Source of the DNA: Jiella pacifica
GTDB lineage: Bacteria > Pseudomonadota > Alphaproteobacteria > Rhizobiales > Rhizobiaceae
Length of the DNA: 64,000 bases
Direction of reading: 5' to 3'
Assembly: GCF_010500815.1 (NCBI RefSeq)
Contig: NZ_JAAAMG010000001.1
Location: forward strand, 434,001-498,000
The position numbers were made by a program, and so were the translations under genes. The notes below the pieces were generated by a model that did not search any database, was not told the DNA's origin, and saw nothing but the letters and a program-made list of their open reading frames with translations. Positions 1 through 64,000 of the stretch are shown in pieces (the first letter of the stretch is position 1; each line of letters opens with the position of its first letter).

Positions 1-557
1 CCGAGCCGTTGGCGGATCGCACGGAGCTCGTCGCACATGCGCTCGCGCAGATTGGCGTCCAGGGCGCCGAGCGGCTCGTCGAGGAGCACGATCTTGGGCT
101 CGGCGATCAGCGTGCGGGCCAGTGCGACGCGTTGCTTCTGCCCGCCCGAGATCGCTCCCACCGCGCGCCGCCCGAGCCCCTCGAGGCCGACGAGACCGAG
201 GATCGTCTGGACGCGCTCGCGCACTTCGGCCTTGTCGCGGACCGGCCGCTCCTCGCGATAGCGCAGGCCGAAGGCGACGTTGTCCTCGACGGAGAGGTGC
301 GGAAAGAGAGCGAAATTCTGGAAGACGAAACCGACGCCGCGCTTGTGCGGCGGGACGCCGTCGAGCCGCGCGCCGCGCAGGGAGATCGTTCCGTTATCAG
401 GCTCTTCGAAGCCTGCAATGATGCGCAGAAGCGTCGTCTTTCCGCTTCCGCTCGCACCCAGAAGCGAGACGTAACTGTCATCCGGCACGACCAGATCGAG
501 CCCGTCGATGGCCGATGCCTGACCGTAATGTCGCGAGACCGACTTCAGAGTGAGCAA
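1..557 (-). CDS. ABC transporter ATP-binding protein (partial, runs off the left edge)
   Basis: This is the nucleotide-binding subunit of an importer of the polyamine/iron (PotA/FbpC-like) class, which powers uptake from the cytoplasmic face. The reading frame from 557 shows Walker A GASGSGKTT, a Q-loop (FVFQNFALFPH), the signature ISGGQKQR and Walker B IVLLDEP followed by LGALD. No ATG exists near the start. A TTG at 557 has GGAGG five bases upstream and begins MLTLKSVSRHYG, so I take it as the start; an in-frame TTG at 569 is the alternative. The C-terminus and any TOBE domain lie beyond the window. It is divergent from the GntR regulator at 901, which may control it. The substrate cannot be told without the permease genes. 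Confidence 0.9.
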   Translation of the reverse strand, partial: MLTLKSVSRHYGQASAIDGLDLVVPDDSYVSLLGASGSGKTTLLRIIAGFEEPDNGTISLRGARLDGVPPHKRGVGFVFQNFALFPHLSVEDNVAFGLRYREERPVRDKAEVRERVQTILGLVGLEGLGRRAVGAISGGQKQRVALARTLIAEPKIVLLDEPLGALDANLRERMCDELRAIRQRL

Positions 558-900
558 CGCGTCCTCCAAAAAATGATTATGTACACAAACACGATTCATA
601 TTGCGATGACAAGCCCGATCCGTCACAATTTCGGCGACGGCGAGATGAGGGCGTTGACTGCGGATTGTGCGCATGAACCAAGGAAGTTAGCGGCTGAATA
701 TCCGCTATTGGCGACCTTTTCGGGACGCAATCAACGAAAGCGCACCGGATAGTGAGGGATCTCGTGCGCGCCTAAAAACGGTGCAAGGTGCGCGTAAAAA
801 ATGATCTTAGCATGCAGAAAATCAGCATAAGAGCTCATCAGGGTTGTCCTGAAAATCGTTTCAGGTCACAGACTGGCGAGGCTCGGCGGATAGGAATGCG
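558..900. other. Divergent intergenic region between the ABC ATPase and the GntR regulator
   Basis: These 343 bases carry no convincing gene. The half nearest the ATPase is AT-rich and contains TGTACA (580-585) next to CATAAT read on the minus strand, which could be a -10 element or a GntR-type half-palindrome. The rest is noncoding leader. Both neighbours must be transcribed from here, so operators for the GntR protein are expected. Confidence 0.5.
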
Positions 901-1920
901 ATGACCGATCAATCTTCGGCGATGCGGGAGCCGCTTTTCCAAGCGGCGGCGACCACGCTCAGGCACAGTATCCAGACAGGCCTTCTCAAGCCCGGGCTCG
1001 TCCTTCTGGAGGGGCCGATCTCGGACAGGCTTCATATCAGTCGAACCTCCGTCAAGCGCGCCTTGCAGCTCCTCGAGGACGAGTCCCTGATCCACCGGTT
1101 CGACGGTCGCGGTTTTCTTGTCGGCACGCCCGACGATACCGTCAGTCCGATCCGCGAGGATCTGCCGGAACTCGAATTGACCGGCGCCGAAGTCGGCGCC
1201 AAGGCGCGGCCCGGCTCGCAGCGCATCCAGGACACGGTGGAGCGCGATATCCTGGCCTGTCTCGTTTTCGGCCAGTATCGGATGACGGAGACCGATCTTG
1301 CCGACCACTTCGATGTCAGCCGCACGGTCGCGCGCGACATTCTGGGCCGGCTTCAAGAGCGCGGCCTTGTCTGGAAAACGTCGACGTCGCGATGGGTCAG
1401 CGCCTTGCTGACCGCCCGTTCGATCAAGGACAAATACGAGCTGCGCGGCATTCTCGAAGTCGCGGCGCTCCGCTCAGCCGCGGCCCGTATCGACGTCTCC
1501 GCTCTGGACCAGCTTCAACGAAAGATGGAGCGGACCGAAAACGGCAAGAGGCTCGTCAATGCCGAGGAATGGTTCGAGCTGGTCAACGCTTTCGTCGATC
1601 TTGCCATCCTCTCCACACCCAACGTCGAATTGCGGGCCCTCGTCTCGCGCAACTTCCGCATGATCAGCGCCTCCCAGCAGGTGCTGTTCAGCGTCGGGCT
1701 TTCGGGTGATCGCCATTCGATCCGGGAGCTGCGCATGGTCGTCGAGCTCCTGAGGGTCGGGGCGATCCATGGCGCGGCCGAAATGCTGAAGAGTCATCTG
1801 GCGAAATCGCGCGAACGAATGATCGCCCAGTTGAAGATCGTCTCCGTCCTGCCCGAGCCCGATCATCTCGCCCCTTATCTGACGCCCGTGGAGCCCGGCC
1901 AGGCCGTCACCAGCCCCTAG
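901..1920 (+). CDS. GntR-family regulator with two winged-helix domains and an FCD domain
   Basis: This 339-residue DNA-binding regulator probably responds to a small carboxylate or amine ligand. Residues about 10-76 form a GntR winged helix (ISDRLHISRTSVKRALQLLEDE ends the recognition part). Residues about 107-165 look like a second, separate winged helix (LADHFDVSRTVARDILGRL), and from about 171 an FCD-type all-helical ligand domain follows (KDKYELRGILEVAALRSAA). Most family members have one N-terminal HTH, so the tandem arrangement is unusual. The ATG at 901 has AGGAA eight bases upstream. The gene is divergent from the ABC ATPase and is its most likely local regulator. The family call is firm and the ligand is unknown. 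Confidence 0.85.
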   Translation: MTDQSSAMREPLFQAAATTLRHSIQTGLLKPGLVLLEGPISDRLHISRTSVKRALQLLEDESLIHRFDGRGFLVGTPDDTVSPIREDLPELELTGAEVGAKARPGSQRIQDTVERDILACLVFGQYRMTETDLADHFDVSRTVARDILGRLQERGLVWKTSTSRWVSALLTARSIKDKYELRGILEVAALRSAAARIDVSALDQLQRKMERTENGKRLVNAEEWFELVNAFVDLAILSTPNVELRALVSRNFRMISASQQVLFSVGLSGDRHSIRELRMVVELLRVGAIHGAAEMLKSHLAKSRERMIAQLKIVSVLPEPDHLAPYLTPVEPGQAVTSP

Positions 1921-2087
1921 ACGCTTGGGAGCGCGACAGGCGGCCGAAAGCGGCCGGCATGGCGGCGCCGATGGCTGGCAGCCGCCTCGTCGAGATGGCC
2001 GCCGCCTGCGGCAGGACCGAAAAGGACGGGCTGATCGTCAACCACGACGCCTTGGCCTCCTTCGGCACCAGTCTCGCGATCGCTCCC

Positions 2088-2888
2088 TCAGATCAGCCTG
2101 AGCCCCTTCAGGCTGGCATGGCCGTTCTTGCCGATGATGATGTGGTCGTGGACCGCGATGCCGAGCGGTTTTGCCGTGTCGATGATCGTCCGGGTCATCT
2201 CGACGTCGGCGCGTGACGGCGTCGGATCTCCCGAAGGATGGTTGTGGACGAGGATGATCGCGGTGGCGTTCAGTTCCAGGGCCCGGCGGACCACCTCGCG
2301 CGGATAGACCGGCGTGTGGTCGACCGTGCCGGTGCCCTGTACCTCGTCGGCGATGAGGGCGTTCTTCTTGTCGAGGAACAGGATGCGGAACTGTTCGCGC
2401 GCCTCGTGGGCCATCGCTGCCGTGCAATAGTCGAGCACCGCCGTCCAGGAGGAGAGCACCTCGCGTTGGCGCACGGCCGAGCGCATCGCCCGGCGGTTGA
2501 GGGCGGCGACGATCTTCAGGTCGAGGGCGACGGCGTCCTTGACCCCGGCGACTTCCGTCAGCCGCCTCTGCGGCGCACCGAGCACCTCGGCGAGCGAGCC
2601 GAAACGCGCCAGGAGCGCCTTGGCGATCGGCTTCACGTCCTTGCGCGGGATCGTTCGGAAGAGAATGAGTTCGAGCAGTTCGTAGTCGGCGAGGGCCTCT
2701 TCGCCGGCGGTCGAAAATCGCTCGCGCAGCCTGTCGCGATGACCGTCGTGGTGGCGTGGGGCCTTTTCCGCGTGGCCGGGAGGGGCCATCCGCGGCGGTC
2801 CGCCGGGGCGCTCGTCGAGGCCGGGCAGGCCGTCCTGGCCTGCACCGCCGGGGCCTTCCTCGTCGCTCCAGTCGCCAGACGGTGCCAC
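2088..2888 (-). CDS. radC: RadC family protein (JAB/MPN domain)
   Basis: The protein has 266 residues: a helix-hairpin-helix-like N-terminal half ([22 protein letters not shown]) and a C-terminal JAB/MPN metal-binding domain. The signature [14 protein letters not shown] gives likely zinc ligands His215, His217 and Asp228. The first 45 residues are Gly/Pro-rich and poorly conserved. RadC was once thought to be a DNA-repair protein, but its biochemical role is unsettled. The start is GTG at 2888, eight bases after the map stop codon, so it is probably cotranscribed with map and sfsA, a usual rhizobial arrangement. Confidence 0.92.
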
Positions 2889-2896
2889 CGCCGGGC

Positions 2897-3748
2897 CTAT
2901 TCAGCCGTGTCGCGTTCGCGCTTGAAGTCGATGCCCGGCGTGTCCAGCCCGCCGGGCGAATAGGTGAAGACCTCGCAGCCGTCCTCGGTGACGCCGAGCG
3001 TGTGCTCGTATTGGGCGGACAGCGTCCGGTCGCGGGTCACCGCCGTCCAGCCGTCGTTGAGGATCTTCACATGCGGGCGGCCGAGATTGATCATCGGCTC
3101 GATGGTGAAGATCATCCCGCGCTTCATCTCGGGACCTTCGCCCCGGCGGCCGTAGTGCAGGATGTTGGGCGCGTCGTGGAACAGCTTGCCGACGCCGTGG
3201 CCGCAGAAGTCACGCACCACCGAGCAGCGTTCGCTTTCGGCATAGGTCTGAATGGCTTCGCCGATATTGCCGATATGGCCGCCGGGTTTGACCGCCTCGA
3301 TGCCCAGAAGCAGCGCGCGATAGGTCACCTCGCAGAGCCGCTCGGCGGCGCGCTTCAGCTTGCCGACCGGATACATGCGCGAGGAATCGCCGTGCCAACC
3401 GTCGATGACCAGCGTCACGTCGATATTGACGATGTCGCCCTCTTTGAGGGGTTTGTCGTTCGGGATGCCGTGGCAGACGACGTGGTTGATCGAGGTGCAG
3501 ACGCTCTTGGTATAGCCGCGATAGTTCATCGTCGCGGGGACGGCGTCGTTGGCGAGGGCGAAATCATAGACGAATTCGTCGATCGCCTGGGTCGTCACGC
3601 CCGGAGCGACGATTTCCGCGAGACCGTCGAGGCAGCGGGCCGTGAGCTGACAGGCACGGCGCATGCCCTCGAAGGCTTCGGGCCCGTAGAGGCGGATGGC
3701 CCCGGTGTTGCGGATCGGGTTCGCCTCTGCCTCGAGATAGGTTGTCAT
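2897..3748 (-). CDS. map: Methionine aminopeptidase type I
   Basis: This cytosolic metalloenzyme removes the initiator methionine from nascent proteins after deformylation. The metal-binding pattern of the pita-bread fold is visible: [18 protein letters not shown] (Asp ligands), [13 protein letters not shown] (His ligand), FTIEPMI (Glu) and YEHTLGV (Glu). The gene is about 283 codons from the ATG at 3748, which overlaps the sfsA stop as ATGA. The frame is open 20 codons further upstream, but that extension lies inside sfsA and lacks conservation. Peptide deformylase (def), the preceding step, is encoded in the same window at 54838-55353. Confidence 0.95.
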
Positions 3749-4455
3749 GGTCGCTCGACGATCGGAATTGTGCGGTTGGGAGTTATCCCCATCAGCGTGA
3801 TGTCGCACCGAACGGCGTAGGCTTCAACCCCATGGCGCAGTGCTTCCGCGAAGCCGGCTGCATAGACCGGGTCGAGATCGGCGGCAAAGGCAACGCGGTC
3901 GCAGTCCGCTCGCTGCACGACATAGAGCATCACCGCGCGGCCGCCGGCCCGAACCTCGGCGGCGAGATCGAGAAGATGCTTCGCGCCCCGCGTCGTCACG
4001 CAGTCGGGAAATTCTGCCAGCCCGGTCCGGCGCATCAGATGGACGTTCTTGACCTCGACATAGACCGGCCGCCCGTCGATGTCTTCGTAGAGAAGGTCGA
4101 CACGCGAATTCGCCTGATAGCGCACCTCGCGCCGTGCCGGCCCGAGGCCGGCAAGGGCGGGGACGAGCCCGGCGGTGATCGCTTCTTCGGCCAGCCGGTT
4201 GGGCAGGGCGGTGTTGATGCCGACCAGCGTGGCGTCCGCCTCGACGATCTCCAGCGTCAGCGGCAGTTTCCGCTTGGCGTTGGCCGATCGCGACAGGAAG
4301 ACCCGCGAGCCCGGCGCCTTCAGCCCCATCATCGCGCCCGGATTGGGGCAATGGACGGTGACGGGCGTGTCCTCGCCGTCGATGGTGACGTCGGCGAGGA
4401 AGCGCTTGTAGCGCTGGATCAGGCGTCCGGGAATCAGCGGGGCGGGGAAGTGCAT
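3745..4455 (-). CDS. sfsA: SfsA family protein (sugar fermentation stimulation protein homolog)
   Basis: SfsA has an OB-fold DNA-binding half and a nuclease-like half. It is widely conserved, but its cellular role is poorly defined. Visible landmarks are the N-terminal PGRLIQRYKRFLADV, CPNPGAMMGL, the EVR-YQANSRVDLLYE core and EVKNVHL. I chose the Met at 4455 (MHFPAPLIPG) because conservation begins there, giving 236 residues; the open frame continues to an ATG at 4500. The gene overlaps map by ATGA at its 3' end, so the two are translationally coupled. Nothing about the protein is odd. Confidence 0.92.
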   Translation of the reverse strand: MHFPAPLIPGRLIQRYKRFLADVTIDGEDTPVTVHCPNPGAMMGLKAPGSRVFLSRSANAKRKLPLTLEIVEADATLVGINTALPNRLAEEAITAGLVPALAGLGPARREVRYQANSRVDLLYEDIDGRPVYVEVKNVHLMRRTGLAEFPDCVTTRGAKHLLDLAAEVRAGGRAVMLYVVQRADCDRVAFAADLDPVYAAGFAEALRHGVEAYAVRCDITLMGITPNRTIPIVERP

Positions 4456-4515
4456 GGCCGGCGGGTAGCTCCTCGCCCCCGCCGGGTCAATGTCGGTCAT
4501 GCCGCGGACGGGATA

Positions 4516-4962
4516 CTACCAGGCGAGTTCGACATGCGGCCGCCCGTCCGAGGTCTTTTCGCGGCTGCGGCCGGTGTCGTCGACGACGCAGTTCACCCGG
4601 TGCCGAAACGCCGAGAAGCTGTCGAAGGTGACGACGTCGACCGGTTCGTCGAATTTCAGCGTCAGCCGGATGCGCGTCGGATCGCTTTCGAAGACGCCCG
4701 CCGAGATCACCTCGCCGGAAAAGCGCTGGCCGAGATAGGAGCCGGCGACCCTCGCGCCGATCGTGTAGGGCGACAGCCGAGGCCGGTTGCCGAGCCGGGC
4801 ATGCAGGGTGTTCCAGTCGCGAAAGCCGTGCTGGTGGGCCACGAGTTCCAGCGCCCGGCAATGGGAGACCGGTTGGCCGGCGGCCTCCAGCGAAACGCGC
4901 AGGCGCCGTGCCTGATCCTTCAGGACGGGCAGGGAGGGGAGTGGGGTATAGGATGTCGTCAT
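4516..4962 (-). CDS. Small glyoxalase-superfamily protein
   Basis: The protein has 148 residues and starts at MTTSYTPLPSLPVLKDQA. The N-terminal 50 residues (KDQARRLRVSLEAAGQPVSHCRALELVAHQHGFRDWNTLHARL) match the helical region found in small proteins annotated as glyoxalase-superfamily relatives. The C-terminal part is beta-rich (GSYLGQRFSGEVISA, RLTLKFDEPVDVVTFDSF). No metal-binding glyoxalase signature is evident, so enzymatic activity is not assured. The open frame extends 68 codons upstream without conserved sequence, and the start is set where conservation begins. It precedes sfsA by 60 bases in the same direction. The family call rests on resemblance only. Confidence 0.65.
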   Translation of the reverse strand: MTTSYTPLPSLPVLKDQARRLRVSLEAAGQPVSHCRALELVAHQHGFRDWNTLHARLGNRPRLSPYTIGARVAGSYLGQRFSGEVISAGVFESDPTRIRLTLKFDEPVDVVTFDSFSAFRHRVNCVVDDTGRSREKTSDGRPHVELAW

Positions 4963-5177
4963 GGCGAAAGCTCTTTCCGGCATCGCATGACGGCCAAGGG
5001 CGGGAGTCCGCATTGCCACCGGCCAGCGATGCCCGTTTCGAGCGTTCGACCGTGTCGTTCCGGAAGCTTCACCATGGCCTTGCGGCTGCGGACGGCGGGT
5101 GCCTCGAACCCTGCCAGGATATGTAGCGTCTCGGGCCGACCGGCGCAATTCGAATGCTGCGCACATGTCGGGTTTTA

Positions 5178-5204
5178 CTAGCGTACCAATGAGCGGTACA
5201 ATAG
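5178..5204 (+). promoter_or_regulatory. Promoter/operator of the higBA module
   Basis: A hyphenated palindrome has left arm CTAGCGTACC (5178-5187), spacer AATGAGC and right arm GGTACAATAG (5195-5204), matching at 8 of 10 positions. Its right arm contains TACAAT (5197-5202), one base from a consensus -10. TTTACT (5174-5179) lies 17 bases upstream as a -35. An operator over the -10 is what an autoregulating HigA would need. Transcription would then start near 5209, downstream of the first in-frame ATG of the toxin at 5189. Confidence 0.55.
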
Positions 5205-5524
5205 TTCCGATCGGGGGCGCATTTGATCATCGGCTTCAAGACAAGAACGGTTGGCTACGCGCATTTTTCGTAGAGGATCTCCACTCGAAGCAAATTCCCG
5301 CCAATATCGAGGATCGTCTTTTCCGGAAGCTGCAGATGATCGACGATGCGACGAGTGAGAGAGATCTTCGTTCTCCGCCGAGCAATCATTTCGAAAAGCT
5401 GCGCGGCCGGCTGGAGGGCCTCCACTCGATTCGGGTCAACAAACGGTGGCGGATCGTATTCCGCTGGGATGAAGCTTCGGGTGAGGCTTCGGATCTTTAT
5501 CTGGACGATCACTCCTACCGATGA
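5189..5524 (+). pseudogene. higB: HigB-type RelE-superfamily toxin, probably frameshifted near its start
   Basis: The body is a clear HigB/RelE-fold ribosome-dependent mRNA interferase: WLRAFFVEDLHSKQIPANIE, then RLFRKLQMIDDA, then SNHFEKLRG, then HSIRVNKRWRIVFRWD, ending LYLDDHSYR. HigB proteins of this type normally begin M-I-x-G-F-x-D-x-W-L-R. Here IIGFK is encoded in a different frame, from a TTG at 5223 preceded by GGGGG, and it hits a stop after the WLRAFF region. Restoring one base near 5240 would fuse the two into a normal N-terminus. The in-frame ATG at 5189 lies inside the predicted promoter, and no other start codon exists before the conserved core. The antitoxin overlaps by ATGA and is intact. 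Confidence 0.6.
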
Positions 5525-5841
5525 GGTGTCAGGTGCTGACGACAAAGCGCAAGCCGGCGACGGTCGGCAAGATTTTGACCGAGGAATTCATGCAGCCTTT
5601 GGGCCTCACCCAAGCGGCCCTGGCCGAGGCGATGGGCGTTCCGCGCAAGCATGTGAACGAGCTCTGCAACGATCGGCGCACAGTGACTGCAGCCACGGCG
5701 CTCATTCTCGCCCGCGTCTTCGGCAACACACCGGATTTCTGGCTCAACGTCCAGCGCCGAAACGACCTGTGGCAGGCCATGGACTCGCCAGAGCAGCGGG
5801 CCAGGATCGAGCGGGCCAAGCCTTTGTCATCGGCCGCCTAA
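5521..5841 (+). CDS. higA: HigA family antitoxin (XRE helix-turn-helix)
   Basis: HigA is the DNA-binding antitoxin of a type II toxin-antitoxin pair. It neutralises HigB and represses its own promoter. The 106-residue protein shows the HigA-type HTH: PLGLTQAALAEAMGVPRKHVNELCNDRRTV, followed by the conserved ALILARVFGNTPDFWLNVQ. The ATG at 5521 overlaps the toxin TGA (ATGA), the standard toxin-first order. The gene is intact although the toxin appears damaged. It is convergent with phaC, with a hairpin in the 99-base gap. Confidence 0.93.
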   Translation: MRCQVLTTKRKPATVGKILTEEFMQPLGLTQAALAEAMGVPRKHVNELCNDRRTVTAATALILARVFGNTPDFWLNVQRRNDLWQAMDSPEQRARIERAKPLSSAA

Positions 5842-5869
5842 TCGCGGCCCCGCCCGCATTGCGCCAACC

Positions 5870-5917
5870 GACGATCATCCGTCTCAGACGATCATCCGTC
5901 TCAACTGAGATACGGAT
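5870..5917. repeat. 17-bp tandem duplication with a terminator-like hairpin between higA and phaC
   Basis: The unit GACGATCATCCGTCTCA occurs twice head to tail (5870-5886 and 5887-5903). The second copy forms a hairpin with the following bases: ATCCGTCTCA (5894-5903) pairs with TGAG-AT-ACGGAT (5906-5917), leaving only an AT bulge. It sits between two convergent genes and could terminate both, although no long U-tract follows on either strand. Confidence 0.5.
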
Positions 5918-5940
5918 TTGCATGCCACTGCGTTTCGCCG

Positions 5941-7776
5941 TCACGACTTCACCGTCACATACCGCCCCGGGGCGTCCTCGATGGCCTTCAGCTTTTTGCC
6001 ACCGGGCTTGCGCGCCTTGACCTTCTCGCCGAGATGCGGCGTCAGCCATTCGAGCCAGTGGTTCCACCATGAGCCGGGGGTCTGGCTGGCGGCGAGCAGC
6101 CAGTCCTCGTAGCTGCCGACGTCTTTCGGGGCGGGCCCGGTCCAGAACTGGTACTTGTTCTTGGCGGGCGGATTGACGACGCCGGCGATGTGGCCCGAGC
6201 CGGTGAGGACGAACTCGACCTTCGAGCCGAAGGCCGAACAGCCGGTGAAGACCGAGCGCGCCGGGGCGATGTGGTCCTCCTTGGTGGCGAGGTTGTAGAT
6301 CGGCATCGTCACCTTGGAGAGGTCGAGCCTCACCCCGCCGATCTCCATGCGGCCCCGCGACAGCCGGTTCTCGTGATAGCAGTTGCGCAGGTAGAACAGG
6401 TGGTTGGCCTTCGGCATGCGCGTCGAGTCGGCGTTCCAGTAGAGAAGGTCGAAAGGCAGGGGCTCCTTGCCCCGCAGGTAGTTGTTGACGAAATACGGCC
6501 AGATCAGATCGCCCGATCTGAGCAGATTGAACGCCGTCGCCATCTGCGAGCCTTCCAGATAGCCCTTCTGGTCCATCGCCTTTTCGAGAACTTTCAGCTG
6601 CGTCTCGTCGACGAAGACCTTGAGGTCTCCGGCATGGGTGAAGTCGATCTGGGTGGTGAGGAAGGTGGTCGATTTTATCCGGTCGTCGCCCTTGGCAGGC
6701 AGATAGGCGAGCGAGGCGCCGAGCAGTGTGCCGCCGACGCAATAGCCGACGGCGTTGACTTCCTTCTCGCCGGTCGCTTTCTCCACCGTGTCGAGGCCGA
6801 AGCGGATGCCCTCCTCGATATAGGCCTGCCAGTCCTTGTCGGCGTGCCGCTCGTCCGGATTGACCCAGGAGACGACGAAGACCGTCACGCCCTGCTGGAC
6901 CAGCCAGCCGATCAGCGACTTCTCCGGGTTGAGGTCGAGAATGTAGAACTTGTTGATCCAGGGCGGCACGATCATCAGCGGCCGCTTAAACACCGTCTCG
7001 GTCTGCGGCGCATACTGGATGATCTGGCAAAGGTCGTTCTCGGCGACGACCTTGCCGGGAGTCACCGCCATGTCGCGGCCGACCTGATATTTCGTATAGT
7101 CGGCCTGGCGGAGCTTCAGATTGCCGTGGCCGGCGGCCATGTCCTCGGCGAACATCTTCATGCCCTTGACGAGGTTCTCGCCATTCGAGGCGACGGTCTC
7201 CCGGTAGAGCTCGGGGTTGGTCATGACGAAGTTCGAGGGGGCCAGCGCGTTGGAGATCTGCCGGACGTAGAAGGCCGCTTTCTGGCGCGTGTGCGGATCG
7301 AGCCCCTCGGCGCGTTCGACGAGGTCGTCGGCCCAGCGGGTGGTCAGGAGGTAGGTCTGCTTGACGAAATCGAAGAACAGGTTCTCGTTCCAGTCGGCGG
7401 CAGCGAAGCGCTTGTCCCCCTTCGGCGTCTCGACCGGGCTCTCCGGCATCTCCCCCGCCATCCGGCGGATCGAGTTGTTCCAGATGCCCATGTAGCTGGC
7501 GAAAAGGTTGGTCTGGGCCTCCATCGCCCGGGCCGGATCGGTCATCCAATATTCGGAGACGCGCGACAGCGTCTGGACGACCTCGGCAATCTGTACGGGC
7601 CCGCCGTCGACGAAGCCGCCCTTCTCCCGGGGCGCCACCCAGGCGGCGGCGGCCTTGCCGATCTGTTCGAGCATGCGGGCCATGTTGAGCCCGAAGGCTT
7701 CGGGATCCTTGACCACGAATTCGTCGGCCTTCGCTTCGAAGGGCCCGGCTTCCGGCTCTCTGGCTTTGTCGGCCAT
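5941..7776 (-). CDS. phaC: Class I poly(3-hydroxyalkanoate) synthase
   Basis: PhaC polymerises (R)-3-hydroxyacyl-CoA into polyhydroxyalkanoate at the granule surface as a carbon reserve. The 611 residues include the PhaC N-terminal region (about 100-260) and an alpha/beta-hydrolase domain. The lipase-like box is GYCVGG with nucleophile Cys346; the other catalytic residues are probably Asp501 (KEDHIAP) and His529 (GSGHIAG). Length matches class I enzymes that work alone. A strong GGGAGGAG lies before the ATG. No phaA, phaB, phasin or phaR lies nearby, so the gene stands alone here, as is common in this order. Confidence 0.97.
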   Translation of the reverse strand: MADKAREPEAGPFEAKADEFVVKDPEAFGLNMARMLEQIGKAAAAWVAPREKGGFVDGGPVQIAEVVQTLSRVSEYWMTDPARAMEAQTNLFASYMGIWNNSIRRMAGEMPESPVETPKGDKRFAAADWNENLFFDFVKQTYLLTTRWADDLVERAEGLDPHTRQKAAFYVRQISNALAPSNFVMTNPELYRETVASNGENLVKGMKMFAEDMAAGHGNLKLRQADYTKYQVGRDMAVTPGKVVAENDLCQIIQYAPQTETVFKRPLMIVPPWINKFYILDLNPEKSLIGWLVQQGVTVFVVSWVNPDERHADKDWQAYIEEGIRFGLDTVEKATGEKEVNAVGYCVGGTLLGASLAYLPAKGDDRIKSTTFLTTQIDFTHAGDLKVFVDETQLKVLEKAMDQKGYLEGSQMATAFNLLRSGDLIWPYFVNNYLRGKEPLPFDLLYWNADSTRMPKANHLFYLRNCYHENRLSRGRMEIGGVRLDLSKVTMPIYNLATKEDHIAPARSVFTGCSAFGSKVEFVLTGSGHIAGVVNPPAKNKYQFWTGPAPKDVGSYEDWLLAASQTPGSWWNHWLEWLTPHLGEKVKARKPGGKKLKAIEDAPGRYVTVKS

Positions 7777-7993
7777 CGTCGTTTCTCCTCCCGCAGGGCT
7801 TCGGTCGGCGTGGCGGCGTCACAGGCTCCGCTCCGGCAGACCGATTGCGTCGATCTAAGCGCTTTTCTTGCAACGACGCCATGAAACCGGCGCCGCGTTC
7901 TTTGTAATTGACCGATCTCTGGGATATGACACACGCGTCGCGGATTTGAAGCGGGTTATCCGGATGGCCGCTTCGTCGAGAGGGCATAACGGG

Positions 7994-8449
7994 ATGATCG
8001 GTCAGATGGCGATTCGGGCGCTGGCGGCAGCCGCACTGGCTGGCTTCGTTTCCGGCTGCCAGTCGGCCTATGACGCGCCGATGTCGGCAGAGCAGGTCGC
8101 TTATCAGCCGGCGGGGCCCGACGGCCGGTCCGGCCAGCGCCTGGGAGCGGACGGCTATCCGCTGCTCGGCGCCTATCCGAACGCCGCCGCGCCGCAGATC
8201 GACGATGCCTCGGTCACCGCCCAGGACCAACGCGCCAAGACGCTTGCCGCGAGGCGCAAGGGCGGCGTGTCGACGCGCGGCTACGAGGCCGAGATCGCCC
8301 GGCTGAAACGGCTGAAGCGTCAGCAGGCGCAGGACGTCGAAACCGCGCTCGCGAGAAAGCCGGAGCGGAGCGCAGTCTCCGTCGGGACCGGGGCGAAGCC
8401 GAGCCGGTCGCCCGAGGACGTGCTGCGCGAGATCCAGGCGGGCGAATAA
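7994..8449 (+). CDS. Small lipoprotein of unknown function
   Basis: The protein has 151 residues. The start at 7994 (MIGQMAIRALAAAALAGFVSGCQS) gives a short n-region, a hydrophobic stretch and a lipobox V-S-G-C, so it should be lipidated and anchored in a membrane. The rest is hydrophilic: an Ala/Gln/Pro-rich part, then a basic helical segment (EAEIARLKRLKRQQAQDVETAL) and a polar C-terminus. The open frame runs 42 codons further upstream without signal-peptide features. I do not recognise a domain. It lies 73 bases before alaC and may share its transcript. Confidence 0.75.
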   Translation: MIGQMAIRALAAAALAGFVSGCQSAYDAPMSAEQVAYQPAGPDGRSGQRLGADGYPLLGAYPNAAAPQIDDASVTAQDQRAKTLAARRKGGVSTRGYEAEIARLKRLKRQQAQDVETALARKPERSAVSVGTGAKPSRSPEDVLREIQAGE

Positions 8450-8522
8450 TTCCCGCCGATAGTCTCGCACATTGTATTTTTCGTAGCATGATTTCCCGGC
8501 ATGGCGCCGGAGGACGAGAGAC

Positions 8523-9740
8523 ATGGAAGAATTTCACAAAGTCCGGCGTCTGCCGCCTTACGTCTTCGAGGAAGTCAACCGGCTGAAGGCGACCGCCCGG
8601 GCCCGCGGCGCCGACATCATCGATCTCGGCATGGGCAATCCTGATCTGCCGACGCCGCAATTCGTCGTCGACAAGCTCTGTGAGGTCATCCAGGACCAGC
8701 GCACGCACCGCTATTCCGCTTCCAAGGGCATTGCCGGCCTGAGGCGCGCCCAGGCGGGCTATTACAAGCGGCGTTTCGGGGTGACGCTCGATCCGGCGAC
8801 CGAGGTTGTGGCGACGCTCGGCTCGAAAGAGGGCTTCGCCAACATGGCCCAGGCGATCACCGCGCCGGGCGACGTCGTGCTCTGTCCGAACCCGACCTAT
8901 CCGATCCACGCCTTCGGCTTCCTGATGGCCGGCGGGACGATCCGCGCCATTCCCGCCAAGCCCGATCGGGACTTCTTCGCCGCCATCGACCGGGCGGTGC
9001 GCCACTCGATCCCCAAGCCGATCGCCATCATCCTGAACTATCCGTCCAATCCGACGGCCTACGTCGCCGATCTCGATTTCTATCGCGAGATCGTCGACTT
9101 CGCGAAGAAGAACGAGATCATCGTCCTGTCCGATCTCGCCTATGCCGAGATCTATTTCGACGACGTGCCGCCGCCCTCGATTCTCCAGGTCGACGGCGCG
9201 ATGGACGTCGCGGTCGAGTTCACCTCGATGTCGAAGACCTTCTCGATGCCCGGCTGGCGCATCGGCTTTGCGGTCGGCAACAAGCGGCTGATCGCCGCCC
9301 TCGCACGGGTGAAGTCCTATCTCGACTACGGCGCCTTCACGCCGATCCAGGTGGCGGCCACGGCGGCGCTCAACAGCGGCGATGCGGCGATCGACGAGGT
9401 TCGATCCATCTATCGGCGGCGCCGCGACGTTCTCGTCGAATCCTTCGGCCGGGCGGGCTGGGACGTGCCGCCGCCGGCCTCGACGATGTTCGCCTGGGCG
9501 CCGATCCCGCCGGCCTATCGTCATCTGGGGTCGCTGGAATTCTCCAAGCTGCTGATCGAGGAGGCGGAGGTCGCCGTCGCCCCGGGCATCGGCTTCGGCG
9601 AGCATGGCGACGATCACGTGCGCATCGCCCTCGTCGAGAACGAGCATCGCATCCGCCAGGCCGCCCGCAACATCCGTCGCTTTCTTGCGTCCGGCGCCGA
9701 AGCGGGGCAGAACGTCGTCTCGCTGCGCGCGCGTTCTTAA
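8523..9740 (+). CDS. alaC: Class I/II aminotransferase, AlaC-like (glutamate-pyruvate aminotransferase)
   Basis: This is a fold-type I PLP enzyme of 405 residues. The PLP-lysine motif is SMSKTFSMPGWR with Lys238; the substrate-binding NYPSNPTA and SDLAYAEI (cofactor-ring Asp) are present, and the C-terminal Arg is in DHVRIALVEN. Family members of this type interconvert alanine and 2-oxoglutarate with pyruvate and glutamate. Some are annotated as LL-diaminopimelate aminotransferases, but the dapD/dapE genes in this window suggest lysine is made by the succinylase route. It lies directly upstream of hom and glpX, the usual rhizobial order. Confidence 0.85.
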   Translation: MEEFHKVRRLPPYVFEEVNRLKATARARGADIIDLGMGNPDLPTPQFVVDKLCEVIQDQRTHRYSASKGIAGLRRAQAGYYKRRFGVTLDPATEVVATLGSKEGFANMAQAITAPGDVVLCPNPTYPIHAFGFLMAGGTIRAIPAKPDRDFFAAIDRAVRHSIPKPIAIILNYPSNPTAYVADLDFYREIVDFAKKNEIIVLSDLAYAEIYFDDVPPPSILQVDGAMDVAVEFTSMSKTFSMPGWRIGFAVGNKRLIAALARVKSYLDYGAFTPIQVAATAALNSGDAAIDEVRSIYRRRRDVLVESFGRAGWDVPPPASTMFAWAPIPPAYRHLGSLEFSKLLIEEAEVAVAPGIGFGEHGDDHVRIALVENEHRIRQAARNIRRFLASGAEAGQNVVSLRARS

Positions 9741-9871
9741 GGCACCGCTCGGCGCGAGACTGGCGGGCGAAGGTTTCCATCCCGAGGCCGGGCCGGGCTC
9801 GCCAGCGATTGTTACGCCGCATGATGGCGTCGGACGAGCGTCCGAACCCGCGGCCTTGAGACGAGTTGGGC

Positions 9872-11176
9872 ATGAAAAGCGAATTGCGGCTCGGCATTGC
9901 CGGGCTGGGCACCGTCGGCGCCAAGGTGGCGCAGCTGATCGAACGAAAGGCCGAGCTTCTCGCCGAGCGGGTCGGGCGATCGATCCGAATCACCGCGATC
10001 TCGGCCCGTGACAGGAGCCGCGGGCGTGGCTTCGATGCCGACGGCATGGCCTGGTTCGACGATCCGGTCGAGCTTGCCGAAAAGGGCGAGATCGACGCCT
10101 TCGTCGAATTGATCGGCGGCGCGGACGGCGTGGCGCGCCAGGCGGTCGAGGCGGCGCTTTCGCGCGGCATCCCGGTCGTCACCGCCAACAAGGCGCTGCT
10201 TGCCCATCACGGTGTGGCGCTGGCGCGGCTCGCCGCGGAGAACGACACCGAGATCCTTTTCGAGGCGGCGGTCGCCGGCGGCATTCCCGCCATCAAGACC
10301 ATGCGCGAGGCGCTGTCCGCCAACGAGGTCAGCCGCGTCTACGGCATCCTCAACGGCACCTGCAATTACATACTGACACGTATGGAGAAGGAGGGCATCA
10401 GCTTCGATGCCTGTCTGAAGGACGCCCAGGCGCTCGGCTATGCCGAGGCCGATCCGACCTTCGACATCGGTGGCTTCGATGCGGCCCACAAGCTGGCGAT
10501 CCTGACCTCGCTCGCCTTCGGGACTGAGATCTCGCTGGAGAGCATCTTCATCGAGGGCATCTCGAAGATCACCATCGCGGACATCGTTGCCGCCGCAGAG
10601 CTCGGATATCGCATCAAGCTGCTCGCCGTCGCCCTGAATACCGACAGCGGCATCGAGCAGCGGGTCCATCCGGCGATGATTCCGGCGCGCTCGTCGCTCG
10701 CCCAGGTGGACGGCGTGACAAACGCGGTGGCGATCGACTCCGATCTGCTCGGCTCGATCCTGCTCGCCGGGCCCGGTGCCGGCGGTGCGGCGACCGCCTC
10801 GGCCGTCCTTTCCGACATCATGGACGTCGCCGGCGGCTTCGTCCCTCCGACGCTCGGCCTGCCGCCGTCGCGGCTGCAGCCCTATCATCGCGCCCGGATG
10901 CGCGCCCATGAGGGCGGCTACTATATCCGCCTCGCGGTGTTCGACCGGGTGGGCGCCTTCGCCTCCATCGCCAGCCGCATGGCAGAGAACGGCATCTCGC
11001 TGGAATCGATCGTTCAGCGCAAGGCCGACCGGCGGGCCGGCGAGGGCACTGCGCCAGTCATTCTCGTCACCCACGACACCACGGAGGCGGCGATCCGTGC
11101 CGCTCTGGAAGGCCTGTCGCGGGATGGTCACCTCTCGGGCGAGCCGCAGATGATCCGCATCGAGGACCTCGACTGA
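9872..11176 (+). CDS. hom: Homoserine dehydrogenase
   Basis: This enzyme reduces aspartate semialdehyde to homoserine with NAD(P)H, the branch point towards threonine and methionine. Of 434 residues, the N-terminal Rossmann motif GIAGLGTVGAKV comes first, then the substrate-binding core (ANKALLAHHG, EAAVAGGIPAIKTMRE, GILNGTCNYILTRME, EADPTFDIGGFDAAHKLAIL), and a C-terminal ACT domain (about 350-434) that normally mediates threonine feedback. I use the ATG at 9872; a TTG at 9866 is also in frame. The gene follows alaC by 131 bases. Confidence 0.95.
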   Translation: MKSELRLGIAGLGTVGAKVAQLIERKAELLAERVGRSIRITAISARDRSRGRGFDADGMAWFDDPVELAEKGEIDAFVELIGGADGVARQAVEAALSRGIPVVTANKALLAHHGVALARLAAENDTEILFEAAVAGGIPAIKTMREALSANEVSRVYGILNGTCNYILTRMEKEGISFDACLKDAQALGYAEADPTFDIGGFDAAHKLAILTSLAFGTEISLESIFIEGISKITIADIVAAAELGYRIKLLAVALNTDSGIEQRVHPAMIPARSSLAQVDGVTNAVAIDSDLLGSILLAGPGAGGAATASAVLSDIMDVAGGFVPPTLGLPPSRLQPYHRARMRAHEGGYYIRLAVFDRVGAFASIASRMAENGISLESIVQRKADRRAGEGTAPVILVTHDTTEAAIRAALEGLSRDGHLSGEPQMIRIEDLD

Positions 11177-11506
11177 GCTTGCCTGAGAACCGACAAGGAC
11201 CGATCCGCTCTCGTCATCCGTCGGGTCTGCGGCTTCAGTTTCGGCGGGCCTGCGCATGCGCCAGCATGTCGGGCCCGACTTCGCTCGAGATCGCGGTGTT
11301 GCGGTCTCGGTGAGAAAGCGCGCCTCGTCCGTGATCATCGCCTGCGTGAGCCCCCGCTCCAACTCGCGCGAACTGGCGTGGCCAAGCTGACATCGGGCCG
11401 ACACGCGATCGGCGCATATGAGCAGCCGCCCGCCACCAGGCGTGGCGGGCAAAGGAACTTTCGGGCTATCCTCCACGAGTCGAGAAGCCCGGCGAAGGAC
11501 GACGTC
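11177..11506. other. Intergenic region between hom and glpX
   Basis: This is 330 bases without a convincing gene. A perfect 9-bp hairpin, GCCCGCCAC (11428-11436) and GTGGCGGGC (11442-11450) around CAGGC, lies 56 bases before glpX. It has no U-tract, so it is more likely a leader structure than a terminator. I see no other conserved element. Confidence 0.45.
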
Positions 11507-12574
11507 ATGCCGGTCCCAACGCCGTCGGCCTCTCGGATCGATACCGCAATGAAGCGGGTGGCGAATCAGATGATCGGAACCATGGCCGAATTTGGCGAGA
11601 ATTTGAACCGCGTCCTCTCCCTGGAACTTGCGCGCGTCACCGAACAGGCGGCGATCGCCGCGGCCAGGCTGCGCGGCCGCGGCGACGAGAAGGCGGCCGA
11701 CCAGGCGGCGGTGGATGCGATGCGCAAGGCGCTCAATCAGATCGAGATCGACGGCACGGTGGTGATCGGCGAGGGCGAGCGCGACGAAGCGCCGATGCTA
11801 TTCATCGGCGAGAGGGTCGGGCGGGGCGGCGTCCCGGTCGACATCGCGCTCGATCCGCTCGAAGGTACCACGGTCTGCGCCAAGAACCTGCCGAACTCGC
11901 TGGCCGTCGTCGCCATGGCCGAACGTGGCAGCCTCTTGAACGCGCCCGATGTCTATATGGAAAAGATCGCCGTCGGCCCGGGCTATCCCAGGGGGGTCGT
12001 CGACCTCCGCCGTTCGCCCGCCGAGAACCTCGAGGCTCTGGCCGACGCCAAGGGCGTCAAGGTCGCCGATCTGACCGCCTGCATCCTCGACCGGCCGCGG
12101 CACGCCCAGTTGATCGCCGCCGTGCGCGAGGCCGGCGCCGCGATTCGCCTGATCGGCGATGGCGACGTCGCCGGGGTGATCCACACCACCGACCCGGAGG
12201 AGACGGGCATCGACATCTATATGGGCATCGGCGGCGCCCCGGAAGGCGTGCTGGCGGCGGCGGCGCTGCGCTGCACTGGCGGGCAGATGCAGGGGCGGCT
12301 GCAGCTCAACACGATCGAGAAGCGCGCCCGCGCCGAGCGGATGGGCGTCGGCGATCCCGACAAAATCTATACGGCCGAGGAAATGGCTTCGGGCAACGTG
12401 ATCTTCGCCGCGACCGGCGTCACCGACGGCAATCTCCTCGACGGCGTCCGCTTCTACCGTGACCGCGTGACCACCCACACGCTGTTGATGCGCTCGTTCT
12501 CACGCACCATCCGAGAGGTGCGGGCGCATCACCACGTCGGCGATCTGGCCGAGGGGGCCGTGCATCCGCGCTGA
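11507..12574 (+). CDS. glpX: Class II fructose-1,6-bisphosphatase
   Basis: GlpX dephosphorylates fructose 1,6-bisphosphate in gluconeogenesis; some alphaproteobacterial versions also act on sedoheptulose bisphosphate. The 355-residue protein carries the metal and phosphate motifs GEGERDEAPML, DPLEGTTVCAK, IGDGDVAGVI and GIGGAPEGVLAAAALRC. The start at 11507 (MPVPTPSASRID) has AAGGA nine bases upstream. The frame is open 43 codons further but that part is unconserved. It lies between hom and recJ, as in many rhizobial genomes. Confidence 0.95.
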   Translation: MPVPTPSASRIDTAMKRVANQMIGTMAEFGENLNRVLSLELARVTEQAAIAAARLRGRGDEKAADQAAVDAMRKALNQIEIDGTVVIGEGERDEAPMLFIGERVGRGGVPVDIALDPLEGTTVCAKNLPNSLAVVAMAERGSLLNAPDVYMEKIAVGPGYPRGVVDLRRSPAENLEALADAKGVKVADLTACILDRPRHAQLIAAVREAGAAIRLIGDGDVAGVIHTTDPEETGIDIYMGIGGAPEGVLAAAALRCTGGQMQGRLQLNTIEKRARAERMGVGDPDKIYTAEEMASGNVIFAATGVTDGNLLDGVRFYRDRVTTHTLLMRSFSRTIREVRAHHHVGDLAEGAVHPR

Positions 12575-12664
12575 GCCTGTCTGAGGCGCGAACCCAGCTG
12601 CCGCGAGGCGGGCGGGACCTGTGATGAAAACTCTCCGGTCAGGGTCTATGAAGGGCCCGGTCCG

Positions 12665-14473
12665 ATGTGTCGAGACGAAATGCCACCCACTACGACCCAA
12701 CATTTTCTGGGCGTCGAGAGCTCCGCGTCGGGCCGGCGCTGGGTCAGTGCCTTGGACGTCAGAGGCGAGGCTGCCGCTCTTGCCATGTCGCAAAAGCTCG
12801 GCCTGCCCGACATCGTCGCGCGGGTTTTGGCGGCGCGCGGTGTCGAGACGGCGCTTGCGGCGCGCTTTCTGGAGCCGAAGCTGCGTCACGAGATGCCCGA
12901 TCCCTCGGTCATGACCGACATGGATGCGGCGGCAGAGCGTCTCGCACGCGCAATCCTGCGGCGTGAAAAGGTTGCGATATTCGGCGATTACGACGTCGAC
13001 GGCGCGGCTTCTTCGGCGCTGCTCTCGCGTTTTCTCACCCATTACGGGCTGGAGCCGGCGATCCACATACCGGATCGTATCACCGAGGGCTACGGCCCGA
13101 ACCGTCCGGCGATCGACGAACTTGCCGAGGCCGGCGCGACGCTCCTCGTCTCGGTCGATTGCGGCACGTCGAGCTTCGAGACCTTCGAGCACGCCCGCGG
13201 CCGCGGCCTCGACGTGGTCGTCCTCGACCACCACCAGGCGGGCAGCGATATCCCGAGGGTCGTCGCCCTCGTCAATCCGAACCGCCAGGACGATCTGTCG
13301 GGCCTCGGCTATCTGGCGGCGGCGGGGGTCGTCTTCATGACGATCGTCGCGACCCAGCGGCTGCTTCGCGGCCGCTGTTCGCAGCCGCCGCTCGATCTGA
13401 TGGGCCTTCTCGATCTCGTCGCCCTCGCCACGGTCTGCGACGTCGTTCCGCTGAAGGGGCTGAACCGGGCCATCGTGGTCCAGGGGCTTGCGGTCATGCG
13501 CCGCCAGCATAATGCGGGTTTGAAGGCTCTGTGCCGCGTCGCCCGGCTGTCCGGCCCGGTGCGCTCGGGGCATCTGGGATTTCTGCTCGGCCCGCGGATC
13601 AATGCCGGCGGTCGGATCGGCGACGCCGCTCTCGGAAGCCGGCTCCTGTGCCTCGACGACGAGGCGGCCGCCGATGCCATCGCCGAGCAGCTCGACGCGC
13701 TGAACCTGGAGCGGCAGGCGATGGAGGCGCGGATGCTGGCGGAGGCCGACGCAGAGGTCGCGGCCGAAATCGGAGCCGGCGAGGGGCCGCCGGTGGTCGT
13801 CGCCGCCTCGAAGGACTGGCACCCCGGTATCGTCGGTCTCATTGCCGCCCGCCTGAAGGAGCGTCACCGCCGCCCGGCCTTCGCGATCGCGTTCGATCAG
13901 AGCGGCAAAGGGACCGGTTCCGGGCGCTCGGTGACGGGCGTCGACCTCGGGCGCATCGTCCGGCAAGCGCTGGACCAGAATATCATCGAGAAGGGCGGCG
14001 GCCATGCGATGGCTGCGGGGCTGACGGTCCGGCGCGAGCGGCTCGGCGAGCTTCGCGCGTTCCTGGAAGCGTCGGCGCAGGCGGACGTTGCCGCGGCGAG
14101 GCGCAGCGACGCGCTTCGCATCGACGGGGCGGTCAGCGCCGCCGGTCTCACCATGCCACTCTACGAGATGCTGGAAAGGGCAGGGCCATTCGGCTCCGGA
14201 CACGAGATGCCACTCCTGGCGGTGGCGCGGCACAGGGTGATCGACGCACGGATCGTGGGTAACGGACACGTCGCGGTTCGCCTCAAGGGCGAAGATGGCG
14301 TTGCGATGCGGGCGATTGCCTTCAAGGCGGCAGGCGGCGAACTTGGAGACCTGCTGATGTCAGGTCCGGCGATGCCGTTGCACGTGGCCGGGAGCCTGTC
14401 GGCGGACTATTTCCGCGGCGAGCAGACGGTAGGCTTCAGGATTGGCGACGCTGCCGTCGCGAAGTTTTCCTGA
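12665..14473 (+). CDS. recJ: Single-stranded-DNA-specific exonuclease RecJ
   Basis: RecJ digests single-stranded DNA 5' to 3' in recombinational repair, base excision and mismatch repair. The DHH-family motifs are clear: GDYDVDGAASSALL (about 107-120), SVDCGTSS, LDHHQAG (DHH at about 188-190), and the DHHA1 half with HPGIVGLIAARLKE and GGGHAMAAGLTV. A C-terminal OB-like domain follows. The 602-codon frame starts at 12665 with AAGGG upstream; a Met at 12680 is the alternative. The gene follows glpX on the same strand. Confidence 0.95.
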   Translation: MCRDEMPPTTTQHFLGVESSASGRRWVSALDVRGEAAALAMSQKLGLPDIVARVLAARGVETALAARFLEPKLRHEMPDPSVMTDMDAAAERLARAILRREKVAIFGDYDVDGAASSALLSRFLTHYGLEPAIHIPDRITEGYGPNRPAIDELAEAGATLLVSVDCGTSSFETFEHARGRGLDVVVLDHHQAGSDIPRVVALVNPNRQDDLSGLGYLAAAGVVFMTIVATQRLLRGRCSQPPLDLMGLLDLVALATVCDVVPLKGLNRAIVVQGLAVMRRQHNAGLKALCRVARLSGPVRSGHLGFLLGPRINAGGRIGDAALGSRLLCLDDEAAADAIAEQLDALNLERQAMEARMLAEADAEVAAEIGAGEGPPVVVAASKDWHPGIVGLIAARLKERHRRPAFAIAFDQSGKGTGSGRSVTGVDLGRIVRQALDQNIIEKGGGHAMAAGLTVRRERLGELRAFLEASAQADVAAARRSDALRIDGAVSAAGLTMPLYEMLERAGPFGSGHEMPLLAVARHRVIDARIVGNGHVAVRLKGEDGVAMRAIAFKAAGGELGDLLMSGPAMPLHVAGSLSADYFRGEQTVGFRIGDAAVAKFS

Positions 14474-14608
14474 CACGAGGCCACCGGACATGGCACTCGA
14501 ACGGTCGGCGAAAGGTCGGCGAAGCCCGTCCTGCTTCGCGACTGACCTTTCGATCATCTCATGGCGCCATAGTCCGCGAATAAGTCCCGGGACAACGGCA
14601 GACGGATC

Positions 14609-14977
14609 TCACTCGGTGGTTTCAACCACGGGGTTGAGCGACGCCAGCAGGGCATCGAGAGCCCGGCGAGTCTCTGGGGAGAGGGCCTTCAGGTTCTTCA
14701 GCATCCGCAGATCGGCCTTCGACAGCGTGGGATACGCTTCGAAAGTCGGCATCTCTTCGAAAAACCAAGTGACCTCGCGGCCCAAGGTATCGGAGATCTC
14801 CCGCAGGCGACCCGCTGAAATTCGATTCAAACCTTTCTCATATTTCTGGACCTGCTGAAAAGTAATTCCCAGCGCTTCGGCCAGTTTTTCTTGAGACATA
14901 CCCGTCTCCAGGCGCGCCAGCCGAATGCGGGCGGCGATTTGACGGTCTATATCTGAGGCAGCTTTTGAGTTACGCAT
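14609..14977 (-). CDS. XRE-family transcriptional regulator
   Basis: This 122-residue regulator has a Cro/C1-type helix-turn-helix at about residues 14-70 (IRLARLETGMSQEKLAEALG, then ITFQQVQKYEKGLNRISAGRL). A C-terminal helical tail ends ALSPETRRALDALLASL. This layout is the common alphaproteobacterial single-HTH regulator that includes PraR/PhrR-like proteins of rhizobia, though I cannot assign it to one of those. It is 12 bases downstream of the small gene at 14990-15301, so the two probably form an operon read from the AT-rich region to their right. Confidence 0.85.
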   Translation of the reverse strand: MRNSKAASDIDRQIAARIRLARLETGMSQEKLAEALGITFQQVQKYEKGLNRISAGRLREISDTLGREVTWFFEEMPTFEAYPTLSKADLRMLKNLKALSPETRRALDALLASLNPVVETTE

Positions 14978-14989
14978 CGTTCGACTATC

Positions 14990-15301
14990 TTATTGGTTTC
15001 GCTGCATCGACTGTTGGGTCAGAATTTTAATTGCCAAAGTCACCGCAGCGGCAGCTTCTGGACGGTCATGCTCTAACTCAGGAATTGCATAAATCAAAGC
15101 ATGCAAAAGCGCATTTCGGTTGACGGATGCGGGAGGAAGTGCCCGCTCCGGTATCTGAAGTCGGTCGTCGCACGCGTAGATGGCAGCTTCCACGGCCCGC
15201 GCGGCAGCGAGCGAGAGGCCGCGCACGGCGGACAGGCTGGAGATAAGAAAGTGTGCAGCTTCTTGAGCCTGCGACAACCGCATGGTGTCCTCGGATATCA
15301 T
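14990..15301 (-). CDS. Small protein of unknown function upstream of the XRE regulator
   Basis: The protein has 103 residues and starts MISEDTMRLSQAQEAAHFLI. I chose the ATG at 15301 because GGGAGGA lies seven bases before it; the earlier ATG at 15307 abuts that site. It is soluble and mostly helical with no membrane segment or recognisable motif. Residues from about 20 (SSLSAVRGLSLAAARAVEAAIYACDD) and 76 (EAAAAVTLAIKIL) suggest a compact helical bundle. Tight spacing to the XRE gene argues for a joint role, such as a partner or modulator, but nothing in the sequence proves it. Confidence 0.6.
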   Translation of the reverse strand: MISEDTMRLSQAQEAAHFLISSLSAVRGLSLAAARAVEAAIYACDDRLQIPERALPPASVNRNALLHALIYAIPELEHDRPEAAAAVTLAIKILTQQSMQRNQ

Positions 15302-16472
15302 TGCCATTCCTCCCAAGTTTAGAGCTTTTGCCGTGCAGCCGAGGCACAACTTTCGTATTGGTTGTGGGCGAATTTGCCGCACCCCGGTCGGGAGATGCCA
15401 GCCAGCACCAGAGCCGGTTTTCCCAAGAACGGGCCGAGGCCGGCGCCTCCGTGACGATTCGGTGGTGGGAGGTGCTGGAGTTTCTGGGACCTGACTCGGC
15501 GCCGCGACGGCCGAGTGCGGCTGGCTGACGTCGCTTGACCGGCCCGATCCTTCAACCGGGGCTTCTCGTCATGAGCCGACATGATTGCCGCCTGAAGCCA
15601 TGCGGCGGTCGGCGATGAAGGAAGGCGGCGGACCTTCTCCACCGCGCGCCTCCTGCGAATCGTTGAAGAGCGGAGAACCACCGTCGACCCCGCAGCTTTC
15701 CGATTGCTGCCGCGGCGCGTCCACTCGCGAAATGTATCGTCGGGTACGAAAAAGCCCATCGCTGCCTGCCGCGCTTCGGCGTGTTTATGAACACAACAAT
15801 GAATCGAATTTTACGTCAACGCGTCATGTAACCGATTGCACTTCGCCAATCGCATCGTTCGCCAAAGTTGGAAGTCGAGAACGACAGATGTCGGGTTTGT
15901 CGTTGGTGCAATTGAAAGTAGATATTTAATATCAAATGCGCCCCATCGCGCGCGCGCCAGATCAAATCCGGAGCGTTGGCGTAAGTTGAATTGGCCCGAG
16001 CGCCTGCTTGGTCGCAGCGACTGGGGTCGACTGAAGTTGTAAACAATCGAAATCGGTTGCGAGACCGAGGAATATGCCTGAGCACATTCTCAACCTTGCG
16101 ACGCGAGATCGGGTGATCTTCGTCCGGTCCGGGTGGTTGGGATGAAGCGACGATCGATTTTGCGAATTTTCTTCGTCGACCTCGGCTCGCCGCCGGAACA
16201 TCGGGACGTCAGGAGGCGGTCGCGTCCGCGTCCTTTCCCACCGTCGCGAACTTGCGCGTCGATAGCCGTCTGGCCCAGCCGGTGTTCGGCCTTCGGTGCG
16301 AGTGGCATGAACGCGCCGCCACGAACCTCGCGGCGGTTGCGACGACGTCATACCAGAAGGCATTGAAAGTGACTCCTGGTTCCGATCCTGATCTTCGACA
16401 AGCGTTTGGCCTGGCATCGAAAATCGGGATGTGTGCAGCGGGCGGATGCGTCGGCATCCTCGCCCGCTGGTA
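15302..16472. other. 1.2-kb gene-poor, AT-rich region
   Basis: No reading frame here has convincing codon use or a recognised motif on either strand. The part from about 15780 to 16160 is clearly richer in A and T than the rest of the window. It contains a perfect odd palindrome GATATTTAATATC (15921-15933) and TTGTAAACAA (16037-16046). A plus-strand promoter-like pair, TTGGTG (15903-15908) and TTAATA (15926-15931) with 17-base spacing, has no obvious downstream gene. It probably holds the promoter for the XRE operon and may hold a small RNA. Confidence 0.45.
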
Positions 16473-17660
16473 TCAGATTGCAGACAGCAGATCCGGAGTT
16501 GGCCAGCCGTCGGCAGCCATGCCCAGACGCAGCTGTTCCTGGCGGACGGCGGCCCGCGTGTTCTCGCCGACGATGCCGTCGACACCGCCGACGTCGTAGC
16601 CCTTGTCGACGAGTTTCTGTTGCAGAACTTTCGTCTGATCGACAGAGAGACCGGGCGCCGGATTGCCCATGTCGACGGGTTCCGCGCCGGCGAGGCGCGT
16701 GGCGAAATAGCCGGCCGTCAGCGAGTAGACGAGTGACTTGTTCCAGGCGAGATAGATGTCGAAGTTCGGAAAGGCGAGGAAGGCCGGTCCGTTTCGTCCC
16801 ATCGGGAGGATCAGTGCCGCGGACAGCGAGTCGTTCTCGAGCGGCGATCCGTCGGCCTTGGTGACGCCGAGAGACGCGAAACTCGAGCGGGGCTCCTTGT
16901 TGACCAGCGCGGCACGGTCCCAGGGAAAGTCTGAGGGGACCTTCACCGCCTCGAGCCACGGCTCGCCCCGGCGCCAGCCGAGCGAGGCGATGTACTTGCC
17001 GGTGGTCATCAGGACGTCGGCGGTGTCCTTGCGCAGATCGACCCTGCCATTGTTGTCCTCGTCTGTGCCAAAGGCGACGTATTCCTCGGGCAGAAGCTGC
17101 GTCTGGCCGATCTCGCCGGCCCACGCGCCGCGCATCTCCTCCGGCCGCAGATAGCCCTTGTCGACGATCTCGATCGCGGCGATCAGATGCGGACGGAACA
17201 GCTCCGGCCGCCGGCAGTCATGGGCGAGCGTTGCAAGGGCGGGAAGCGTTTCGAAATCGCCGAGCACCGCGCCGTAGTCGGTCTCCAGTCCCCAGAAGCT
17301 GGTCGTCACTGCGGCGGGGACGCCGGTCTGGGCTTCGACGTGCTGAAACACGCTGGCGTATTTCTGCATGTTCTGCCGGCCGAGTTTCAGTCGGTAGCCG
17401 CTGACCATGCGGGTGGCGAACTGGCGCCAGTCCTGGGCGAAGACGCCTTGCGCGCGGTCGCTGGCGAGAACCTTCGGCTCGAGCCGCATGTCCGCCACCG
17501 CCGCATCGACGGCGCTCTGCGAAAGGCCTTTCGCCAGAGCTTCCTGCCTGACGCCCTCAAGAAAAGTCTCGAAATCGCCGCCGCACTGCTGGGCGCTGGC
17601 GCCCGCCGTTCCGGCTGCGAAGAGGCAAATTGTGGCGGCCAGACGCTGCAGAAGTGTCAT
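16473..17660 (-). CDS. MltB-type lytic murein transglycosylase with peptidoglycan-binding domain
   Basis: This exported enzyme cleaves the MurNAc-GlcNAc bond of peptidoglycan with 1,6-anhydro ring formation. The 395 residues comprise a Sec signal peptide (about 1-23, ending ASAQQ), an SLT_2/MltB catalytic domain with likely catalytic Glu126 in WGLETDYG, the supporting motif GEIGQTQLLPEEY, and a C-terminal PG_binding_1 repeat (LQQKLVDKGYDVGGVDGIVG). No lipobox is present, so it should be soluble in the periplasm, unlike E. coli MltB. It is one of four wall-related genes before the division cluster. Confidence 0.93.
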   Translation of the reverse strand: MTLLQRLAATICLFAAGTAGASAQQCGGDFETFLEGVRQEALAKGLSQSAVDAAVADMRLEPKVLASDRAQGVFAQDWRQFATRMVSGYRLKLGRQNMQKYASVFQHVEAQTGVPAAVTTSFWGLETDYGAVLGDFETLPALATLAHDCRRPELFRPHLIAAIEIVDKGYLRPEEMRGAWAGEIGQTQLLPEEYVAFGTDEDNNGRVDLRKDTADVLMTTGKYIASLGWRRGEPWLEAVKVPSDFPWDRAALVNKEPRSSFASLGVTKADGSPLENDSLSAALILPMGRNGPAFLAFPNFDIYLAWNKSLVYSLTAGYFATRLAGAEPVDMGNPAPGLSVDQTKVLQQKLVDKGYDVGGVDGIVGENTRAAVRQEQLRLGMAADGWPTPDLLSAI

Positions 17661-17729
17661 GAAGTTCGGCTCCGGTGAAATCTCGTTCTCGATCGCGCCG
17701 TTAGCGCGTCTTGATGGCAGATTGAAGAA

Positions 17730-18551
17730 CTATTTCGACAGATTGACCTTAAGCCACTTCACCCAGTCGTCTCGCGTTCCCGCAAACGCGTTCCGGTCGA
17801 CGTCACCCCTGATCCCCGGGACGCTCCCGGTGGCGGTGTATTGCCAGAAGCGGAAGCGGCGGTTCTCGTAGACATTGTCCGGATGATCGGCGACGGCCCG
17901 GAGCCAGAATTCGTGGTTCGGGAATGCTCCCACCAGCCGCTCGCGATGCACGTCGATCGGGATGTAGAGGAGCGGCCGCTGGCCGTAGTGCCGCTCCAGC
18001 ATGACCGACATCTTGCCGACTTCGCGGACGATCTCCTCGCGCGGCGGACGGATGGTGCAGGTCGGCGAGAACGGCGTCCACTCGACGTCGATCACTGGCG
18101 GCAGGGCGCCGCGCTGCTTGGGCACGTTTTCGATGAACCACTCGGCCTGCTCGTTGCCGGGCCGGCAATGGTACCAGAAATGGTAGGCCCCGCGGGGGAT
18201 CCGGGCGGCGGCGGCCTTCGCCCAATATTCCTTGAAGCGGTCGTCGAGCCGGTCGCCGCCTTCGGTCGCCTTCATCCAGACGAAGGAAACGCCGCCGTCG
18301 CGCGCCGCCTCCCAGTCGATGTCGCCCTGATATTTGGCGACGTCGACGCCATGCACCGGATATTGATGGGATGCTTCGGCCGAGAAGTCGGAAAGCCCGA
18401 GACCTTCCACGCTCATCGTCGTCGATCGGCAGCCGGCAAGACCGGCAGTGGCGAAGAGGCCCGCGAGGACGGCGCGGCGCGACAAGCCGGTTGCCGCATT
18501 CGGGCCGGGCCGGGCGATCCGCGTGTCCCGTCCATCGTTCCAGCCATTCAT
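17730..18551 (-). CDS. GH25 lysozyme, Tat-exported lipoprotein
   Basis: This is a muramidase of glycoside hydrolase family 25. The start at 18551 (MNGWNDGRDTRIARPG) gives 273 residues. A twin-arginine signal (LSRRAVLAGLF) ends in the lipobox LAGC with Cys41, which predicts a folded, lipid-anchored enzyme. GH25 landmarks are HGVDVAKYQGDIDW at the domain start, WMKATEGG, HFWYHCRPGNEQA and the catalytic DxE in PVIDVEW (Asp155, Glu157), ending FRFWQYT. It lies 69 bases upstream of the MltB-type gene on the same strand. Confidence 0.92.
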   Translation of the reverse strand: MNGWNDGRDTRIARPGPNAATGLSRRAVLAGLFATAGLAGCRSTTMSVEGLGLSDFSAEASHQYPVHGVDVAKYQGDIDWEAARDGGVSFVWMKATEGGDRLDDRFKEYWAKAAAARIPRGAYHFWYHCRPGNEQAEWFIENVPKQRGALPPVIDVEWTPFSPTCTIRPPREEIVREVGKMSVMLERHYGQRPLLYIPIDVHRERLVGAFPNHEFWLRAVADHPDNVYENRRFRFWQYTATGSVPGIRGDVDRNAFAGTRDDWVKWLKVNLSK

Positions 18552-18918
18552 CGTCGACGAGCCCTTATGATCAGCCAAGCGAAATTCCCTGCGTAAGAGC
18601 CAGCGCTCGAACAAGGCCGAGCGCATGCCGCCGGCTCCAGGGCCCGAACGGGCTCGGCCAGCGTACCATGTCGGCCCAAGTCAACATGAGCAACTTGACC
18701 GGGCCTTGACGGGATGCGCTTGACCGAGCCTCACCGAGGCGCGATAGCGAAATCGTGTTTGCGTCCCGGCCGATCTTGGGCGACGGTGCGGTCCAATGCT
18801 GCGGCGCTTCCTCCTGGTCGAAGCAGCGCTAACTTTCCGATCGGGAGCCGTTCCGGGGCGATGGGCATCGCCCGGTCGGCGGAAGCGCCCGAGATGCGAA
18901 GCGGACGGGTCAAAGCCG

Positions 18919-19632
18919 ATGGCGATCTTTTCCACCTTCAGCGCCCTCCTGCAGGCGGTGTCCGGCGGCGGTCGGGCAACGCTCGGGGCAATCCTGGAAG
19001 CCATCAGGTCGCTCTTCGCCGGCGATCCGGAGACCCGGCAGAAGGTCGCCTTTTCCGTGGCGATCATCGCCTTGTCCGCCAAAATGGCGAAAGCCGACGG
19101 CATCGTCTCGCCCTCCGAGATTTCCGCCTTCCGGCAGATCCTGGAGATTCCCCCGGAGGAGATGAGAAACGTCTTCCGGCTCTACGACATCGCCAATCAG
19201 GACATTGCCGGCTTCGAAGTCTACGCAGCGCGCTTGCGGGCCCTTTGCGAAGACGAGAACGGCAACTGCCAGCTGCTCGGCGACGTCCTCGACGCGCTGT
19301 TTCACATCGCCAAGGCGGACGGGCTCGTGCATGAACGCGAACTTGCCTTCATCGAAGAGATCGCGACGATCTTCGGCCTCGACGAGGCGGCTTTCACGCG
19401 GCTGCGCGAGCGCCACATCGCCGGACCCAACAATCCATACGCGGTGCTCGGCCTCGACGACGACGCGACACCGGGCGAGACACGGCGGCGCTATCTGACG
19501 CTGGTCAAGGAGAACCACCCCGACAGGCTTGTCGCCAGGGGCGTTCCCGACGAGTTCATGTTCATCGCGTCCGAGCGGATGAAGGCGATCAACGAGGCCT
19601 ATTCGAAGATCGCCAAGCGAGAAGCGGCTTGA
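18919..19632 (+). CDS. TerB/DjlA-like protein with C-terminal J domain
   Basis: The protein has 237 residues starting MAIFSTFSALLQAVSGGG. Residues about 45-150 form a TerB-like helical domain (SAKMAKADGIVSPSEISAF; ADGLVHERELAFIEEI gives its acidic metal-binding helices). A J domain at about 170-235 carries NPYAVLGLDDDATPGE and the HPD motif in ENHPDRL, so it can stimulate Hsp70/DnaK. The DjlA architecture fits, but the usual N-terminal membrane helix is absent. The stop codon overlaps the next gene's TTG start as TTGA, so the two are coupled. Confidence 0.88.
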   Translation: MAIFSTFSALLQAVSGGGRATLGAILEAIRSLFAGDPETRQKVAFSVAIIALSAKMAKADGIVSPSEISAFRQILEIPPEEMRNVFRLYDIANQDIAGFEVYAARLRALCEDENGNCQLLGDVLDALFHIAKADGLVHERELAFIEEIATIFGLDEAAFTRLRERHIAGPNNPYAVLGLDDDATPGETRRRYLTLVKENHPDRLVARGVPDEFMFIASERMKAINEAYSKIAKREAA

Positions 19633-20423
19633 TTCGCGATTCGTCGTTGGTCGACGAAATTCGCCCGTCGCCGAACTTCAACGCGCGTCGTTGTCTCGGC
19701 GGCGCCAGTCTGCTGATCCTCCACTATACCGGCATGGGCAGCGGCGAGGGGGCGGTGCGCTGGCTTCAGGATCCGACGAGCGAAGTCTCCTGCCACTATG
19801 TCGTCCATGAGGACGGCCGGATCGTCCAGATGGTGCGCGAGGCCGATCGTGCCTGGCACGCAGGGCAGGGCAGCTGGCAAGGCGTCTCGGACGTCAATTC
19901 GCTGTCGCTCGGCATCGAGATCGTCAATCCGGGCCATGCGGGAGGCTGCCCGGATTATCCGGACCGTCAGATCGAGGCGGTGATGCGGCTTTGTGCCGAC
20001 ATCCTTTCCCGCCATCCGATCCTTCCCGAGCGGGTGCTCGCCCATTCCGACGTCGCGCCTGCCCGCAAGCAGGATCCGGGCGAGAGATTCCCCTGGGAGC
20101 GGCTGCACCATGCCGGCATCGGCCATTACGTGCGGCCGGCCGCGATCTGCGGGGGGGCCAGCCTTTGCGAGCGCGACGCGGGTGACGAGGTTGCCGCCTG
20201 GCAGCGACGGCTGGCCGCCTATGGCTACGAGGTGGCGCCGACGGGACGGTTCGATGCCCCGACGGTGCACGCTACCGCTGCATTTCAGCGCCACTTCAGG
20301 CCGGCTCGCGTCGACGGCATCGCCGACGCCTCGACGGTGCGCACCCTGGATGCGTTGATCGCCGCCCTCCCAAGCTCGACGGCGAGCCCCATGGCCAGCG
20401 CTCGGGCCGTGACGACGGCATGA
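19629..20423 (+). CDS. N-acetylmuramoyl-L-alanine amidase, AmpD type, with peptidoglycan-binding domain
   Basis: This amidase_2 enzyme cleaves the bond between MurNAc (or anhydro-MurNAc) and the stem peptide. Of 264 residues, zinc ligands are expected in LILHYTGM (His), AHSDVAP (His) and KQDPGERFPW (Asp). HYVVHEDGRIVQMV is the family core. A PG_binding_1 domain follows at about 185-245 (VAAWQRRLAAYGYEVAPTG). There is no signal peptide, so it should act in the cytoplasm in wall recycling like AmpD. It starts with TTG at 19629, overlapping the J-domain gene's TGA. Confidence 0.92.
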   Translation: MIRDSSLVDEIRPSPNFNARRCLGGASLLILHYTGMGSGEGAVRWLQDPTSEVSCHYVVHEDGRIVQMVREADRAWHAGQGSWQGVSDVNSLSLGIEIVNPGHAGGCPDYPDRQIEAVMRLCADILSRHPILPERVLAHSDVAPARKQDPGERFPWERLHHAGIGHYVRPAAICGGASLCERDAGDEVAAWQRRLAAYGYEVAPTGRFDAPTVHATAAFQRHFRPARVDGIADASTVRTLDALIAALPSSTASPMASARAVTTA

Positions 20424-20504
20424 TGGCCGCCCCTGTCCGATCCGCATGACCTTCGCCCGAGCCGGTACCTCGGCGCAGGCATCCTGGCGCCGGCACCTTG
20501 GCAA

Positions 20505-20538
20505 TTGACAAGTGCCGCCCCGTGGTCGAGTGAGGGCC
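20505..20538 (+). promoter_or_regulatory. Probable rnpB promoter
   Basis: A perfect -35 hexamer TTGACA lies at 20505-20510. The -10 position 17 bases downstream (20528-20533) reads GAGTGA, a poor match. Initiation seven bases further on would fall at about 20540, which agrees with the 5' end of the P1 helix of RNase P RNA deduced independently at 20539. Confidence 0.5.
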
Positions 20539-20991
20539 GTCAGCCGGCCGGGCGGCCGCTCCCGTCACATGCCGAAAGGCGGCGGGGGAGGAAAGTCCGG
20601 GCTCCACGGAGAGACGGTGCCGGATAACGTCCGGCGGGGGCGACCCCAGGGAAAGTGCCACAGAAACCAGACCGCCCCGCCTACAGTACGGCTCGGCCTC
20701 CATCGAGGCTTGGCGTCGAAGCTCGCGATCGAGCCGCACTGTTGGCGGGGTAAGGGTGAAAAGGTGGGGTAAGAGCCCACCGCGGCGCTGGCAACAGCGG
20801 CGGCATGGTAAACCCCACCGGGAGCAAGACCGAATAGGGACGACGTGGCGTGGGATTTCGTCCCACCGCCGGCCTCTCTCCGGGTCAGTCGTCCGGGTGG
20901 GTTGCTAGAGGCGGTCCGCAAGGGCCGTCCCAGAGGAATGGTCGCCGGGCGGCTTTGCCGCTCACAGAACCCGGCTTACAGGCCGGCTGAC
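20539..20991 (+). ncRNA. rnpB: RNase P RNA component, type A
   Basis: This is the catalytic RNA that matures tRNA 5' ends. The universally conserved elements appear in order: GAGGAAAGTCCGGGCTCC near 20587, ACAGAAACC near 20660, a GGTAAACCCCACC segment near 20807, AGAGGAATGGTCGCC near 20933, and CAGAACCCGGCTTA near 20965. The ends are set by the P1 helix: GTCAGCCGGCC (20539-20549) pairs with GGCCGGCTGAC (20981-20991), giving about 453 nucleotides. Location just before mraZ is usual in rhizobial genomes. Confidence 0.95.
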
Positions 20992-21595
20992 ACCACCCCC
21001 TTCGCCCCTTCGCTTTTTCGGCCCGAAGACGGTTGACCGAATTGCGACACCGCCGCCAGACGGGTCACCCTCCACGATCCGGTGCGGCCTTGCCATCCGC
21101 GCTGCGGAGATGTCGACGTTCACTCGCCGATCTGCCGACGCGTGTTCTCCTCCGACCAGATCCGTAGCCGGCTCGCGAATTTCGTGCGCGGCCGGGTCAC
21201 ATCGCTCGTCCATGCTGCGATGCGGTGTCGAAGGCCTTGTGCCACAGGCCTTGCGCGCTGTGCGACCGTTCCCATAGCCAAATTAGAAGCATCCATGACC
21301 AAGCTGGAATTCGTTAATATTAGTGGGACGTTAACGGCTCGTGGATAGGCTGGCGACTTCCTCGAACGAACGGCGCGACAGGTCGCTTCCCATTGACGCC
21401 CACGGACGCCCATGCTATCCCAAAAGCCATATCCAACGGGCCGTTTCAGGCCTCCATTCAAGCAAAGCGTGTCGTGCTTCCGGCCGTCGGAAGAAGCGGG
21501 TGGGGCTTCGTCGCAAGCCTTGGCCGGGGAATTGTGTTGTGCCTTCCATCGGGTGGATGCGGGGGTCGGGATGCCTGGCAAGGTGGATCGTGTAG
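20992..21595. other. Intergenic region and mraZ leader
   Basis: These 604 bases carry no convincing gene. Near 21314-21336 are GTTAA and TTAAC arms 13 bases apart. The mraZ promoter and MraZ box lie at 21388-21422 (separate entry). That leaves an untranslated leader of about 170 bases before mraZ, containing GGTGGAT twice, 30 bases apart (21552 and 21582). I found no U-rich terminator after rnpB. Confidence 0.5.
21388..21422 (+). promoter_or_regulatory. mraZ promoter with a four-copy MraZ box
   Basis: Four pentamers stand exactly 10 bases apart: TCCCA (21388), GCCCA (21398), GCCCA (21408), TCCCA (21418). On the minus strand these are TGGGN repeats with 5-base gaps, the known MraZ recognition pattern. 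The -35 TTGACG (21393-21398) and the -10 TATCCC (21416-21421), 17 bases apart, lie within the array, so bound MraZ would cover the promoter. This supports autorepression of the division operon. Confidence 0.75.
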
Positions 21596-22072
21596 TTGTC
21601 GATGGACCGCTTCCTCTCAAGCTACGTCCACAACGTCGATTCCAAGGGGCGGGTGTCCGTTCCCTCGCAGTTTCGCCAGGTGATCGAGCGCCGCGGCATT
21701 CGCGAGCTGTTCGCCATGCGCGCGCTCTCGCAGCCGGCGATCAACGTCGGTGGGCCGGAGATGATGGAGCATTTCGAGAAGCAGATGGAGGCGCTCGATC
21801 CATTCAGCGATCTCTATCAGGAGATGGCGCTCTACGCCTATGGCGACGGGGCCTATCTGAAGACCGACACGGAGGGGCGTATCCTGATGACCGATTTCAT
21901 TCGGTCCCACACGGGGATCGCGGACCGCGTCACCTTCGTCGGTATCAAGGACACGTTCCAGCTCTGGGAACCGGAGCGTTTCGATGCGGTGCGAGGAGCG
22001 CTGCGCGACCGGTTGCGGGAGAAGCTGACTGGGGGTCGGGGGGCTTCGGTCTCCACCGAGACACCGGAATAA
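21596..22072 (+). CDS. mraZ: Transcriptional regulator MraZ
   Basis: MraZ is an AbrB-fold repressor of the division and cell-wall cluster. The 158-residue protein has two SpoVT-AbrB-like repeats: [20 protein letters not shown] at the N-terminus and [20 protein letters not shown] after residue 80. AAGGTGG lies eight bases before a TTG at 21596 but 14 before the ATG at 21602, so I favour the TTG; the difference is two residues. Its stop overlaps the rsmH start (TAATG). Its binding array overlaps its own promoter 170 bases upstream. Confidence 0.95.
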
Positions 22073-23106
22073 TGGCGGGCGACGAAGGGACCGAGGATCC
22101 CGGCGTTGGCGGACCAGTCCGTCATGTTCCGGTGCTTTTGGAAGAAGTGGTCGGCGCGCTTGCGCCGGCCACTGGCGCCATCATCGTCGACGGCACCTTC
22201 GGCGCCGGCGGTTACAGTCGGGCGATCCTCGAGCGCGGTGCGAACGTCGTCGCCATCGATCGCGATCCGACGGCAATCGCCGCGGGGCAGGCCCTGCTGC
22301 GCGAGCACGCCGGTCGTCTCGCCCTCGTCGAGGGCCGCTTCTCCGAGCTCGATCGCGTCGCCGCCGAACGGGCGCCCGGCGGCGTCGACGGCGTCGTTCT
22401 CGACATCGGCGTCTCCTCCATGCAGATCGACCAGGCCGAGCGCGGCTTCTCCTTCCAGAAGGACGGACCGCTCGACATGCGCATGGGCAGCCATGGCGCC
22501 ACTGCCGCGGATGTCGTCAACACGCTGAAGGTCGGCGATCTCGCGCGCGTCCTCGGCTTCCTCGGCGACGAGCGCCAGGCCGGCCGGATCGCCCGGGCGA
22601 TCGTCGCGCGGCGCGGCGAGCGGCCGTTCGAGCGGACGCTGGATCTCGCTCAGGTGATCGCCGGCGTAGTGGGGCGCTCGCCCAAGGACAAGATCGACCC
22701 GGCCACCCGCAGCTTTCAGGCGCTGCGCATCTTCGTCAACGACGAGCTGGGCGAACTCGCCCGGGCCCTCGTCGCCGCCGAAAAGGTCCTCAAGCCCGGT
22801 GGTCGGCTCGTCGTCGTCACCTTCCATTCGCTGGAGGACAGGATCGTCAAGCGCTTCCTCAAGGATCGCGCCACGCAGCCTTCGGGCTCGCGGCACCTGC
22901 CGAATGTCGGTCTCCACGCGATCACCTTTTCCGCCAGCAACAAGGCGGTGGCGGCGAGCGAGGCCGAGGCCGACCGCAATCCGCGGGCGCGTTCGGCGAA
23001 ACTGCGGTCCGGCATCCGGACCGCGGAGGCGCCGCGCAAGCCGGCGGAGGCCCTCGACTTCGCTGGACTGCCGAGCCTTGTCGACCTGCCCGAGACCGGA
23101 GCGTAA
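22072..23106 (+). CDS. rsmH: 16S rRNA (cytosine(1402)-N(4))-methyltransferase
   Basis: RsmH (MraW) methylates N4 of C1402 in the decoding centre of 16S rRNA using SAM. The protein has 344 residues. It shows the N-terminal [10 protein letters not shown], the SAM site [26 protein letters not shown], the helical insert with [11 protein letters not shown], and the C-terminal [20 protein letters not shown]. The ATG at 22072 overlaps the mraZ stop (TAATG), which fixes the start; the open frame upstream is only the shadow of mraZ. It continues the cluster into ftsL. Confidence 0.96.
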
Positions 23107-23109
23107 GCC

Positions 23110-23466
23110 GTGCTGAAGACACTCAACGCCCTCCTGATCGCCGCCATGCTGGGGGCAGCCGCCTATACCTACGACATCAAGCACGAAGCCGAGCTGCTCG
23201 AAGCCGAGGTGTCCAAGGTCGATCGCAAGATCGCGCTCGAGAAGGAGACGATCTCGCTGCTCGAGGCGGACTGGACGCTTCTGGAGCAGCCCGGCCGTCT
23301 GCAGCGGCTCGTCGACATTTATGCCGAAGAGCTGCAGCTGAAGCCGATCCGTCCCGAGCAGATCGTCGAGCCCGACGAACTTCCCGCACCGCGAGCCGTG
23401 CCGCTTCCCGCGCCCATCCCCCAGGAAGGGCGCCTTGCCTACAACACCGGGACGAGCCAGCCATGA
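23110..23466 (+). CDS. ftsL: Cell division protein FtsL
   Basis: FtsL is a small bitopic divisome protein that pairs with FtsB and FtsQ. The 118 residues start with GTG at 23110, three bases after the rsmH stop. They contain one membrane helix (about 5-20, LNALLIAAMLGAAAYTY) and then a coiled coil (HEAELLEAEVSKVDRKIALEKETISLLEADWTLL) with the LxxPxRL-like turn EQPGRLQRLV. The C-terminal tail is Pro-rich. Position between rsmH and ftsI is diagnostic. It overlaps ftsI by ATGA. Confidence 0.9.
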   Translation: MLKTLNALLIAAMLGAAAYTYDIKHEAELLEAEVSKVDRKIALEKETISLLEADWTLLEQPGRLQRLVDIYAEELQLKPIRPEQIVEPDELPAPRAVPLPAPIPQEGRLAYNTGTSQP

Positions 23467-25214
23467 AGCGCTTCATCTCCGCCTTGAGACGCACGTCCCG
23501 TCCGGCCGCACCCGTCGCCGGCGAGACCGGCTCCAGCCGGGCGGCACGCATCCCTGGCCGCCGACGGCCGGGGCGCGATGCGCCGCAGAGTTCCGGCCGC
23601 TTCGCGCTGGCGATCGGTCTCTTCGCCGCGGTCTATATCGTCATCGGTGCGCGGCTCGTCGAATGGGGCGTCGCCCCTGGCGAGACGGCCACCTATTTCC
23701 GCTCCAACCCGATCATGAGCGCCCGCCCGCAGATCCTCGACCGTGACGGCCGGGTGCTGGCGACCGACATCACCACCTTCTCGCTGTTCGCCGAGCCGCG
23801 CCGGGTCATCGATGCCGACGAGGCGAGCGAGCTTTTGCTGACGGTGCTTCCCGATCTCGATCCGAAGTGGCTCTACAAGAAGCTGTCGGGCGAGCAGGGA
23901 TTCGTCTGGCTACGTCGCGAGCTCACCCCCGGCCAGAAGCAGGCGATCCTCGATCTCGGCATTCCCGGCGTCGGCTTCCGCTCGGAGAAGAGCCGCTTCT
24001 ATCCCGGGCGCAGCACCGCCGCCTACATCGTCGGCCACGTCAACGTCGACAACCAGGGCACGGCGGGGATGGAGAAGTGGATCGACGATCAGGGCTTCCG
24101 GGCCCTGCAGAATTCCGGTCTTGCCACAGAAACCGACCTGACGCCGGTGAAGCTCTCGATGGACCTCAGGGTCCAGCACATCGTCCAGGACGAGATCGAG
24201 CAGGCCATGCAGCGCTACCAGTCGCTGGCCGCCGGCGGCATCGTGCTCGACGTCGAGACCGGCGAGGTTGTCGCCATGACCTCGGTGCCCGACTACGACC
24301 CGAACGTCCCCTCCCAGGCGCTCGACAAGAACCGGCTGAACCGCATGTCGGCGGGCCTCTACGAGATGGGCTCGACCTTCAAGACCTTCACCACCGCGAT
24401 GGCGCTCGACTCCGGCAAGGTGAAGCTCACCGATTCCTTCGACGCCACGAAGCCGATCCGCATCGGCGGCTTCTCCATCAGCGACTTCCACGGCAAGCGC
24501 CGCGTCCTGTCGGTGCCGGAGATCTTCATCTATTCCTCCAACATCGGCACGGCGCAGGAGGCCGAGAAGGTCGGCATTCCGGGGCACCAGGCGTTCCTGA
24601 CCAAGCTCGGCCTGCTGAGCAAGTGGGACACCGAGCTTCCGGAGGTCGCGACTCCGACCCAGCCGAAGGTCTGGAAGCTGATCAACTCGATCACGATTTC
24701 CTTCGGCCACGGCGTCTCGACGACTCCCATGAACACGGCCGTTGCGGCTGCTGCCCTGATGAACGGCGGCAAGCTCATCCCGCCGACCTTCCTGCCACGC
24801 AGCAAGGAGGAGGCCGATGCGATCGCCGAACGCGTCGTCTCCGAGAAGACCAGCGAAGAGATGCGCTATCTGTTCCGGCTCAACGTCGCAGACCAGCGCG
24901 GCTCCGGCAACAACGCCGACATCAAGGGCTACCGGGTCGGCGGCAAGACCGGCACGGCCAACAAGGTGGTGCAGGGCCGCTACTCCGACACCAAGAAGTT
25001 CAACGCCTTCCTGGCGTCGTTCCCGATCGACCATCCGCGCTACATCGTCCTGACCGTCATCGACGAGCCGAAGGCGGAAAAGGGCAAGTATTACGCGACC
25101 GCCGGCATGAACGCGGCGGTCATGGCCGGCAACATCATCCGACGGTCGGCGACCTTCCTCGGTGTCCATCCCGAATTCGGGGAGACCGGAAAGTCCTTGC
25201 TCGTCTCGTATTAG
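23463..25214 (+). CDS. ftsI: Peptidoglycan D,D-transpeptidase FtsI (penicillin-binding protein 3)
   Basis: This is the septal transpeptidase. Of 583 residues, a long basic cytoplasmic tail (1-45) precedes one membrane helix (about 46-64). A PBP dimerisation domain follows (SARPQILDRDGRVLATD onward), then the transpeptidase domain with SxxK in GSTFK (Ser304, Lys307), SxN in SSN (Ser358-Asn360) and KTG at 495-497 (GGKTGTANK). Only ATGA separates it from ftsL. FtsW, its glycosyltransferase partner, is at the end of the same cluster. Confidence 0.96.
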   Translation: MKRFISALRRTSRPAAPVAGETGSSRAARIPGRRRPGRDAPQSSGRFALAIGLFAAVYIVIGARLVEWGVAPGETATYFRSNPIMSARPQILDRDGRVLATDITTFSLFAEPRRVIDADEASELLLTVLPDLDPKWLYKKLSGEQGFVWLRRELTPGQKQAILDLGIPGVGFRSEKSRFYPGRSTAAYIVGHVNVDNQGTAGMEKWIDDQGFRALQNSGLATETDLTPVKLSMDLRVQHIVQDEIEQAMQRYQSLAAGGIVLDVETGEVVAMTSVPDYDPNVPSQALDKNRLNRMSAGLYEMGSTFKTFTTAMALDSGKVKLTDSFDATKPIRIGGFSISDFHGKRRVLSVPEIFIYSSNIGTAQEAEKVGIPGHQAFLTKLGLLSKWDTELPEVATPTQPKVWKLINSITISFGHGVSTTPMNTAVAAAALMNGGKLIPPTFLPRSKEEADAIAERVVSEKTSEEMRYLFRLNVADQRGSGNNADIKGYRVGGKTGTANKVVQGRYSDTKKFNAFLASFPIDHPRYIVLTVIDEPKAEKGKYYATAGMNAAVMAGNIIRRSATFLGVHPEFGETGKSLLVSY

Positions 25215-25278
25215 GCTCTAGAAGACGGGTCATTCCGCCGGCTCGATGCCGGCGTCTGACCGCGCAAGGACAAGGTCG

Positions 25279-26727
25279 ATGCAGCTCTCCCTTCTGGCAC
25301 AGGGGCTCGGCGCCATCGAGGGCGGTACCGACCCCGACGTCACATCCTTGACCGCCGATTCGCGGAAGGTGCAGCCCGGCGCGCTTTTCGCGGCATTGCC
25401 GGGGACGAAGGTCGACGGCTCGGCCTTCGTCGCGGATGCCGAGGCGAAAGGCGCGGCGGCGCTTCTGTGTCCCGAGGGGGCGAGCGTCGCCTCGCCGCTT
25501 CCGATCGTTCGCAGCGCCGATCCGCGCCACACGCTCGCCGTCATGGCGGCTCGGTTCTACGGTCCACAGCCCGAATGTCTCGTCGCCGTGACCGGCACAG
25601 CGGGCAAGACCTCCATCGCCACCTTCACGCGGCAGATCTGGGAGAAGGCCGGCTACGCCGCGGCCTCGATCGGCACCACCGGCGTCGTCTCGCCGAGCCG
25701 CACGATCGACGGCACGTTGACGACGCCCGATCCGATCGAACTCGCCGAGCTGCTTTCGGGCCTGGCCGCCGACGGCGTCACCCACGCCGCGATGGAAGCG
25801 TCGAGCCACGGTCTCGACCAGCGCCGGCTCGACGGCGTCCGCCTCAGCGCCGCCGCCTTCACCAATCTCGGCCATGATCACCTCGACTACCACCCGGATG
25901 CCGAGAGCTATTTCCAGGCGAAGATGCGGCTGTTCACGGCGCTTCTGCCGAGCGGCGGCGCGGCCGTCGTCAATGCCGATGACGCCTGGTCCGGCCGGGC
26001 GATCGAGGTCGCGACAGGGACGTCGGCCAAGGTGATGACGGTCGGCCGCAAGGGCGATTTCCTCAAGCTGAAGCGGCTCGAACACGAACGCTCGCGGCAG
26101 ATCGCTGAGATCGAGGCCGAGGGCCGCATCCACCGCATCGTCCTGCCGCTCGCCGGCAGCTTCCAGATGGCCAATGCGCTGGTCGCCGCGGGCCTCGCGA
26201 TCGCGACGGGGGTTCCCGTCGAGGACGCGTTGATGTCGCTCGAAGGGCTGAAGGGCGCCAGCGGGCGGCTGGAACTCGCCGGCACCACGGCGGTCGGCGT
26301 TCCGGTCTTCGTCGACTACGCCCACAAGCCCGAGGCGCTGGAAAACGTCATCACCTCGGTGCGCCCCTTCACCACCGGCCGTGTCGTCGTCGTCTTCGGC
26401 TGCGGCGGCGACAGGGACCGGGCCAAGCGTCCGATGATGGGCGAGATCGCGACGCGTCTCGCCGACGTGGTCATCGTCACCGACGACAATCCCCGCTCGG
26501 AGGATCCTGCCCGGATCCGCGCCGCGATCATGGCCGCCGCTCCGGGCGCGAGGGAGGTCGGCGATCGCCGTCTGGCGATCCGGGAGGCGATCCACGGCTC
26601 GGCGCCGGGCGACACCGTGATCGTTGCCGGCAAGGGACATGAAACCGGCCAGAAGATCGGCGAGGTGACGCAGCCTTTCAGTGACCACGCGGAAGTGCGG
26701 GCGGCGATTGCGGAGCTTCATGGATGA
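25279..26727 (+). CDS. murE: UDP-N-acetylmuramoyl-L-alanyl-D-glutamate--2,6-diaminopimelate ligase
   Basis: MurE adds the third residue of the stem peptide with ATP. The 482-residue protein has the Mur ligase P-loop [28 protein letters not shown], the core [10 protein letters not shown] and the motif [10 protein letters not shown]. The DNPR sequence there is typical of enzymes that use meso-diaminopimelate rather than lysine, in line with dapD and dapE in this window. I start at 25279 ([15 protein letters not shown] upstream). It overlaps murF by ATGA. Confidence 0.96.
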
Positions 26728-28211
26728 CGGAACTGCTTTGGGAGACGGCCGTCCTCATCGACGCGCTGCAGGCGCGCCCGATGGGCGATCTGCCCGAGGG
26801 CGTGACCGGTATCTCCATCGATACCCGCAGCCTCGAAAGTGGCGAAGCCTTCTTCGCCATCAGGGGCGAGCGCTTCGACGGCCATGATTTCCTGTCGACC
26901 GCGCAACGGGCCGGTGCCGGCATCGCCGTCGTCGCCGAGCAGAAGCTGCCGGCCCTCGGCCGGGTGCAGATCCCGATGCTGGTGGTCGACGACGTCCTGA
27001 AGGCGCTATCCCGGCTCGCCGAGGCCGCCCGTGCGCGGTCCAAGGCGAAGATCGTCGCGGTGACCGGCAGCGTCGGCAAGACCACCACCAAGGAAGCGCT
27101 GCGCCACGGCCTTGCCGCAGTCGGCAGCGTCCATGCGAGCGCCGCTTCCTTCAACAATCACTGGGGCGTCCCGCTGTCCCTCGCCCGGTTGCCGGCCGAG
27201 ACGAGCTATGCCGTCTTCGAGATCGGCATGAACCATCCGGGCGAGATCCGCCCGCTGGTCAAGCTCGTTCGTCCCGACGTCGCCATCGTCACCTTGATCG
27301 CGCCGGCCCATCTCGGCCATTTCCGCGACCTCGACGAGATCGCCGAGGCGAAGGCGGAGATCTTCGAGGGCGTGGTGCCGGGCGGCACGGCGATCCTGAA
27401 TGCCGACGATCCGAAATGCGGCCTGCTCGCCGACTATGCCCGCAAGACAGGCGTCGCCAATATCGTGACGTTCGGCGAGGGTGCCGGCGCCGATTTCAGG
27501 CTGATCGCCTACGAGGCGACGCGCGAGGGCGCCAAGGTCGACGCGGAGATCGCCGGCGAGCCGCTGCGCTTCTCGCTGGCGACGCCCGGCCGCCACATGG
27601 CTCAGAACGTTCTCGCCGTTCTCGGCGCGTGTCATCGCATCGGCGCCGACGTCGAGAAGGTCGCCTCGGCGCTGGCGGGGTGGCGCGCCGTCAAGGGCAG
27701 GGGCGCCCGCCACAGCCTGAGTCTCCCCGGCGGCGGCAAAGTCACGCTCGTCGACGACAGCTACAACGCCAATCCCGCCTCGATGCGCGCTGCCCTGGAA
27801 GTCCTGTCGCGGGCCGAGCCGGGCAAAGGCGCCCGGCGCATCGCCGTCCTCGGCGACATGCTGGAGCTCGGCACGTCTTCGGGTGAACTGCACGCCGCGC
27901 TGAAGGAACACGTCCTTGCGGCGAAGACCGATTTGGTATTTCTCGCCGGCGAAGAGATGAAGGCACTCGACGCGGCCCTGGCGGGCTCGCTGGTCTGCCG
28001 GTGGCACGAGAGCAGTGACCAACTCCTCGCCGATCTCGAAAGCACCATGGGCGACGGCGACGTCGTCCTGGTGAAGGCCTCCAAGAGTATTGGATTTTCC
28101 CGCTTGGTCGAAACCCTGCTGTCACGCCACGAAGATGAGACGGGGGCGGATAGACCCTCCGCCGAGCGCGGACCCGCGATGGCGGAGAAGACCTCGGGAG
28201 AGGCCAAATGA
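26724..28211 (+). CDS. murF: UDP-N-acetylmuramoyl-tripeptide--D-alanyl-D-alanine ligase
   Basis: MurF completes the UDP-MurNAc-pentapeptide by adding D-Ala-D-Ala. The 495 residues carry the P-loop [28 protein letters not shown], the nucleotide-site motif [15 protein letters not shown] and [10 protein letters not shown]. The C-terminal 30 residues are a variable hydrophilic tail ([19 protein letters not shown]). Start and stop both overlap their neighbours by ATGA (murE before, mraY after), so translation is coupled along the cluster. Confidence 0.96.
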
Positions 28212-29290
28212 TGGCCTATCTGGCGGAATTCGCCGACACCGTCCCGCTCTTCAACGTCTTCCGCTACATCACCTTCCGCACCGGCGCGGCGATGATCACC
28301 GGCTTCATCGTCGTCTTCCTGTTCGGGCCTGCGATCATCGCCGCCCTGAGGCTGCGACAGGGCCGCGGCCAGCCGATCCGTGCGGACGGACCGCAGACCC
28401 ACTTCAAGAAGGCTGGTACGCCGACCATGGGCGGGCTGATGATCCTGTCCAGCGTCATCGTCTCGACGCTGCTCTGGGCGGACCTGCGCAACATCTACGT
28501 CTGGACGGTACTGCTGGTTACGATTGGTTTCGGCGCCATCGGCTTTTACGACGACTATCTGAAGGTGACGAAGCAGAGCGACCTCGGCTTTTCCGGCCGG
28601 GCGCGACTGGCGCTGGAATTCGTCATAGCCGGCCTCGCCGTGGGGGCGATCGTCTATGCCGGGACGGACAGTTTCGCGACCTCGCTCGCCTTCCCCTTCA
28701 TCAAGGAAGTGCTGCTGAACCTCGGCCTGTTCTACGTCGTCTTCGGCGCTTTCGTCATCGTCGGGGCGGCCAATGCCGTCAACCTGACCGACGGGCTCGA
28801 CGGCCTCGCCATCGTGCCGATCATGATCGCCGCCGCCGCCTTCGGTCTGATCGCCTACATCTCGGGCAACGTGAACTTTTCCAACTACCTGCAGATCCAC
28901 TACGTCGCCGGCACCGGCGAGCTCTCGCCCCTTTGCGGCGCGGTGATCGGCGCCGGCCTCGGCTTCCTGTGGTTCAACGCGCCGCCGGCGGCGATCTTCA
29001 TGGGCGACACCGGCTCCCTGGCGCTGGGCGGCATGACCGGGGCCATCGCCGTCGCCACCAAGCACGAAATCGTCCTCGCCATCATCGGCGGGCTCTTCGT
29101 GATCGAGGCGATGTCGGTGATCATCCAGGTCGCGTCCTTCAAGCTCACGGGCAAGCGCGTGTTCCTGATGGCGCCGATCCATCACCATTTCGAGAAGCTC
29201 GGCTGGACGGAAAGCCAAGTGGTGGTACGCTTCTGGATCATCGCCTTCATGCTTGCCTTCGTCGGTCTGTCGACGCTGAAACTGAGATGA
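28208..29290 (+). CDS. mraY: Phospho-N-acetylmuramoyl-pentapeptide-transferase
   Basis: MraY is the integral membrane enzyme that transfers phospho-MurNAc-pentapeptide to undecaprenyl phosphate, making lipid I. The 360 residues contain about ten membrane helices. Family signatures are [10 protein letters not shown], the catalytic [23 protein letters not shown] and the C-terminal HHHFEKLGW. It overlaps murF by ATGA and is followed by murD after ten bases. The product would feed MurG, which is not found in this window. Confidence 0.97.
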
Positions 29291-29300
29291 GTGAGACGAG

Positions 29301-30701
29301 ATGATTCCCGTCACCAGCCTCGCCGGTGAACGTGTCGCCCTTTTCGGCCTCGGCGGATCGGGCCTTGCCACGGCCGAGGCGCTCGTCGCCGGCGGCGCCG
29401 ACGTTCTCGCCTTCGACGACAATCCGGCCAGCGTCGAAAAGGCGGCAGAGGCCGGCATCGGGACGGGTGATCTCAGGGGTGCCGACTGGACGCGGCTGTC
29501 CGCGCTCGTCCTGTCGCCCGGTGTGCCGCTCACCCATCCGAGGCCGCATTGGAGCGTCGATCTCGCCCGCATCCATCAGGTGCCGGTCATCGGCGACATC
29601 GAACTCTTCGCCCGCGAGCGAAGGGCGCGAGCCCCCGCGGCGCCGTTCGTGGCCATCACCGGCACCAACGGCAAATCGACGACGACGGCGCTGATCGCCC
29701 ACTGTCTGAGGGTCGCCGGCAAGGATACCCAGCTCGGCGGCAATATCGGCGTCGCCGTCCTCACCCTCGATCCGCCGACGCCCGAGCGCCACTATGTCGT
29801 CGAGTGCTCGTCCTACCAGATCGATCTGGCGCCATCGATCGAGCCGACCGTCGGCCTTCTCCTCAATCTGTCGCCCGACCATCTCGATCGTCACGGCAGC
29901 ATGGGCAATTACGCCGCGATCAAGGCCCGGCTCGTCGCCAATGCCGAGATGGCGGTGATCGGCATCGACACCGAGCCCTGCCGGCACATTGCCGAGGGCC
30001 TCGCCTCCGACGGCAGGGACGTGACCCGGATCTCGCAGTCCGCCGTTCTCGATCGTGGTGTCGGCTTCGACGGCAGGAGCCTCGTCCGAAGGATGGAGGG
30101 CTTCGCCGAGGCGCGATTCGATCTGTCGTCCATCGGCTCCCTGCGCGGGCGCCACAACGCCCAGAACGCCGCCGCGGCAGTCGCCGCGTTGACCCGTCTC
30201 GGCATCGACGACGAGACGATCACCAAAGGCCTGACGAGCTTTCCCGGCCTCGTCCATCGCATGGAGCAGGTCGGCCGCGCCGGCCCGGTCCTCTTCGTCA
30301 ACGATTCCAAGGCGACCAACGCCGATGCCGCGGCGCCGGCGCTGGCGGCGTTTCAGCGCATCTACTGGATTGCCGGCGGCCTTCCGAAGGAAGGCGGCAT
30401 CGCGCCTCTGAAGCCGTATTTTCCGCGCATCGCCAAGGCCTATCTGATCGGCGAGGCGGCTCCCGCCTTCGCCGCCACTCTTGGTGAACGAATTCCTTAC
30501 GAAATCTCTGGCACACTATCGGTCGCCGTCGAACATGCGGCGGCCGATGCGAAGGCGGCCGGAGAGGATTGCGTGGTTCTCCTGTCTCCGGCCTGTGCGA
30601 GCTTCGATCAGTTTCGGAATTTCGAGGTTCGGGGCGATGCTTTCCGCGCGGCGGTGGCAGGGCTGCCGGGCATCGAGGAGATCGGCGGAGAAGCCCGATG
30701 A
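29301..30701 (+). CDS. murD: UDP-N-acetylmuramoylalanine--D-glutamate ligase
   Basis: MurD adds D-glutamate to UDP-MurNAc-L-Ala. The 466-residue protein has an N-terminal Rossmann-like domain ([16 protein letters not shown]), the Mur ligase P-loop [37 protein letters not shown] and [13 protein letters not shown]. The C-terminal domain includes [12 protein letters not shown] and [14 protein letters not shown]. The stop codon overlaps ftsW as ATGA. The order mraY-murD-ftsW is that of other alphaproteobacteria. Confidence 0.96.
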
Positions 30702-31867
30702 TGAGTGCAGTGACGAGGCGGGAGACGGCGACGCTTCTCACGGATTGGTGGCGAAGCGTCGACAAGTGGCTTCTCGCCGCCTTCCTGATCCTTTTGGTCG
30801 CCGGCTTCATGCTGTCCTTTGCGGCAAGTCCGCCGGTCGCCGAGCGGATCGGGCTCGAGCCGTTCCACTTCGTCAAGCGGCACGCGCTCTTCCTCGCCCC
30901 CTCGGTCCTGGTGATGCTGGCCACCTCCATGCTGTCGCCCCGCGGCGTGCGGCGAGCCTCCTTCTTGATCCTTATCGGGGCAATCATCCTGATGATCGCC
31001 GCGCTGTTCTTCGGAACGGAGATCAAGGGCGCCCGGCGCTGGATCGACTTCGGCCCGCTCAACATCCAGCCGTCGGAATTCATGAAGCCCTGCTTCATCG
31101 TCATCTGCGCCTGGCTTTTGGCTGAAAAGGTCAAGCGCGCCGACGTGCCGGGCAATCTCTACGCGTTGATCCTGCTCCTGATCGTCACGGCGCTGCTCGT
31201 CGCCCAGCCCGATCTCGGCCAGACCATGCTCGTCGCCGGCGCCTGGGGCGGGCTCGTCTTCATGGCCGGCCTCTCCTGGCTGTGGATCGTCATGCTCGGG
31301 GGCGTCGGCCTTGCCGGCGCGGCGAGCGCCTATTTCATGTTCGACCACGTGGCGAGCCGCATCAACCGGTTCTGGACCGGCGAGGGCGACACCTTCCAGA
31401 CCGACCGGGCGCGCGAGGCGATCCTCAACGGCGGCTGGCTCGGCCAGGGACCGGGCGAGGGAACGGTGAAGCGGCTCCTGCCGGACAGCCACACCGACTT
31501 CGCCTTCTCGGTTCTCGCCGAGGAATTCGGCATCATCGCCTGCATGGTCCTGGCGACGCTCTTCGCCTTCGTCGTCCTGCGCGGGCTTTCCACGGCGCTG
31601 AAGCAGCGCGATCCCTTCGTGCGCCTGTCGATCTGCGGCCTCGTCTTCATCTTCGGCCTGCAGTCGATCATCAACATGGCGGTGAACCTGCAACTGATGC
31701 CGGCGAAGGGCATGACGCTGCCCTTCATCTCCTATGGCGGCTCGTCGATGCTGGCGATCGCCATGTCCGCCGGCTTCATCCTCGCTCTCACCCGCAAGCG
31801 GGCGGAGAACCGTTCCTACACCGACAAGCTCGTGCACAGGACGTGGGTGCTGCACGGGGCGACGTGA
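30698..31867 (+). CDS. ftsW: Septal peptidoglycan glycosyltransferase FtsW
   Basis: FtsW is the SEDS-family polymerase that works with FtsI at the septum. From the ATGA overlap at 30698 the protein has 389 residues with about ten membrane helices. SEDS landmarks are [29 protein letters not shown], the large periplasmic loop with [33 protein letters not shown], and the terminal [13 protein letters not shown]. It is the last gene of the cluster here. murG, murC, murB, ddl, ftsQ, ftsA and ftsZ, which normally follow, are absent downstream. Confidence 0.96.
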
Positions 31868-31981
31868 TCGGTGGCGGGGACAGCGCTGGGTATGGGAGGA
31901 TCGCCAAGCGAGCCAGGGGACTCGCGGCGATCCGCCCCGCGACAAGGCGAGGGATCTCGACTTTAGGCCCCGTCGTCCCCG

Positions 31982-32614
31982 TCATGGTCCTTCGACGTCG
32001 AACGACCCGAGGAAGCGCCCGATGGCGCGGTCGATCTCGTGCTGGGGATCCTCCGGTGTCGGCATGCGGTAGATGTGCTGACGTATGCCGAGATACACGA
32101 TGCCGCCGTGGAGCGACCACAGATCTTCCAGCGTCGGCTCTGAAGGGCTCGACGCGGCGACGCGAATTTCCTTCAGAAGAGGCTCCAGCAGCGTCTTGCT
32201 CAGATGGGTCAGATAGCGCTTGTTCAACTCCGCCCCGGCAAGCCCGGAGAACATGAAGATGCGCATCCAGTCGTGGTCGAAGATGCGACTGCCATAGTCG
32301 CGATAGAAGATCGACATGCGCTCGCCGATCGGCCGTGACCGGTCGCAGATCAGCGTCGGCCAATCCGGAGAGATGCGCTCCAGATAGACGCGGCCATAGA
32401 CCGCCTCGATCAGATCCTGCTTGGTTTCGAAATATTTGAAGATCAGCGACTGGGTCACCCCGAGGCGCCTTGCAAGCTCGCGGGTCTTTCCGTCGAGACC
32501 GACCTCGGCGAAGAAACGCACCGCCTCGTCGACGATCTGCTGCTGGCGTTCCTCCGGTGGAAGGCGCCGTCGATCGATTTCGGGCCGTGCTTCGGCCGGT
32601 TCCGTTCCACCCAT
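31982..32614 (-). CDS. TetR-family transcriptional regulator
   Basis: This 210-residue repressor has a TetR HTH at about residues 22-68 (QQQIVDEAVRFFAEVGLDGK, then LARRLGVTQSLIFKYFETKQ). The helical ligand-binding domain that follows contains DHDWMRIFMFSGLAGAELNKRY. It is divergent from the hydroxylase/TRAP operon. A perfect 14-bp inverted repeat stands between the two start codons, the classic TetR arrangement, so it most likely represses that operon until the pathway substrate or a derivative binds. Confidence 0.9.
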   Translation of the reverse strand: MGGTEPAEARPEIDRRRLPPEERQQQIVDEAVRFFAEVGLDGKTRELARRLGVTQSLIFKYFETKQDLIEAVYGRVYLERISPDWPTLICDRSRPIGERMSIFYRDYGSRIFDHDWMRIFMFSGLAGAELNKRYLTHLSKTLLEPLLKEIRVAASSPSEPTLEDLWSLHGGIVYLGIRQHIYRMPTPEDPQHEIDRAIGRFLGSFDVEGP

Positions 32615-32683
32615 CGCGATTCCATTCGTTTCCGTCGCCGCCCCTCCTTGATCGAACGGCCGATCTGACGCAATATACGCTTT

Positions 32684-32718
32684 AATGATCGATCGATGAA
32701 CAAGATCGATCGATCATT
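32684..32718. promoter_or_regulatory. Perfect inverted-repeat operator between the TetR gene and the hydroxylase operon
   Basis: The arms AATGATCGATCGAT (32684-32697) and ATCGATCGATCATT (32705-32718) are exact reverse complements separated by GAACAAG. The site lies 34 bases upstream of the first operon gene and 70 from the TetR start codon. Length, symmetry and position fit a TetR-type operator, and no other function is evident. Confidence 0.75.
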
Positions 32719-32751
32719 TGGGCCTGGGAGGGTCCTCGGGAGGAGATGATC

Positions 32752-33579
32752 ATGAAGGCTTCCATCGGAGGCTACACGCGCGCCGAGACGGTGTCGCATG
32801 CGCTTTCGCTGCTCGCCGAGGCGAACGGGGCAGGGCGCCTTCTGGCGGGGGGGCAGAGCCTCATCGCGGCGCTCAATCTCGGCACGACCTCCGGCGACAT
32901 GTTGATCGACATCGCGGGGATCGGCGCATTGCGCGGCGCGAGAATCGATGGCAACCGGCTGATCATCGGCGCGCTGACGCGCCATGCGGACATCGCCAGC
33001 GACCCGCTGATCGCAGAGCATGCACCGCTGCTGGCCAAAGCCGCGCCACTGGTCGCCCATGACGCGATCCGCAATCGCGGCACCATCGGCGGCTCCCTGG
33101 CCTATGCCGATCCGGCGGCCGAGTACCCGGCCTGTGCCATCGCACTCGACGCGACGATCATTCTGGAAGGGCCGAACGGAACCCGCCAAGTCGCGGCCCA
33201 GGACTTCTTTCTCGGACTGTTCGAAACGGCGCGGGCGGACGACGAAATCCTCGCCGCGATCGCCGTGCCGATGGCGGCGGACGGCGAGCGGCACGTGATC
33301 CGCGAGGCCGCGCGCCGGTCCGGCGACTATGCGCTTGCAGGCCTTGCCGTCGTCAGGCGCGACGGCCGCCATCGCATCGGCGCCTTCGCGCTCGGCGACC
33401 GCCCGCTTCTCTGCGAGGGTGCCATGGCCGCTCTCGACGGCGGCGACATCGACGGTGCGGTCGCGGCCCTGGCGACGGACGTCGATCCGACCAGCGACAC
33501 CCAGGCGAGCGCTGCCTATCGCCGCCACCTTGCCGGCGTTCTGTTGCGCCGGATCGCGATAGACCTTGGAGTGGGCTGA
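32752..33579 (+). CDS. Xanthine dehydrogenase/CO dehydrogenase family FAD-binding subunit
   Basis: This is the medium subunit (CoxM/XdhB type) that passes electrons from the iron-sulfur subunit to the final acceptor through FAD. The 275 residues contain the FAD motifs AGGQSLIAALNLG (about 33-45) and RNRGTIGGSLAYADPAAEYPAC (about 108-129), plus a C-terminal CO-dehydrogenase flavoprotein domain. GGAGG lies eight bases before the ATG at 32752; the ATG at 32746 is too close to it. The stop overlaps the next start as TGATG. It is the first gene of the TetR-controlled operon. Confidence 0.9.
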   Translation: MKASIGGYTRAETVSHALSLLAEANGAGRLLAGGQSLIAALNLGTTSGDMLIDIAGIGALRGARIDGNRLIIGALTRHADIASDPLIAEHAPLLAKAAPLVAHDAIRNRGTIGGSLAYADPAAEYPACAIALDATIILEGPNGTRQVAAQDFFLGLFETARADDEILAAIAVPMAADGERHVIREAARRSGDYALAGLAVVRRDGRHRIGAFALGDRPLLCEGAMAALDGGDIDGAVAALATDVDPTSDTQASAAYRRHLAGVLLRRIAIDLGVG

Positions 33580-34130
33580 TGACGGACAGTTTCCAGAGCC
33601 GGATCGACCTCGAAATGACGATCAACGGCGAAGCGGTGGAGCTGACGGTGCCGGCCGGCCGTCATCTGATCGACGTCCTGCGTCACGATCTCGGCCTGAC
33701 CGGTTCGCATGTCGGATGCGAGCACGGCGTCTGCGGTGCCTGCACGATCCTCGTCGACGATTCTACGGTGCGCGGCTGCCTGACGCTCGCTGCGCAGTTG
33801 CAGGGATGCGAGGTCTGGACGATCGAGGGGCTGACCGAAAAGGGCGTGATCGCCGATCTCCAGAAAGCGTTCGTCGAGCGCAACGCGCTGCAATGCGGCT
33901 ACTGCACGCCGGGCATGCTGGCCTCGGCGAAGGCGCTGGTCGAGGCGGAGGGGGTGCCGAGCCGCGAGACCATTCGCGAGCACATGTCGGGAAACTACTG
34001 CCGCTGCACCGGCTACGAGGCTATCGTCGACGCGATCGAGACCGTGGCGCGCCAGCGCGCCGACGAAACCGGGGCGCGTTCACGCGCCGGCGAGACCGTA
34101 GCCAAAGCGCGTGCCGGAGCGAGAAGCTGA
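33579..34130 (+). CDS. Xanthine dehydrogenase family (2Fe-2S)-binding subunit
   Basis: This small subunit (CoxS type) holds two [2Fe-2S] clusters. Of 183 residues, the plant-ferredoxin-like cluster is bound by CEHGVCGACTILV and a later Cys (VRGCLTL). The second cluster is bound by QCGYCTPGM and CRCTGYEAIVDAI. The last 25 residues are an Arg/Ala-rich extension not seen in most family members. It overlaps both neighbours by TGATG, so the three subunits should be made in equal amounts. Confidence 0.95.
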   Translation: MTDSFQSRIDLEMTINGEAVELTVPAGRHLIDVLRHDLGLTGSHVGCEHGVCGACTILVDDSTVRGCLTLAAQLQGCEVWTIEGLTEKGVIADLQKAFVERNALQCGYCTPGMLASAKALVEAEGVPSRETIREHMSGNYCRCTGYEAIVDAIETVARQRADETGARSRAGETVAKARAGARS

Positions 34131-36511
34131 TGACCATCCGTTTCGACGATCCGAACCGACCGAACAGCTATATCGGCCGCACGGTCCCCCGGCCGAATGC
34201 AGGCCGCCTCGTCGCCGGGCGCGGCCGCTATGTCGATGACATCACGCTTCCGCGGATGGTCCATGTGGCCTTCGTGCGCAGCCCCCATGCGCATGCGCGG
34301 ATCGGCGCGATCGAAACGGGTGAAGCCGAGACGCTGAAGGGCGTCCTGCGGGTTTTCACCGGACGCGATCTTGCCGAGGTCTGCACACCCTGGGAAGGCA
34401 AGCTTCTCCATCTCGAAGGCATGAAGACCCCGCCGCAGCATCCGCTCGCTCTCGACCGCGCCTGCTGGGTGGGCGAACCGGTCGTCGCGGTCGTCGGCCG
34501 GACGCGCGCCGACGCGGAAGCCGGCGCCGCACTCGTCGAGGTCGAGTTCGAACCACTGCCCGTCGTCACCGACATCCGGACCGCGCTCGATCCGGATACG
34601 CCCGTCCTGCACGAGGCGCTCGGCGACAATCTCTGCTTCCGCAAAGCCAACGAGAAAGGCGAGGTCGACCGGATCTTCGCCGAAGCGCACAAGGTCGTCG
34701 AGGCGTCGTTCAAGACCGCGCGCCACACGGGCGTGACGTTGGAACCGCGCGTCATCCTGGTCGACTGGAACGCCGGCGACGGCGAGATGACGGCGCATGT
34801 CTCGAACCAGGCGCCGCACATGTTGCAGCTGCTCCTCGCCGGCCACCTCGACATCCCGGAAAGCCGGGTGCGCGTCGTCTGCGGTGATGTCGGCGGCTCC
34901 TTCGGCGTGAAGGTCCACGTCTATCCGGACGAGGTCGCGACCGCGGCCATCGCCAAGATCATGGAACGGCCGGTCAAGTTCACCTCCGACCGCATGGAAG
35001 CCTTCATCGGCGACATTCACGCCCGCGATCACGAGGCGACCGGGCGGATCGCGCTCGACGAGAGCGGCAAGATCCTCGGTTTCGACGTCGACGACTGGAC
35101 CGGCATCGGACCCTATTCGATCTATCCGCGCACCTCGGCCGTCGAGGGCCTGCAGGTCACCAATCTGATCGGCGGCCCTTACGTCTTCGACCATTACCGC
35201 TGCCGCACGTCGGTCGTCTTCCAGAACAAGGGCATCTGCGCCCAGTATCGGGCGGTCGGCCATCCGGTCGCCGTGGCGATCACCGAAGGGCTCGTCGACA
35301 AGGCGGCGGCCGAGATGGGCATCGACCCGATCGAACTGCGCCGCCGCAATCTGATCGCCGACGATGCCTATCCGCTGACCACGGCCGCGGGCCTGAAGCT
35401 CGAGGGACTCTCCCATCACAGAAGCCTCGATGCCCTCGTCGAGGCGATGGACTACGAGGCCCTGCGCGCCGAACAGAAGGCGCTTCGCGAGAAGGGCATT
35501 CATCGCGGCATCGGCATCGCCAGCTTCATCGAGCTGACCAATCCATCCCCCTTCATGTACGGCATCGGCGGCGCCAGGATCTCGGCGCAGGACGGTTGCA
35601 CGGTTCGCATGGACCCGGATGGTTCGGTCGTCGCTCTGACGGGCATCACCGAACAGGGGCAGGGCACCGAGGCGATCATGGCCCAGATCGTCGCCGAAGC
35701 CGTCGGCGTGTCTCCCCAGATGGTCCGCATTGTGACCGGTGACACCCGCGTCACGCCGTTCGGCGGCGGCACATGGGCCTCGCGCGGCGCCGGCATCGGC
35801 GGCGAGGCGGCGCTTCAGGCGGGTCGTGCGGTGCGCGGGCAGGCGCTCGAGGTCGCCGCGTCGATGCTGCAGGCGAAAGCCGGCGATCTCGACATTCGCG
35901 ACGGCATCGTCGTCGATGCGGCCACCGGCGAGGAGCGCATGGCGCTCTCCGAGGTCGGGCGCGTCGTCTATTTCCGCGGGGACACGCTGCCGAAGGGGCT
36001 GCCGCGCGAACTGATGCAGACGCGGCACTTCATCACCTCGAACTACCCCTATGCCTTCACCAACGGCGTCCAGGCCTCCTATGTCGAGGTCGATGTCGAG
36101 ACGGGCTTCGTCAAGCTCCTGAAGCACTGGTGCGTCGAGGATTGCGGACGCATCATCAACCCGCTTCTCGTCGACGAGCAGATCCGCGGCGGCATCGTCC
36201 AAGGCATCGGCGCGGCGCTGTTCGAGGAGATCTGCTACGACGGCGAGGGCCAGATCCTGAACGGCACGATGGCCGACTATCTGGTGCCGATGTCGGGCGA
36301 AATGCCGGACATGATCATCCGCCATGTCGAGACGCCGACCGAGGAAAGCGAACTCGGGGCGAAAGGCGCGGGAGAGGCCGGCACCGCCGGTGCGCCGGCC
36401 GCCGTCATGAACGCGATCAACGACGCCATCCGCCCGCTCGGCGGGTCCGTCACGCATATGCCCTTCACGCCGGAACGCATCTTGCGCGCGCTCGGCACGA
36501 TCACTGACTGA
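34130..36511 (+). CDS. Xanthine dehydrogenase family molybdopterin-binding catalytic subunit
   Basis: This is the catalytic subunit of a molybdenum hydroxylase, 793 residues. It has the N-terminal ald_xan_dh_C domain (RLVAGRGRYVDDI, FVRSPHAHARI) and the Mo-binding domains with GDVGGSFGVK and GQGTEAIMAQI. The likely catalytic base is Glu749 in GAGEAGTAGAP. Xanthine dehydrogenases usually have YRGAGRPE near the Mo site and CO dehydrogenases YRCSFR; here the loop reads QYRAVGHPVAV (372-382), so neither xanthine nor CO can be assumed as substrate. The TRAP genes after it suggest an imported organic acid or N-heterocycle, but this is inference. Confidence 0.92.
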   Translation: MTIRFDDPNRPNSYIGRTVPRPNAGRLVAGRGRYVDDITLPRMVHVAFVRSPHAHARIGAIETGEAETLKGVLRVFTGRDLAEVCTPWEGKLLHLEGMKTPPQHPLALDRACWVGEPVVAVVGRTRADAEAGAALVEVEFEPLPVVTDIRTALDPDTPVLHEALGDNLCFRKANEKGEVDRIFAEAHKVVEASFKTARHTGVTLEPRVILVDWNAGDGEMTAHVSNQAPHMLQLLLAGHLDIPESRVRVVCGDVGGSFGVKVHVYPDEVATAAIAKIMERPVKFTSDRMEAFIGDIHARDHEATGRIALDESGKILGFDVDDWTGIGPYSIYPRTSAVEGLQVTNLIGGPYVFDHYRCRTSVVFQNKGICAQYRAVGHPVAVAITEGLVDKAAAEMGIDPIELRRRNLIADDAYPLTTAAGLKLEGLSHHRSLDALVEAMDYEALRAEQKALREKGIHRGIGIASFIELTNPSPFMYGIGGARISAQDGCTVRMDPDGSVVALTGITEQGQGTEAIMAQIVAEAVGVSPQMVRIVTGDTRVTPFGGGTWASRGAGIGGEAALQAGRAVRGQALEVAASMLQAKAGDLDIRDGIVVDAATGEERMALSEVGRVVYFRGDTLPKGLPRELMQTRHFITSNYPYAFTNGVQASYVEVDVETGFVKLLKHWCVEDCGRIINPLLVDEQIRGGIVQGIGAALFEEICYDGEGQILNGTMADYLVPMSGEMPDMIIRHVETPTEESELGAKGAGEAGTAGAPAAVMNAINDAIRPLGGSVTHMPFTPERILRALGTITD

Positions 36512-36556
36512 TATCATCGAGGCCGCCCGGGCGGCCGCATCTGGGAGGAATGAACG

Positions 36557-37609
36557 ATGAAGAAACTGCTTCTGGCATCGACCGTCATGGTCGGGCTCGC
36601 AGGCTCCGGCGCAGTCGCGCAGGAAAGCATCACCGTCAATATCGGCTCGTCGCATCCCGAACAGAACATCTGGGTCTATGCGATGAAGAACACCTTCCAG
36701 CCCACGGTCGACAAGATCCTTGCCGAGAAGGGCGAGTATCAGGTCGAGTGGGCGGAAGCCTACGGCGGCACCCTCTACAAATACACCGACACCCGCGAAG
36801 CCGTTCAGGACGGCATCGTCGACGTCGGGATGGTCGGCACGGTCTGGGAGGGCTCCACCATGCCGCTGCAGAACGTCACCTATTTCACGCCCTTCGCCAC
36901 TGCCGACCACAAGATGCTGATCGAGATCTTCGACGAGCTGAACGCCAGCCAGCCGGATCTCGTCAAGAGCTGGGACAGCTCGAACATGGTGCCTTTGTCC
37001 TCGCTGATCACCGACAGCTACGACGTCTATGCGACCTTCCCGGTGAACGAGATGAAGGATCTCCAGAACCGCCGGCTGAACGCCCCCGGCACCTCGGCCA
37101 ACTGGCTGCAGGGCACCGGGGCGACGCCCGTCGACGGCGCGCTGACGACCTACTACACCAACATCCAGACAGGCGTGACCGAGGGCACGCTGTCCTTCGC
37201 CTCGGGCATCCTGCCGACCCGCGTCTACGAGGTCGCGCCGGAGTTGACGCGCGTCGGCATCGGCTCGATGTATTTCGGCTCGATCGCCGCCAACAAGGAC
37301 TTCTTCGACGGACTGCCCGAGCCGGTGCAGGAGGCGTTCCGCGAGGCCGGCAAGGCGACATCGAAAGCCCATGGAGACTACGTATCGAAGCTCGCCGAAA
37401 AGGCGATGACGGACATGCAGGCCGCCGGTCTCAAGGTTCACGACCTTCCCGACGATCAGAAGGCGGCTTGGGTGAAGGGCCTGCCGGACATCGTCCAGCC
37501 CTGGCTCGACCAGACCGGCGACGCCGGCAAGGCGGTCCTTAGCTCCTATTTCGCCGCCCTGCGCGAGCGTGGTGCGACGCCGCTGCGCAACTGGGACGAA
37601 GGCCGCTGA
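36557..37609 (+). CDS. TRAP transporter substrate-binding protein (DctP family)
   Basis: This is the periplasmic receptor of a tripartite, ion-driven importer. The 350 residues begin with a Sec signal peptide (MKKLLLASTVMVGLAGSGAVAQE). The mature protein contains the DctP-type core (YTDTREAVQDGIVDVGMVG, RRLNAPGTSANWLQGTGATPV, FFDGLPEPVQEAFREAGK). GGGAGGA lies upstream of the ATG. It follows the hydroxylase by 45 bases on the same strand, and its ligand is probably the hydroxylase substrate. A carboxylate ligand is typical of the family. Confidence 0.92.
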   Translation: MKKLLLASTVMVGLAGSGAVAQESITVNIGSSHPEQNIWVYAMKNTFQPTVDKILAEKGEYQVEWAEAYGGTLYKYTDTREAVQDGIVDVGMVGTVWEGSTMPLQNVTYFTPFATADHKMLIEIFDELNASQPDLVKSWDSSNMVPLSSLITDSYDVYATFPVNEMKDLQNRRLNAPGTSANWLQGTGATPVDGALTTYYTNIQTGVTEGTLSFASGILPTRVYEVAPELTRVGIGSMYFGSIAANKDFFDGLPEPVQEAFREAGKATSKAHGDYVSKLAEKAMTDMQAAGLKVHDLPDDQKAAWVKGLPDIVQPWLDQTGDAGKAVLSSYFAALRERGATPLRNWDEGR

Positions 37610-37679
37610 TCCGATCACCCCGTAATGCGACCGCCCGGCACCGTCGGGCGGCCTTCTTGTCCCGAACGTTCGAGCGATC

Positions 37680-38255
37680 ATGAGCGAACCCAACATCATG
37701 GAACCGCAGCAGGCGGAGGGCGAGATCATCCCCGCCTTCGCCGAGGCGCCGGTCGGCTTCGTGCTGGGTACGGTGACCGCCGTGCTGTCCTCCGTCGGCA
37801 CTTTGTGGATCGGCTTTCTGATGGCGCTGATCGTCGCCGACGTGATCGGCCGTAATTTCTTCAACGCTCCCATCACGGGCGTGGCGGAGGTCGCGGGACA
37901 TTCGGTCGTGGCCATCGTCTTCCTCCAGACGGCGGCGGCCATCATGCAGGGTCGCCTGACCCGTGCCGACTTCCTGTTCCGCCGGATCGCCGATCGCAGC
38001 CCGCGCTCCGGTGCCGCGCTGGAAAGCCTCTTCTGCCTTGTTGGTACTCTCGTCTTCGGCCTCGTCGCTTACGCGTCGTGGGACAAGATGGTCGCTGCCT
38101 TCATGCGGAGCGAATTCTTCGGTGTCCAGGGCGTCTTCACCGTGCCGACCTGGCCGTTCCGCGCGATCATCGTCGGAGGCTCGATCATCGCGGCGCTTGC
38201 CGCGCTCTACCGGGCCATTCATCGCAATCCGCTTCCCACGGGACAGGTCGAATGA
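37680..38255 (+). CDS. TRAP transporter small permease (DctQ family)
   Basis: The 191-residue small membrane subunit has four predicted helices: near FVLGTVTAVLSSVGTLWIGF, LMALIVADVIGRNFF with the next helix GHSVVAIVFLQTAAAIM, LESLFCLVGTLVFGLVAY, and AIIVGGSIIAALAALYRA. A DctQ-like RADFLFRRIADRSPR loop lies between the second and third. It overlaps the large permease by ATGA, as is usual. The N-terminal 25 residues are acidic and cytoplasmic. Confidence 0.9.
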   Translation: MSEPNIMEPQQAEGEIIPAFAEAPVGFVLGTVTAVLSSVGTLWIGFLMALIVADVIGRNFFNAPITGVAEVAGHSVVAIVFLQTAAAIMQGRLTRADFLFRRIADRSPRSGAALESLFCLVGTLVFGLVAYASWDKMVAAFMRSEFFGVQGVFTVPTWPFRAIIVGGSIIAALAALYRAIHRNPLPTGQVE

Positions 38256-39586
38256 CCTCGCTCGAGATCGGCTTTCTCCTGATCGGCCTTCTCGTCGGGC
38301 TCGTCCTGTTCGGCATGCACATCGCCTATGCGCTTCTCGGCGTGGCGTTTCTCGGCATCTGGCTGATCCGCGGCAATATCGACCTGTCGCTGCGCATGCT
38401 CGAACTCACCGCCTATAGCGGCATCTCGGACTATCTCTTCGCCACCATCCCGCTCTTCGTCCTGATGGGGCTTCTGGTCAGCGTCTCGAATGTCGGACGG
38501 GACACGTTCGAAGTCGCGGAAGTTCTCCTGAAGCGCGTGCTCTGCGGGCTCGGCGTCGCGACCGTCGCGGCGAACACCGTCTTTGCGGCGGTCACCGGCG
38601 TCTCGATCGCCTCGGCGGCGGTGTTCACCCGCGTCGCCGTGCCGGAAATGACGCGCCACGGCTACAAGGCATCGTTCAGCGCCGGGACCGTCGCCGGCTC
38701 TTCGGTCCTCGGCATGCTGATCCCGCCGAGCCTGCTCCTGATCATCTACGGCGTCCTCGCCGAGGTCTCGATCGGCGGCATGTTCATCGCCGGCATCGTG
38801 CCCGGGGTGATGCTGGCGCTCGGCTTCGTGGTCATGCTGATGGCGCTGGCGGCCCTGGCGCCGGGTTTCGTCTTCTCCGACCCCGAGGCTGCGAGGTCTC
38901 GCCGGATGGATGCGAATGCCGGCCCGCACCTGACGCCCGGCGAGATCCTTCTGAAGCTCGTCCCGATCATCCTCCTGATCATTCTGGTCCTTGGCGGTCT
39001 CTATACCGGCTTCTTCACGCCGACCGAGGCCGGCGGCGTCGGCGCCTTCGGCGCGCTCCTCATCGCCATCGGCCGGCGCAGCCTCGACCGGCGCAAGCTC
39101 TGGCAGGTGATGAAGCAGACCGGCACCGTCTCAGTCTCCATCCTCTTGCTGCTCATCGCAGCGAGTTTCTATTCGCGCATGCTGTCGATTGCCGGGCTGC
39201 CGAACGCCATCCAGTCCCTCGTCGTCGACAGCGGCTTCGGCCACTGGGGCTTCGTCCTGCTCTATGTCGCGCTCGTCTTCCTGATGGGGATGATCCTCGA
39301 CTCGACGTCGATCCTCCTCATCGTCGTGCCGATTGCCGCCCCGATCGCCCAGGGGCTCGGCTTCGACCTCTTCCATTTCGGCATCATAACCGTGCTGGCG
39401 GTCGAGATCGGTCTGTTGACGCCGCCCTTCGGCATCTCGGTGTTCACCGTTCACAACACGCTGAACGACCCGGGGACGTCGGTCGAGGCGATCTTCCTCG
39501 CGACGATGCCCTTCATCCTGGTGATGCTGATCGTCCTCGGGATCGTCATCGTCGCACCTCAGACCGCGACGCTGTTTCTCGGGTGA
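38252..39586 (+). CDS. TRAP transporter large permease (DctM family)
   Basis: This is the transport channel, 444 residues with about 12 membrane helices. DctM signatures include PLFVLMGLLVS, FAAVTGVSIASAAVFTRVAVPEM, SVLGMLIPPSLLLIIYGVLAEVSIG, TPTEAGGVGAFGALL and EIGLLTPPFGISVFTVH. The ATG at 38252 overlaps the small-permease stop. The gene ends the operon that began at 32752. Together with 36557 and 37680 it makes a complete TRAP system. Confidence 0.93.
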   Translation: MTSLEIGFLLIGLLVGLVLFGMHIAYALLGVAFLGIWLIRGNIDLSLRMLELTAYSGISDYLFATIPLFVLMGLLVSVSNVGRDTFEVAEVLLKRVLCGLGVATVAANTVFAAVTGVSIASAAVFTRVAVPEMTRHGYKASFSAGTVAGSSVLGMLIPPSLLLIIYGVLAEVSIGGMFIAGIVPGVMLALGFVVMLMALAALAPGFVFSDPEAARSRRMDANAGPHLTPGEILLKLVPIILLIILVLGGLYTGFFTPTEAGGVGAFGALLIAIGRRSLDRRKLWQVMKQTGTVSVSILLLLIAASFYSRMLSIAGLPNAIQSLVVDSGFGHWGFVLLYVALVFLMGMILDSTSILLIVVPIAAPIAQGLGFDLFHFGIITVLAVEIGLLTPPFGISVFTVHNTLNDPGTSVEAIFLATMPFILVMLIVLGIVIVAPQTATLFLG

Positions 39587-39629
39587 GCCGGCGCCGCTGG
39601 AGTTCAGCCGCCCGACGTCAGACCCGCCT

Positions 39630-41483
39630 TCATTCCGCGTGTTCGGCGATCACCGACAGGAAAGCCGGTCCGTACCGGTCGAGCTTGGCTTCGCCCACAC
39701 CCGGGACCCTGGCCATCTCGGACCGCGAGCCGGGTCGGGCCGCCGCGAGCTCGATCAGCGTCTTGTCGTGGAAGATCACATAGGGCGGCACGTTTTGCAG
39801 ACGGGCGATTTCCATCCGCTTCTGGCGCAGCATCTGGAACAGCGCCCGGTCCGCCTCTGGAACGGCGGATTGCTGCGCCGAGCCGCCCGAGGCTCTGCCT
39901 CCTGCGGCCTTGCCGCGCCGGGCGCGGGGTGGCGGCGGAACGCGCAGCATCAGGTCGGGTTTTTCGCGCAGGAAATCCCGGCCGGCCTCGGCGATCGACA
40001 GCCCGCCATGGCCGGCGTGGTCGACGTCGACGAGGCGCAGCGCGATCAGCTGGCGCAGGATCGCCCGCCACAGGCGGCTGTCGTGCTCTGTGCCGATTCC
40101 GAAGGTGGAGATCTTGTCGTGGCCGAACTGGGCGATGCGGTCGTTCTCGACGCCGAGGAGAACGTCGACGACATAGGCCTGGCCGAAGCGCTCGCCGGTG
40201 CGGTAGATGCAGGAAAGGGCCTTCTGCGCCGCGATCGTGCCGTCGAAGAGCTGCGGCGGCTCCAGGCATGTGTCGCAATTGCCGCAGGGCTCGCAGTGGT
40301 CGCCGAAATAGGACAGGAGCACCTGCCGCCGGCAGCCCGCCGTCTCGGCGAGCCCCAGCAGCGAGTCGAGCTTCTGCCGCTCCGTCCGCTTGCGCTGTTC
40401 GGGCGCGTCGGACTCCTCGATGAAACGGCTGCGCAGCGCGATGTCCTCGTGGCCGTAGAGCATCAGCGTGTCGGAGGGCAGGCCGTCGCGACCGGCGCGG
40501 CCGGTCTCCTGATAATAGGCCTCCAGGCTCCCCGGCAGGTCGAGATGGGCGACGAATCGCACGTCCGGCTTGTCGATGCCCATGCCGAAGGCGATCGTGG
40601 CGACCATGATCACCGCCTCGCCATGCTGGAAGCGCAGCTGGTTGGCCTCTTTCTCCGCCTTGTCCATGCCGGCATGATAGGCGAGCGCGTCGTAACCCTC
40701 GGATCGCAGCCAGACCGCCGTTTCGTCGGTCTTGCGCTTCGACAGGCAGTAGACGATGCCGCTCTCACCCTCGTGGCGCCGCAGAAACTCCTTCAGCTGG
40801 GCGCGGGGATTGTCCTTTTCGGCGATGGCATAGCGGATGTTGGGGCGGTCGAAGCCGGCGATGAAGGCATCGCTCTCGGCGATGCCCATATGCGAGAGGA
40901 TCTCGGCCCGCGTCGGGGCGTCGGCCGTCGCGGTCAGCGCCATGCGCGGGGTCGTCGGAAACTCCCGGGCGAGGACGTCAAGCTGGCGGTAGGAGGGGCG
41001 GAAGTCGTGGCCCCACTGGGACAGGCAGTGGGCCTCGTCGATGGCGATCAGCGACAGTCGCGTCCTTGAGAGCCGCTCCAGCACGCCGCCGCGCAAAAGC
41101 GTCTCGGGGGCGACATAGAGAAGGTCGAGCCCGCCGGTCTCGATGGCCTCCCACAAGGCCCGCCGCTCTTCCGGCGGCAGGTCGGAGTTGAGCGCGGCCG
41201 CCCGCACACCCGCCTGCCGCAGAGCGGCCACCTGATCGGCCATCAGCGCCAGCAGCGGGGAGACGATCAGCCCCATGCCGGGCCGGGCGAGGGCCGGGAT
41301 CTGGTAGCAGAGCGACTTGCCGCCCCCGGTCGGCATCAGCACGAAGGCGTTGTTGCCGGCGATCACATGCTCGACGATGCGCGCCTGCGGCCCGCGGAAC
41401 GCATCATAGCCGTAGACGGTCTTGAGGATTTCGAGGGCGTTGCCGGACATCAGATTTCGCATGAGGAATCGCGTGAGCCTCAT
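39630..41483 (-). CDS. recQ: ATP-dependent DNA helicase RecQ
   Basis: RecQ unwinds DNA 3' to 5' in recombination and repair. The 617-codon frame has Walker A LMPTGGGKSLCYQIP, the DEAH box IDEAHCLSQWGHDFRPSY, helicase motifs V-VI (MVATIAFGMGIDKPDVR, QETGRAGRDG), and an RQC domain with zinc cysteines CRRQVLLSYFGDHCEPCGNC plus the following Cys. A C-terminal HRDC domain spans about 540-615. The start is uncertain: 41483 is the first ATG, and Met at 41450 (MSGNALEIL) is plausible. It is convergent with the TRAP operon. Confidence 0.95.
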   Translation of the reverse strand: MRLTRFLMRNLMSGNALEILKTVYGYDAFRGPQARIVEHVIAGNNAFVLMPTGGGKSLCYQIPALARPGMGLIVSPLLALMADQVAALRQAGVRAAALNSDLPPEERRALWEAIETGGLDLLYVAPETLLRGGVLERLSRTRLSLIAIDEAHCLSQWGHDFRPSYRQLDVLAREFPTTPRMALTATADAPTRAEILSHMGIAESDAFIAGFDRPNIRYAIAEKDNPRAQLKEFLRRHEGESGIVYCLSKRKTDETAVWLRSEGYDALAYHAGMDKAEKEANQLRFQHGEAVIMVATIAFGMGIDKPDVRFVAHLDLPGSLEAYYQETGRAGRDGLPSDTLMLYGHEDIALRSRFIEESDAPEQRKRTERQKLDSLLGLAETAGCRRQVLLSYFGDHCEPCGNCDTCLEPPQLFDGTIAAQKALSCIYRTGERFGQAYVVDVLLGVENDRIAQFGHDKISTFGIGTEHDSRLWRAILRQLIALRLVDVDHAGHGGLSIAEAGRDFLREKPDLMLRVPPPPRARRGKAAGGRASGGSAQQSAVPEADRALFQMLRQKRMEIARLQNVPPYVIFHDKTLIELAAARPGSRSEMARVPGVGEAKLDRYGPAFLSVIAEHAE

Positions 41484-41697
41484 CCATATCAGCTACACCC
41501 CGGCATCGATCAATGGTCGCGGTGCTCGCAGACCGCCTTGGCCGCCCCGGCGCTGACCGATAGCCCGGGCCGCCTGCTTGAATTTCTCGCGCCGGCGCCG
41601 TCAGATGGCGAGGATCGACGACGCAGAGGGACGAGGCGGAGAAACGCGCCTCGGAGATCGGCGAAAAAGCCGGCGGCATGGACAGGGAGGCAGCAAA

Positions 41698-42834
41698 ATG
41701 GACTTTTCGCTCACCGACGAGCAGGAGCAGATCTTCCAGATGGCGCGGGACTTCGCCACCGAGAAGATGGCGCCCCACGCGGCCACCTGGGAAGAGGAAA
41801 AGCGCCTGCCGCGCGAGGTCCTGAACGAGCTTGCGGCCCTGGGGATGGCGGCGATCAACGTCCGGGACGATCACGGCTCGGGCCTGTCACGGCTCGACGC
41901 CGCGCTGATCTTCGAAGCGTTATCCTACGGCGATCCGTCGGTCTCGGCGTTCCTGTCGATCCACAACATGGTGGCCTGGATGGTCGACGGCTTCGGCTCG
42001 GACGAGCAGCGGGCGGAATGGCTGCCGAAGCTCGCCTCGATGCAGGCGATCGCCAGCTACTGCCTGACCGAACCGGGCTCGGGCTCGGACGCCGCGGCCT
42101 TGCGGACGAGCGCCCGGCGCGATGGTGACGGCTACGTCCTCAACGGCACCAAGAGCTTCATCTCGGGCGCCGGCTTTTCCGATCTCTACCTCGTCATGGC
42201 GCGAACGGGCGAGGCGGGGCCGAGAGGCATTTCCGCCTTCCTGGTCGAGAACGGCACATCGGGCCTCTCCTTCGGCGCGCAGGAAAAGAAAATGGGCTGG
42301 ATCGCCCAGCCGACGGCGGAGGTGCGGCTCGAGGACTGTCGGATCCCGGACGCGAACCGCCTCGGCGACGAGGGCAGCGGTTTTCGCTACGCCATGATGG
42401 GGCTCGACGGCGGCCGTCTGAGCATCTCCGCCTGCGCCCTCGGCGCCGCCCAGGCGGCGCTCGACAAGTCGGTCGCCTACATGCACGACCGCCAGGCCTT
42501 CGGAAAGCCGTTGACCGAGTTCCAGGCGCTACAGTTCCGCCTCGCCGACATGGAGACGGAGCTGTCGGCCGCCCGCGTGTTCCTGCGTCAGGCCGCCTGG
42601 AAGCTCGACCAGAAGGCGCCTGACGCGACGAAATTCTGCGCCATGGCCAAGCGCTTCGTCACCGACACGAGCTTTTCGGTGGCCAACATGGCCTTACAGC
42701 TGCATGGCGGATACGGCTACCTGTCCGACTACGGAATCGAAAAGATCGTCCGCGATCTGCGAGTGCATCAGATTCTCGAGGGCACCAACGAGATCATGCG
42801 GCTGATCGTTGCGAAGGCACTGCTGGCAAAATGA
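41698..42834 (+). CDS. Acyl-CoA dehydrogenase, isobutyryl-CoA dehydrogenase-like
   Basis: This FAD enzyme oxidises a short-chain acyl-CoA; the sequence resembles isobutyryl-CoA dehydrogenase (ACAD8/IBD), which acts in valine breakdown. The 378 residues show the signatures SYCLTEPGSGSDAAALRTSA, GTKSFISGAGFSDLYLVMAR, KKMGWIAQPTAEVRLEDC and QLHGGYGYLSDYGIEKIVRD, with the catalytic Glu in LEGTNEIMRLIVAKALL. The start at 41698 has AGGGAGG ten bases upstream. No other valine-degradation gene is adjacent, so the exact substrate is inferred. Confidence 0.9.
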   Translation: MDFSLTDEQEQIFQMARDFATEKMAPHAATWEEEKRLPREVLNELAALGMAAINVRDDHGSGLSRLDAALIFEALSYGDPSVSAFLSIHNMVAWMVDGFGSDEQRAEWLPKLASMQAIASYCLTEPGSGSDAAALRTSARRDGDGYVLNGTKSFISGAGFSDLYLVMARTGEAGPRGISAFLVENGTSGLSFGAQEKKMGWIAQPTAEVRLEDCRIPDANRLGDEGSGFRYAMMGLDGGRLSISACALGAAQAALDKSVAYMHDRQAFGKPLTEFQALQFRLADMETELSAARVFLRQAAWKLDQKAPDATKFCAMAKRFVTDTSFSVANMALQLHGGYGYLSDYGIEKIVRDLRVHQILEGTNEIMRLIVAKALLAK

Positions 42835-42873
42835 GCGCTCCTGGCGCCTGCCGATTTCGCCGATGGCCCGACC

Positions 42874-42936
42874 AATGCCTCTAATCGCTCGGCCAAATGC
42901 CTCTAAATGACGGGGGCGACCGATAAATTTCGCCCC
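42874..42936. repeat. Direct repeat and hairpin between the acyl-CoA dehydrogenase and the ChaN-like gene
   Basis: AATGCCTCTAA occurs twice, at 42874-42884 and 42896-42906, a 22-base period or about two helical turns. Right after it a hairpin has stem GGGGCGA (42913-42919) and TCGCCCC (42930-42936). The direct repeat could be an operator for the downstream gene, and the hairpin could end the upstream transcript, although it lacks a U-tract. Confidence 0.4.
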
Positions 42937-43052
42937 GGTGGCGATTCTGCAATAGTTTTGCCACATGCTGGCGCAATTCGTAACGCTTCGCGACGCAGCG
43001 GCCGCAAGGGGAATGTGGCTGCTGCGAAAGCCGAGCTTGGGGGTCGTTCGAC

Positions 43053-44486
43053 TTGAAACGCCAATATTGGATCGTTCCGTCGCTGGCAGCCGTCCTGGGT
43101 GGGATCGGCTACGGGGTTGCGCAGAATCTGCCGACCGGTGATGCGACCGATCTTCGCTCGTCCGTGCAGCCGGCGCAGGCGCTGCTGCCGGCCGCATCGG
43201 CGGAGGAAGACTTGACCCCGCCGACGCTTTCGCACCGGGTCTCGCTCGCTTATCGCCGCAAGGGCGACGAAAATTTCGCCGAAGTGCAGGTGTCGACGGT
43301 CGAGCCTTTCGTCGGCGCCGTCGACCGGCGGATTGCCGCATCGGTAGCGGATGGCGCGGTTCCGCCGGTTTCCGCCAGTGCGGCGCTGGCGCCCACGGCT
43401 TCCCACATTTCATCTCCGAACGGCGCCACGGCGTTCCTGACGAAATTGGCCGCTGCGGGGGACGCCGCCGCCGCTGCTGACATGACCGCGGCGAAGGCGG
43501 CCGATGCAGCGGCGCCCGCCTTCGAAGCGACGCCGCTTTCCAGCCGTCTTCTCGATGCCGACGAGCCGGCATGGCAGTCGCGCTTCTTCGCCGACAATCC
43601 GCTCGTCGGCGGCATATTCCAGGGTGACGGCAACCGGGCGGATGCGGCGGCTCTGATGAGTGCCGCTAAGACGGCCCGCTACGTTCTTCTCGGCGAAACG
43701 CACGACAACCCCGATCATCACCGGCTGCAGAGCGACATCGTCGCCGATCTCGCCGATGCGACGGCGGATCTCTCGCTGGTGTTCGAAATGATTCCGCCGC
43801 GCCTCGGCAGCGTCGTCTCGGCCTTCGGCACGCCGCGGGCCGGCGCCATCGACGTCGATGCGCTGGCGGACCGGCTGGAATGGTCCGAGCGGGGCTGGCT
43901 GGATTTCTCGATGTACCGGCCGATGTTCGAGACAGCCAGGCGCGAGGGCCTCGCCGTCGCTCCCGGCAATCTCGACCGTGACGTGGTGAGCTCGATCGCC
44001 CGGGGCGGCGTTTCGGCGCTTCCGCCCGAGATGCGGACCAGGCTGTCGCTCGACGTGCCCGCCGATCCCGAGACGGTCGCCGATCTGACGGAAGAGGTTC
44101 GAACCGCCCATTGCGGCCTGATGCCCGAGGCGGCGCTGTCTGCCATGGCGGACGCCCAGCGGGCGCGTGACGGCGCGATGGCGGCAGCGATGGTCGACGC
44201 GGCCCGATCGGGCAACGGCGCGGTGCTGATCGCCGGCTCCGGCCATGTCCGCGACGATCGCGGTGTTCCTTCGATTCTGAAGCGGGTGGATCCCGAGGCT
44301 GAGACCTTGTCCGTGCGGATGCTGGAAGTCGCCGGCGAGGACGGCAACCCCGCCGATTACGGACTCGCGGCCGAGACGCCGGCGCCCTACGACTTCACCA
44401 TCTTCACCCCGCGCGCCGATCGCGACGATCCCTGCGAGGCGCTGCGCGCGCGCATGGAGAAAAAGACGGATGCGGTCGCAAATTAG
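43053..44486 (+). CDS. ChaN-family (haem-binding, Tiki/EreA-like) exported protein
   Basis: The protein has 477 residues. The N-terminus MKRQYWIVPSLAAVLGGIGYGVAQ is a signal peptide or membrane anchor. Residues about 27-165 are Ala-rich and of low complexity. The ChaN/DUF399 domain begins at about 205 with RYVLLGETHDNPDHHRLQ, followed by LSLVFEMIPP, WLDFSMYRPMFETARREG and the C-terminal VLIAGSGHVRDDRGVP. ChaN proteins bind haem and are linked to iron uptake. The long low-complexity insert is unusual. The start is TTG at 43053. No iron-transport genes are adjacent. Confidence 0.82.
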   Translation: MKRQYWIVPSLAAVLGGIGYGVAQNLPTGDATDLRSSVQPAQALLPAASAEEDLTPPTLSHRVSLAYRRKGDENFAEVQVSTVEPFVGAVDRRIAASVADGAVPPVSASAALAPTASHISSPNGATAFLTKLAAAGDAAAAADMTAAKAADAAAPAFEATPLSSRLLDADEPAWQSRFFADNPLVGGIFQGDGNRADAAALMSAAKTARYVLLGETHDNPDHHRLQSDIVADLADATADLSLVFEMIPPRLGSVVSAFGTPRAGAIDVDALADRLEWSERGWLDFSMYRPMFETARREGLAVAPGNLDRDVVSSIARGGVSALPPEMRTRLSLDVPADPETVADLTEEVRTAHCGLMPEAALSAMADAQRARDGAMAAAMVDAARSGNGAVLIAGSGHVRDDRGVPSILKRVDPEAETLSVRMLEVAGEDGNPADYGLAAETPAPYDFTIFTPRADRDDPCEALRARMEKKTDAVAN

Positions 44487-44906
44487 GCCGGCCAAGGAGC
44501 GGCGCGGGCGGTTTCTGCCCGCCTCCTGACCTTCGATCGCGTACAGCTCCAAGGCGCGCGGAGCGGTCTCGAAAACCTTAAAAGTTCTCCAGTGCCCGCC
44601 GGTCGTCTCAGGCGGTTGCCGCGACGAGGGCAGGTGCTCCTTTCGCGGCTCGCACTTCGTGGCCGGAGAGCCGAGTTGGGAAATCTCCGCAGAACGGAAT
44701 GGCTGGATCCTTCAGCAGCGGCCGGATCCGGTCCGACGTCGGAGCCTCGAAGCGTCTGACCGATCGCCGGCCTCGATTGACCTTCCTGAGCCCTGCAACT
44801 ACGGTCCGCGGCGATTTGGATGGGCATGTTTTCGAACGCTGGCCGTTCGACCGCCCCCCGAGTTTTGACCAATTCCAGACGCTTGAATGATCAAGGAGCC
44901 ATGCCG
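44487..44906. other. Intergenic region before dapD
   Basis: This is 420 bases with no convincing gene on either strand. It must contain the dapD promoter, but I see no strong -35/-10 pair. AAGGAG at 44894-44899 is the dapD ribosome-binding site. Confidence 0.4.
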
Positions 44907-45761
44907 ATGACCGGGCAGGACCGCGCCGCCCTCGAAACGACGATCGAACGCGCCTTCGACGAGCGGGACAAGGTTTCCCCGACGACGACCGGCGAGGTGC
45001 GCGAAGCCGTCGAGGCGGCGCTGGAGATGCTGGACAGCGGCGAGGCGCGGGTCGCCTCGCGCGGCGAAGACGGCACCTGGACGGTCCATCAGTGGCTGAA
45101 GAAGGCCGTGCTCCTTTCCTTCCGCCTGAACGACATGACCGTCATCGAGGGCGGTGCCGGCGGCGCCACCTGGTGGGACAAGGTGCCGTCGAAATTCGCC
45201 GGCTGGGGCGAGAACCGATTCCGCGATGCTGGCCTTCGCGCCGTTCCCGGTTCGATCGTGCGCAAGGGTGCGTTCGTCGGCAAGAACGTCGTGCTGATGC
45301 CGTCCTTCGTCAATCTCGGCGCCTATGTCGACGAGGGCACGATGGTCGACGGCTGGGCAACCGTCGGCTCCTGCGCCCAGATCGGCAGACACGTCCATCT
45401 GTCCGGCGGCGTCGGCATCGGCGGCGTGCTGGAGCCGCTGCAGGCCGGCCCGACGATCATCGAGGACAACTGTTTCATCGGTGCGCGCTCGGAAGTGGTC
45501 GAGGGCTGCATCGTGCGCGAAGGCTCCGTCCTCGGCATGGGCGTCTATATCGGCCAGTCCACAAAGATCGTCGACAGGGCCACCGGCGAGGTCACCTATG
45601 GCGAGGTGCCGCCCTATTCGGTCGTCGTCGCAGGTGCGATGCCCGGCAAGCCGATGGGCAACGGCGAGCCCGGCCCGAGCCTCTATTGTGCCGTCATCGT
45701 CAAGCGAGTCGACGAGCGGACGCGCTCGAAGACCTCGATCAACGAGTTGCTTCGGAGCTGA
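44907..45761 (+). CDS. dapD: 2,3,4,5-tetrahydropyridine-2,6-dicarboxylate N-succinyltransferase
   Basis: DapD succinylates tetrahydrodipicolinate in the succinylase branch of lysine and diaminopimelate synthesis. The protein has 284 residues: an N-terminal helical domain and a left-handed beta-helix of hexapeptide repeats ([38 protein letters not shown]). WWDKVPSKF and [14 protein letters not shown] are family signatures. AAGGAG sits eight bases before the ATG at 44907; the ATG at 44901 is too close. DapE, a later step, is at 47822; meso-DAP then serves MurE. Confidence 0.97.
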
Positions 45762-45800
45762 TATCGCTACCTATTTCGTCTCAATGACCGGCGGTCGGTC

Positions 45801-46583
45801 GTGAAGCTCGGACCGGTCTCGAAGCTGCTCACCGGCTGGCCGGCGACGATCATCGCGGCCGGCGGCCTGTTCAGCTGGCTGCAATCCGTGCCTGCCTTGC
45901 CGTCGGGCCACGCCGGCCTCTGCCGCACCGAGAGCGCAGCCGGCGTCGAATACATCGTCTGCGACGTGCCGCTCGATCGCTATCGCCTGTCGCTGCGGGC
46001 AGTCGACGCCGCAGGCAAGCCCTACGAGACCTTCGAGGCTGCGCGGGCGTCGTTTTCCGGCCGGAAGGCCGAGCTCATCATGAATGGCGGCATGTATCAC
46101 CAGGATCGCCGGCCGGTCGGCCTTGCCGTGCAGGATGGCAGGGAGATTCACGGCGCGGTGCTCGGCACCGGCTCGGGCAACTACTCCCTGCGGCCGAACG
46201 GCGTCTTCTTCGTCGAGAACGGCCGGGCGGAGGTGATGGAATCGACCCGCTATCTGGACGGCGGGCACGAACCCGATCTCGCCACCCAGTCCGGGCCGAT
46301 GCTCGTCGTCGACGGCAAGCTGCATCCGCGCTTCATCGAGAATTCCGACAGCCGGCACGTGCGCAACGGCGTTTGCGCGCGCGAGGAAGGGCGGATCGTC
46401 ACCCTCGTCCTCTCGCGTTCGCCGGTGAATTTCTGGGATTTCGGCACGTTCTTCAAGGACGGGCTCGGCTGCCGGAACGCGCTGTTCTTCGACGGCACGG
46501 TGTCGAGCCTCTACTACCCGGAAGGCGGAATCGACTATCGCCGCGACCGGCTGGGCCCGATGCTGGTCGTCACCGATCGCTGA
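45801..46583 (+). CDS. Phosphodiester glycosidase family protein (NAGPA/DUF2233)
   Basis: The protein has 260 residues and starts with GTG at 45801, 39 bases after dapD. An N-terminal hydrophobic stretch (WPATIIAAGGLFSWLQSVPAL) is a signal peptide or anchor. The NAGPA-like domain shows AELIMNGGMYHQDRRPVGLAVQDG, NGVFFVENG, ATQSGPMLVVDGKLHP, NGVCAREEGRIVTLVLS and the terminal ALFFDGTVSSLYYP. The animal homologue uncovers mannose-6-phosphate. Bacterial members are exported and linked to cell-envelope sugars, with no settled substrate. Confidence 0.82.
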   Translation: MKLGPVSKLLTGWPATIIAAGGLFSWLQSVPALPSGHAGLCRTESAAGVEYIVCDVPLDRYRLSLRAVDAAGKPYETFEAARASFSGRKAELIMNGGMYHQDRRPVGLAVQDGREIHGAVLGTGSGNYSLRPNGVFFVENGRAEVMESTRYLDGGHEPDLATQSGPMLVVDGKLHPRFIENSDSRHVRNGVCAREEGRIVTLVLSRSPVNFWDFGTFFKDGLGCRNALFFDGTVSSLYYPEGGIDYRRDRLGPMLVVTDR

Positions 46584-46622
46584 CGAGGGCTTCCCCGCCA
46601 CCATTGCCAGGGCCGGATTGGA

Positions 46623-47738
46623 TCAGTTCGAAACCGACGGGCGCAGTGCCGGCACCGGCACGCCCGCATCGTCGTCGCCGAAGCGGGCGGCGAGATTGGC
46701 GTCCCGGGCTTTCGTCGCCTCCGTCTCGGCCTCTGGCGCCGTCTTCGCGCTGGCGGCAAGGCGGCCGCCACGTGCGGAACCCTCGTTCGATCCGGCCGAA
46801 GCGGGTGCCTCGCCAATCGCCGGCGGCATCACCTCGACCGGCGCCGCGCGTTCGGCCCGCTGCGGCGCGAAGGCGACCGCCTCGACCATGTCGTCGGCAG
46901 CTTCGCGGCGAGGCTCTGCGGCTCGTCTCGTCTCGTTCTCGATCGTCGCTGGCACCGCTCGGCCCGGGCCGCGACGGCTGAGATCGAGTTCGGCCATATG
47001 GGCCTTGACCTTCGAGCAGTAGCTGCGGGCAGAGGCGGTCATCCGCGTGGTGCGGTGGCCGCCCTTGTATTTCATCGCGGCGCCGCAGACGTCGTGGCCG
47101 CTCTGCTCCCAGGCGCCCTTCAGATATTTCATGCCGTAGGTGAGGTTGGTGTCGGCATCGAGGAGGTCGCTGGCCGAGCCGGAAAAGCCGAGGCTGCGCG
47201 CCGTCGCCGGCTTGATCTGCGACAGGCCGTAGACGCCGCGGCCGCGGGCGCGCGGATTGTAGCGGCTTTCGACCCTGACGACGGCAAAGGCGAGGGCGGG
47301 CGGAATGCCGTTCTCCTTGGCGTGGGCGACGATCATCTCGTCGATCGCGGCGCTGCCGGAAATCGTCCCGGTCTCGGTCATCTGCGCCGCCTCGCGCCGG
47401 GCGATCACCCGGTCGGACTTCTCGACACCTTTGGAAGAGACCTTCGCGGCGGCGACGGCTTCTTCGCCACTTGCGGCATCGCTTGTGGCATCCGTCGCGT
47501 CTTCCTTGCCGGCAAAGGCAACGCCGAGCGGGGAGCCGCCGGGACCGTCCGCAATGCATCCGGAGACCGCGAGGAGGCCGGCCAATGCCATGAGCGATGC
47601 GCCCCGCCGCAGCAAGGGCGACCGCGTCCTGCGATCCGTCCTCAGACCGTTCCGTCCAATGAGCACAGACACCCCCGCTCGAAATTTCCCCGACAGCCGG
47701 TCTCCGGCCCGATCGCGGCGCAATCGTGGCGGCGCCAT
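46623..47738 (-). CDS. Lytic transglycosylase (SLT domain) lipoprotein
   Basis: The protein degrades peptidoglycan glycan strands. The catalytic SLT domain spans about 130-225 of 371 residues, with the catalytic Glu in AVVRVESRYNP, then GVYGLSQIKPATARSLGF and NLTYGMKYL. A hydrophobic signal (MALAGLLAVSGC) ends in lipobox V-S-G-C, preceded by a long basic n-region. The first ATG (47738) may be upstream of the real start; a GTG about 22 codons in is an alternative. The C-terminal 120 residues are low-complexity Ala/Glu/Arg. It is convergent with the glycosidase gene. Confidence 0.87.
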   Translation of the reverse strand: MAPPRLRRDRAGDRLSGKFRAGVSVLIGRNGLRTDRRTRSPLLRRGASLMALAGLLAVSGCIADGPGGSPLGVAFAGKEDATDATSDAASGEEAVAAAKVSSKGVEKSDRVIARREAAQMTETGTISGSAAIDEMIVAHAKENGIPPALAFAVVRVESRYNPRARGRGVYGLSQIKPATARSLGFSGSASDLLDADTNLTYGMKYLKGAWEQSGHDVCGAAMKYKGGHRTTRMTASARSYCSKVKAHMAELDLSRRGPGRAVPATIENETRRAAEPRREAADDMVEAVAFAPQRAERAAPVEVMPPAIGEAPASAGSNEGSARGGRLAASAKTAPEAETEATKARDANLAARFGDDDAGVPVPALRPSVSN

Positions 47739-47821
47739 GGCGCGTGGTTTGAAATCTTAACGAAACGTCACCGACGCTGCCGACTGTGGCGAGCCGGCAT
47801 CAGATCGGCTATCTCCGCGCC

Positions 47822-49081
47822 ATGAGCAAAGCACACGATCCTCGCCCCGAGCCTGCGGCGCTCGCCGCCGCCATCGACCCGACCGATCCCGCCGCGATTC
47901 TCGCCGGGCTGATCCGCTGTCCCTCGGTGACGCCGCAGGAGGGGGGCGCGCTGGCGCTGCTCGAAGCCCTGCTGGCGCGGCAGGACTTCGAAGTCGCCCG
48001 GCCGGTGTTTTCCGAGACAGGGACGGAGCCGGTCGAAAATCTCTTCGCGCGGCTGGGCGACGACGGGCCGCATCTCGTCTTTGCCGGCCACACCGACGTC
48101 GTTCCGCCCGGAGATTTGGCCGCCTGGAGCCACGGCCCCTTCGCGGCCTCGATCGCCGGCGGCGAGATGATCGGCCGGGGCGCGGTCGACATGAAGGGCG
48201 GAATCGCGGCCTTCGCCGCTGCCACCGCCAGATACGTGCGCAAGCACGCCGCGCCGCGGGGACAACTGTCCTTCCTGATCACCGGCGACGAGGAGGGGCC
48301 GGCGGTCAACGGCACGGTCAAGCTGCTCGACTGGGCGAGGGAGCGGGGCGAGCGCTTCGACGCCTGCCTCGTTGGCGAGCCGACCAATCCGGAAGCCCTC
48401 GGCGACATGATCAAGATCGGCCGGCGCGGCTCTCTATCCTGCGAAGTGCGGGTGGCGGGGCTGCAGGGTCACGTCGCCTATCCCCATCTCGCCGACAATC
48501 CCGTCCGCTCCGCCGTGCAGATCGCCGAGGCGCTGCTGGCGACGCCGCTCGACGGGGGAACCGAAGTCTTCCAGCCCTCCAACCTCGAAATCACCGCCAT
48601 CGAGACCGGCAACCCTTCGGTCAACGTCATCGGCGCCCGCTGCTCGGTCTTCTTCAACGTCCGCTTCAACGACCTGTGGACCGTCGAGACGCTGAAGGCC
48701 GAGCTCGCCGAACGGATTGCCGCGGGCGCGGCCTCGGAGCGCCTGCGCCCCGCAAGGCCGGCTGCTGCCTATGATCTCGTCTGGCGCGATCGACCTTCGG
48801 AGGCGTTCTCGACCAAGGGCGAAGCCGGCACCAAGGGGGCCGCCTTGACCGATGCGCTCGTCGCCGCAATCGCGGAGAAGACCGGGCGCGCGCCGCAGCT
48901 TTCCACCTCGGGCGGGACGTCGGATGCACGATTCATCAAGGATCATTGCCCGGTGATCGAATTCGGGCTTGTCGGAAAGACCATGCACATGTCCAATGAG
49001 CGGGTCGCCCTGTCCGACCTCGAAGGACTGACGGAAATCTATGAAGCCTTCATCGCCCGCTGGTTCGCCGCCAACGCCTGA
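47822..49081 (+). CDS. dapE: Succinyl-diaminopimelate desuccinylase
   Basis: DapE is a di-zinc M20 hydrolase that releases LL-diaminopimelate from its succinyl form. The 419 residues include the metal-site motifs FAGHTDVVPPGD, GRGAVDMKGGIAAF, TGDEEGPAVNG and VGEPTNPEALGD, the dimerisation domain (SCEVRVAGLQGHVAYPHLADNP), and the C-terminal STSGGTSDARFIKD. I start at 47822 (MSKAHDPR). The N-terminal 25 residues extend beyond the usual length. The next gene begins five bases after the stop. Confidence 0.95.
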   Translation: MSKAHDPRPEPAALAAAIDPTDPAAILAGLIRCPSVTPQEGGALALLEALLARQDFEVARPVFSETGTEPVENLFARLGDDGPHLVFAGHTDVVPPGDLAAWSHGPFAASIAGGEMIGRGAVDMKGGIAAFAAATARYVRKHAAPRGQLSFLITGDEEGPAVNGTVKLLDWARERGERFDACLVGEPTNPEALGDMIKIGRRGSLSCEVRVAGLQGHVAYPHLADNPVRSAVQIAEALLATPLDGGTEVFQPSNLEITAIETGNPSVNVIGARCSVFFNVRFNDLWTVETLKAELAERIAAGAASERLRPARPAAAYDLVWRDRPSEAFSTKGEAGTKGAALTDALVAAIAEKTGRAPQLSTSGGTSDARFIKDHCPVIEFGLVGKTMHMSNERVALSDLEGLTEIYEAFIARWFAANA

Positions 49082-49085
49082 TCTG

Positions 49086-49679
49086 ATGCCGACACTCGAC
49101 GACGTCGTGCGGTTCTTCAATGGTGCCTTCCTGTTGATGGCAGGCAAGGCCGACGGGCTGAAGCGCCTGGATCTTTCCGCAGACGGTTTCTGGCAGTCCT
49201 TCGCCGCCGTCATCGTGGCCCTGCCGCCGCTCGCTCTGTCCTGGCTCGCCTACGAGCTCGGCGGCGGCCATGGGCCGCTTCAGGAGGAGAGGAGCGGCAT
49301 CGTCATCTATGGCGCTCATGCCTTCGCCGACGTCGTCGCCTGGCTTTTGCCGGTGCTCATCCTGATGCTTGCGGCAAAACGCATCGGCTATTCCAAGAAG
49401 ATCGTGCCGCTGGTCGTCGCCACCAACTGGGGCGGTGCGCTGCTCGCCTGGGCAGTGTCGCCCTACTGGCTGATCGTCATCCTCTTCGGTGCCGGCGAGG
49501 TGACGGCCTTCGCCGGCCTGCTCGTCACCCTCGCCACCGTCACCCTCACCATGCGGCTGATCTATTTCGCGCTCGCCAAGGATTTCGCCGCCGCCGTCGC
49601 CATCACCGTGATGATGATCATCGCCTCGCTGATGAGCTACGGCGCGGTGATGGACGTGACGGGGGTGCCGCTGGTTTGA
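49086..49679 (+). CDS. Polytopic membrane protein of unknown function, cotranscribed with dapE
   Basis: The protein has 197 residues with about five predicted membrane helices (SFAAVIVALPPLALSWLAYE; FADVVAWLLPVLILMLAA; VVATNWGGALLAWAVSPYWL; VILFGAGEVTAFAGLLVTLA; FAAAVAITVMMIIASLMSYG). The start MPTLDDVVRFFNGAFLL is four bases after the dapE stop. A membrane protein at this spot next to dapE is common in rhizobial genomes, but no function is known to me. A Yip1-like fold is possible. An open frame reaches back into dapE, but without conservation. Confidence 0.8.
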   Translation: MPTLDDVVRFFNGAFLLMAGKADGLKRLDLSADGFWQSFAAVIVALPPLALSWLAYELGGGHGPLQEERSGIVIYGAHAFADVVAWLLPVLILMLAAKRIGYSKKIVPLVVATNWGGALLAWAVSPYWLIVILFGAGEVTAFAGLLVTLATVTLTMRLIYFALAKDFAAAVAITVMMIIASLMSYGAVMDVTGVPLV

Positions 49680-49843
49680 GGGGGGCGCATACGCGGCAGC
49701 CAGGATGATTATCCGGACTGCGCTTTGCCGCACAGCGCCGGAAACGGTCGTGGATTGTTACGCCGGCAGGAATAGCTATGTTTTGAGAGTAGCCTTCGCG
49801 ATATGAAGTCGGCGTGCTAGCTTGCGGAGCGGTGGAGGGTCTG

Positions 49844-50032
49844 GTGAGTTTCTCTCAGAAATGGCAAACAAAGAAGCCCAAGGTGAGCACAAAGGCCAAC
49901 CCGGCATCCTTGGATCATGGGCCGGTCGTCCGGACATTGACGCTTCCGAACGGCAAGAAACTGCGCGTGATGAGCCAGGAAGCGTTCGATCGCGCAATTC
50001 GTCGGGCGGCGAAGAGCAAGGCGATAGCCTGA
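49844..50032 (+). CDS. Small basic protein, first gene of a two-gene cassette
   Basis: The protein has 62 residues and starts with GTG at 49844; GGAGGG lies four bases upstream. Third codon positions are GC-rich, as in real genes of this genome, while the overlapping frame does not show this. It is Lys/Arg-rich with a C-terminal helix (RVMSQEAFDRAIRRAAKSKA). I do not recognise a domain. Its stop overlaps the apparent CTG start of the next gene (CTGA), so the two would be coupled. It might bind nucleic acid or the partner protein. Confidence 0.6.
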   Translation: MSFSQKWQTKKPKVSTKANPASLDHGPVVRTLTLPNGKKLRVMSQEAFDRAIRRAAKSKAIA

Positions 50033-50475
50033 CGGCTGGCCGCTACAGCAGAGCCTTCGAAAATCTCGTCGACGATCAGGACGATGTGGTCGGACTGCTC
50101 GGTTATGCTCTCTACAAGCAGTCAATCCGCGAGGACAGGTCGAGGGGGAGGCCCGTCGATGGTTCCACGCGCGATCCATCCCCCACTACGGTCAGCGTTT
50201 TCCGCCATTCGGCCGACCGCATTCTGCAGGAATTTGCCGCCAGCGCGATCGAGGAAGCGCGTCCCGATTTCGAGCGCTCTTCGCTCGCCAGCAAGATCGA
50301 CGCGATGGAGTCTCGCATAACCTCCCATGTCGATCGGCGCACAAGCGGCCTTGCAGCAATCTTGCAAAGCGTGGCGGCATGGTTCGTCACGGTGATTCTG
50401 ACGATCGCGTTGCTCCTGGCTCTGAACACGCCGAGTTGGTACCCGGCATTCATGAAGACCATTGGCGGTGAGTGA
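50029..50475 (+). CDS. C-terminally membrane-anchored unknown protein with apparent CTG start
   Basis: The 148-residue protein begins (CTG)TAGRYSRAFENLVDDQDDVVGL. AAGG lies seven bases before the CTG, and the CTG overlaps the previous TGA. Homologues known to me in outline begin at this spot, with a YxxAFExLV-like start. A soluble helical region (LLGYALYKQSIREDR; ADRILQEFAASAIEEARPDF; SKIDAMESRI) precedes one C-terminal membrane helix (AAWFVTVILTIALLLALN). The same frame is open back to an ATG at 49861, but that part lies inside the 62-residue gene in another frame and looks noncoding. Function is unknown. Confidence 0.6.
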   Translation: MTAGRYSRAFENLVDDQDDVVGLLGYALYKQSIREDRSRGRPVDGSTRDPSPTTVSVFRHSADRILQEFAASAIEEARPDFERSSLASKIDAMESRITSHVDRRTSGLAAILQSVAAWFVTVILTIALLLALNTPSWYPAFMKTIGGE

Positions 50476-50543
50476 TATCCCTCTTACCCGGATTCGTCGG
50501 GACCGGTGGTCGCTTTTCGGCCCCGACTATTGTCGCTTCGGGC

Positions 50544-51416
50544 CTACTTCACCGCCCCGATGCGATCGAGTTCGGCAGCCGCGTCGGCCGGCAGCTGCAT
50601 CTCCGCGGCTGCGAGATTCTCATGCAGATGCGCCACCTTTGAAGTGCCCGGAATCAAAAGGATGTTCGGCGAACGCCGGAGAAGCCAAGCGAGCGCCACT
50701 TGCATCGGCGTCTTGCCCAGCCCTTCCGCGACGTTCGAGAGCGTTTCTGACTGAAGCGGCGAGAAGCCGCCGAGCGGGAAGAACGGCACATAGGCAATGC
50801 CGGCTTTCGCCAGATCGTCGATCAGCCCGTCGTCGGCGCGGTGGGCGAGATTGTAGTGGTTCTGGACGCAGACGATCTCGGTGATCGTGCGACCCTCGCC
50901 GACTTGCAAGGCCGTGGCATTCGACAGTCCGATGTGGCGGACCAGCCCCGCATGCTTCAGCTCCGCGAGCGCTGTCAACGGCACCTCGATCGGACCTTCG
51001 ACCGGGCCGTGCACGTCGAACATCAGGCGCAGATTGACGACGTCCATCGCCTCGACGCCGAGATTCCTCAGATTGTCCTCGACCGCCTGCCTGAGTTCGC
51101 CGTTCGAGAAGGCCGGGTTCCATGAGCCGTCCGAGCCGCGGGTGGCGCCGATCTTGGTGACGATGGTGAGGTGCTGCGGATAGGGGTGGAGCGCCTCGCG
51201 GATGATTTCGTTGGTGACATGGGGGCCGTAGAAGTCGCTGGTGTCGATATGGTCGACGCCTGCTTCGAGGGCGGCGCGGAGCACGGCGACGGCGCCTGCG
51301 CGATCCTTCGGCGGGCCGAAGACGCCGGGTCCGGCGAGCTGCATGGCGCCATAGCCCATGCGTTTCACCGTTTTGTCGCCGAGCTTGAAGGTGCCGGCTT
51401 TGGAAAGATCGGTCAT
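50544..51416 (-). CDS. Aldo/keto reductase lacking the usual catalytic histidine
   Basis: This NADPH-dependent oxidoreductase has a TIM-barrel fold and 290 residues. Of the catalytic tetrad, Asp58 (HIDTSDFYG), Tyr63 and Lys88 (VTKIG) are present. The position normally holding His, after the fourth strand, reads DVVNLRLM (Arg130). The cofactor motif PGTSKVAHLHENLAA is near the C-terminus. This subfamily includes reductases of small aldehydes and pyridoxal-like substrates. The gene is divergent from the LysR regulator, which probably controls it. Confidence 0.9.
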   Translation of the reverse strand: MTDLSKAGTFKLGDKTVKRMGYGAMQLAGPGVFGPPKDRAGAVAVLRAALEAGVDHIDTSDFYGPHVTNEIIREALHPYPQHLTIVTKIGATRGSDGSWNPAFSNGELRQAVEDNLRNLGVEAMDVVNLRLMFDVHGPVEGPIEVPLTALAELKHAGLVRHIGLSNATALQVGEGRTITEIVCVQNHYNLAHRADDGLIDDLAKAGIAYVPFFPLGGFSPLQSETLSNVAEGLGKTPMQVALAWLLRRSPNILLIPGTSKVAHLHENLAAAEMQLPADAAAELDRIGAVK

Positions 51417-51462
51417 GGTCGAACTCCTGTGTTGTTCGACATCTAGCTAGGCGATCGATCGT

Positions 51463-51490
51463 CGTGCGATAACGGCAGGCAAATCGCACG
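51463..51490. promoter_or_regulatory. Inverted repeat in the divergent AKR/LysR promoter
   Basis: The arms CGTGCGAT (51463-51470) and ATCGCACG (51483-51490) are exact reverse complements separated by 12 bases. The site lies between the divergent start codons, 21 bases before the LysR start, where LysR proteins usually bind. It also holds a T-N11-A type core. Confidence 0.6.
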
Positions 51491-51511
51491 GGCCGTTCGA
51501 GAAGGCGCACA

Positions 51512-52414
51512 ATGACCGATCTTGCCGATCTGCCCGAGTTTCTTGCGGTCGCCCATGCCGGCGGCTTTCGCGATGCAGCTCGCGTCACGGGAAAAAGCGC
51601 CTCTGGCCTGTCGGAGGCAGTTCGCCGGCTTGAGACACGGCTCGGCGTTCGCCTGCTCAACCGCACCACCCGCAGCGTCGCTCCGACCGAGGCGGGGCAG
51701 AGGCTGATCGATCGGCTTGGCCCTGCGCTGTCGGAGGTCGAGAGCGCGCTCAACGTCGTCAACGGGTTTCGCGAGCGGCCGGCGGGGACGCTGAAATTGA
51801 ACGTTCCAGTCGCCGTCGCCCGGCTGGTCCTGCCGAAGATCGTCCCGTCCTTCCTGGCGTCCTATCCGGACATCCGGCTCGAGGTGATCGTCGAGGACAG
51901 CTTCGTCGACGTTTTGGCCGAAGGTTGCGATGCCGGCATCCGTTACGACGAACGGCTCGAGCAGGACATGATCGCGGTGCCGATCGGCCCACGGACCCAG
52001 CGGATGGCGATCGCAGCTTCGCCGGCCTATCTGGGCGCCGCCGGCCGGCCCGACCATCCGCGCGATCTCCTCGCCCATCGCTGCCTGCTCGGCCGGTTCC
52101 GCGGCGGGGCGTTGACCAGCCCCTGGGAGTTCGAGAAGGACGGTGAGGTGGTCAAGGTCGAGCCGGCCGGCCCGCTGATCGTCTCGACGGGCGGTGGGAT
52201 GGACCTCGCCGTCGCGGCAGCGAAGGGCGGGGCCGGCATCCTCGGGCTCTTCGAGGCGTGGCTGCGGCCGCATCTCGACGATGGCAGCCTGGAACCGCTG
52301 CTCGAAGACTGGTGGCAGAGCTTCTCGGGGCCGTTTCTGTATTATCCCGGTCGGAAGCATTTGCCGGCGCCGCTCAGGGCCTTCGTCGATTTTGCCAAGG
52401 CCGCGAGGTGGTGA
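51512..52414 (+). CDS. LysR-family transcriptional regulator
   Basis: This 300-residue LTTR has an N-terminal winged HTH (LPEFLAVAHAGGFRDAARVTG, then SASGLSEAVRRLETRLGVRLL) and a LysR substrate-binding domain (GTLKLNVPVAVARLVLPKIV; EGCDAGIRYDERLEQDMIAVP; GGGMDLAVAAAKGGAGILGLF). Members of this subgroup often control a neighbouring aldo/keto reductase or oxidoreductase. Here the divergent partner is that reductase. The inverted repeat at 51463-51490 is its likely site. Confidence 0.93.
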   Translation: MTDLADLPEFLAVAHAGGFRDAARVTGKSASGLSEAVRRLETRLGVRLLNRTTRSVAPTEAGQRLIDRLGPALSEVESALNVVNGFRERPAGTLKLNVPVAVARLVLPKIVPSFLASYPDIRLEVIVEDSFVDVLAEGCDAGIRYDERLEQDMIAVPIGPRTQRMAIAASPAYLGAAGRPDHPRDLLAHRCLLGRFRGGALTSPWEFEKDGEVVKVEPAGPLIVSTGGGMDLAVAAAKGGAGILGLFEAWLRPHLDDGSLEPLLEDWWQSFSGPFLYYPGRKHLPAPLRAFVDFAKAARW

Positions 52415-52432
52415 GGTGGCCGATGTCTCTCG

Positions 52433-53212
52433 TCACCCCTCATAGGCCGGCAGCGTCCGTTTCGGCGCGTCGCCATACTCCACCCTCGTCAGATACAGCC
52501 CATCCGGCGGCGCCACCGGGCCGCAGCGTGTCCGGTCGCGGCTCTCCAGCGCGGCGATCACGTCGTCCTTCGTCCAGCGGCCTTCGCCGACGAGCTTCAG
52601 CGTCCCGGCGAAGGAGCGGATCTGGTTGTGCAGGAAGGACTGGGCCATGGCGATAATGTGCACCTCCTCGCCGGGGCCTTTGGCGACGGAAAGCTCTTCC
52701 AGCGTGCGGATCGGGTTCTTGGCCTGGCAGTGGGACGAGCGGAAGGTGTTGAAGTCGTGGGTGCCGACGAGGACATGGGCCGCCTCGTGCATCGCCGCGA
52801 CGTCGAGGTTCCTCGACACCCACCAGACCCGGCCGCGGTCGATGGCCGGCGGCGCCCGGCGGTTGAAGATCCGGTAGAGATACCAGCGCTTGCGGGCGGA
52901 GAAGCGGGCGTCGAAGTCGTCCGCCACGCGCTCGGCGGAAATGATGGAGACCGGTTCGTCGCGGATATGGGCGTTGAGCGCGTCGCGGACCGTGTCGGGC
53001 TCCCATTCGCGGGAGAGATCGACATGGGCCACCTGGCCGGTGGCGTGGACGCCGGCATCGGTGCGCCCGGCGCCGAAGATCGTCGGTGCCTCGCCGGTGA
53101 AGCCGGCAAGGCCGGTCTCTATCACCTCCTGGACCGACAGCCCGTTGTCCTGCCGCTGCCAGCCGCAATAGGGGCCGCCGTCATATTCGATGGTCAGCAT
53201 GTAGCGGGGCAT
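52433..53212 (-). CDS. truA: tRNA pseudouridine(38-40) synthase
   Basis: TruA converts U38-40 of the tRNA anticodon arm to pseudouridine. The 259-residue enzyme starts [19 protein letters not shown] at 53212. It carries the catalytic Asp in [32 protein letters not shown], and [19 protein letters not shown], ending [10 protein letters not shown]. The frame continues 12 codons upstream without conserved residues. In related genomes truA, fmt and def are contiguous; here a repeat cluster of about 640 bases separates truA from fmt. Confidence 0.96.
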
Positions 53213-53852
53213 CAGGCGGGGGGCACTGCGTGGGCGGCGTAGCGACAAGAAGCGGCAAGACGTTCCCGCAGCCCCTCATCCTGAGCCTGTCGAAGGGCGA
53301 GGGGCGACGTGCGCGACGCGGACGCTTCGTCGACGCCGGCCTCGTCCCTACGAACACCCGACATTTCAGAGGGGCTTCGGTTGCAAGCCAATGCCAAGCG
53401 ACGTCTACGTGGACAACTGGTGGTGGAACTTCGCAGCCGCGTCATTCTCGGGCCCGTCCCGAGAATCCAGGAGCACCCGCCGCAACATCGACCGCTTCCG
53501 CCTTCTCCAACTGAAGCCCGTCGAGCCCGACGATCTCTGGATTCTCGGGGCGGGGCCCGAGAATGACGACGCGTTGAGGTTGGCGCTCGGATGGGGACGA
53601 CGAGGCCGAGCGCTTGCGTCGTTTGATGAACGACCGTTCGCCTTCGCGGCGTTGGCGGTTTGGAATGGATCCCGGGTCAAGCCCGGGATGACGAGGCTTT
53701 GATGCTCGCGCCGGTTCTGCCACGTCGGCGCTACGCGAGTGCCGGCTAATGGAACCGGAGCATGTGAATACGGCAGTGACACGCTCGGGGATCACGCCGA
53801 GCGGATGACTGACGCAGGTCCCGGTGATGTCTGGTCCGGCGCATAGCATCGT
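53213..53852. repeat. Cluster of palindromic interspersed repeats between truA and fmt
   Basis: This gene-free region holds at least four hairpin elements. They are: CCCCTC...GAGGGG (53272-53304); ATTCTCGGG/CCCGAGAAT (53444-53466); the same arms again around another loop (53541-53564); and ATCCCGGG/CCCGGGAT (53669-53689). Elements two and three with their flanks (CATTCTC..., ...AATCCAG) are reverse complements of each other. All look like the short REP-type elements scattered through alphaproteobacterial genomes. No transposase is present. Confidence 0.7.
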
Positions 53853-54833
53853 CTACCCCCCGCCCAGGACGGTGCCCGCCGCGATCGGCGTGCCGCGCAA
53901 CAGTTCGGTGGCCGCCACCTTCTTTCCGCCGGCGCGCTGAAGTTCGAGGAGGCGGACGGCGCCAGTGCCGCAGGCGACGGTGAGGTGGTCGTCGAGGGTC
54001 GTGCCGGGGGCGGGGGAAGCAAAGTCTCCACCGGCATCGCCATCGACGGCGACGGCGCGCAAGAGCTTCACCCGTTCCGGCGCACCGGAAAAGGGCATCG
54101 TCGTCCAGGCGCCGGGTGCCGGCGAAAAACCGTTGATCCTGCCGGCGACGGCCTTCGCATCCGCCGCCCAGTCGACCGGCGTCTCGGCCTTGTCGATCTT
54201 CTTGGCATAGAGCGGCGCGCGGCCGGTCCGCGCCTCGATCGCCGCCTGGTCCTCGAAGGTGAGGGTGCCGGCTTCGAGCTTAGCGAGCGCCTCGACCATC
54301 AGTTCGGCCGAAAGGCGCGACAGCCGCTCCTGCAGATCGCCGGCGGTCTCGCTCGGGCCGATCTCGGTCTCGGCCGTCAATGCCACCGGGCCGGTGTCGA
54401 GCCCGGCTTCCATCCGCATCACCATCATGCCCGTCGCGGCGTCGCCCGCCTCGATCGCCCGCTGGATCGGCGCTGCGCCGCGCCAGCGCGGCAGCAGCGA
54501 GCCGTGGCCGTTGAGGCAGCCGAAGCGCGGCGCGTCGAGCAGCGCCTGGGGCAAAAGCAGCCCATAGGCGACGACCACCGCGACGTCGGCTTCCAACGCG
54601 GCGAAGGCCTCGACCTCGGCCGGATCCTTGAAGTTCAGCGGCGAGCGGACGGGGAGACCGAGCCTTTCGGCCTCCAGCTGCGCGGGCGAGGGGGTCAGCT
54701 TCAGCCCGCGCCGGCCGGCCTTGCGCGGCGGCTGGGTGTAGACCGCCGAAACCCGGTGACCGGCCTCGACGAGGGCGGCAAGGGTCGGGACCGAGAAGGC
54801 CGGTGTCCCCATGAAGACGACGGAGAGCGCCAT
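53853..54833 (-). CDS. fmt: Methionyl-tRNA formyltransferase
   Basis: Fmt formylates initiator Met-tRNA with 10-formyl-THF. The 326 residues show the N-terminal [17 protein letters not shown], the catalytic [20 protein letters not shown], the motif [16 protein letters not shown], and a C-terminal tRNA-binding OB domain ([16 protein letters not shown]). It lies just downstream of def on the same strand (four bases between them), the canonical def-fmt pair; map elsewhere in this window completes N-terminal methionine processing. Confidence 0.97.
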
Positions 54834-54837
54834 CGTC

Positions 54838-55353
54838 TCAGGCCGATTTCAATCGCGCCTGCTTGGTGAACTTCTTGATCACCATGTCGCGCTTCAGCTT
54901 CGAGATGTGATCGATGAAGAGGACACCGTCGAGATGGTCGATCTCGTGCTGCAGGCAGGTGGCGAAGATGCCCTCCGCCGTCTCTTCGTGGATCTGGCCG
55001 TCGAGGCCGAGATAGCGCACCACCACGCTCGCCGGCCGCTCGACCTCGGCATAATAGTCCGGGATCGAAAGGCAGCCTTCCTCGTAGAGGCTGCGTTCGT
55101 CGGAACGCGAGACGATCTCGGGGTTGAGGAACACCCGCGGGGCCTTTTCTTCCTCCTCCTTCGACACGTCGAGAACGAGCATGCGAAGCGGCTCGCCGAC
55201 CTGGATCGCCGCAAGGCCGATGCCGGGCGCGTCGTACATCGTCTCCAGCATGTCGTCGGCGAAATTGCGCAAGGGTTCGTCCACCCGCTCGATGGGCCTT
55301 GAGACCTCGCGGAGCTTGGGATCGGGAAGGATGATGAGCGGCTTGATCGTCAT
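54838..55353 (-). CDS. def: Peptide deformylase
   Basis: Def removes the formyl group from nascent proteins. The 171-residue metalloenzyme has its three conserved motifs: [17 protein letters not shown] (Cys metal ligand) and [14 protein letters not shown] (two His ligands and the catalytic Glu). I start at 55353 ([20 protein letters not shown]); the open frame adds nine unconserved residues upstream. It is followed by fmt after four bases. rmuC diverges from it upstream. Confidence 0.97.
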
Positions 55354-55532
55354 GGCGCGGAGGTAATCGCTGGCGATCAAGGGGTCAATCCGCTTCGTGC
55401 GCGCGGGAGCGATGCTCTCGTGTGAGGACGCGCGGGGCCGGGGCCGGCGCGTTTCGGTCGTTTTACCGCCGATCGGTTGGTTCGTTCTTCTTTTGGTCCC
55501 ATCGTTAAGGATTGCCTGCTATCGTCGCGGGC

Positions 55533-56702
55533 ATGATTCTCGACGTCGTCGCCCTCTTGAACCGCCCAGTCGCCGTGCTCGCCGGCGTCGAGGTCACCGG
55601 TCTTGCCGCCGCCCTGGCGGTGCTGTGCCTCGTCCTCGCTCTTGCGTGGCTGCGGGCGGGCGGACGCGCCAGGCGGCACGAGGCGGCGCTGGAAGCGGCC
55701 GAGGAAAATGCCGCCCGGCTCGACCAGCTGTCGCGCAGCCAGGCCGAGATCTCCGGGCGCATGCAGACCATGGCGGAGATCTTCGGCGCCCGGCAGGCCG
55801 ATCTCACCCGCGCCTTGTCCGACCGGATGGACGGGCTGACCAGCCGGGTCGGCCAGTCGATCCTTGCGACCACCAAAGACACCAAGGCCTCGCTGTCGGC
55901 GCTGGCGGAGCGCCTCGCCGTCATCGACCAGGCGCAGAGCGAGATCCGCAGCCTCACCGGCGAGGTCGTCCGGCTGAAGGACGTTCTCGCCAACAAGCAG
56001 AGCCGCGGCGCATTTGGGGAGGGCCGCATGCAGGCGATCGTCGCCGACGCGCTGCCGGCCTCCGTCTACGTCTTCCAGGCGACACTCTCGAACGGCAGGC
56101 GGCCGGACTGTCTGATCAAGATGCCGAACGGCGCCCCCGGCCTCGTCATCGACGCGAAGTTTCCGCTCGAGGCCTATTCGGCTCTCGAAGCGTCGGAGGA
56201 CGCCGAGACGCGCGCGGCCGCGGCATCGCGGCTTCGCCGCGACATGGAAGTCCACGTCCGGGCGGTTTCGGAAAAATACCTGATCCCCGGCGAGACCCAG
56301 GACACCGCCTTCCTGTTCGTGCCGTCGGAAAGCATCTTCGCGGTCATCCACGAACGCTTCGACGACGTTGTCCAGAAGGCCTACCGGGCGGGGGTCGTCA
56401 TCGTCTCGCCGTCGCTGCTCAACCTGTCGATCCAGGTCGTCCAGGCGGTGTTGAAGGATGCGCGGCTGCGCGCCTCCGCCGGCCGCATCCAGTCCGAGGT
56501 GCGGCTGTTCGGCGAGGATCTGGAACGGCTGGACGCGCGGGTCGCCGCCCTCAAGGGCCACTTCGCCCACGCCTCGCGGGATATCGACCAGATTTCCCTG
56601 TCGAGCGACAAGCTGAAGCGGCGTGGAGACCGGATCACCGGCATCGAGCTGGGCGAGGAAACGGCTCGTCCGGCGCCCGCCGGGTCGCTGGCACACGATT
56701 GA
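55533..56702 (+). CDS. rmuC: DNA recombination protein RmuC
   Basis: RmuC is a membrane-anchored protein with a predicted restriction-endonuclease-like fold that limits recombination at inverted repeats in E. coli. From the Met at 55533 it has 389 residues: one N-terminal helix (VTGLAAALAVLCLVLALAWL), a coiled coil (HEAALEAAEENAARLDQLSR...), and the RmuC domain with GEGRMQAIVADALP, LVIDAKFPLEAY, DTAFLFVPSESIFAVI and IVSPSLLNLSIQVVQAVLKD. It is divergent from def. A GC-rich hairpin (56711-56726) follows the stop. Confidence 0.93.
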   Translation: MILDVVALLNRPVAVLAGVEVTGLAAALAVLCLVLALAWLRAGGRARRHEAALEAAEENAARLDQLSRSQAEISGRMQTMAEIFGARQADLTRALSDRMDGLTSRVGQSILATTKDTKASLSALAERLAVIDQAQSEIRSLTGEVVRLKDVLANKQSRGAFGEGRMQAIVADALPASVYVFQATLSNGRRPDCLIKMPNGAPGLVIDAKFPLEAYSALEASEDAETRAAAASRLRRDMEVHVRAVSEKYLIPGETQDTAFLFVPSESIFAVIHERFDDVVQKAYRAGVVIVSPSLLNLSIQVVQAVLKDARLRASAGRIQSEVRLFGEDLERLDARVAALKGHFAHASRDIDQISLSSDKLKRRGDRITGIELGEETARPAPAGSLAHD

Positions 56703-57139
56703 TCGAGCGGCCCGCGGACCCGCGGGTGGTCGCCATGCGCGCCGCGGTGGTCAGGACGTGGCCGCCGGATCGCGCAGCGTGTCGAACATCTTGCCGGTCA
56801 CGGATGGTGGAGGGTCGTCTCAGCGTCACGTGGTTGTCATCGTTCTGCGCGTCGCGCGCGATGCGGCCCCGCGCGCGCCATGACGGTCGAAGATCGGCTC
56901 TTTGCTTGCCCCTTCGCCTGAGCGGGGTTTCGCCGCCATTCGGCCTACGATCCGTACGATTGCGGCAGCGATCCACGGGCTAAGCGGGAATGCATCAACG
57001 CTGCGTGAGCAGCTGTACTTTCCCCTGCGTCACGCGTAAATGGCGGCGGAAACCTTTAAAAAAAGATTTACGGCTTGGCGGATCGAAAAAGTTCGCGCCG
57101 CATTATAGACTGCAACGTCGGACACCGCAGGGGGATGAT
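56703..57139. other. Intergenic region before the secreted protease
   Basis: This is 437 bases without a convincing gene. A short perfect hairpin CCCGCGG/CCGCGGG at 56711-56726 follows rmuC. The last 120 bases are AT-rich for this genome, with a run of seven A at 57059-57065 and TTATAG at 57103, and probably hold the protease promoter; I could not define a clear -35 partner. Confidence 0.4.
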
Positions 57140-58729
57140 ATGCGTCGCGGATTGGGGGTCATCATGGCAGCTTGCCTGCTGGCGGTTTCGCCGGCAGCAG
57201 CAGCGCATGACCTTTCGACAAGCGGTATGCCTATCACATCCTCGACAGCCGAGCTGTCACTTGCCTACAACACGCAGACGGATCTTTCCTTCCGCCGCGG
57301 TTTGCAGATCCGGCTTGCCTGGACGGGGGATTATTCCGGCCCGTTCTCCGGCATGATCGCCGCCCCCACGCTTCGCGCCATCCGCGACTTCCAGGCGCGT
57401 CATGGCATGAAGGCCGACGGCGTCATCAGCGAAGTGATGCTCCAGAAGCTGATCGGCTTGTCGGACGGCGTCCAGGCCGACCTCGGGGTCGAGATGGTCG
57501 ACGACGGCATCACCGGCGCCCGCCTTGCCGTGCCTCTGAAGCTGGTCAGCGATCGCGGCCGGACGGAAGTCGGCAATCTGTGGCGCGCCGAGGACAACCG
57601 CATCGAGGTCGAGACCGTCCGCATCGCCGAAACCGGCCAGACGCTCGGTGGGCTCTATGCCACGTTGAGCGAGCCGACCGCCCAGCGCTCGGTCAGCGAC
57701 GCCCAGAAGGCCGACGATTGGTTCACCGTTGCCGGCAGCGAGTCCGGTCGGCACTATTTCATGCGCTTTGCCGGCTCCGGCTCGGACCTTCGCGGCTTCT
57801 CGATCTCCTACGCCGATGCCGGCGCGAGCGAGAGCGAGATCCGGTCCTTCATCACCGTCGCCTCCAATCTCTTTGAACCTTTTGCCGGCGAGCCGGACGC
57901 GCCGCTCGTCGCCGACAACGGCGCGAACCCGTTCTCCGCGATGCTGGCGCGCCGCCGGTCGGCGTCCGAAGGTGAGGCTGCGCGCTACGCGATGGCCGAA
58001 CAGGGCGACGGCAGCGCCCGCTCGCATCTGTTCGAGCTGCCCCGCAGCCGCCGCGGCGGAAGCGCAGCGATGGAGCCGGCGCAGGGTATCGCCCCCCAGC
58101 CGGGTACCCCCGCTTTCGACATGGCCGGCTCCGGCTTCGTCGTCGCCGACGGCTGGCTGTTGACCAATGCCCACGTCGTTCGCGGCTGCCGCAAGGTCGA
58201 GGTCGGGGAAAACATGCCGGCTTCGGAAGTTCGCATCGACGACGGCAATGACCTTGCGCTCGTCCATGTCGCTTCGAGCCTCGGCAAGCCCCTCGCGATT
58301 TCCGCTGCCAAGCCCCGGCTCGGCGAGGACATCCTTGCCCTCGGCTTCCCTCTCCGTTCGATCCTGGCGGATTCGCTCAACGTCACCCGCGGCAACGTCT
58401 CCTCACTGCTCGGCCTGATGAACGATCCGCGCTACCTGCAGATCTCGGCCCCCGTGCAGCCGGGCAATTCCGGCGGTCCGCTCGTCGATCTGGCCGGCCG
58501 CGTGGTGGGCGTCGTCACCGCCAAGCTCGACGCCGTTGCCGTCGCCGACGCGACAGGAGACATCCCGCAGTCGATCAACTTCGCCATCCGCCCGGATGCG
58601 GTCGCGGCATTCCTGCACAAGAACGACATCGAGTTCCGCACCGCCGATGCGAAGGCCGCTCTCGAAAGCGTGCCGGACGCCACTGCCAGGGTGAAAGATG
58701 CGGTCTATCCGGTGGTCTGCACCGACTGA
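57140..58729 (+). CDS. Secreted trypsin-like serine protease with N-terminal peptidoglycan-binding domain
   Basis: The protein has 529 residues. A Sec signal (MRRGLGVIMAACLLAVSPAAAAHD) is followed by a PG_binding_1 domain (about 35-110: FRRGLQIRLAWTGDYSGPFSG, LRAIRDFQARHGMKADGVI), a beta-rich middle region, then a low-complexity linker (about 265-325). The chymotrypsin/HtrA-like protease domain has His345 (NAHVV), Asp371 (NDLALV) and Ser444 (QPGNSGGP). No PDZ domain follows. The protein is probably held at the wall in the periplasm. An ORF extension of 50 codons upstream lacks features. This gene is outside the conserved neighbourhood. Confidence 0.88.
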   Translation: MRRGLGVIMAACLLAVSPAAAAHDLSTSGMPITSSTAELSLAYNTQTDLSFRRGLQIRLAWTGDYSGPFSGMIAAPTLRAIRDFQARHGMKADGVISEVMLQKLIGLSDGVQADLGVEMVDDGITGARLAVPLKLVSDRGRTEVGNLWRAEDNRIEVETVRIAETGQTLGGLYATLSEPTAQRSVSDAQKADDWFTVAGSESGRHYFMRFAGSGSDLRGFSISYADAGASESEIRSFITVASNLFEPFAGEPDAPLVADNGANPFSAMLARRRSASEGEAARYAMAEQGDGSARSHLFELPRSRRGGSAAMEPAQGIAPQPGTPAFDMAGSGFVVADGWLLTNAHVVRGCRKVEVGENMPASEVRIDDGNDLALVHVASSLGKPLAISAAKPRLGEDILALGFPLRSILADSLNVTRGNVSSLLGLMNDPRYLQISAPVQPGNSGGPLVDLAGRVVGVVTAKLDAVAVADATGDIPQSINFAIRPDAVAAFLHKNDIEFRTADAKAALESVPDATARVKDAVYPVVCTD

Positions 58730-59171
58730 CGGGCAAGAAGGCCGGCTGATGTTGATGGACCGCAGCCAAGCCTGGGCGTGGAGAGGGTGCAGGGCGCCAG
58801 CAAAGACGTCCTGCTAGCGGGGTCGGCAAAACCAATCTGCCGTCATTTCGACCACCATTTCGCACGGCGGCGCACGAGCCGTTGCCGCTCTCTGCCGCAG
58901 TAGCCGCCGCGTTCTGCAGAAACAATCGTCACGTCCATGCATCGCTCATGAACCGTTTTGCCCGAATCTGCTCGCCGCAGAGCGCGTTGCCCCGGCGTTT
59001 TGCAGTGCGGGTTGTCAGTAACAGCCTGGTGGCGTCAAGGGTCGGTCAAGGAACCGTCGTCGCAGCTATGCCGTTCGCCAAAGGACGAGGCCGCATTGCA
59101 GACCTGCAATGGCGGCGAACGCCCGCGCCGCTCCGACGCGGCCAGAGCGCCAAGGCACAGGGATTCTTTTC
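58730..59171. other. Intergenic region before a small hydrophilic protein
   Basis: These 442 bases carry no convincing gene. Near its right end is a palindrome of ATTGCAG and CTGCAAT with a 2-base centre (59095-59110), 62 bases before the next start codon. It could be a regulator site. Confidence 0.4.
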
Positions 59172-59453
59172 ATGTCCGACACCGACTCGAAGTTGATGCG
59201 CGAGCAACAGAACGCGGACACGCCGCAGGACATCACGCGTGGCGATCACAGGCGCGAAGCGGCGGACAGCGACGCCAGGAGCGCCCGCGACCGGCAGGAC
59301 GCGATAGTCGGGAAGGGCGACGGGGAGGAGCAGATGGAGGCGATCCTTCGCCAGAATCGCGAGGAGAGCGGTCCGAGCACACGCTCTTCGGCTAACCCCG
59401 GTGATCCGAAAAAAGGTCTCGTCCGGCGGGGCCGCTCGCTACTCGGCGGCTGA
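59172..59453 (+). CDS. Small hydrophilic protein of unknown function
   Basis: The protein has 93 residues and starts MSDTDSKLMREQQNADTPQD; AGGGA lies eight bases upstream. It is highly charged and rich in Asp, Arg, Gln and Ser, with no hydrophobic core, membrane segment or cysteine, so it is probably intrinsically disordered. The C-terminus is basic (KKGLVRRGRSLLGG). Such proteins are often stress-induced, but nothing here proves that. The next gene lies convergent 88 bases downstream. It is not related to the housekeeping genes around it. Confidence 0.55.
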   Translation: MSDTDSKLMREQQNADTPQDITRGDHRREAADSDARSARDRQDAIVGKGDGEEQMEAILRQNREESGPSTRSSANPGDPKKGLVRRGRSLLGG

Positions 59454-59541
59454 GCCGGTACGGAAGTGGCCCGCATGTCCTCGTGAGCCTTCAGCGCCCC
59501 GTGAGCGAGCACTGGCCGGAAGCGGGAAGATCCGTCCGGCC

Positions 59542-60300
59542 TCAGCCGATGCTGCGCAGAAACGTGCCGAGGTCGTCGGTGACGTAGTCGATGTGTGCGC
59601 CCTCGCGGCCCTCGTGCTCCCAGACGTCGCCGAACGTGTCCTCGAAGTTCGCCGGCACGATCAGGACCGTGCGCATGCCGAGCTGCTTCGGCACTTCGAG
59701 ATTGCGCGCCAGATCCTCGAACATCGCTGCATGGGCGGCGTCGACCCGGTGCAGCCCGAGAAACTTGTCGTAGGTTTCGGCGGCCGGTTTCGGCACGAGG
59801 TCGGCGGCGACGAGATCGAAGATGTCCTCGAAATGGTCGAGAATGCCCAGCTGGCGCGCCGCGCGCTCGGCATGGTTGCGATCGCCATTGGTGAAGATGA
59901 ATTTTCGCCCGGGCAGGCCCGCGATCACCTCGCCGAGGGCCGGATCTGGATGGATCCAGGAATAGTCGATGTCGTGGACGAATTGCAGGAACGCGTCCGG
60001 ATCGACGGCATGCTCCATCATCAGACCGCGCAGCGTCGTCCCGTGCCGGCGGTAGAAGTCCTTCTGGACAATCCTCGCCTCGTCCTTCGGCAGTTGCAGG
60101 AACTCCGCGACGAAGGCGGTCATCCGCTGATCGATCTGCGAAAACAGGTTCGTGTGGCGCGGATAGAGCGTGTTGTCGAGATCGAACACCCAATCGCGGA
60201 TGCCGGCGAAATCGCCTGGCCGCACCTCGGCGGTCTTGCGGATGGAAGGTTCCTTGTCGGTGAGCTTTCGCTCTTCGGCTTTTGTCGGTTTCTCAAGCAT
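59542..60300 (-). CDS. Pyrimidine 5'-nucleotidase (HAD superfamily)
   Basis: This HAD phosphatase is of the SDT1/PPM-like pyrimidine 5'-nucleotidase group and dephosphorylates nucleotide monophosphates. The 252 residues start MLEKPTKAEERKLT at 60300. HAD motif I is FDLDNTLYP (nucleophile Asp), motif II IFTNGDRNHA, motif III the Lys in LVPKPAAETY, and motif IV FEDLARNLEVP. In related genomes this gene often lies beside dapD; here dapD is about 14 kb away. It is divergent from the DMT transporter gene with a 49-base gap. Confidence 0.88.
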   Translation of the reverse strand: MLEKPTKAEERKLTDKEPSIRKTAEVRPGDFAGIRDWVFDLDNTLYPRHTNLFSQIDQRMTAFVAEFLQLPKDEARIVQKDFYRRHGTTLRGLMMEHAVDPDAFLQFVHDIDYSWIHPDPALGEVIAGLPGRKFIFTNGDRNHAERAARQLGILDHFEDIFDLVAADLVPKPAAETYDKFLGLHRVDAAHAAMFEDLARNLEVPKQLGMRTVLIVPANFEDTFGDVWEHEGREGAHIDYVTDDLGTFLRSIG

Positions 60301-60349
60301 CCGGGGATGATAGACGTCGGACCTTGCGAAAAACAGGACGATTCGCGAA

Positions 60350-61249
60350 ATGCCCCTCTGGATCCCGATCACGATCGCGGCTGCGTTCTTCCAGAATCTG
60401 AGATCGGGCCTGCAGAAACGCCTCAAGGGCAGCATGGGGACCACCGGTGCGACCTTCGTCAGGTTCGGCTTCGGGCTGCCCTTCGCGCTGATCTATCTCG
60501 TTGCGGTCGCCGAGATCGCCGGCGAGCCGATCCCGACGCCGAGCGGCGTAACGGTCGCCGCGGCGCTTTGCGGCGGACTTGCCCAGATCGGCGCGACGTT
60601 TCTCCTCGTCTATCTCTTCGGGCTGCGCAATTTCATGGTCGGCACGGCCTATTCAAAGACGGAGCCGGTGCAAGCCGCCTTCTTCGGGTTTCTGATTCTC
60701 GGCGAGACGATCTCGCCGCTGGCGTTGCTCGCCGTCGTCGCCGGGGTGATCGGGGTCGTTCTCATCTCGGTCGGAAACAGCGGCTCGCGCAACGTATGGA
60801 CGGGGCTGGCCTCCCGGGCGGCCGTCATCGGGATCGCGTCCGGAGCCCTGTTCGGCGTCTCCGCCGTGGCGTTTCGCGCCGCCGCCCTGTCGATCCCGGA
60901 GGGCTCGGCGCCGCTACGGGCGGCAGTGACTCTCGCCGTCACACTCGCCATCCAGACGTTGGTCATGCTCGCCTGGATGGCCGCGAAGGATCGCGCCGAG
61001 CTGTCCCGCGTCGCCCGGGCCTGGGCGCCCGGGATTCTCGTCGGCCTTGCCGGCGCTGCCGCCTCGGCCGGCTGGTTCACGGCGATGACGCTGCAGAGGG
61101 TCGCCTATGTCCGAGCCCTCGGCCAGATCGAACTGGTCTTTACCTTCGCCACCTCGGTCTTCTGGTTCCGCGAGAAGGTCAGCGGCCTGGAACTTCTCGG
61201 CGCGGCCGTCATCGTCCTGGCGATCCTGGCGTTGATTTCCGGAACGTGA
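60350..61249 (+). CDS. DMT-superfamily transporter (EamA domains)
   Basis: The 299-residue integral membrane protein has ten predicted helices in two EamA repeats. The first repeat includes NLRSGLQKRLKGSMGTTGATFVRF and YSKTEPVQAAFFGFLILGETIS. The second includes GLASRAAVIGIASGALFGVSAV and QIELVFTFATSVFWFREKVS. The glutamates in TEP and in QIELVF stand at the conserved proton/substrate sites of drug/metabolite exporters. The substrate is unknown. It is convergent with the PycTM-like gene, 10 bases away. Confidence 0.9.
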   Translation: MPLWIPITIAAAFFQNLRSGLQKRLKGSMGTTGATFVRFGFGLPFALIYLVAVAEIAGEPIPTPSGVTVAAALCGGLAQIGATFLLVYLFGLRNFMVGTAYSKTEPVQAAFFGFLILGETISPLALLAVVAGVIGVVLISVGNSGSRNVWTGLASRAAVIGIASGALFGVSAVAFRAAALSIPEGSAPLRAAVTLAVTLAIQTLVMLAWMAAKDRAELSRVARAWAPGILVGLAGAAASAGWFTAMTLQRVAYVRALGQIELVFTFATSVFWFREKVSGLELLGAAVIVLAILALISGT

Positions 61250-61259
61250 CCTTCCGGCC

Positions 61260-61742
61260 TCATCCCGTCGCCAGGAGTACGAGATAGCTGGCGACGACGA
61301 CGAACATGGCGCGGAAGGCGAAAGCGACGAGCCGGTATTTCGCCTTGCAGATCGCCGCGAGCGTGGTGGTATTCTGCAGATAGTCTTCATAGAGGAAGTC
61401 GGTGTCGCCGCTTCGCCGCGCTGCGTCGAGGGCCTGAGCGGCATCCGGCCAGGCGCCCCAGAAGAGGATGCTCGTGCCTGGCCGCGAGCGCGGCAGCACC
61501 ACGCATATGGCGCAGACCAGCGCAAAGCCGACCGCGACCATCAGCACCAGGCTGGCGAGGACATTGACTATCCCCGCCGAGGCGAGATGCTCCATCGAGA
61601 ACGACCGCCGCGTCTCCGCCGACCAGACGACCAGCGCCAGGATGAAGGTGAAGATGTAGGCCGCCTTCTGGTCGGCTGTCCGGATCTGGTCGGCGAAGAT
61701 GCGGTTGGCTTCGATGAGATGGGTAAGATGCCGCTCGGACAT
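61260..61742 (-). CDS. Orphan Pycsar-effector-type membrane protein (PycTM-like)
   Basis: The 160 residues resemble the PycTM effector domain (formerly DUF5706). An N-terminal amphipathic helix ends in RTADQKAAYIFTFILAL (membrane helix 1), followed by IVNVLASLVLMVAVGFALVCAICVVLP (helix 2) and a soluble loop with FLYEDYLQNTTTLAAICKAKYRLVAFAFRAM. A third helix (FVVVASYLVLLATG) ends the protein. In Pycsar anti-phage systems such effectors disrupt the membrane when cCMP or cUMP is made, but no nucleotide cyclase or ring-nucleotide sensor lies beside this gene. GGAG is seven bases before the ATG. It is divergent from the FecR-TPR gene. Confidence 0.65.
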   Translation of the reverse strand: MSERHLTHLIEANRIFADQIRTADQKAAYIFTFILALVVWSAETRRSFSMEHLASAGIVNVLASLVLMVAVGFALVCAICVVLPRSRPGTSILFWGAWPDAAQALDAARRSGDTDFLYEDYLQNTTTLAAICKAKYRLVAFAFRAMFVVVASYLVLLATG

Positions 61743-61943
61743 CGGGTGCTCCAGCCTTCGATGGGGAAGAGATAGGGGGGCGTTCGGGCGATGTGCTCAA
61801 TTCTCGCTTTCGAGTCTGTGGCGACGGCGACACGGGGACGGGGATTCGTCTTGACCCAGCGTCTCAACCGCTGGTTCCCAGATTGACAGCGAAGTTGCGG
61901 CCGTCGATGGATTCCCTATCGTCATGTTTGAAGATCATCGTCA

Positions 61944-64000
61944 ATGCGCCCGACGATTTGCCGTCTAACGATTCTGATCCCTTGCATCCTCGCCGCGGCG
62001 TCCGTTGCGGCCGAGCCCGTGCCGCGCTCCGCACCGGCGGCAGGCGCCGTGATCGCGACCAGGCTCGGTGAGGAAATCGAACTCGTCGAGGCGCCTAGCT
62101 GGCGTGGCGTCGAGGTGTTGCAGGAGGTGAAGACCGGCGACGTCCTGAGAACCAACGAGACGGGCCAGCTCGCCATCCTCTTCTCCGATCAGACCCAGGT
62201 GCGCGTCGGCCGCAACTCCACCCTCGTCGTGAAGCAGCGGATCCCCGGCGGCGACACTCGGCTGGTGCTTCAGAGTGGCCAGATCTTCGGTCGCGCGGCC
62301 CGCGGCGGCTCCGGCGTCTTCGTCGAGACGGCGGCCGCGACGGCGGCGATCCGCGGGACGGACTGGTCGATGCAGGCCGACGGTTCCCGCACGACGCTGA
62401 CGGTCCTCGACGGCGAAGTCGAATTCTCCAACCCCCAGGGTTCGGTGACGGTCCGCCAGGGGGAAGGCGCCGCCGCGACGCTCGGTCAGGCGCCGGCGAA
62501 GATCGTCATTGTCGCCGACGACGTGCACGAGCAGATGCTCGTCAATATCTCGATCCGGGCGGCGTTCGAATCCTTTCCGACGACGTCGATGCCCAATCGG
62601 GCACTCCTCGGCGAGCGCGCTCGGCTGTCGCAGATACCAGTGGCCGCTCGCAGCGCCGAGGACCGGGTGCTGGCGGCCGAGATCGCCGCCGACCGTGACG
62701 GCCGACCGGCGGCAGAGGCTGCGATCGGCGAGGCGAGGGCGCTTTCTCTGACGCCGGAACAGTCGGCCCGGCTGGCCCTGCTCGAAGCGAACATTGCGGC
62801 GGGGCGGCAGGACTACCGCCGCGCGGTCGGCCTTTACGAAGGCGCGCTCCCGCATCTTTCAGGCGAGCAGAAGACCACCGCGACCTATTTCCTCTATTTC
62901 GCCCGTTCCCTGGCCGATCCGCAGCATGCGCCGACACCGCCACCAGCGGATCCGAACGACCGGATCTCCGTCGTTGGTGAGGCGATCGTCGCCGCGATGC
63001 TCGACACGCCGCGTGCCGCGCTGAAGATCCTGAAGGATGCCGAGCCGCGGTTTCGCAACGACGCGCAATATCAGGCGGTGCTTTCCAAGGTCGCAGTGCT
63101 TTCCAGCGACTATGAAACGGCGCGGCGCGCGGCCGATCGTGCCTATCAGCTCGATCCCGACGATCCCGAGGCACTATCGGCCCGAGCCTACTATCGGGCG
63201 AATGGCATCTCCGACGTCAAGGGTGCGATCGCCGACCTCGAAAAGGCCCTGGCGGTCGCTCCCGGCAACACGGACCTGCTCAACGACTACGCCCTTGCGC
63301 TGGCCGGCCGCGGCGCCATGAAGGAAGCGGAGGCTGCGCTTCTGCGCGCCGTCGCGATCGATCCGGAGGACCCGGTCAATCGGGCCAATCTCGCCATGCT
63401 CTATGTCGCCCAGGGTCGCGTCGCCGAAGCCCGGCAGATGACCGACGCGATTTTCGCCGCCGATCCTTCCTTTTCACTGGCTCATCTGACGCGCGGCCAG
63501 CAGCAGATGCTGGAGGGCAAGGAAGCGGAAGCCGTCGACAGCCTGCTCAAGGCTTCCACGGCCAATCCGGCCTATGCCGAAGGTCTCCTGGCGCTCGGCG
63601 AAGCCTATGCGGCAACCGGCGACATCGAACACGCCAAGCAGGCCTTCGACGACGCCGACCGGCTCGATCCGAACAGTTCGCTCGCGGCGCAGTATCTCTC
63701 CGCGTTGGCGATCGATCAGTATCAGGCGGACGCCGCCATCGAACATGCGCGCGAGGCGGTGGAGCGCATCCGGGCCAAGGGCGGCGACTATCGGTCGATC
63801 CACGCGACGCGTGATTCCGGCTCGGTGCTTTCGTCGGCCTATGGCCTCCTATCCCTCGATGCCTGGGGCGCCTATTGGAGCGACGTGGTCTTCGATCCGT
63901 TCGAATCCGCCGGCTATTTCGACCGGGCTCTGCATGGAAGCTCGTCGCCCTTCTATCTCAGCCGCGACGACGAGATCGTCGGGCCCGATCCGACGGTCGA
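61944..64000 (+). CDS. FecR-domain protein with TPR repeats (partial, runs off the right edge)
   Basis: The frame from ATG 61944 stays open for 685 codons to the window end. A signal peptide (MRPTICRLTILIPCILAAASVAAE) leads into a FecR domain (about 60-160: GDVLRTNETGQLAILFSDQT, VGRNSTLVVKQ, SGQIFGRAARGGSGVFVETA, TAAIRGTDWSM, TVLDGEVEFSNP). At least six TPR-like repeats follow from about 270 (ARRAADRAYQLDPDDPEALS; DLEKALAVAPGNTDLLNDYALAL; AEAALLRAVAIDPEDPVNRANLAMLY). The known bacterial proteins with this pairing are exported and often end in an outer-membrane barrel, which would lie beyond the window. Confidence 0.85.
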   Translation, partial: MRPTICRLTILIPCILAAASVAAEPVPRSAPAAGAVIATRLGEEIELVEAPSWRGVEVLQEVKTGDVLRTNETGQLAILFSDQTQVRVGRNSTLVVKQRIPGGDTRLVLQSGQIFGRAARGGSGVFVETAAATAAIRGTDWSMQADGSRTTLTVLDGEVEFSNPQGSVTVRQGEGAAATLGQAPAKIVIVADDVHEQMLVNISIRAAFESFPTTSMPNRALLGERARLSQIPVAARSAEDRVLAAEIAADRDGRPAAEAAIGEARALSLTPEQSARLALLEANIAAGRQDYRRAVGLYEGALPHLSGEQKTTATYFLYFARSLADPQHAPTPPPADPNDRISVVGEAIVAAMLDTPRAALKILKDAEPRFRNDAQYQAVLSKVAVLSSDYETARRAADRAYQLDPDDPEALSARAYYRANGISDVKGAIADLEKALAVAPGNTDLLNDYALALAGRGAMKEAEAALLRAVAIDPEDPVNRANLAMLYVAQGRVAEARQMTDAIFAADPSFSLAHLTRGQQQMLEGKEAEAVDSLLKASTANPAYAEGLLALGEAYAATGDIEHAKQAFDDADRLDPNSSLAAQYLSALAIDQYQADAAIEHAREAVERIRAKGGDYRSIHATRDSGSVLSSAYGLLSLDAWGAYWSDVVFDPFESAGYFDRALHGSSSPFYLSRDDEIVGPDPTV

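Follow-up and report, generated by a model that had tools for sequence, protein, structure and literature searches.

What compound is handled by a bacterium that encodes a molybdenum hydroxylase side by side with a complete importer? Xanthine-oxidase-family enzymes are plentiful in alphaproteobacteria, with 14 match rows in the genome studied here alone, and to our knowledge most of those found in this class have no assigned substrate. The window, a 64,000-nucleotide stretch of the Jiella pacifica genome, holds a cassette of seven genes in which a TetR-family regulator diverges from genes for the FAD, 2Fe-2S and molybdenum (Mo) subunits of a hydroxylase, followed by those for the DctP, DctQ and DctM components of a TRAP importer (Table 1). 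This layout agrees with the original prediction made from the DNA, as all seven genes are in place and all seven proteins score above the Pfam cut-off of their own family.

Table 1. Genes and candidate signals of the cassette, in window positions.
Feature	Position	Strand	Evidence and remarks
TetR-family regulator	31982..32614	-	PF00440 2.1e-11, 43.8 bits, cut-off 24; divergent
Candidate TetR operator	32684..32718	.	perfect 14-base inverted repeat, 7-base spacer
FAD subunit of Mo hydroxylase, 277 aa	32746..33579	+	FAD_binding_5 1.8e-43, CO_deh_flav_C 8.2e-12
2Fe-2S subunit, 183 aa	33579..34130	+	Fer2_2 2.7e-29, Fer2 3.7e-09; one-base overlap with FAD gene
Molybdenum subunit, 793 aa	34130..36511	+	MoCoBD_1, MoCoBD_2, Ald_Xan_dh_C; ATG overlaps preceding stop
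DctP, TRAP substrate-binding protein, 350 aa	36557..37609	+	PF03480 1.4e-25; Asn175, canonical Arg absent
Stem-loop, 9 pairs, GC-rich, weak T tail	37631..37651	+	between dctP and dctQ
DctQ, TRAP small permease, 191 aa	37680..38255	+	PF04290 2.9e-17
DctM, TRAP large permease, 444 aa	38252..39586	+	PF06808 3e-77; TIGR00786 288.5 bits, cut-off 268.45

The spacings in gene order are 131, -1, -1, 45, 70 and -4 bases; on the plus strand, adjoining genes overlap or sit no more than 70 bases apart. For the Mo subunit, the query used in the Pfam, NCBIfam and solved-structure searches carried two extra residues 5' of the ATG. The TRAP assignment of all three components is joined by two NCBIfam models above cut-off, NF037995 (74.2 against 50) and TIGR00786 (Table 1), while the TetR protein reached no NCBIfam cut-off. 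The lack of a nearby XdhC-type chaperone, also predicted, was borne out: the window has no XdhC_CoxI (PF02625) match, and the nearest of the three in the genome lies approximately 36 kb beyond the cassette on the same contig.

The regulator has a TetR_N domain, its gene is divergent and a palindrome lies between it and the operon. When the 131-base intergenic region was shuffled 2000 times by mononucleotide, a perfect 14 + 14 repeat with a spacer of at most 10 bases never appeared. The ATGATC/GATCAA core recurs in the intergenic regions of related cassettes, with GATCAA in 58 of 67 such regions compared with 9.3 in shuffles. Judged by its sequence, the palindrome upstream of the operon is likely the operator. 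The stem-loop between dctP and dctQ is a possible attenuator that would favour DctP expression; shuffled sequences folded as well as the 78 bases around it (z 0.00), and RNA folding of three gene gaps showed no advantage over shuffles. A sigma-70 scan of 31840-39720 returned no promoter-like site. Over the whole window RNase P RNA was the sole Rfam match at gathering thresholds, and ARAGORN found no tRNA.

If the importer and the enzyme serve one compound, their association should be visible in other genomes. A search for the same gene order recovered it in all seven relatives examined whose DctP is 54% or more identical and in most of a wider set of 80 loci. Since these loci are the best 80 named homologues of at least 454 confirmed candidates, they are no census; within them, 51 have enough flank on both sides, 46 of which carry both TRAP and a divergent TetR, and TRAP genes are present in 60 of the 62 loci with more than 4600 bases downstream. 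There is no flanking gene family that a majority of the loci have in common. Close relatives of the cassette thus occur in many alphaproteobacteria, which weakens the original proposal of a candidate undescribed pathway as far as it implied a peculiarity of this window; as judged by the papers listed, no description of the cassette was found in the open-licence PMC literature.

Sister lineages have the same TetR-FAD-FeS-Mo head followed by a branched-chain-type ABC importer in place of TRAP. In a quick tree, made without bootstraps, all but one of the 78 TRAP rows fall in a clade of 87 rows (SH-aLRT 100), whose sister consists of 19 rows, 11 with the ABC importer. Transporter labels were assigned by tblastn at fixed distances, with 9 of 131 rows too short to judge and the label 'none' including L200-L202, which have ABC-importer-like ATPase matches further downstream. 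This exchange of non-homologous transporters behind one TetR/enzyme head supports the predicted import and first oxidation of one compound, as do the conserved order and the candidate operator.

The enzyme itself is a xanthine-oxidase-family heterotrimer, with FAD, two 2Fe-2S and MoCo domains all above the Pfam cut-off, and it reached no curated NCBIfam enzyme cut-off. Among NCBIfam models the Mo subunit scored highest with glyceraldehyde dehydrogenase alpha (523.8 bits, cut-off 790), and the beta (199.7 against 350) and gamma (174.5 against 290) models were also below cut-off. Xanthine dehydrogenase models scored 411.8 against 780 and 403.2 against 916 for the Mo subunit, 113.6 against 310 for the FAD subunit and 166.3 against 217 for the FeS subunit. 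The best solved relative of the Mo subunit is quinoline 2-oxidoreductase (Qor, 1t3q_B, 1.3e-137), which is alignable over residues 16-790 with the active-site-loop Glu kept and has what we take to be the same FAD/2Fe-2S/Mo architecture. It differs in its loop, AYRGVGFT as opposed to QYRAVGHP, and the cassette enzyme is tied to a TRAP importer.

In molybdenum hydroxylases the Glu of the C-terminal loop is catalytic. Residues E205, R374 and E749 of the Mo subunit are invariant in all eight rows of alignment A1, and E749 sits in GAKGAGEAG, aligned with the GEPP of an XdhB-like row from the same genome. The subunit has Glu and Arg where xanthine dehydrogenase has them; as a substrate test the pair was rejected because both are common to too many branches. 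This comparison disregarded two own-genome rows that look misread (G000_L004 and G000_L006), and five own-genome rows were left strand-undecided by stop codons. CO dehydrogenase carries the loop motif AYxCSFR, whose Cys binds Cu, and a Cys loop of this type is present in the CoxL row of the same genome. CoxMSL resembles the cassette enzyme in its FAD-FeS-Mo architecture, and CoxG genes lie near some cassette relatives, but QYRAVGHP has no Cys and the Mo subunit is far under the cut-offs of the models for CO dehydrogenase (522.8 and 453 bits against 950 and 991.15). Form I aerobic CO dehydrogenase, and CO as the substrate, were therefore set aside. The prediction that sequence would not reveal which of the known hydroxylase substrates is used holds overall, with CO as the exception.

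DctP offers a second view of the compound. Its AlphaFold model (pLDDT 86.8) has the TRAP substrate-binding protein (SBP) fold (VIA-align Z 32.2, rmsd 2.4 over 306 residues to 4n6d), and the nearest solved sequences are TeaA, 4n6d and 4nap; structural ranking of ligands was abandoned because many TRAP SBPs have Z scores that differ too little. Fischer et al. give a canonical Arg for 98% of DctP proteins, another count has 199 of 6142 without it, and the acid group meets this Arg in the solved TRAP complexes surveyed (PMC4646407). Residue 175 of the cassette DctPs is Asn in 67, Ser in 15, Ala in 1 and Arg in none of 83, and Arg is absent from 17 of 17 DctP rows in alignment A2, with the Arg column checked on five solved SBPs. 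Known TRAP transporters, DctPQM and the ectoine system TeaABC, have the same three components and SBP fold, and the 83 cassette DctPs differ in having Asn, Ser or Ala for the carboxylate Arg. The same source describes Tp0957 with Ala at the Arg position and a hydrophobic pocket (PMC4646407). An Arg-less DctP is a rare exception but a known one, so the protein still counts as a TRAP component. With the carboxylate-binding Arg replaced, the sequence makes one of the usual organic acids an improbable ligand.

Neighbour genes, named from representatives, add hints from relatives. Methylobacterium relatives (64%) adjoin NCS1, a racemase, two uraH, uraD and a monooxygenase whose closest solved structure is 2,6-dihydroxypyridine hydroxylase; among the solved structures no HpxO passed 1e-20. 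Another candidate identity, the urate hydroxylase HpyO, is described in PMC4562309. Of 131 rows, 10 have a member of the monooxygenase family no more than 9 kb from the Mo gene, among TRAP rows only L112 and L204. PF04199 cyclases adjoin L127, L203 and L204, asparaginase or amidohydrolase genes adjoin more distant relatives and a hydroxyquinol-type dioxygenase adjoins some cassettes. Pca-like genes stand upstream of L155 and L212, with an AMP-dependent ligase downstream; the lyase was named by Pfam, one other gene by a 31% match to an intradiol query and the rest by place and length.

These partners were sought in 22 genomes, 9 with the TRAP cassette, at E <= 1e-20 for the monooxygenase and dioxygenase and E <= 1e-40 for the cyclase. 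Among the 9, the monooxygenase was found in one (G079, 35%) and the hydroxyquinol-type dioxygenase and the cyclase in three each, and at these cut-offs the window's genome yielded none of them. None tracks the TRAP cassette across the 22 genomes, which argues against a universal second step. UraD (PF09349), the only one of the four partners present in the window's genome, occurs in all 22, with or without a close DctP, and is uninformative as a discriminator.

Together with quinoline 2-oxidoreductase as the nearest solved enzyme, the urate-type and monooxygenase genes, the cyclases and the asparaginase or amidohydrolase genes suggest an N-heteroaromatic compound. The hydroxyquinol-type dioxygenase and the pca-like genes fit a benzenoid route too, and relatives at 45-66% identity may differ in substrate. 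A ring with nitrogen in it is thus a more probable compound than an ordinary organic acid, and on a balance that tips slightly in its favour we read the locus as a self-contained, TetR-controlled uptake-and-hydroxylation cassette for a compound that is most likely N-heteroaromatic and probably not carboxylate-bound.

A special case of this reading, which we consider unlikely, is a heterotrimeric, quinone-dependent C-8 dehydrogenase of the xanthine or methylxanthine type. Its product would feed into the common urate pathway and call for no additional genes, and the Methylobacterium neighbourhood, UraD in the window's genome and the retained Glu and Arg are consistent with it. The model would be the caffeine dehydrogenase CdhABC (EC 1.17.5.2), which PMC4408171 describes along with TmuM; like the cassette enzyme it is a heterotrimer of this superfamily, and it belongs to a C-8 oxidation pathway. 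The comparison draws on that description, and nothing links the window's cassette to caffeine. Methylobacterium genomes are labelled cdhABC in PMC10499228 by annotation rather than assay, and the label was given no weight. UraD in every genome does not discriminate, however, Glu and Arg occur in other branches, the xanthine dehydrogenase cut-offs are unmet, the Methylobacterium monooxygenase is nearest 2,6-dihydroxypyridine hydroxylase rather than HpxO, and the ring-cleavage dioxygenases adjoining some cassettes do not suit a purine.

Oxidation of an imported aromatic or furanic aldehyde to an acid bound for protocatechuate-type routes would explain the pca-like genes, the ligase and the top NCBIfam model of the Mo subunit. 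That score is below cut-off, the closest enzyme of solved structure hydroxylates quinoline and the whole pca-like set was found only at L155, the source of the query, and L212, one of 20 loci, and we rate this alternative less likely again. Slightly lower still we place a carboxylated heteroaromatic of the nicotinate or picolinate type, held by DctP through other residues. The acid-Arg contacts of the surveyed complexes (PMC4646407) and aromatic-acid SBPs among the structural neighbours of DctP (Z about 30) speak for it, but the Arg is missing from every cassette DctP, Tp0957 pairs its Ala with a hydrophobic pocket (PMC4646407) and the small Z differences give no ranking. A shared operon is by itself no proof of one substrate, and importer and enzyme might act on different compounds and have only their regulation in common, for instance through the TetR ligand. 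No direct support was found for this, the order is conserved across many genera and an unrelated importer replaces TRAP at the same place, which makes it highly improbable.

For the favoured N-heteroaromatic cassette, TetR would occupy the palindrome between its own gene and the operon until an inducer is present. DctPQM would then bring in one compound, probably held without a carboxylate contact given the missing Arg, and the FAD/2Fe-2S/Mo enzyme would hydroxylate it with water and pass the electrons on, perhaps to an acceptor on the membrane or quinone side, to which the CoxG genes close to some relatives point. The compound may be pyridine-, pyrimidine- or purine-like, with hydroxylation at a carbon adjoining a ring nitrogen. 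The search of the window's genome found no monooxygenase, dioxygenase or cyclase of the kinds that adjoin relatives, so whatever follows the first oxidation there must depend on different genes. If the compound is a purine, these would be the general urate pathway, for which UraD is present.

Possible, although we hold it as doubtful, is a wider picture in which an Arg-less clade of TRAP importers takes neutral N-heterocycles, and in which one branch, tied to a dedicated Mo hydroxylase, forms a portable import-and-hydroxylation cassette whose importer can be replaced. A cassette with its own importer and regulator gives three handles on one compound: the DctP ligand, the TetR inducer and the enzyme activity. 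Binding of a neutral heterocycle by DctP would contradict the view, expressed in PMC4646407, of arginine as restricting TRAP transporters to acids. If the proposed function is true, a nitrogen compound scavenged by these bacteria would gain a name.

The seven genes of the cassette lie where the original prediction had placed them, and every encoded protein scores above its Pfam cut-off. The TetR gene is divergent, 131 bases from the FAD gene, and the remaining six genes are on the plus strand, with successive gaps from FAD through 2Fe-2S, Mo, DctP and DctQ to DctM of -1, -1, 45, 70 and -4 bases. The six-gene order, which the prediction had proposed as a search target, recurs in other genomes. 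DctP was searched for in 101 genomes, and neighbourhoods were compared at 20 of the strongest loci; all 7 loci with DctP identity of at least 54% carry the complete seven-gene set with the order kept, and the hydroxylase subunits were unmatched within 20 kb at the other 13 (DctP 36-44%). A named-genome scan by Mo-subunit alignment yielded at least 454 candidate loci, the best 80 of which comprise 70 with a TRAP importer, 7 that are too short, 2 with an ABC importer and 1 with neither. Among these best 80, TRAP is present in 60 of 62 loci having >4600 bases downstream, a divergent TetR in 52 of 58 having >3200 bases upstream (missing at L112, L123, L126, L127, L133 and L142), and both in 46 of 51 with both flanks. 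We found no description of the cassette in the open-licence PMC papers searched.

The original prediction also proposed that the cassette imports and first oxidizes one compound, and the best evidence for this is that two unrelated importers occupy the same slot, which argues that the enzyme's substrate is the imported compound. The same FAD-FeS-Mo head, mostly accompanied by the divergent TetR, precedes a branched-chain-type ABC importer on Methylobacterium plasmids (Mo identity 64%), in the family of genome G303 and in several other relatives. This arrangement accounts for 18 of the 131 loci compared. In a tree of the 131 Mo subunits, built by a quick method, 77 of the 78 TRAP rows fall inside one 87-row clade (SH-aLRT 100), the remainder of which is 7 short rows, 2 without importer and 1 ABC row. 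Its sister group holds 19 rows (11 ABC, 8 none), and the ABC label requires 6 changes on the tree.

Among solved structures, the Mo subunit is closest to quinoline 2-oxidoreductase (1.3e-137) and then to a CoxL; the three hydroxylase subunits reach no NCBIfam cut-off. Invariant E205, R374 and E749 align with matching residues of the genome's own XdhB-like protein, whereas the CO dehydrogenase Cys loop, AYRCSFR in the genome's own CoxL, is replaced by QYRAVGHP. Given their functional roles, these residues and the loop place the Mo subunit among the hydroxylases and name no substrate, as the prediction had anticipated. The separate CoxL that carries AYRCSFR is on contig C17 (L003), near an XdhC_CoxI gene. 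Two other loci, L157 and L158, each hold tandem Mo subunits about 60% identical to that of the window and adjoining an acyl-CoA dehydrogenase; FAD and 2Fe-2S subunits were not found there (tblastn, 1e-12).

Locations of features in and related to the window (G000, the window's genome; L157 and L158, homologous loci)
Feature	Location	Remark
RNase P RNA, class A	window 20540-20994	295.9 bits
murF-mraY-murD-ftsW-like genes	window 26724-31867	names read from translations
Cassette	window 31982-39586	
murG	G000:C10:64135-65202	
XdhC_CoxI gene	G000 C17:4069-4266	about 2 kb from CoxL
Tandem Mo subunits	L157 7155-12645	two
Tandem Mo subunits	L158 6419-11871	two

The AlphaFold model of DctP (pLDDT 86.8) is that of a TRAP SBP (to 4n6d, Z 32.2, rmsd 2.4, 306 residues). 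The position of the conserved Arg, present in all five solved SBPs compared, is Asn175 in the window's protein. Across 83 DctPs, a count in which five genomes appear twice along with one identical pair, it is Asn in 67, Ser in 15, Ala in 1 and Arg in none, and all 17 rows of an alignment of DctP relatives, 9 of the 40% relatives among them, lack it. Fischer et al. (PMC4646407) give the Arg as present in 98% of DctP proteins, find 199 of 6142 without it in their own count, most often with Phe instead, and state that it limits substrates to carboxylates. On this basis the missing Arg points to a non-acid ligand, a reading that is likely and not proven. A related Arg-less TRAP group (L052, L054, L055, L056 and L062; DctP about 40%) adjoins an amidohydrolase, a CoA-transferase III, a short citrate-synthase-like protein and IclR, with an intradiol dioxygenase also at L055, L056 and L062. 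Another related TRAP group (L053, L057, L060 and L061) has a beta-keto acid cleavage enzyme, a TetR_C_30 regulator and a PF04199 cyclase 68-75% identical to the one adjoining Mo cassette L127. The neighbours of both groups are named from a scan of one member per family.

Genes beside the relatives' cassettes bear on the class of substrate. The Methylobacterium cassette adjoins NCS1-racemase-MFS-uraH-uraH-uraD-monooxygenase, the last closest to 2,6-dihydroxypyridine hydroxylase (2vou, 3e-46; 1.6e-42 for the copy at L154), and this monooxygenase is found no more than 9 kb from the Mo gene in 10 of the 131 rows (L112, L146, L151, L154, L155, L203, L204, L212, L213 and L214). A hydroxyquinol-type dioxygenase (1tmx, 1.6e-84) adjoins L051, L124, L125, L132, L133, L143 and L196, PF04199 cyclases (isatin-hydrolase-like, 5.4e-9) adjoin L127, L134, L136, L203 and L204, and a beta-keto acid cleavage enzyme adjoins L203. 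CoxG is found no more than 9 kb away in 17 of the 131 rows, and remoter relatives (45-51%) adjoin asparaginase, amidohydrolase or ornithine-cyclodeaminase-type genes. To our eye, the partner genes would best fit the opening of a hydroxylated N-ring; the dioxygenase, and pca-like genes at L155 and L212, also fit benzenoids. In a search of 22 genomes, nine of them with the TRAP cassette, the monooxygenase occurs in one of the nine (G079, 35%), the dioxygenase in three (G029, G079 and G099) and the cyclase in three (G029, G079 and G347); the window's genome, G001, G006, G035 and G049 have none of these, and UraD is in all 22. The partners are thus branch-specific or ubiquitous, so their chemistry is not simply transferable to the window.

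In the TetR-FAD intergenic region, two 14-base arms separated by 7 bases form a perfect inverted repeat, a candidate TetR operator; such a repeat arose in none of 2000 mononucleotide shuffles, a lenient control. Its ATGATC core is shared with relatives; exact TGATCA is absent from the window's palindrome. Among 67 TRAP-type intergenic regions, a set that excludes five duplicate genomes and all ABC types but still includes one identical pair (L092/L153), ATGATC occurs in 58 versus 9.2 expected from dinucleotide shuffles, GATCAA in 58 versus 9.3 and ATTGATCA in 32 versus 0.8, an excess that overstates independence because the 67 sequences are related.

The murF-mraY-murD-ftsW-like genes precede the cassette and murG is on another contig, so the cell-wall cluster seems to be broken at the cassette. 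The FtsW-like protein was unmatched around the cassette in 20 relatives' loci, Jiella pelagia included (tblastn, E <= 1e-8). Hosts include Jiella, Aurantimonas, Fulvimarina, Roseivivax, Roseibium, Salipiger, Stappia, Mameliella and Roseomonas, and the cassette is also on the Dinoroseobacter plasmid pDSHI05. In wider samples, each of which counts the window's own genome, a close Mo subunit is found in 24 of 385 genomes from the class (E <= 1e-180) and in 41 of 397 from the order (E <= 1e-240). The commonest neighbour family is at 18 of the best 80 loci, in variable position, which suggests that the seven genes travel together as one mobile block. This uptake-and-hydroxylation cassette is real and conserved, and we infer the chemical class of its substrate with moderate confidence.
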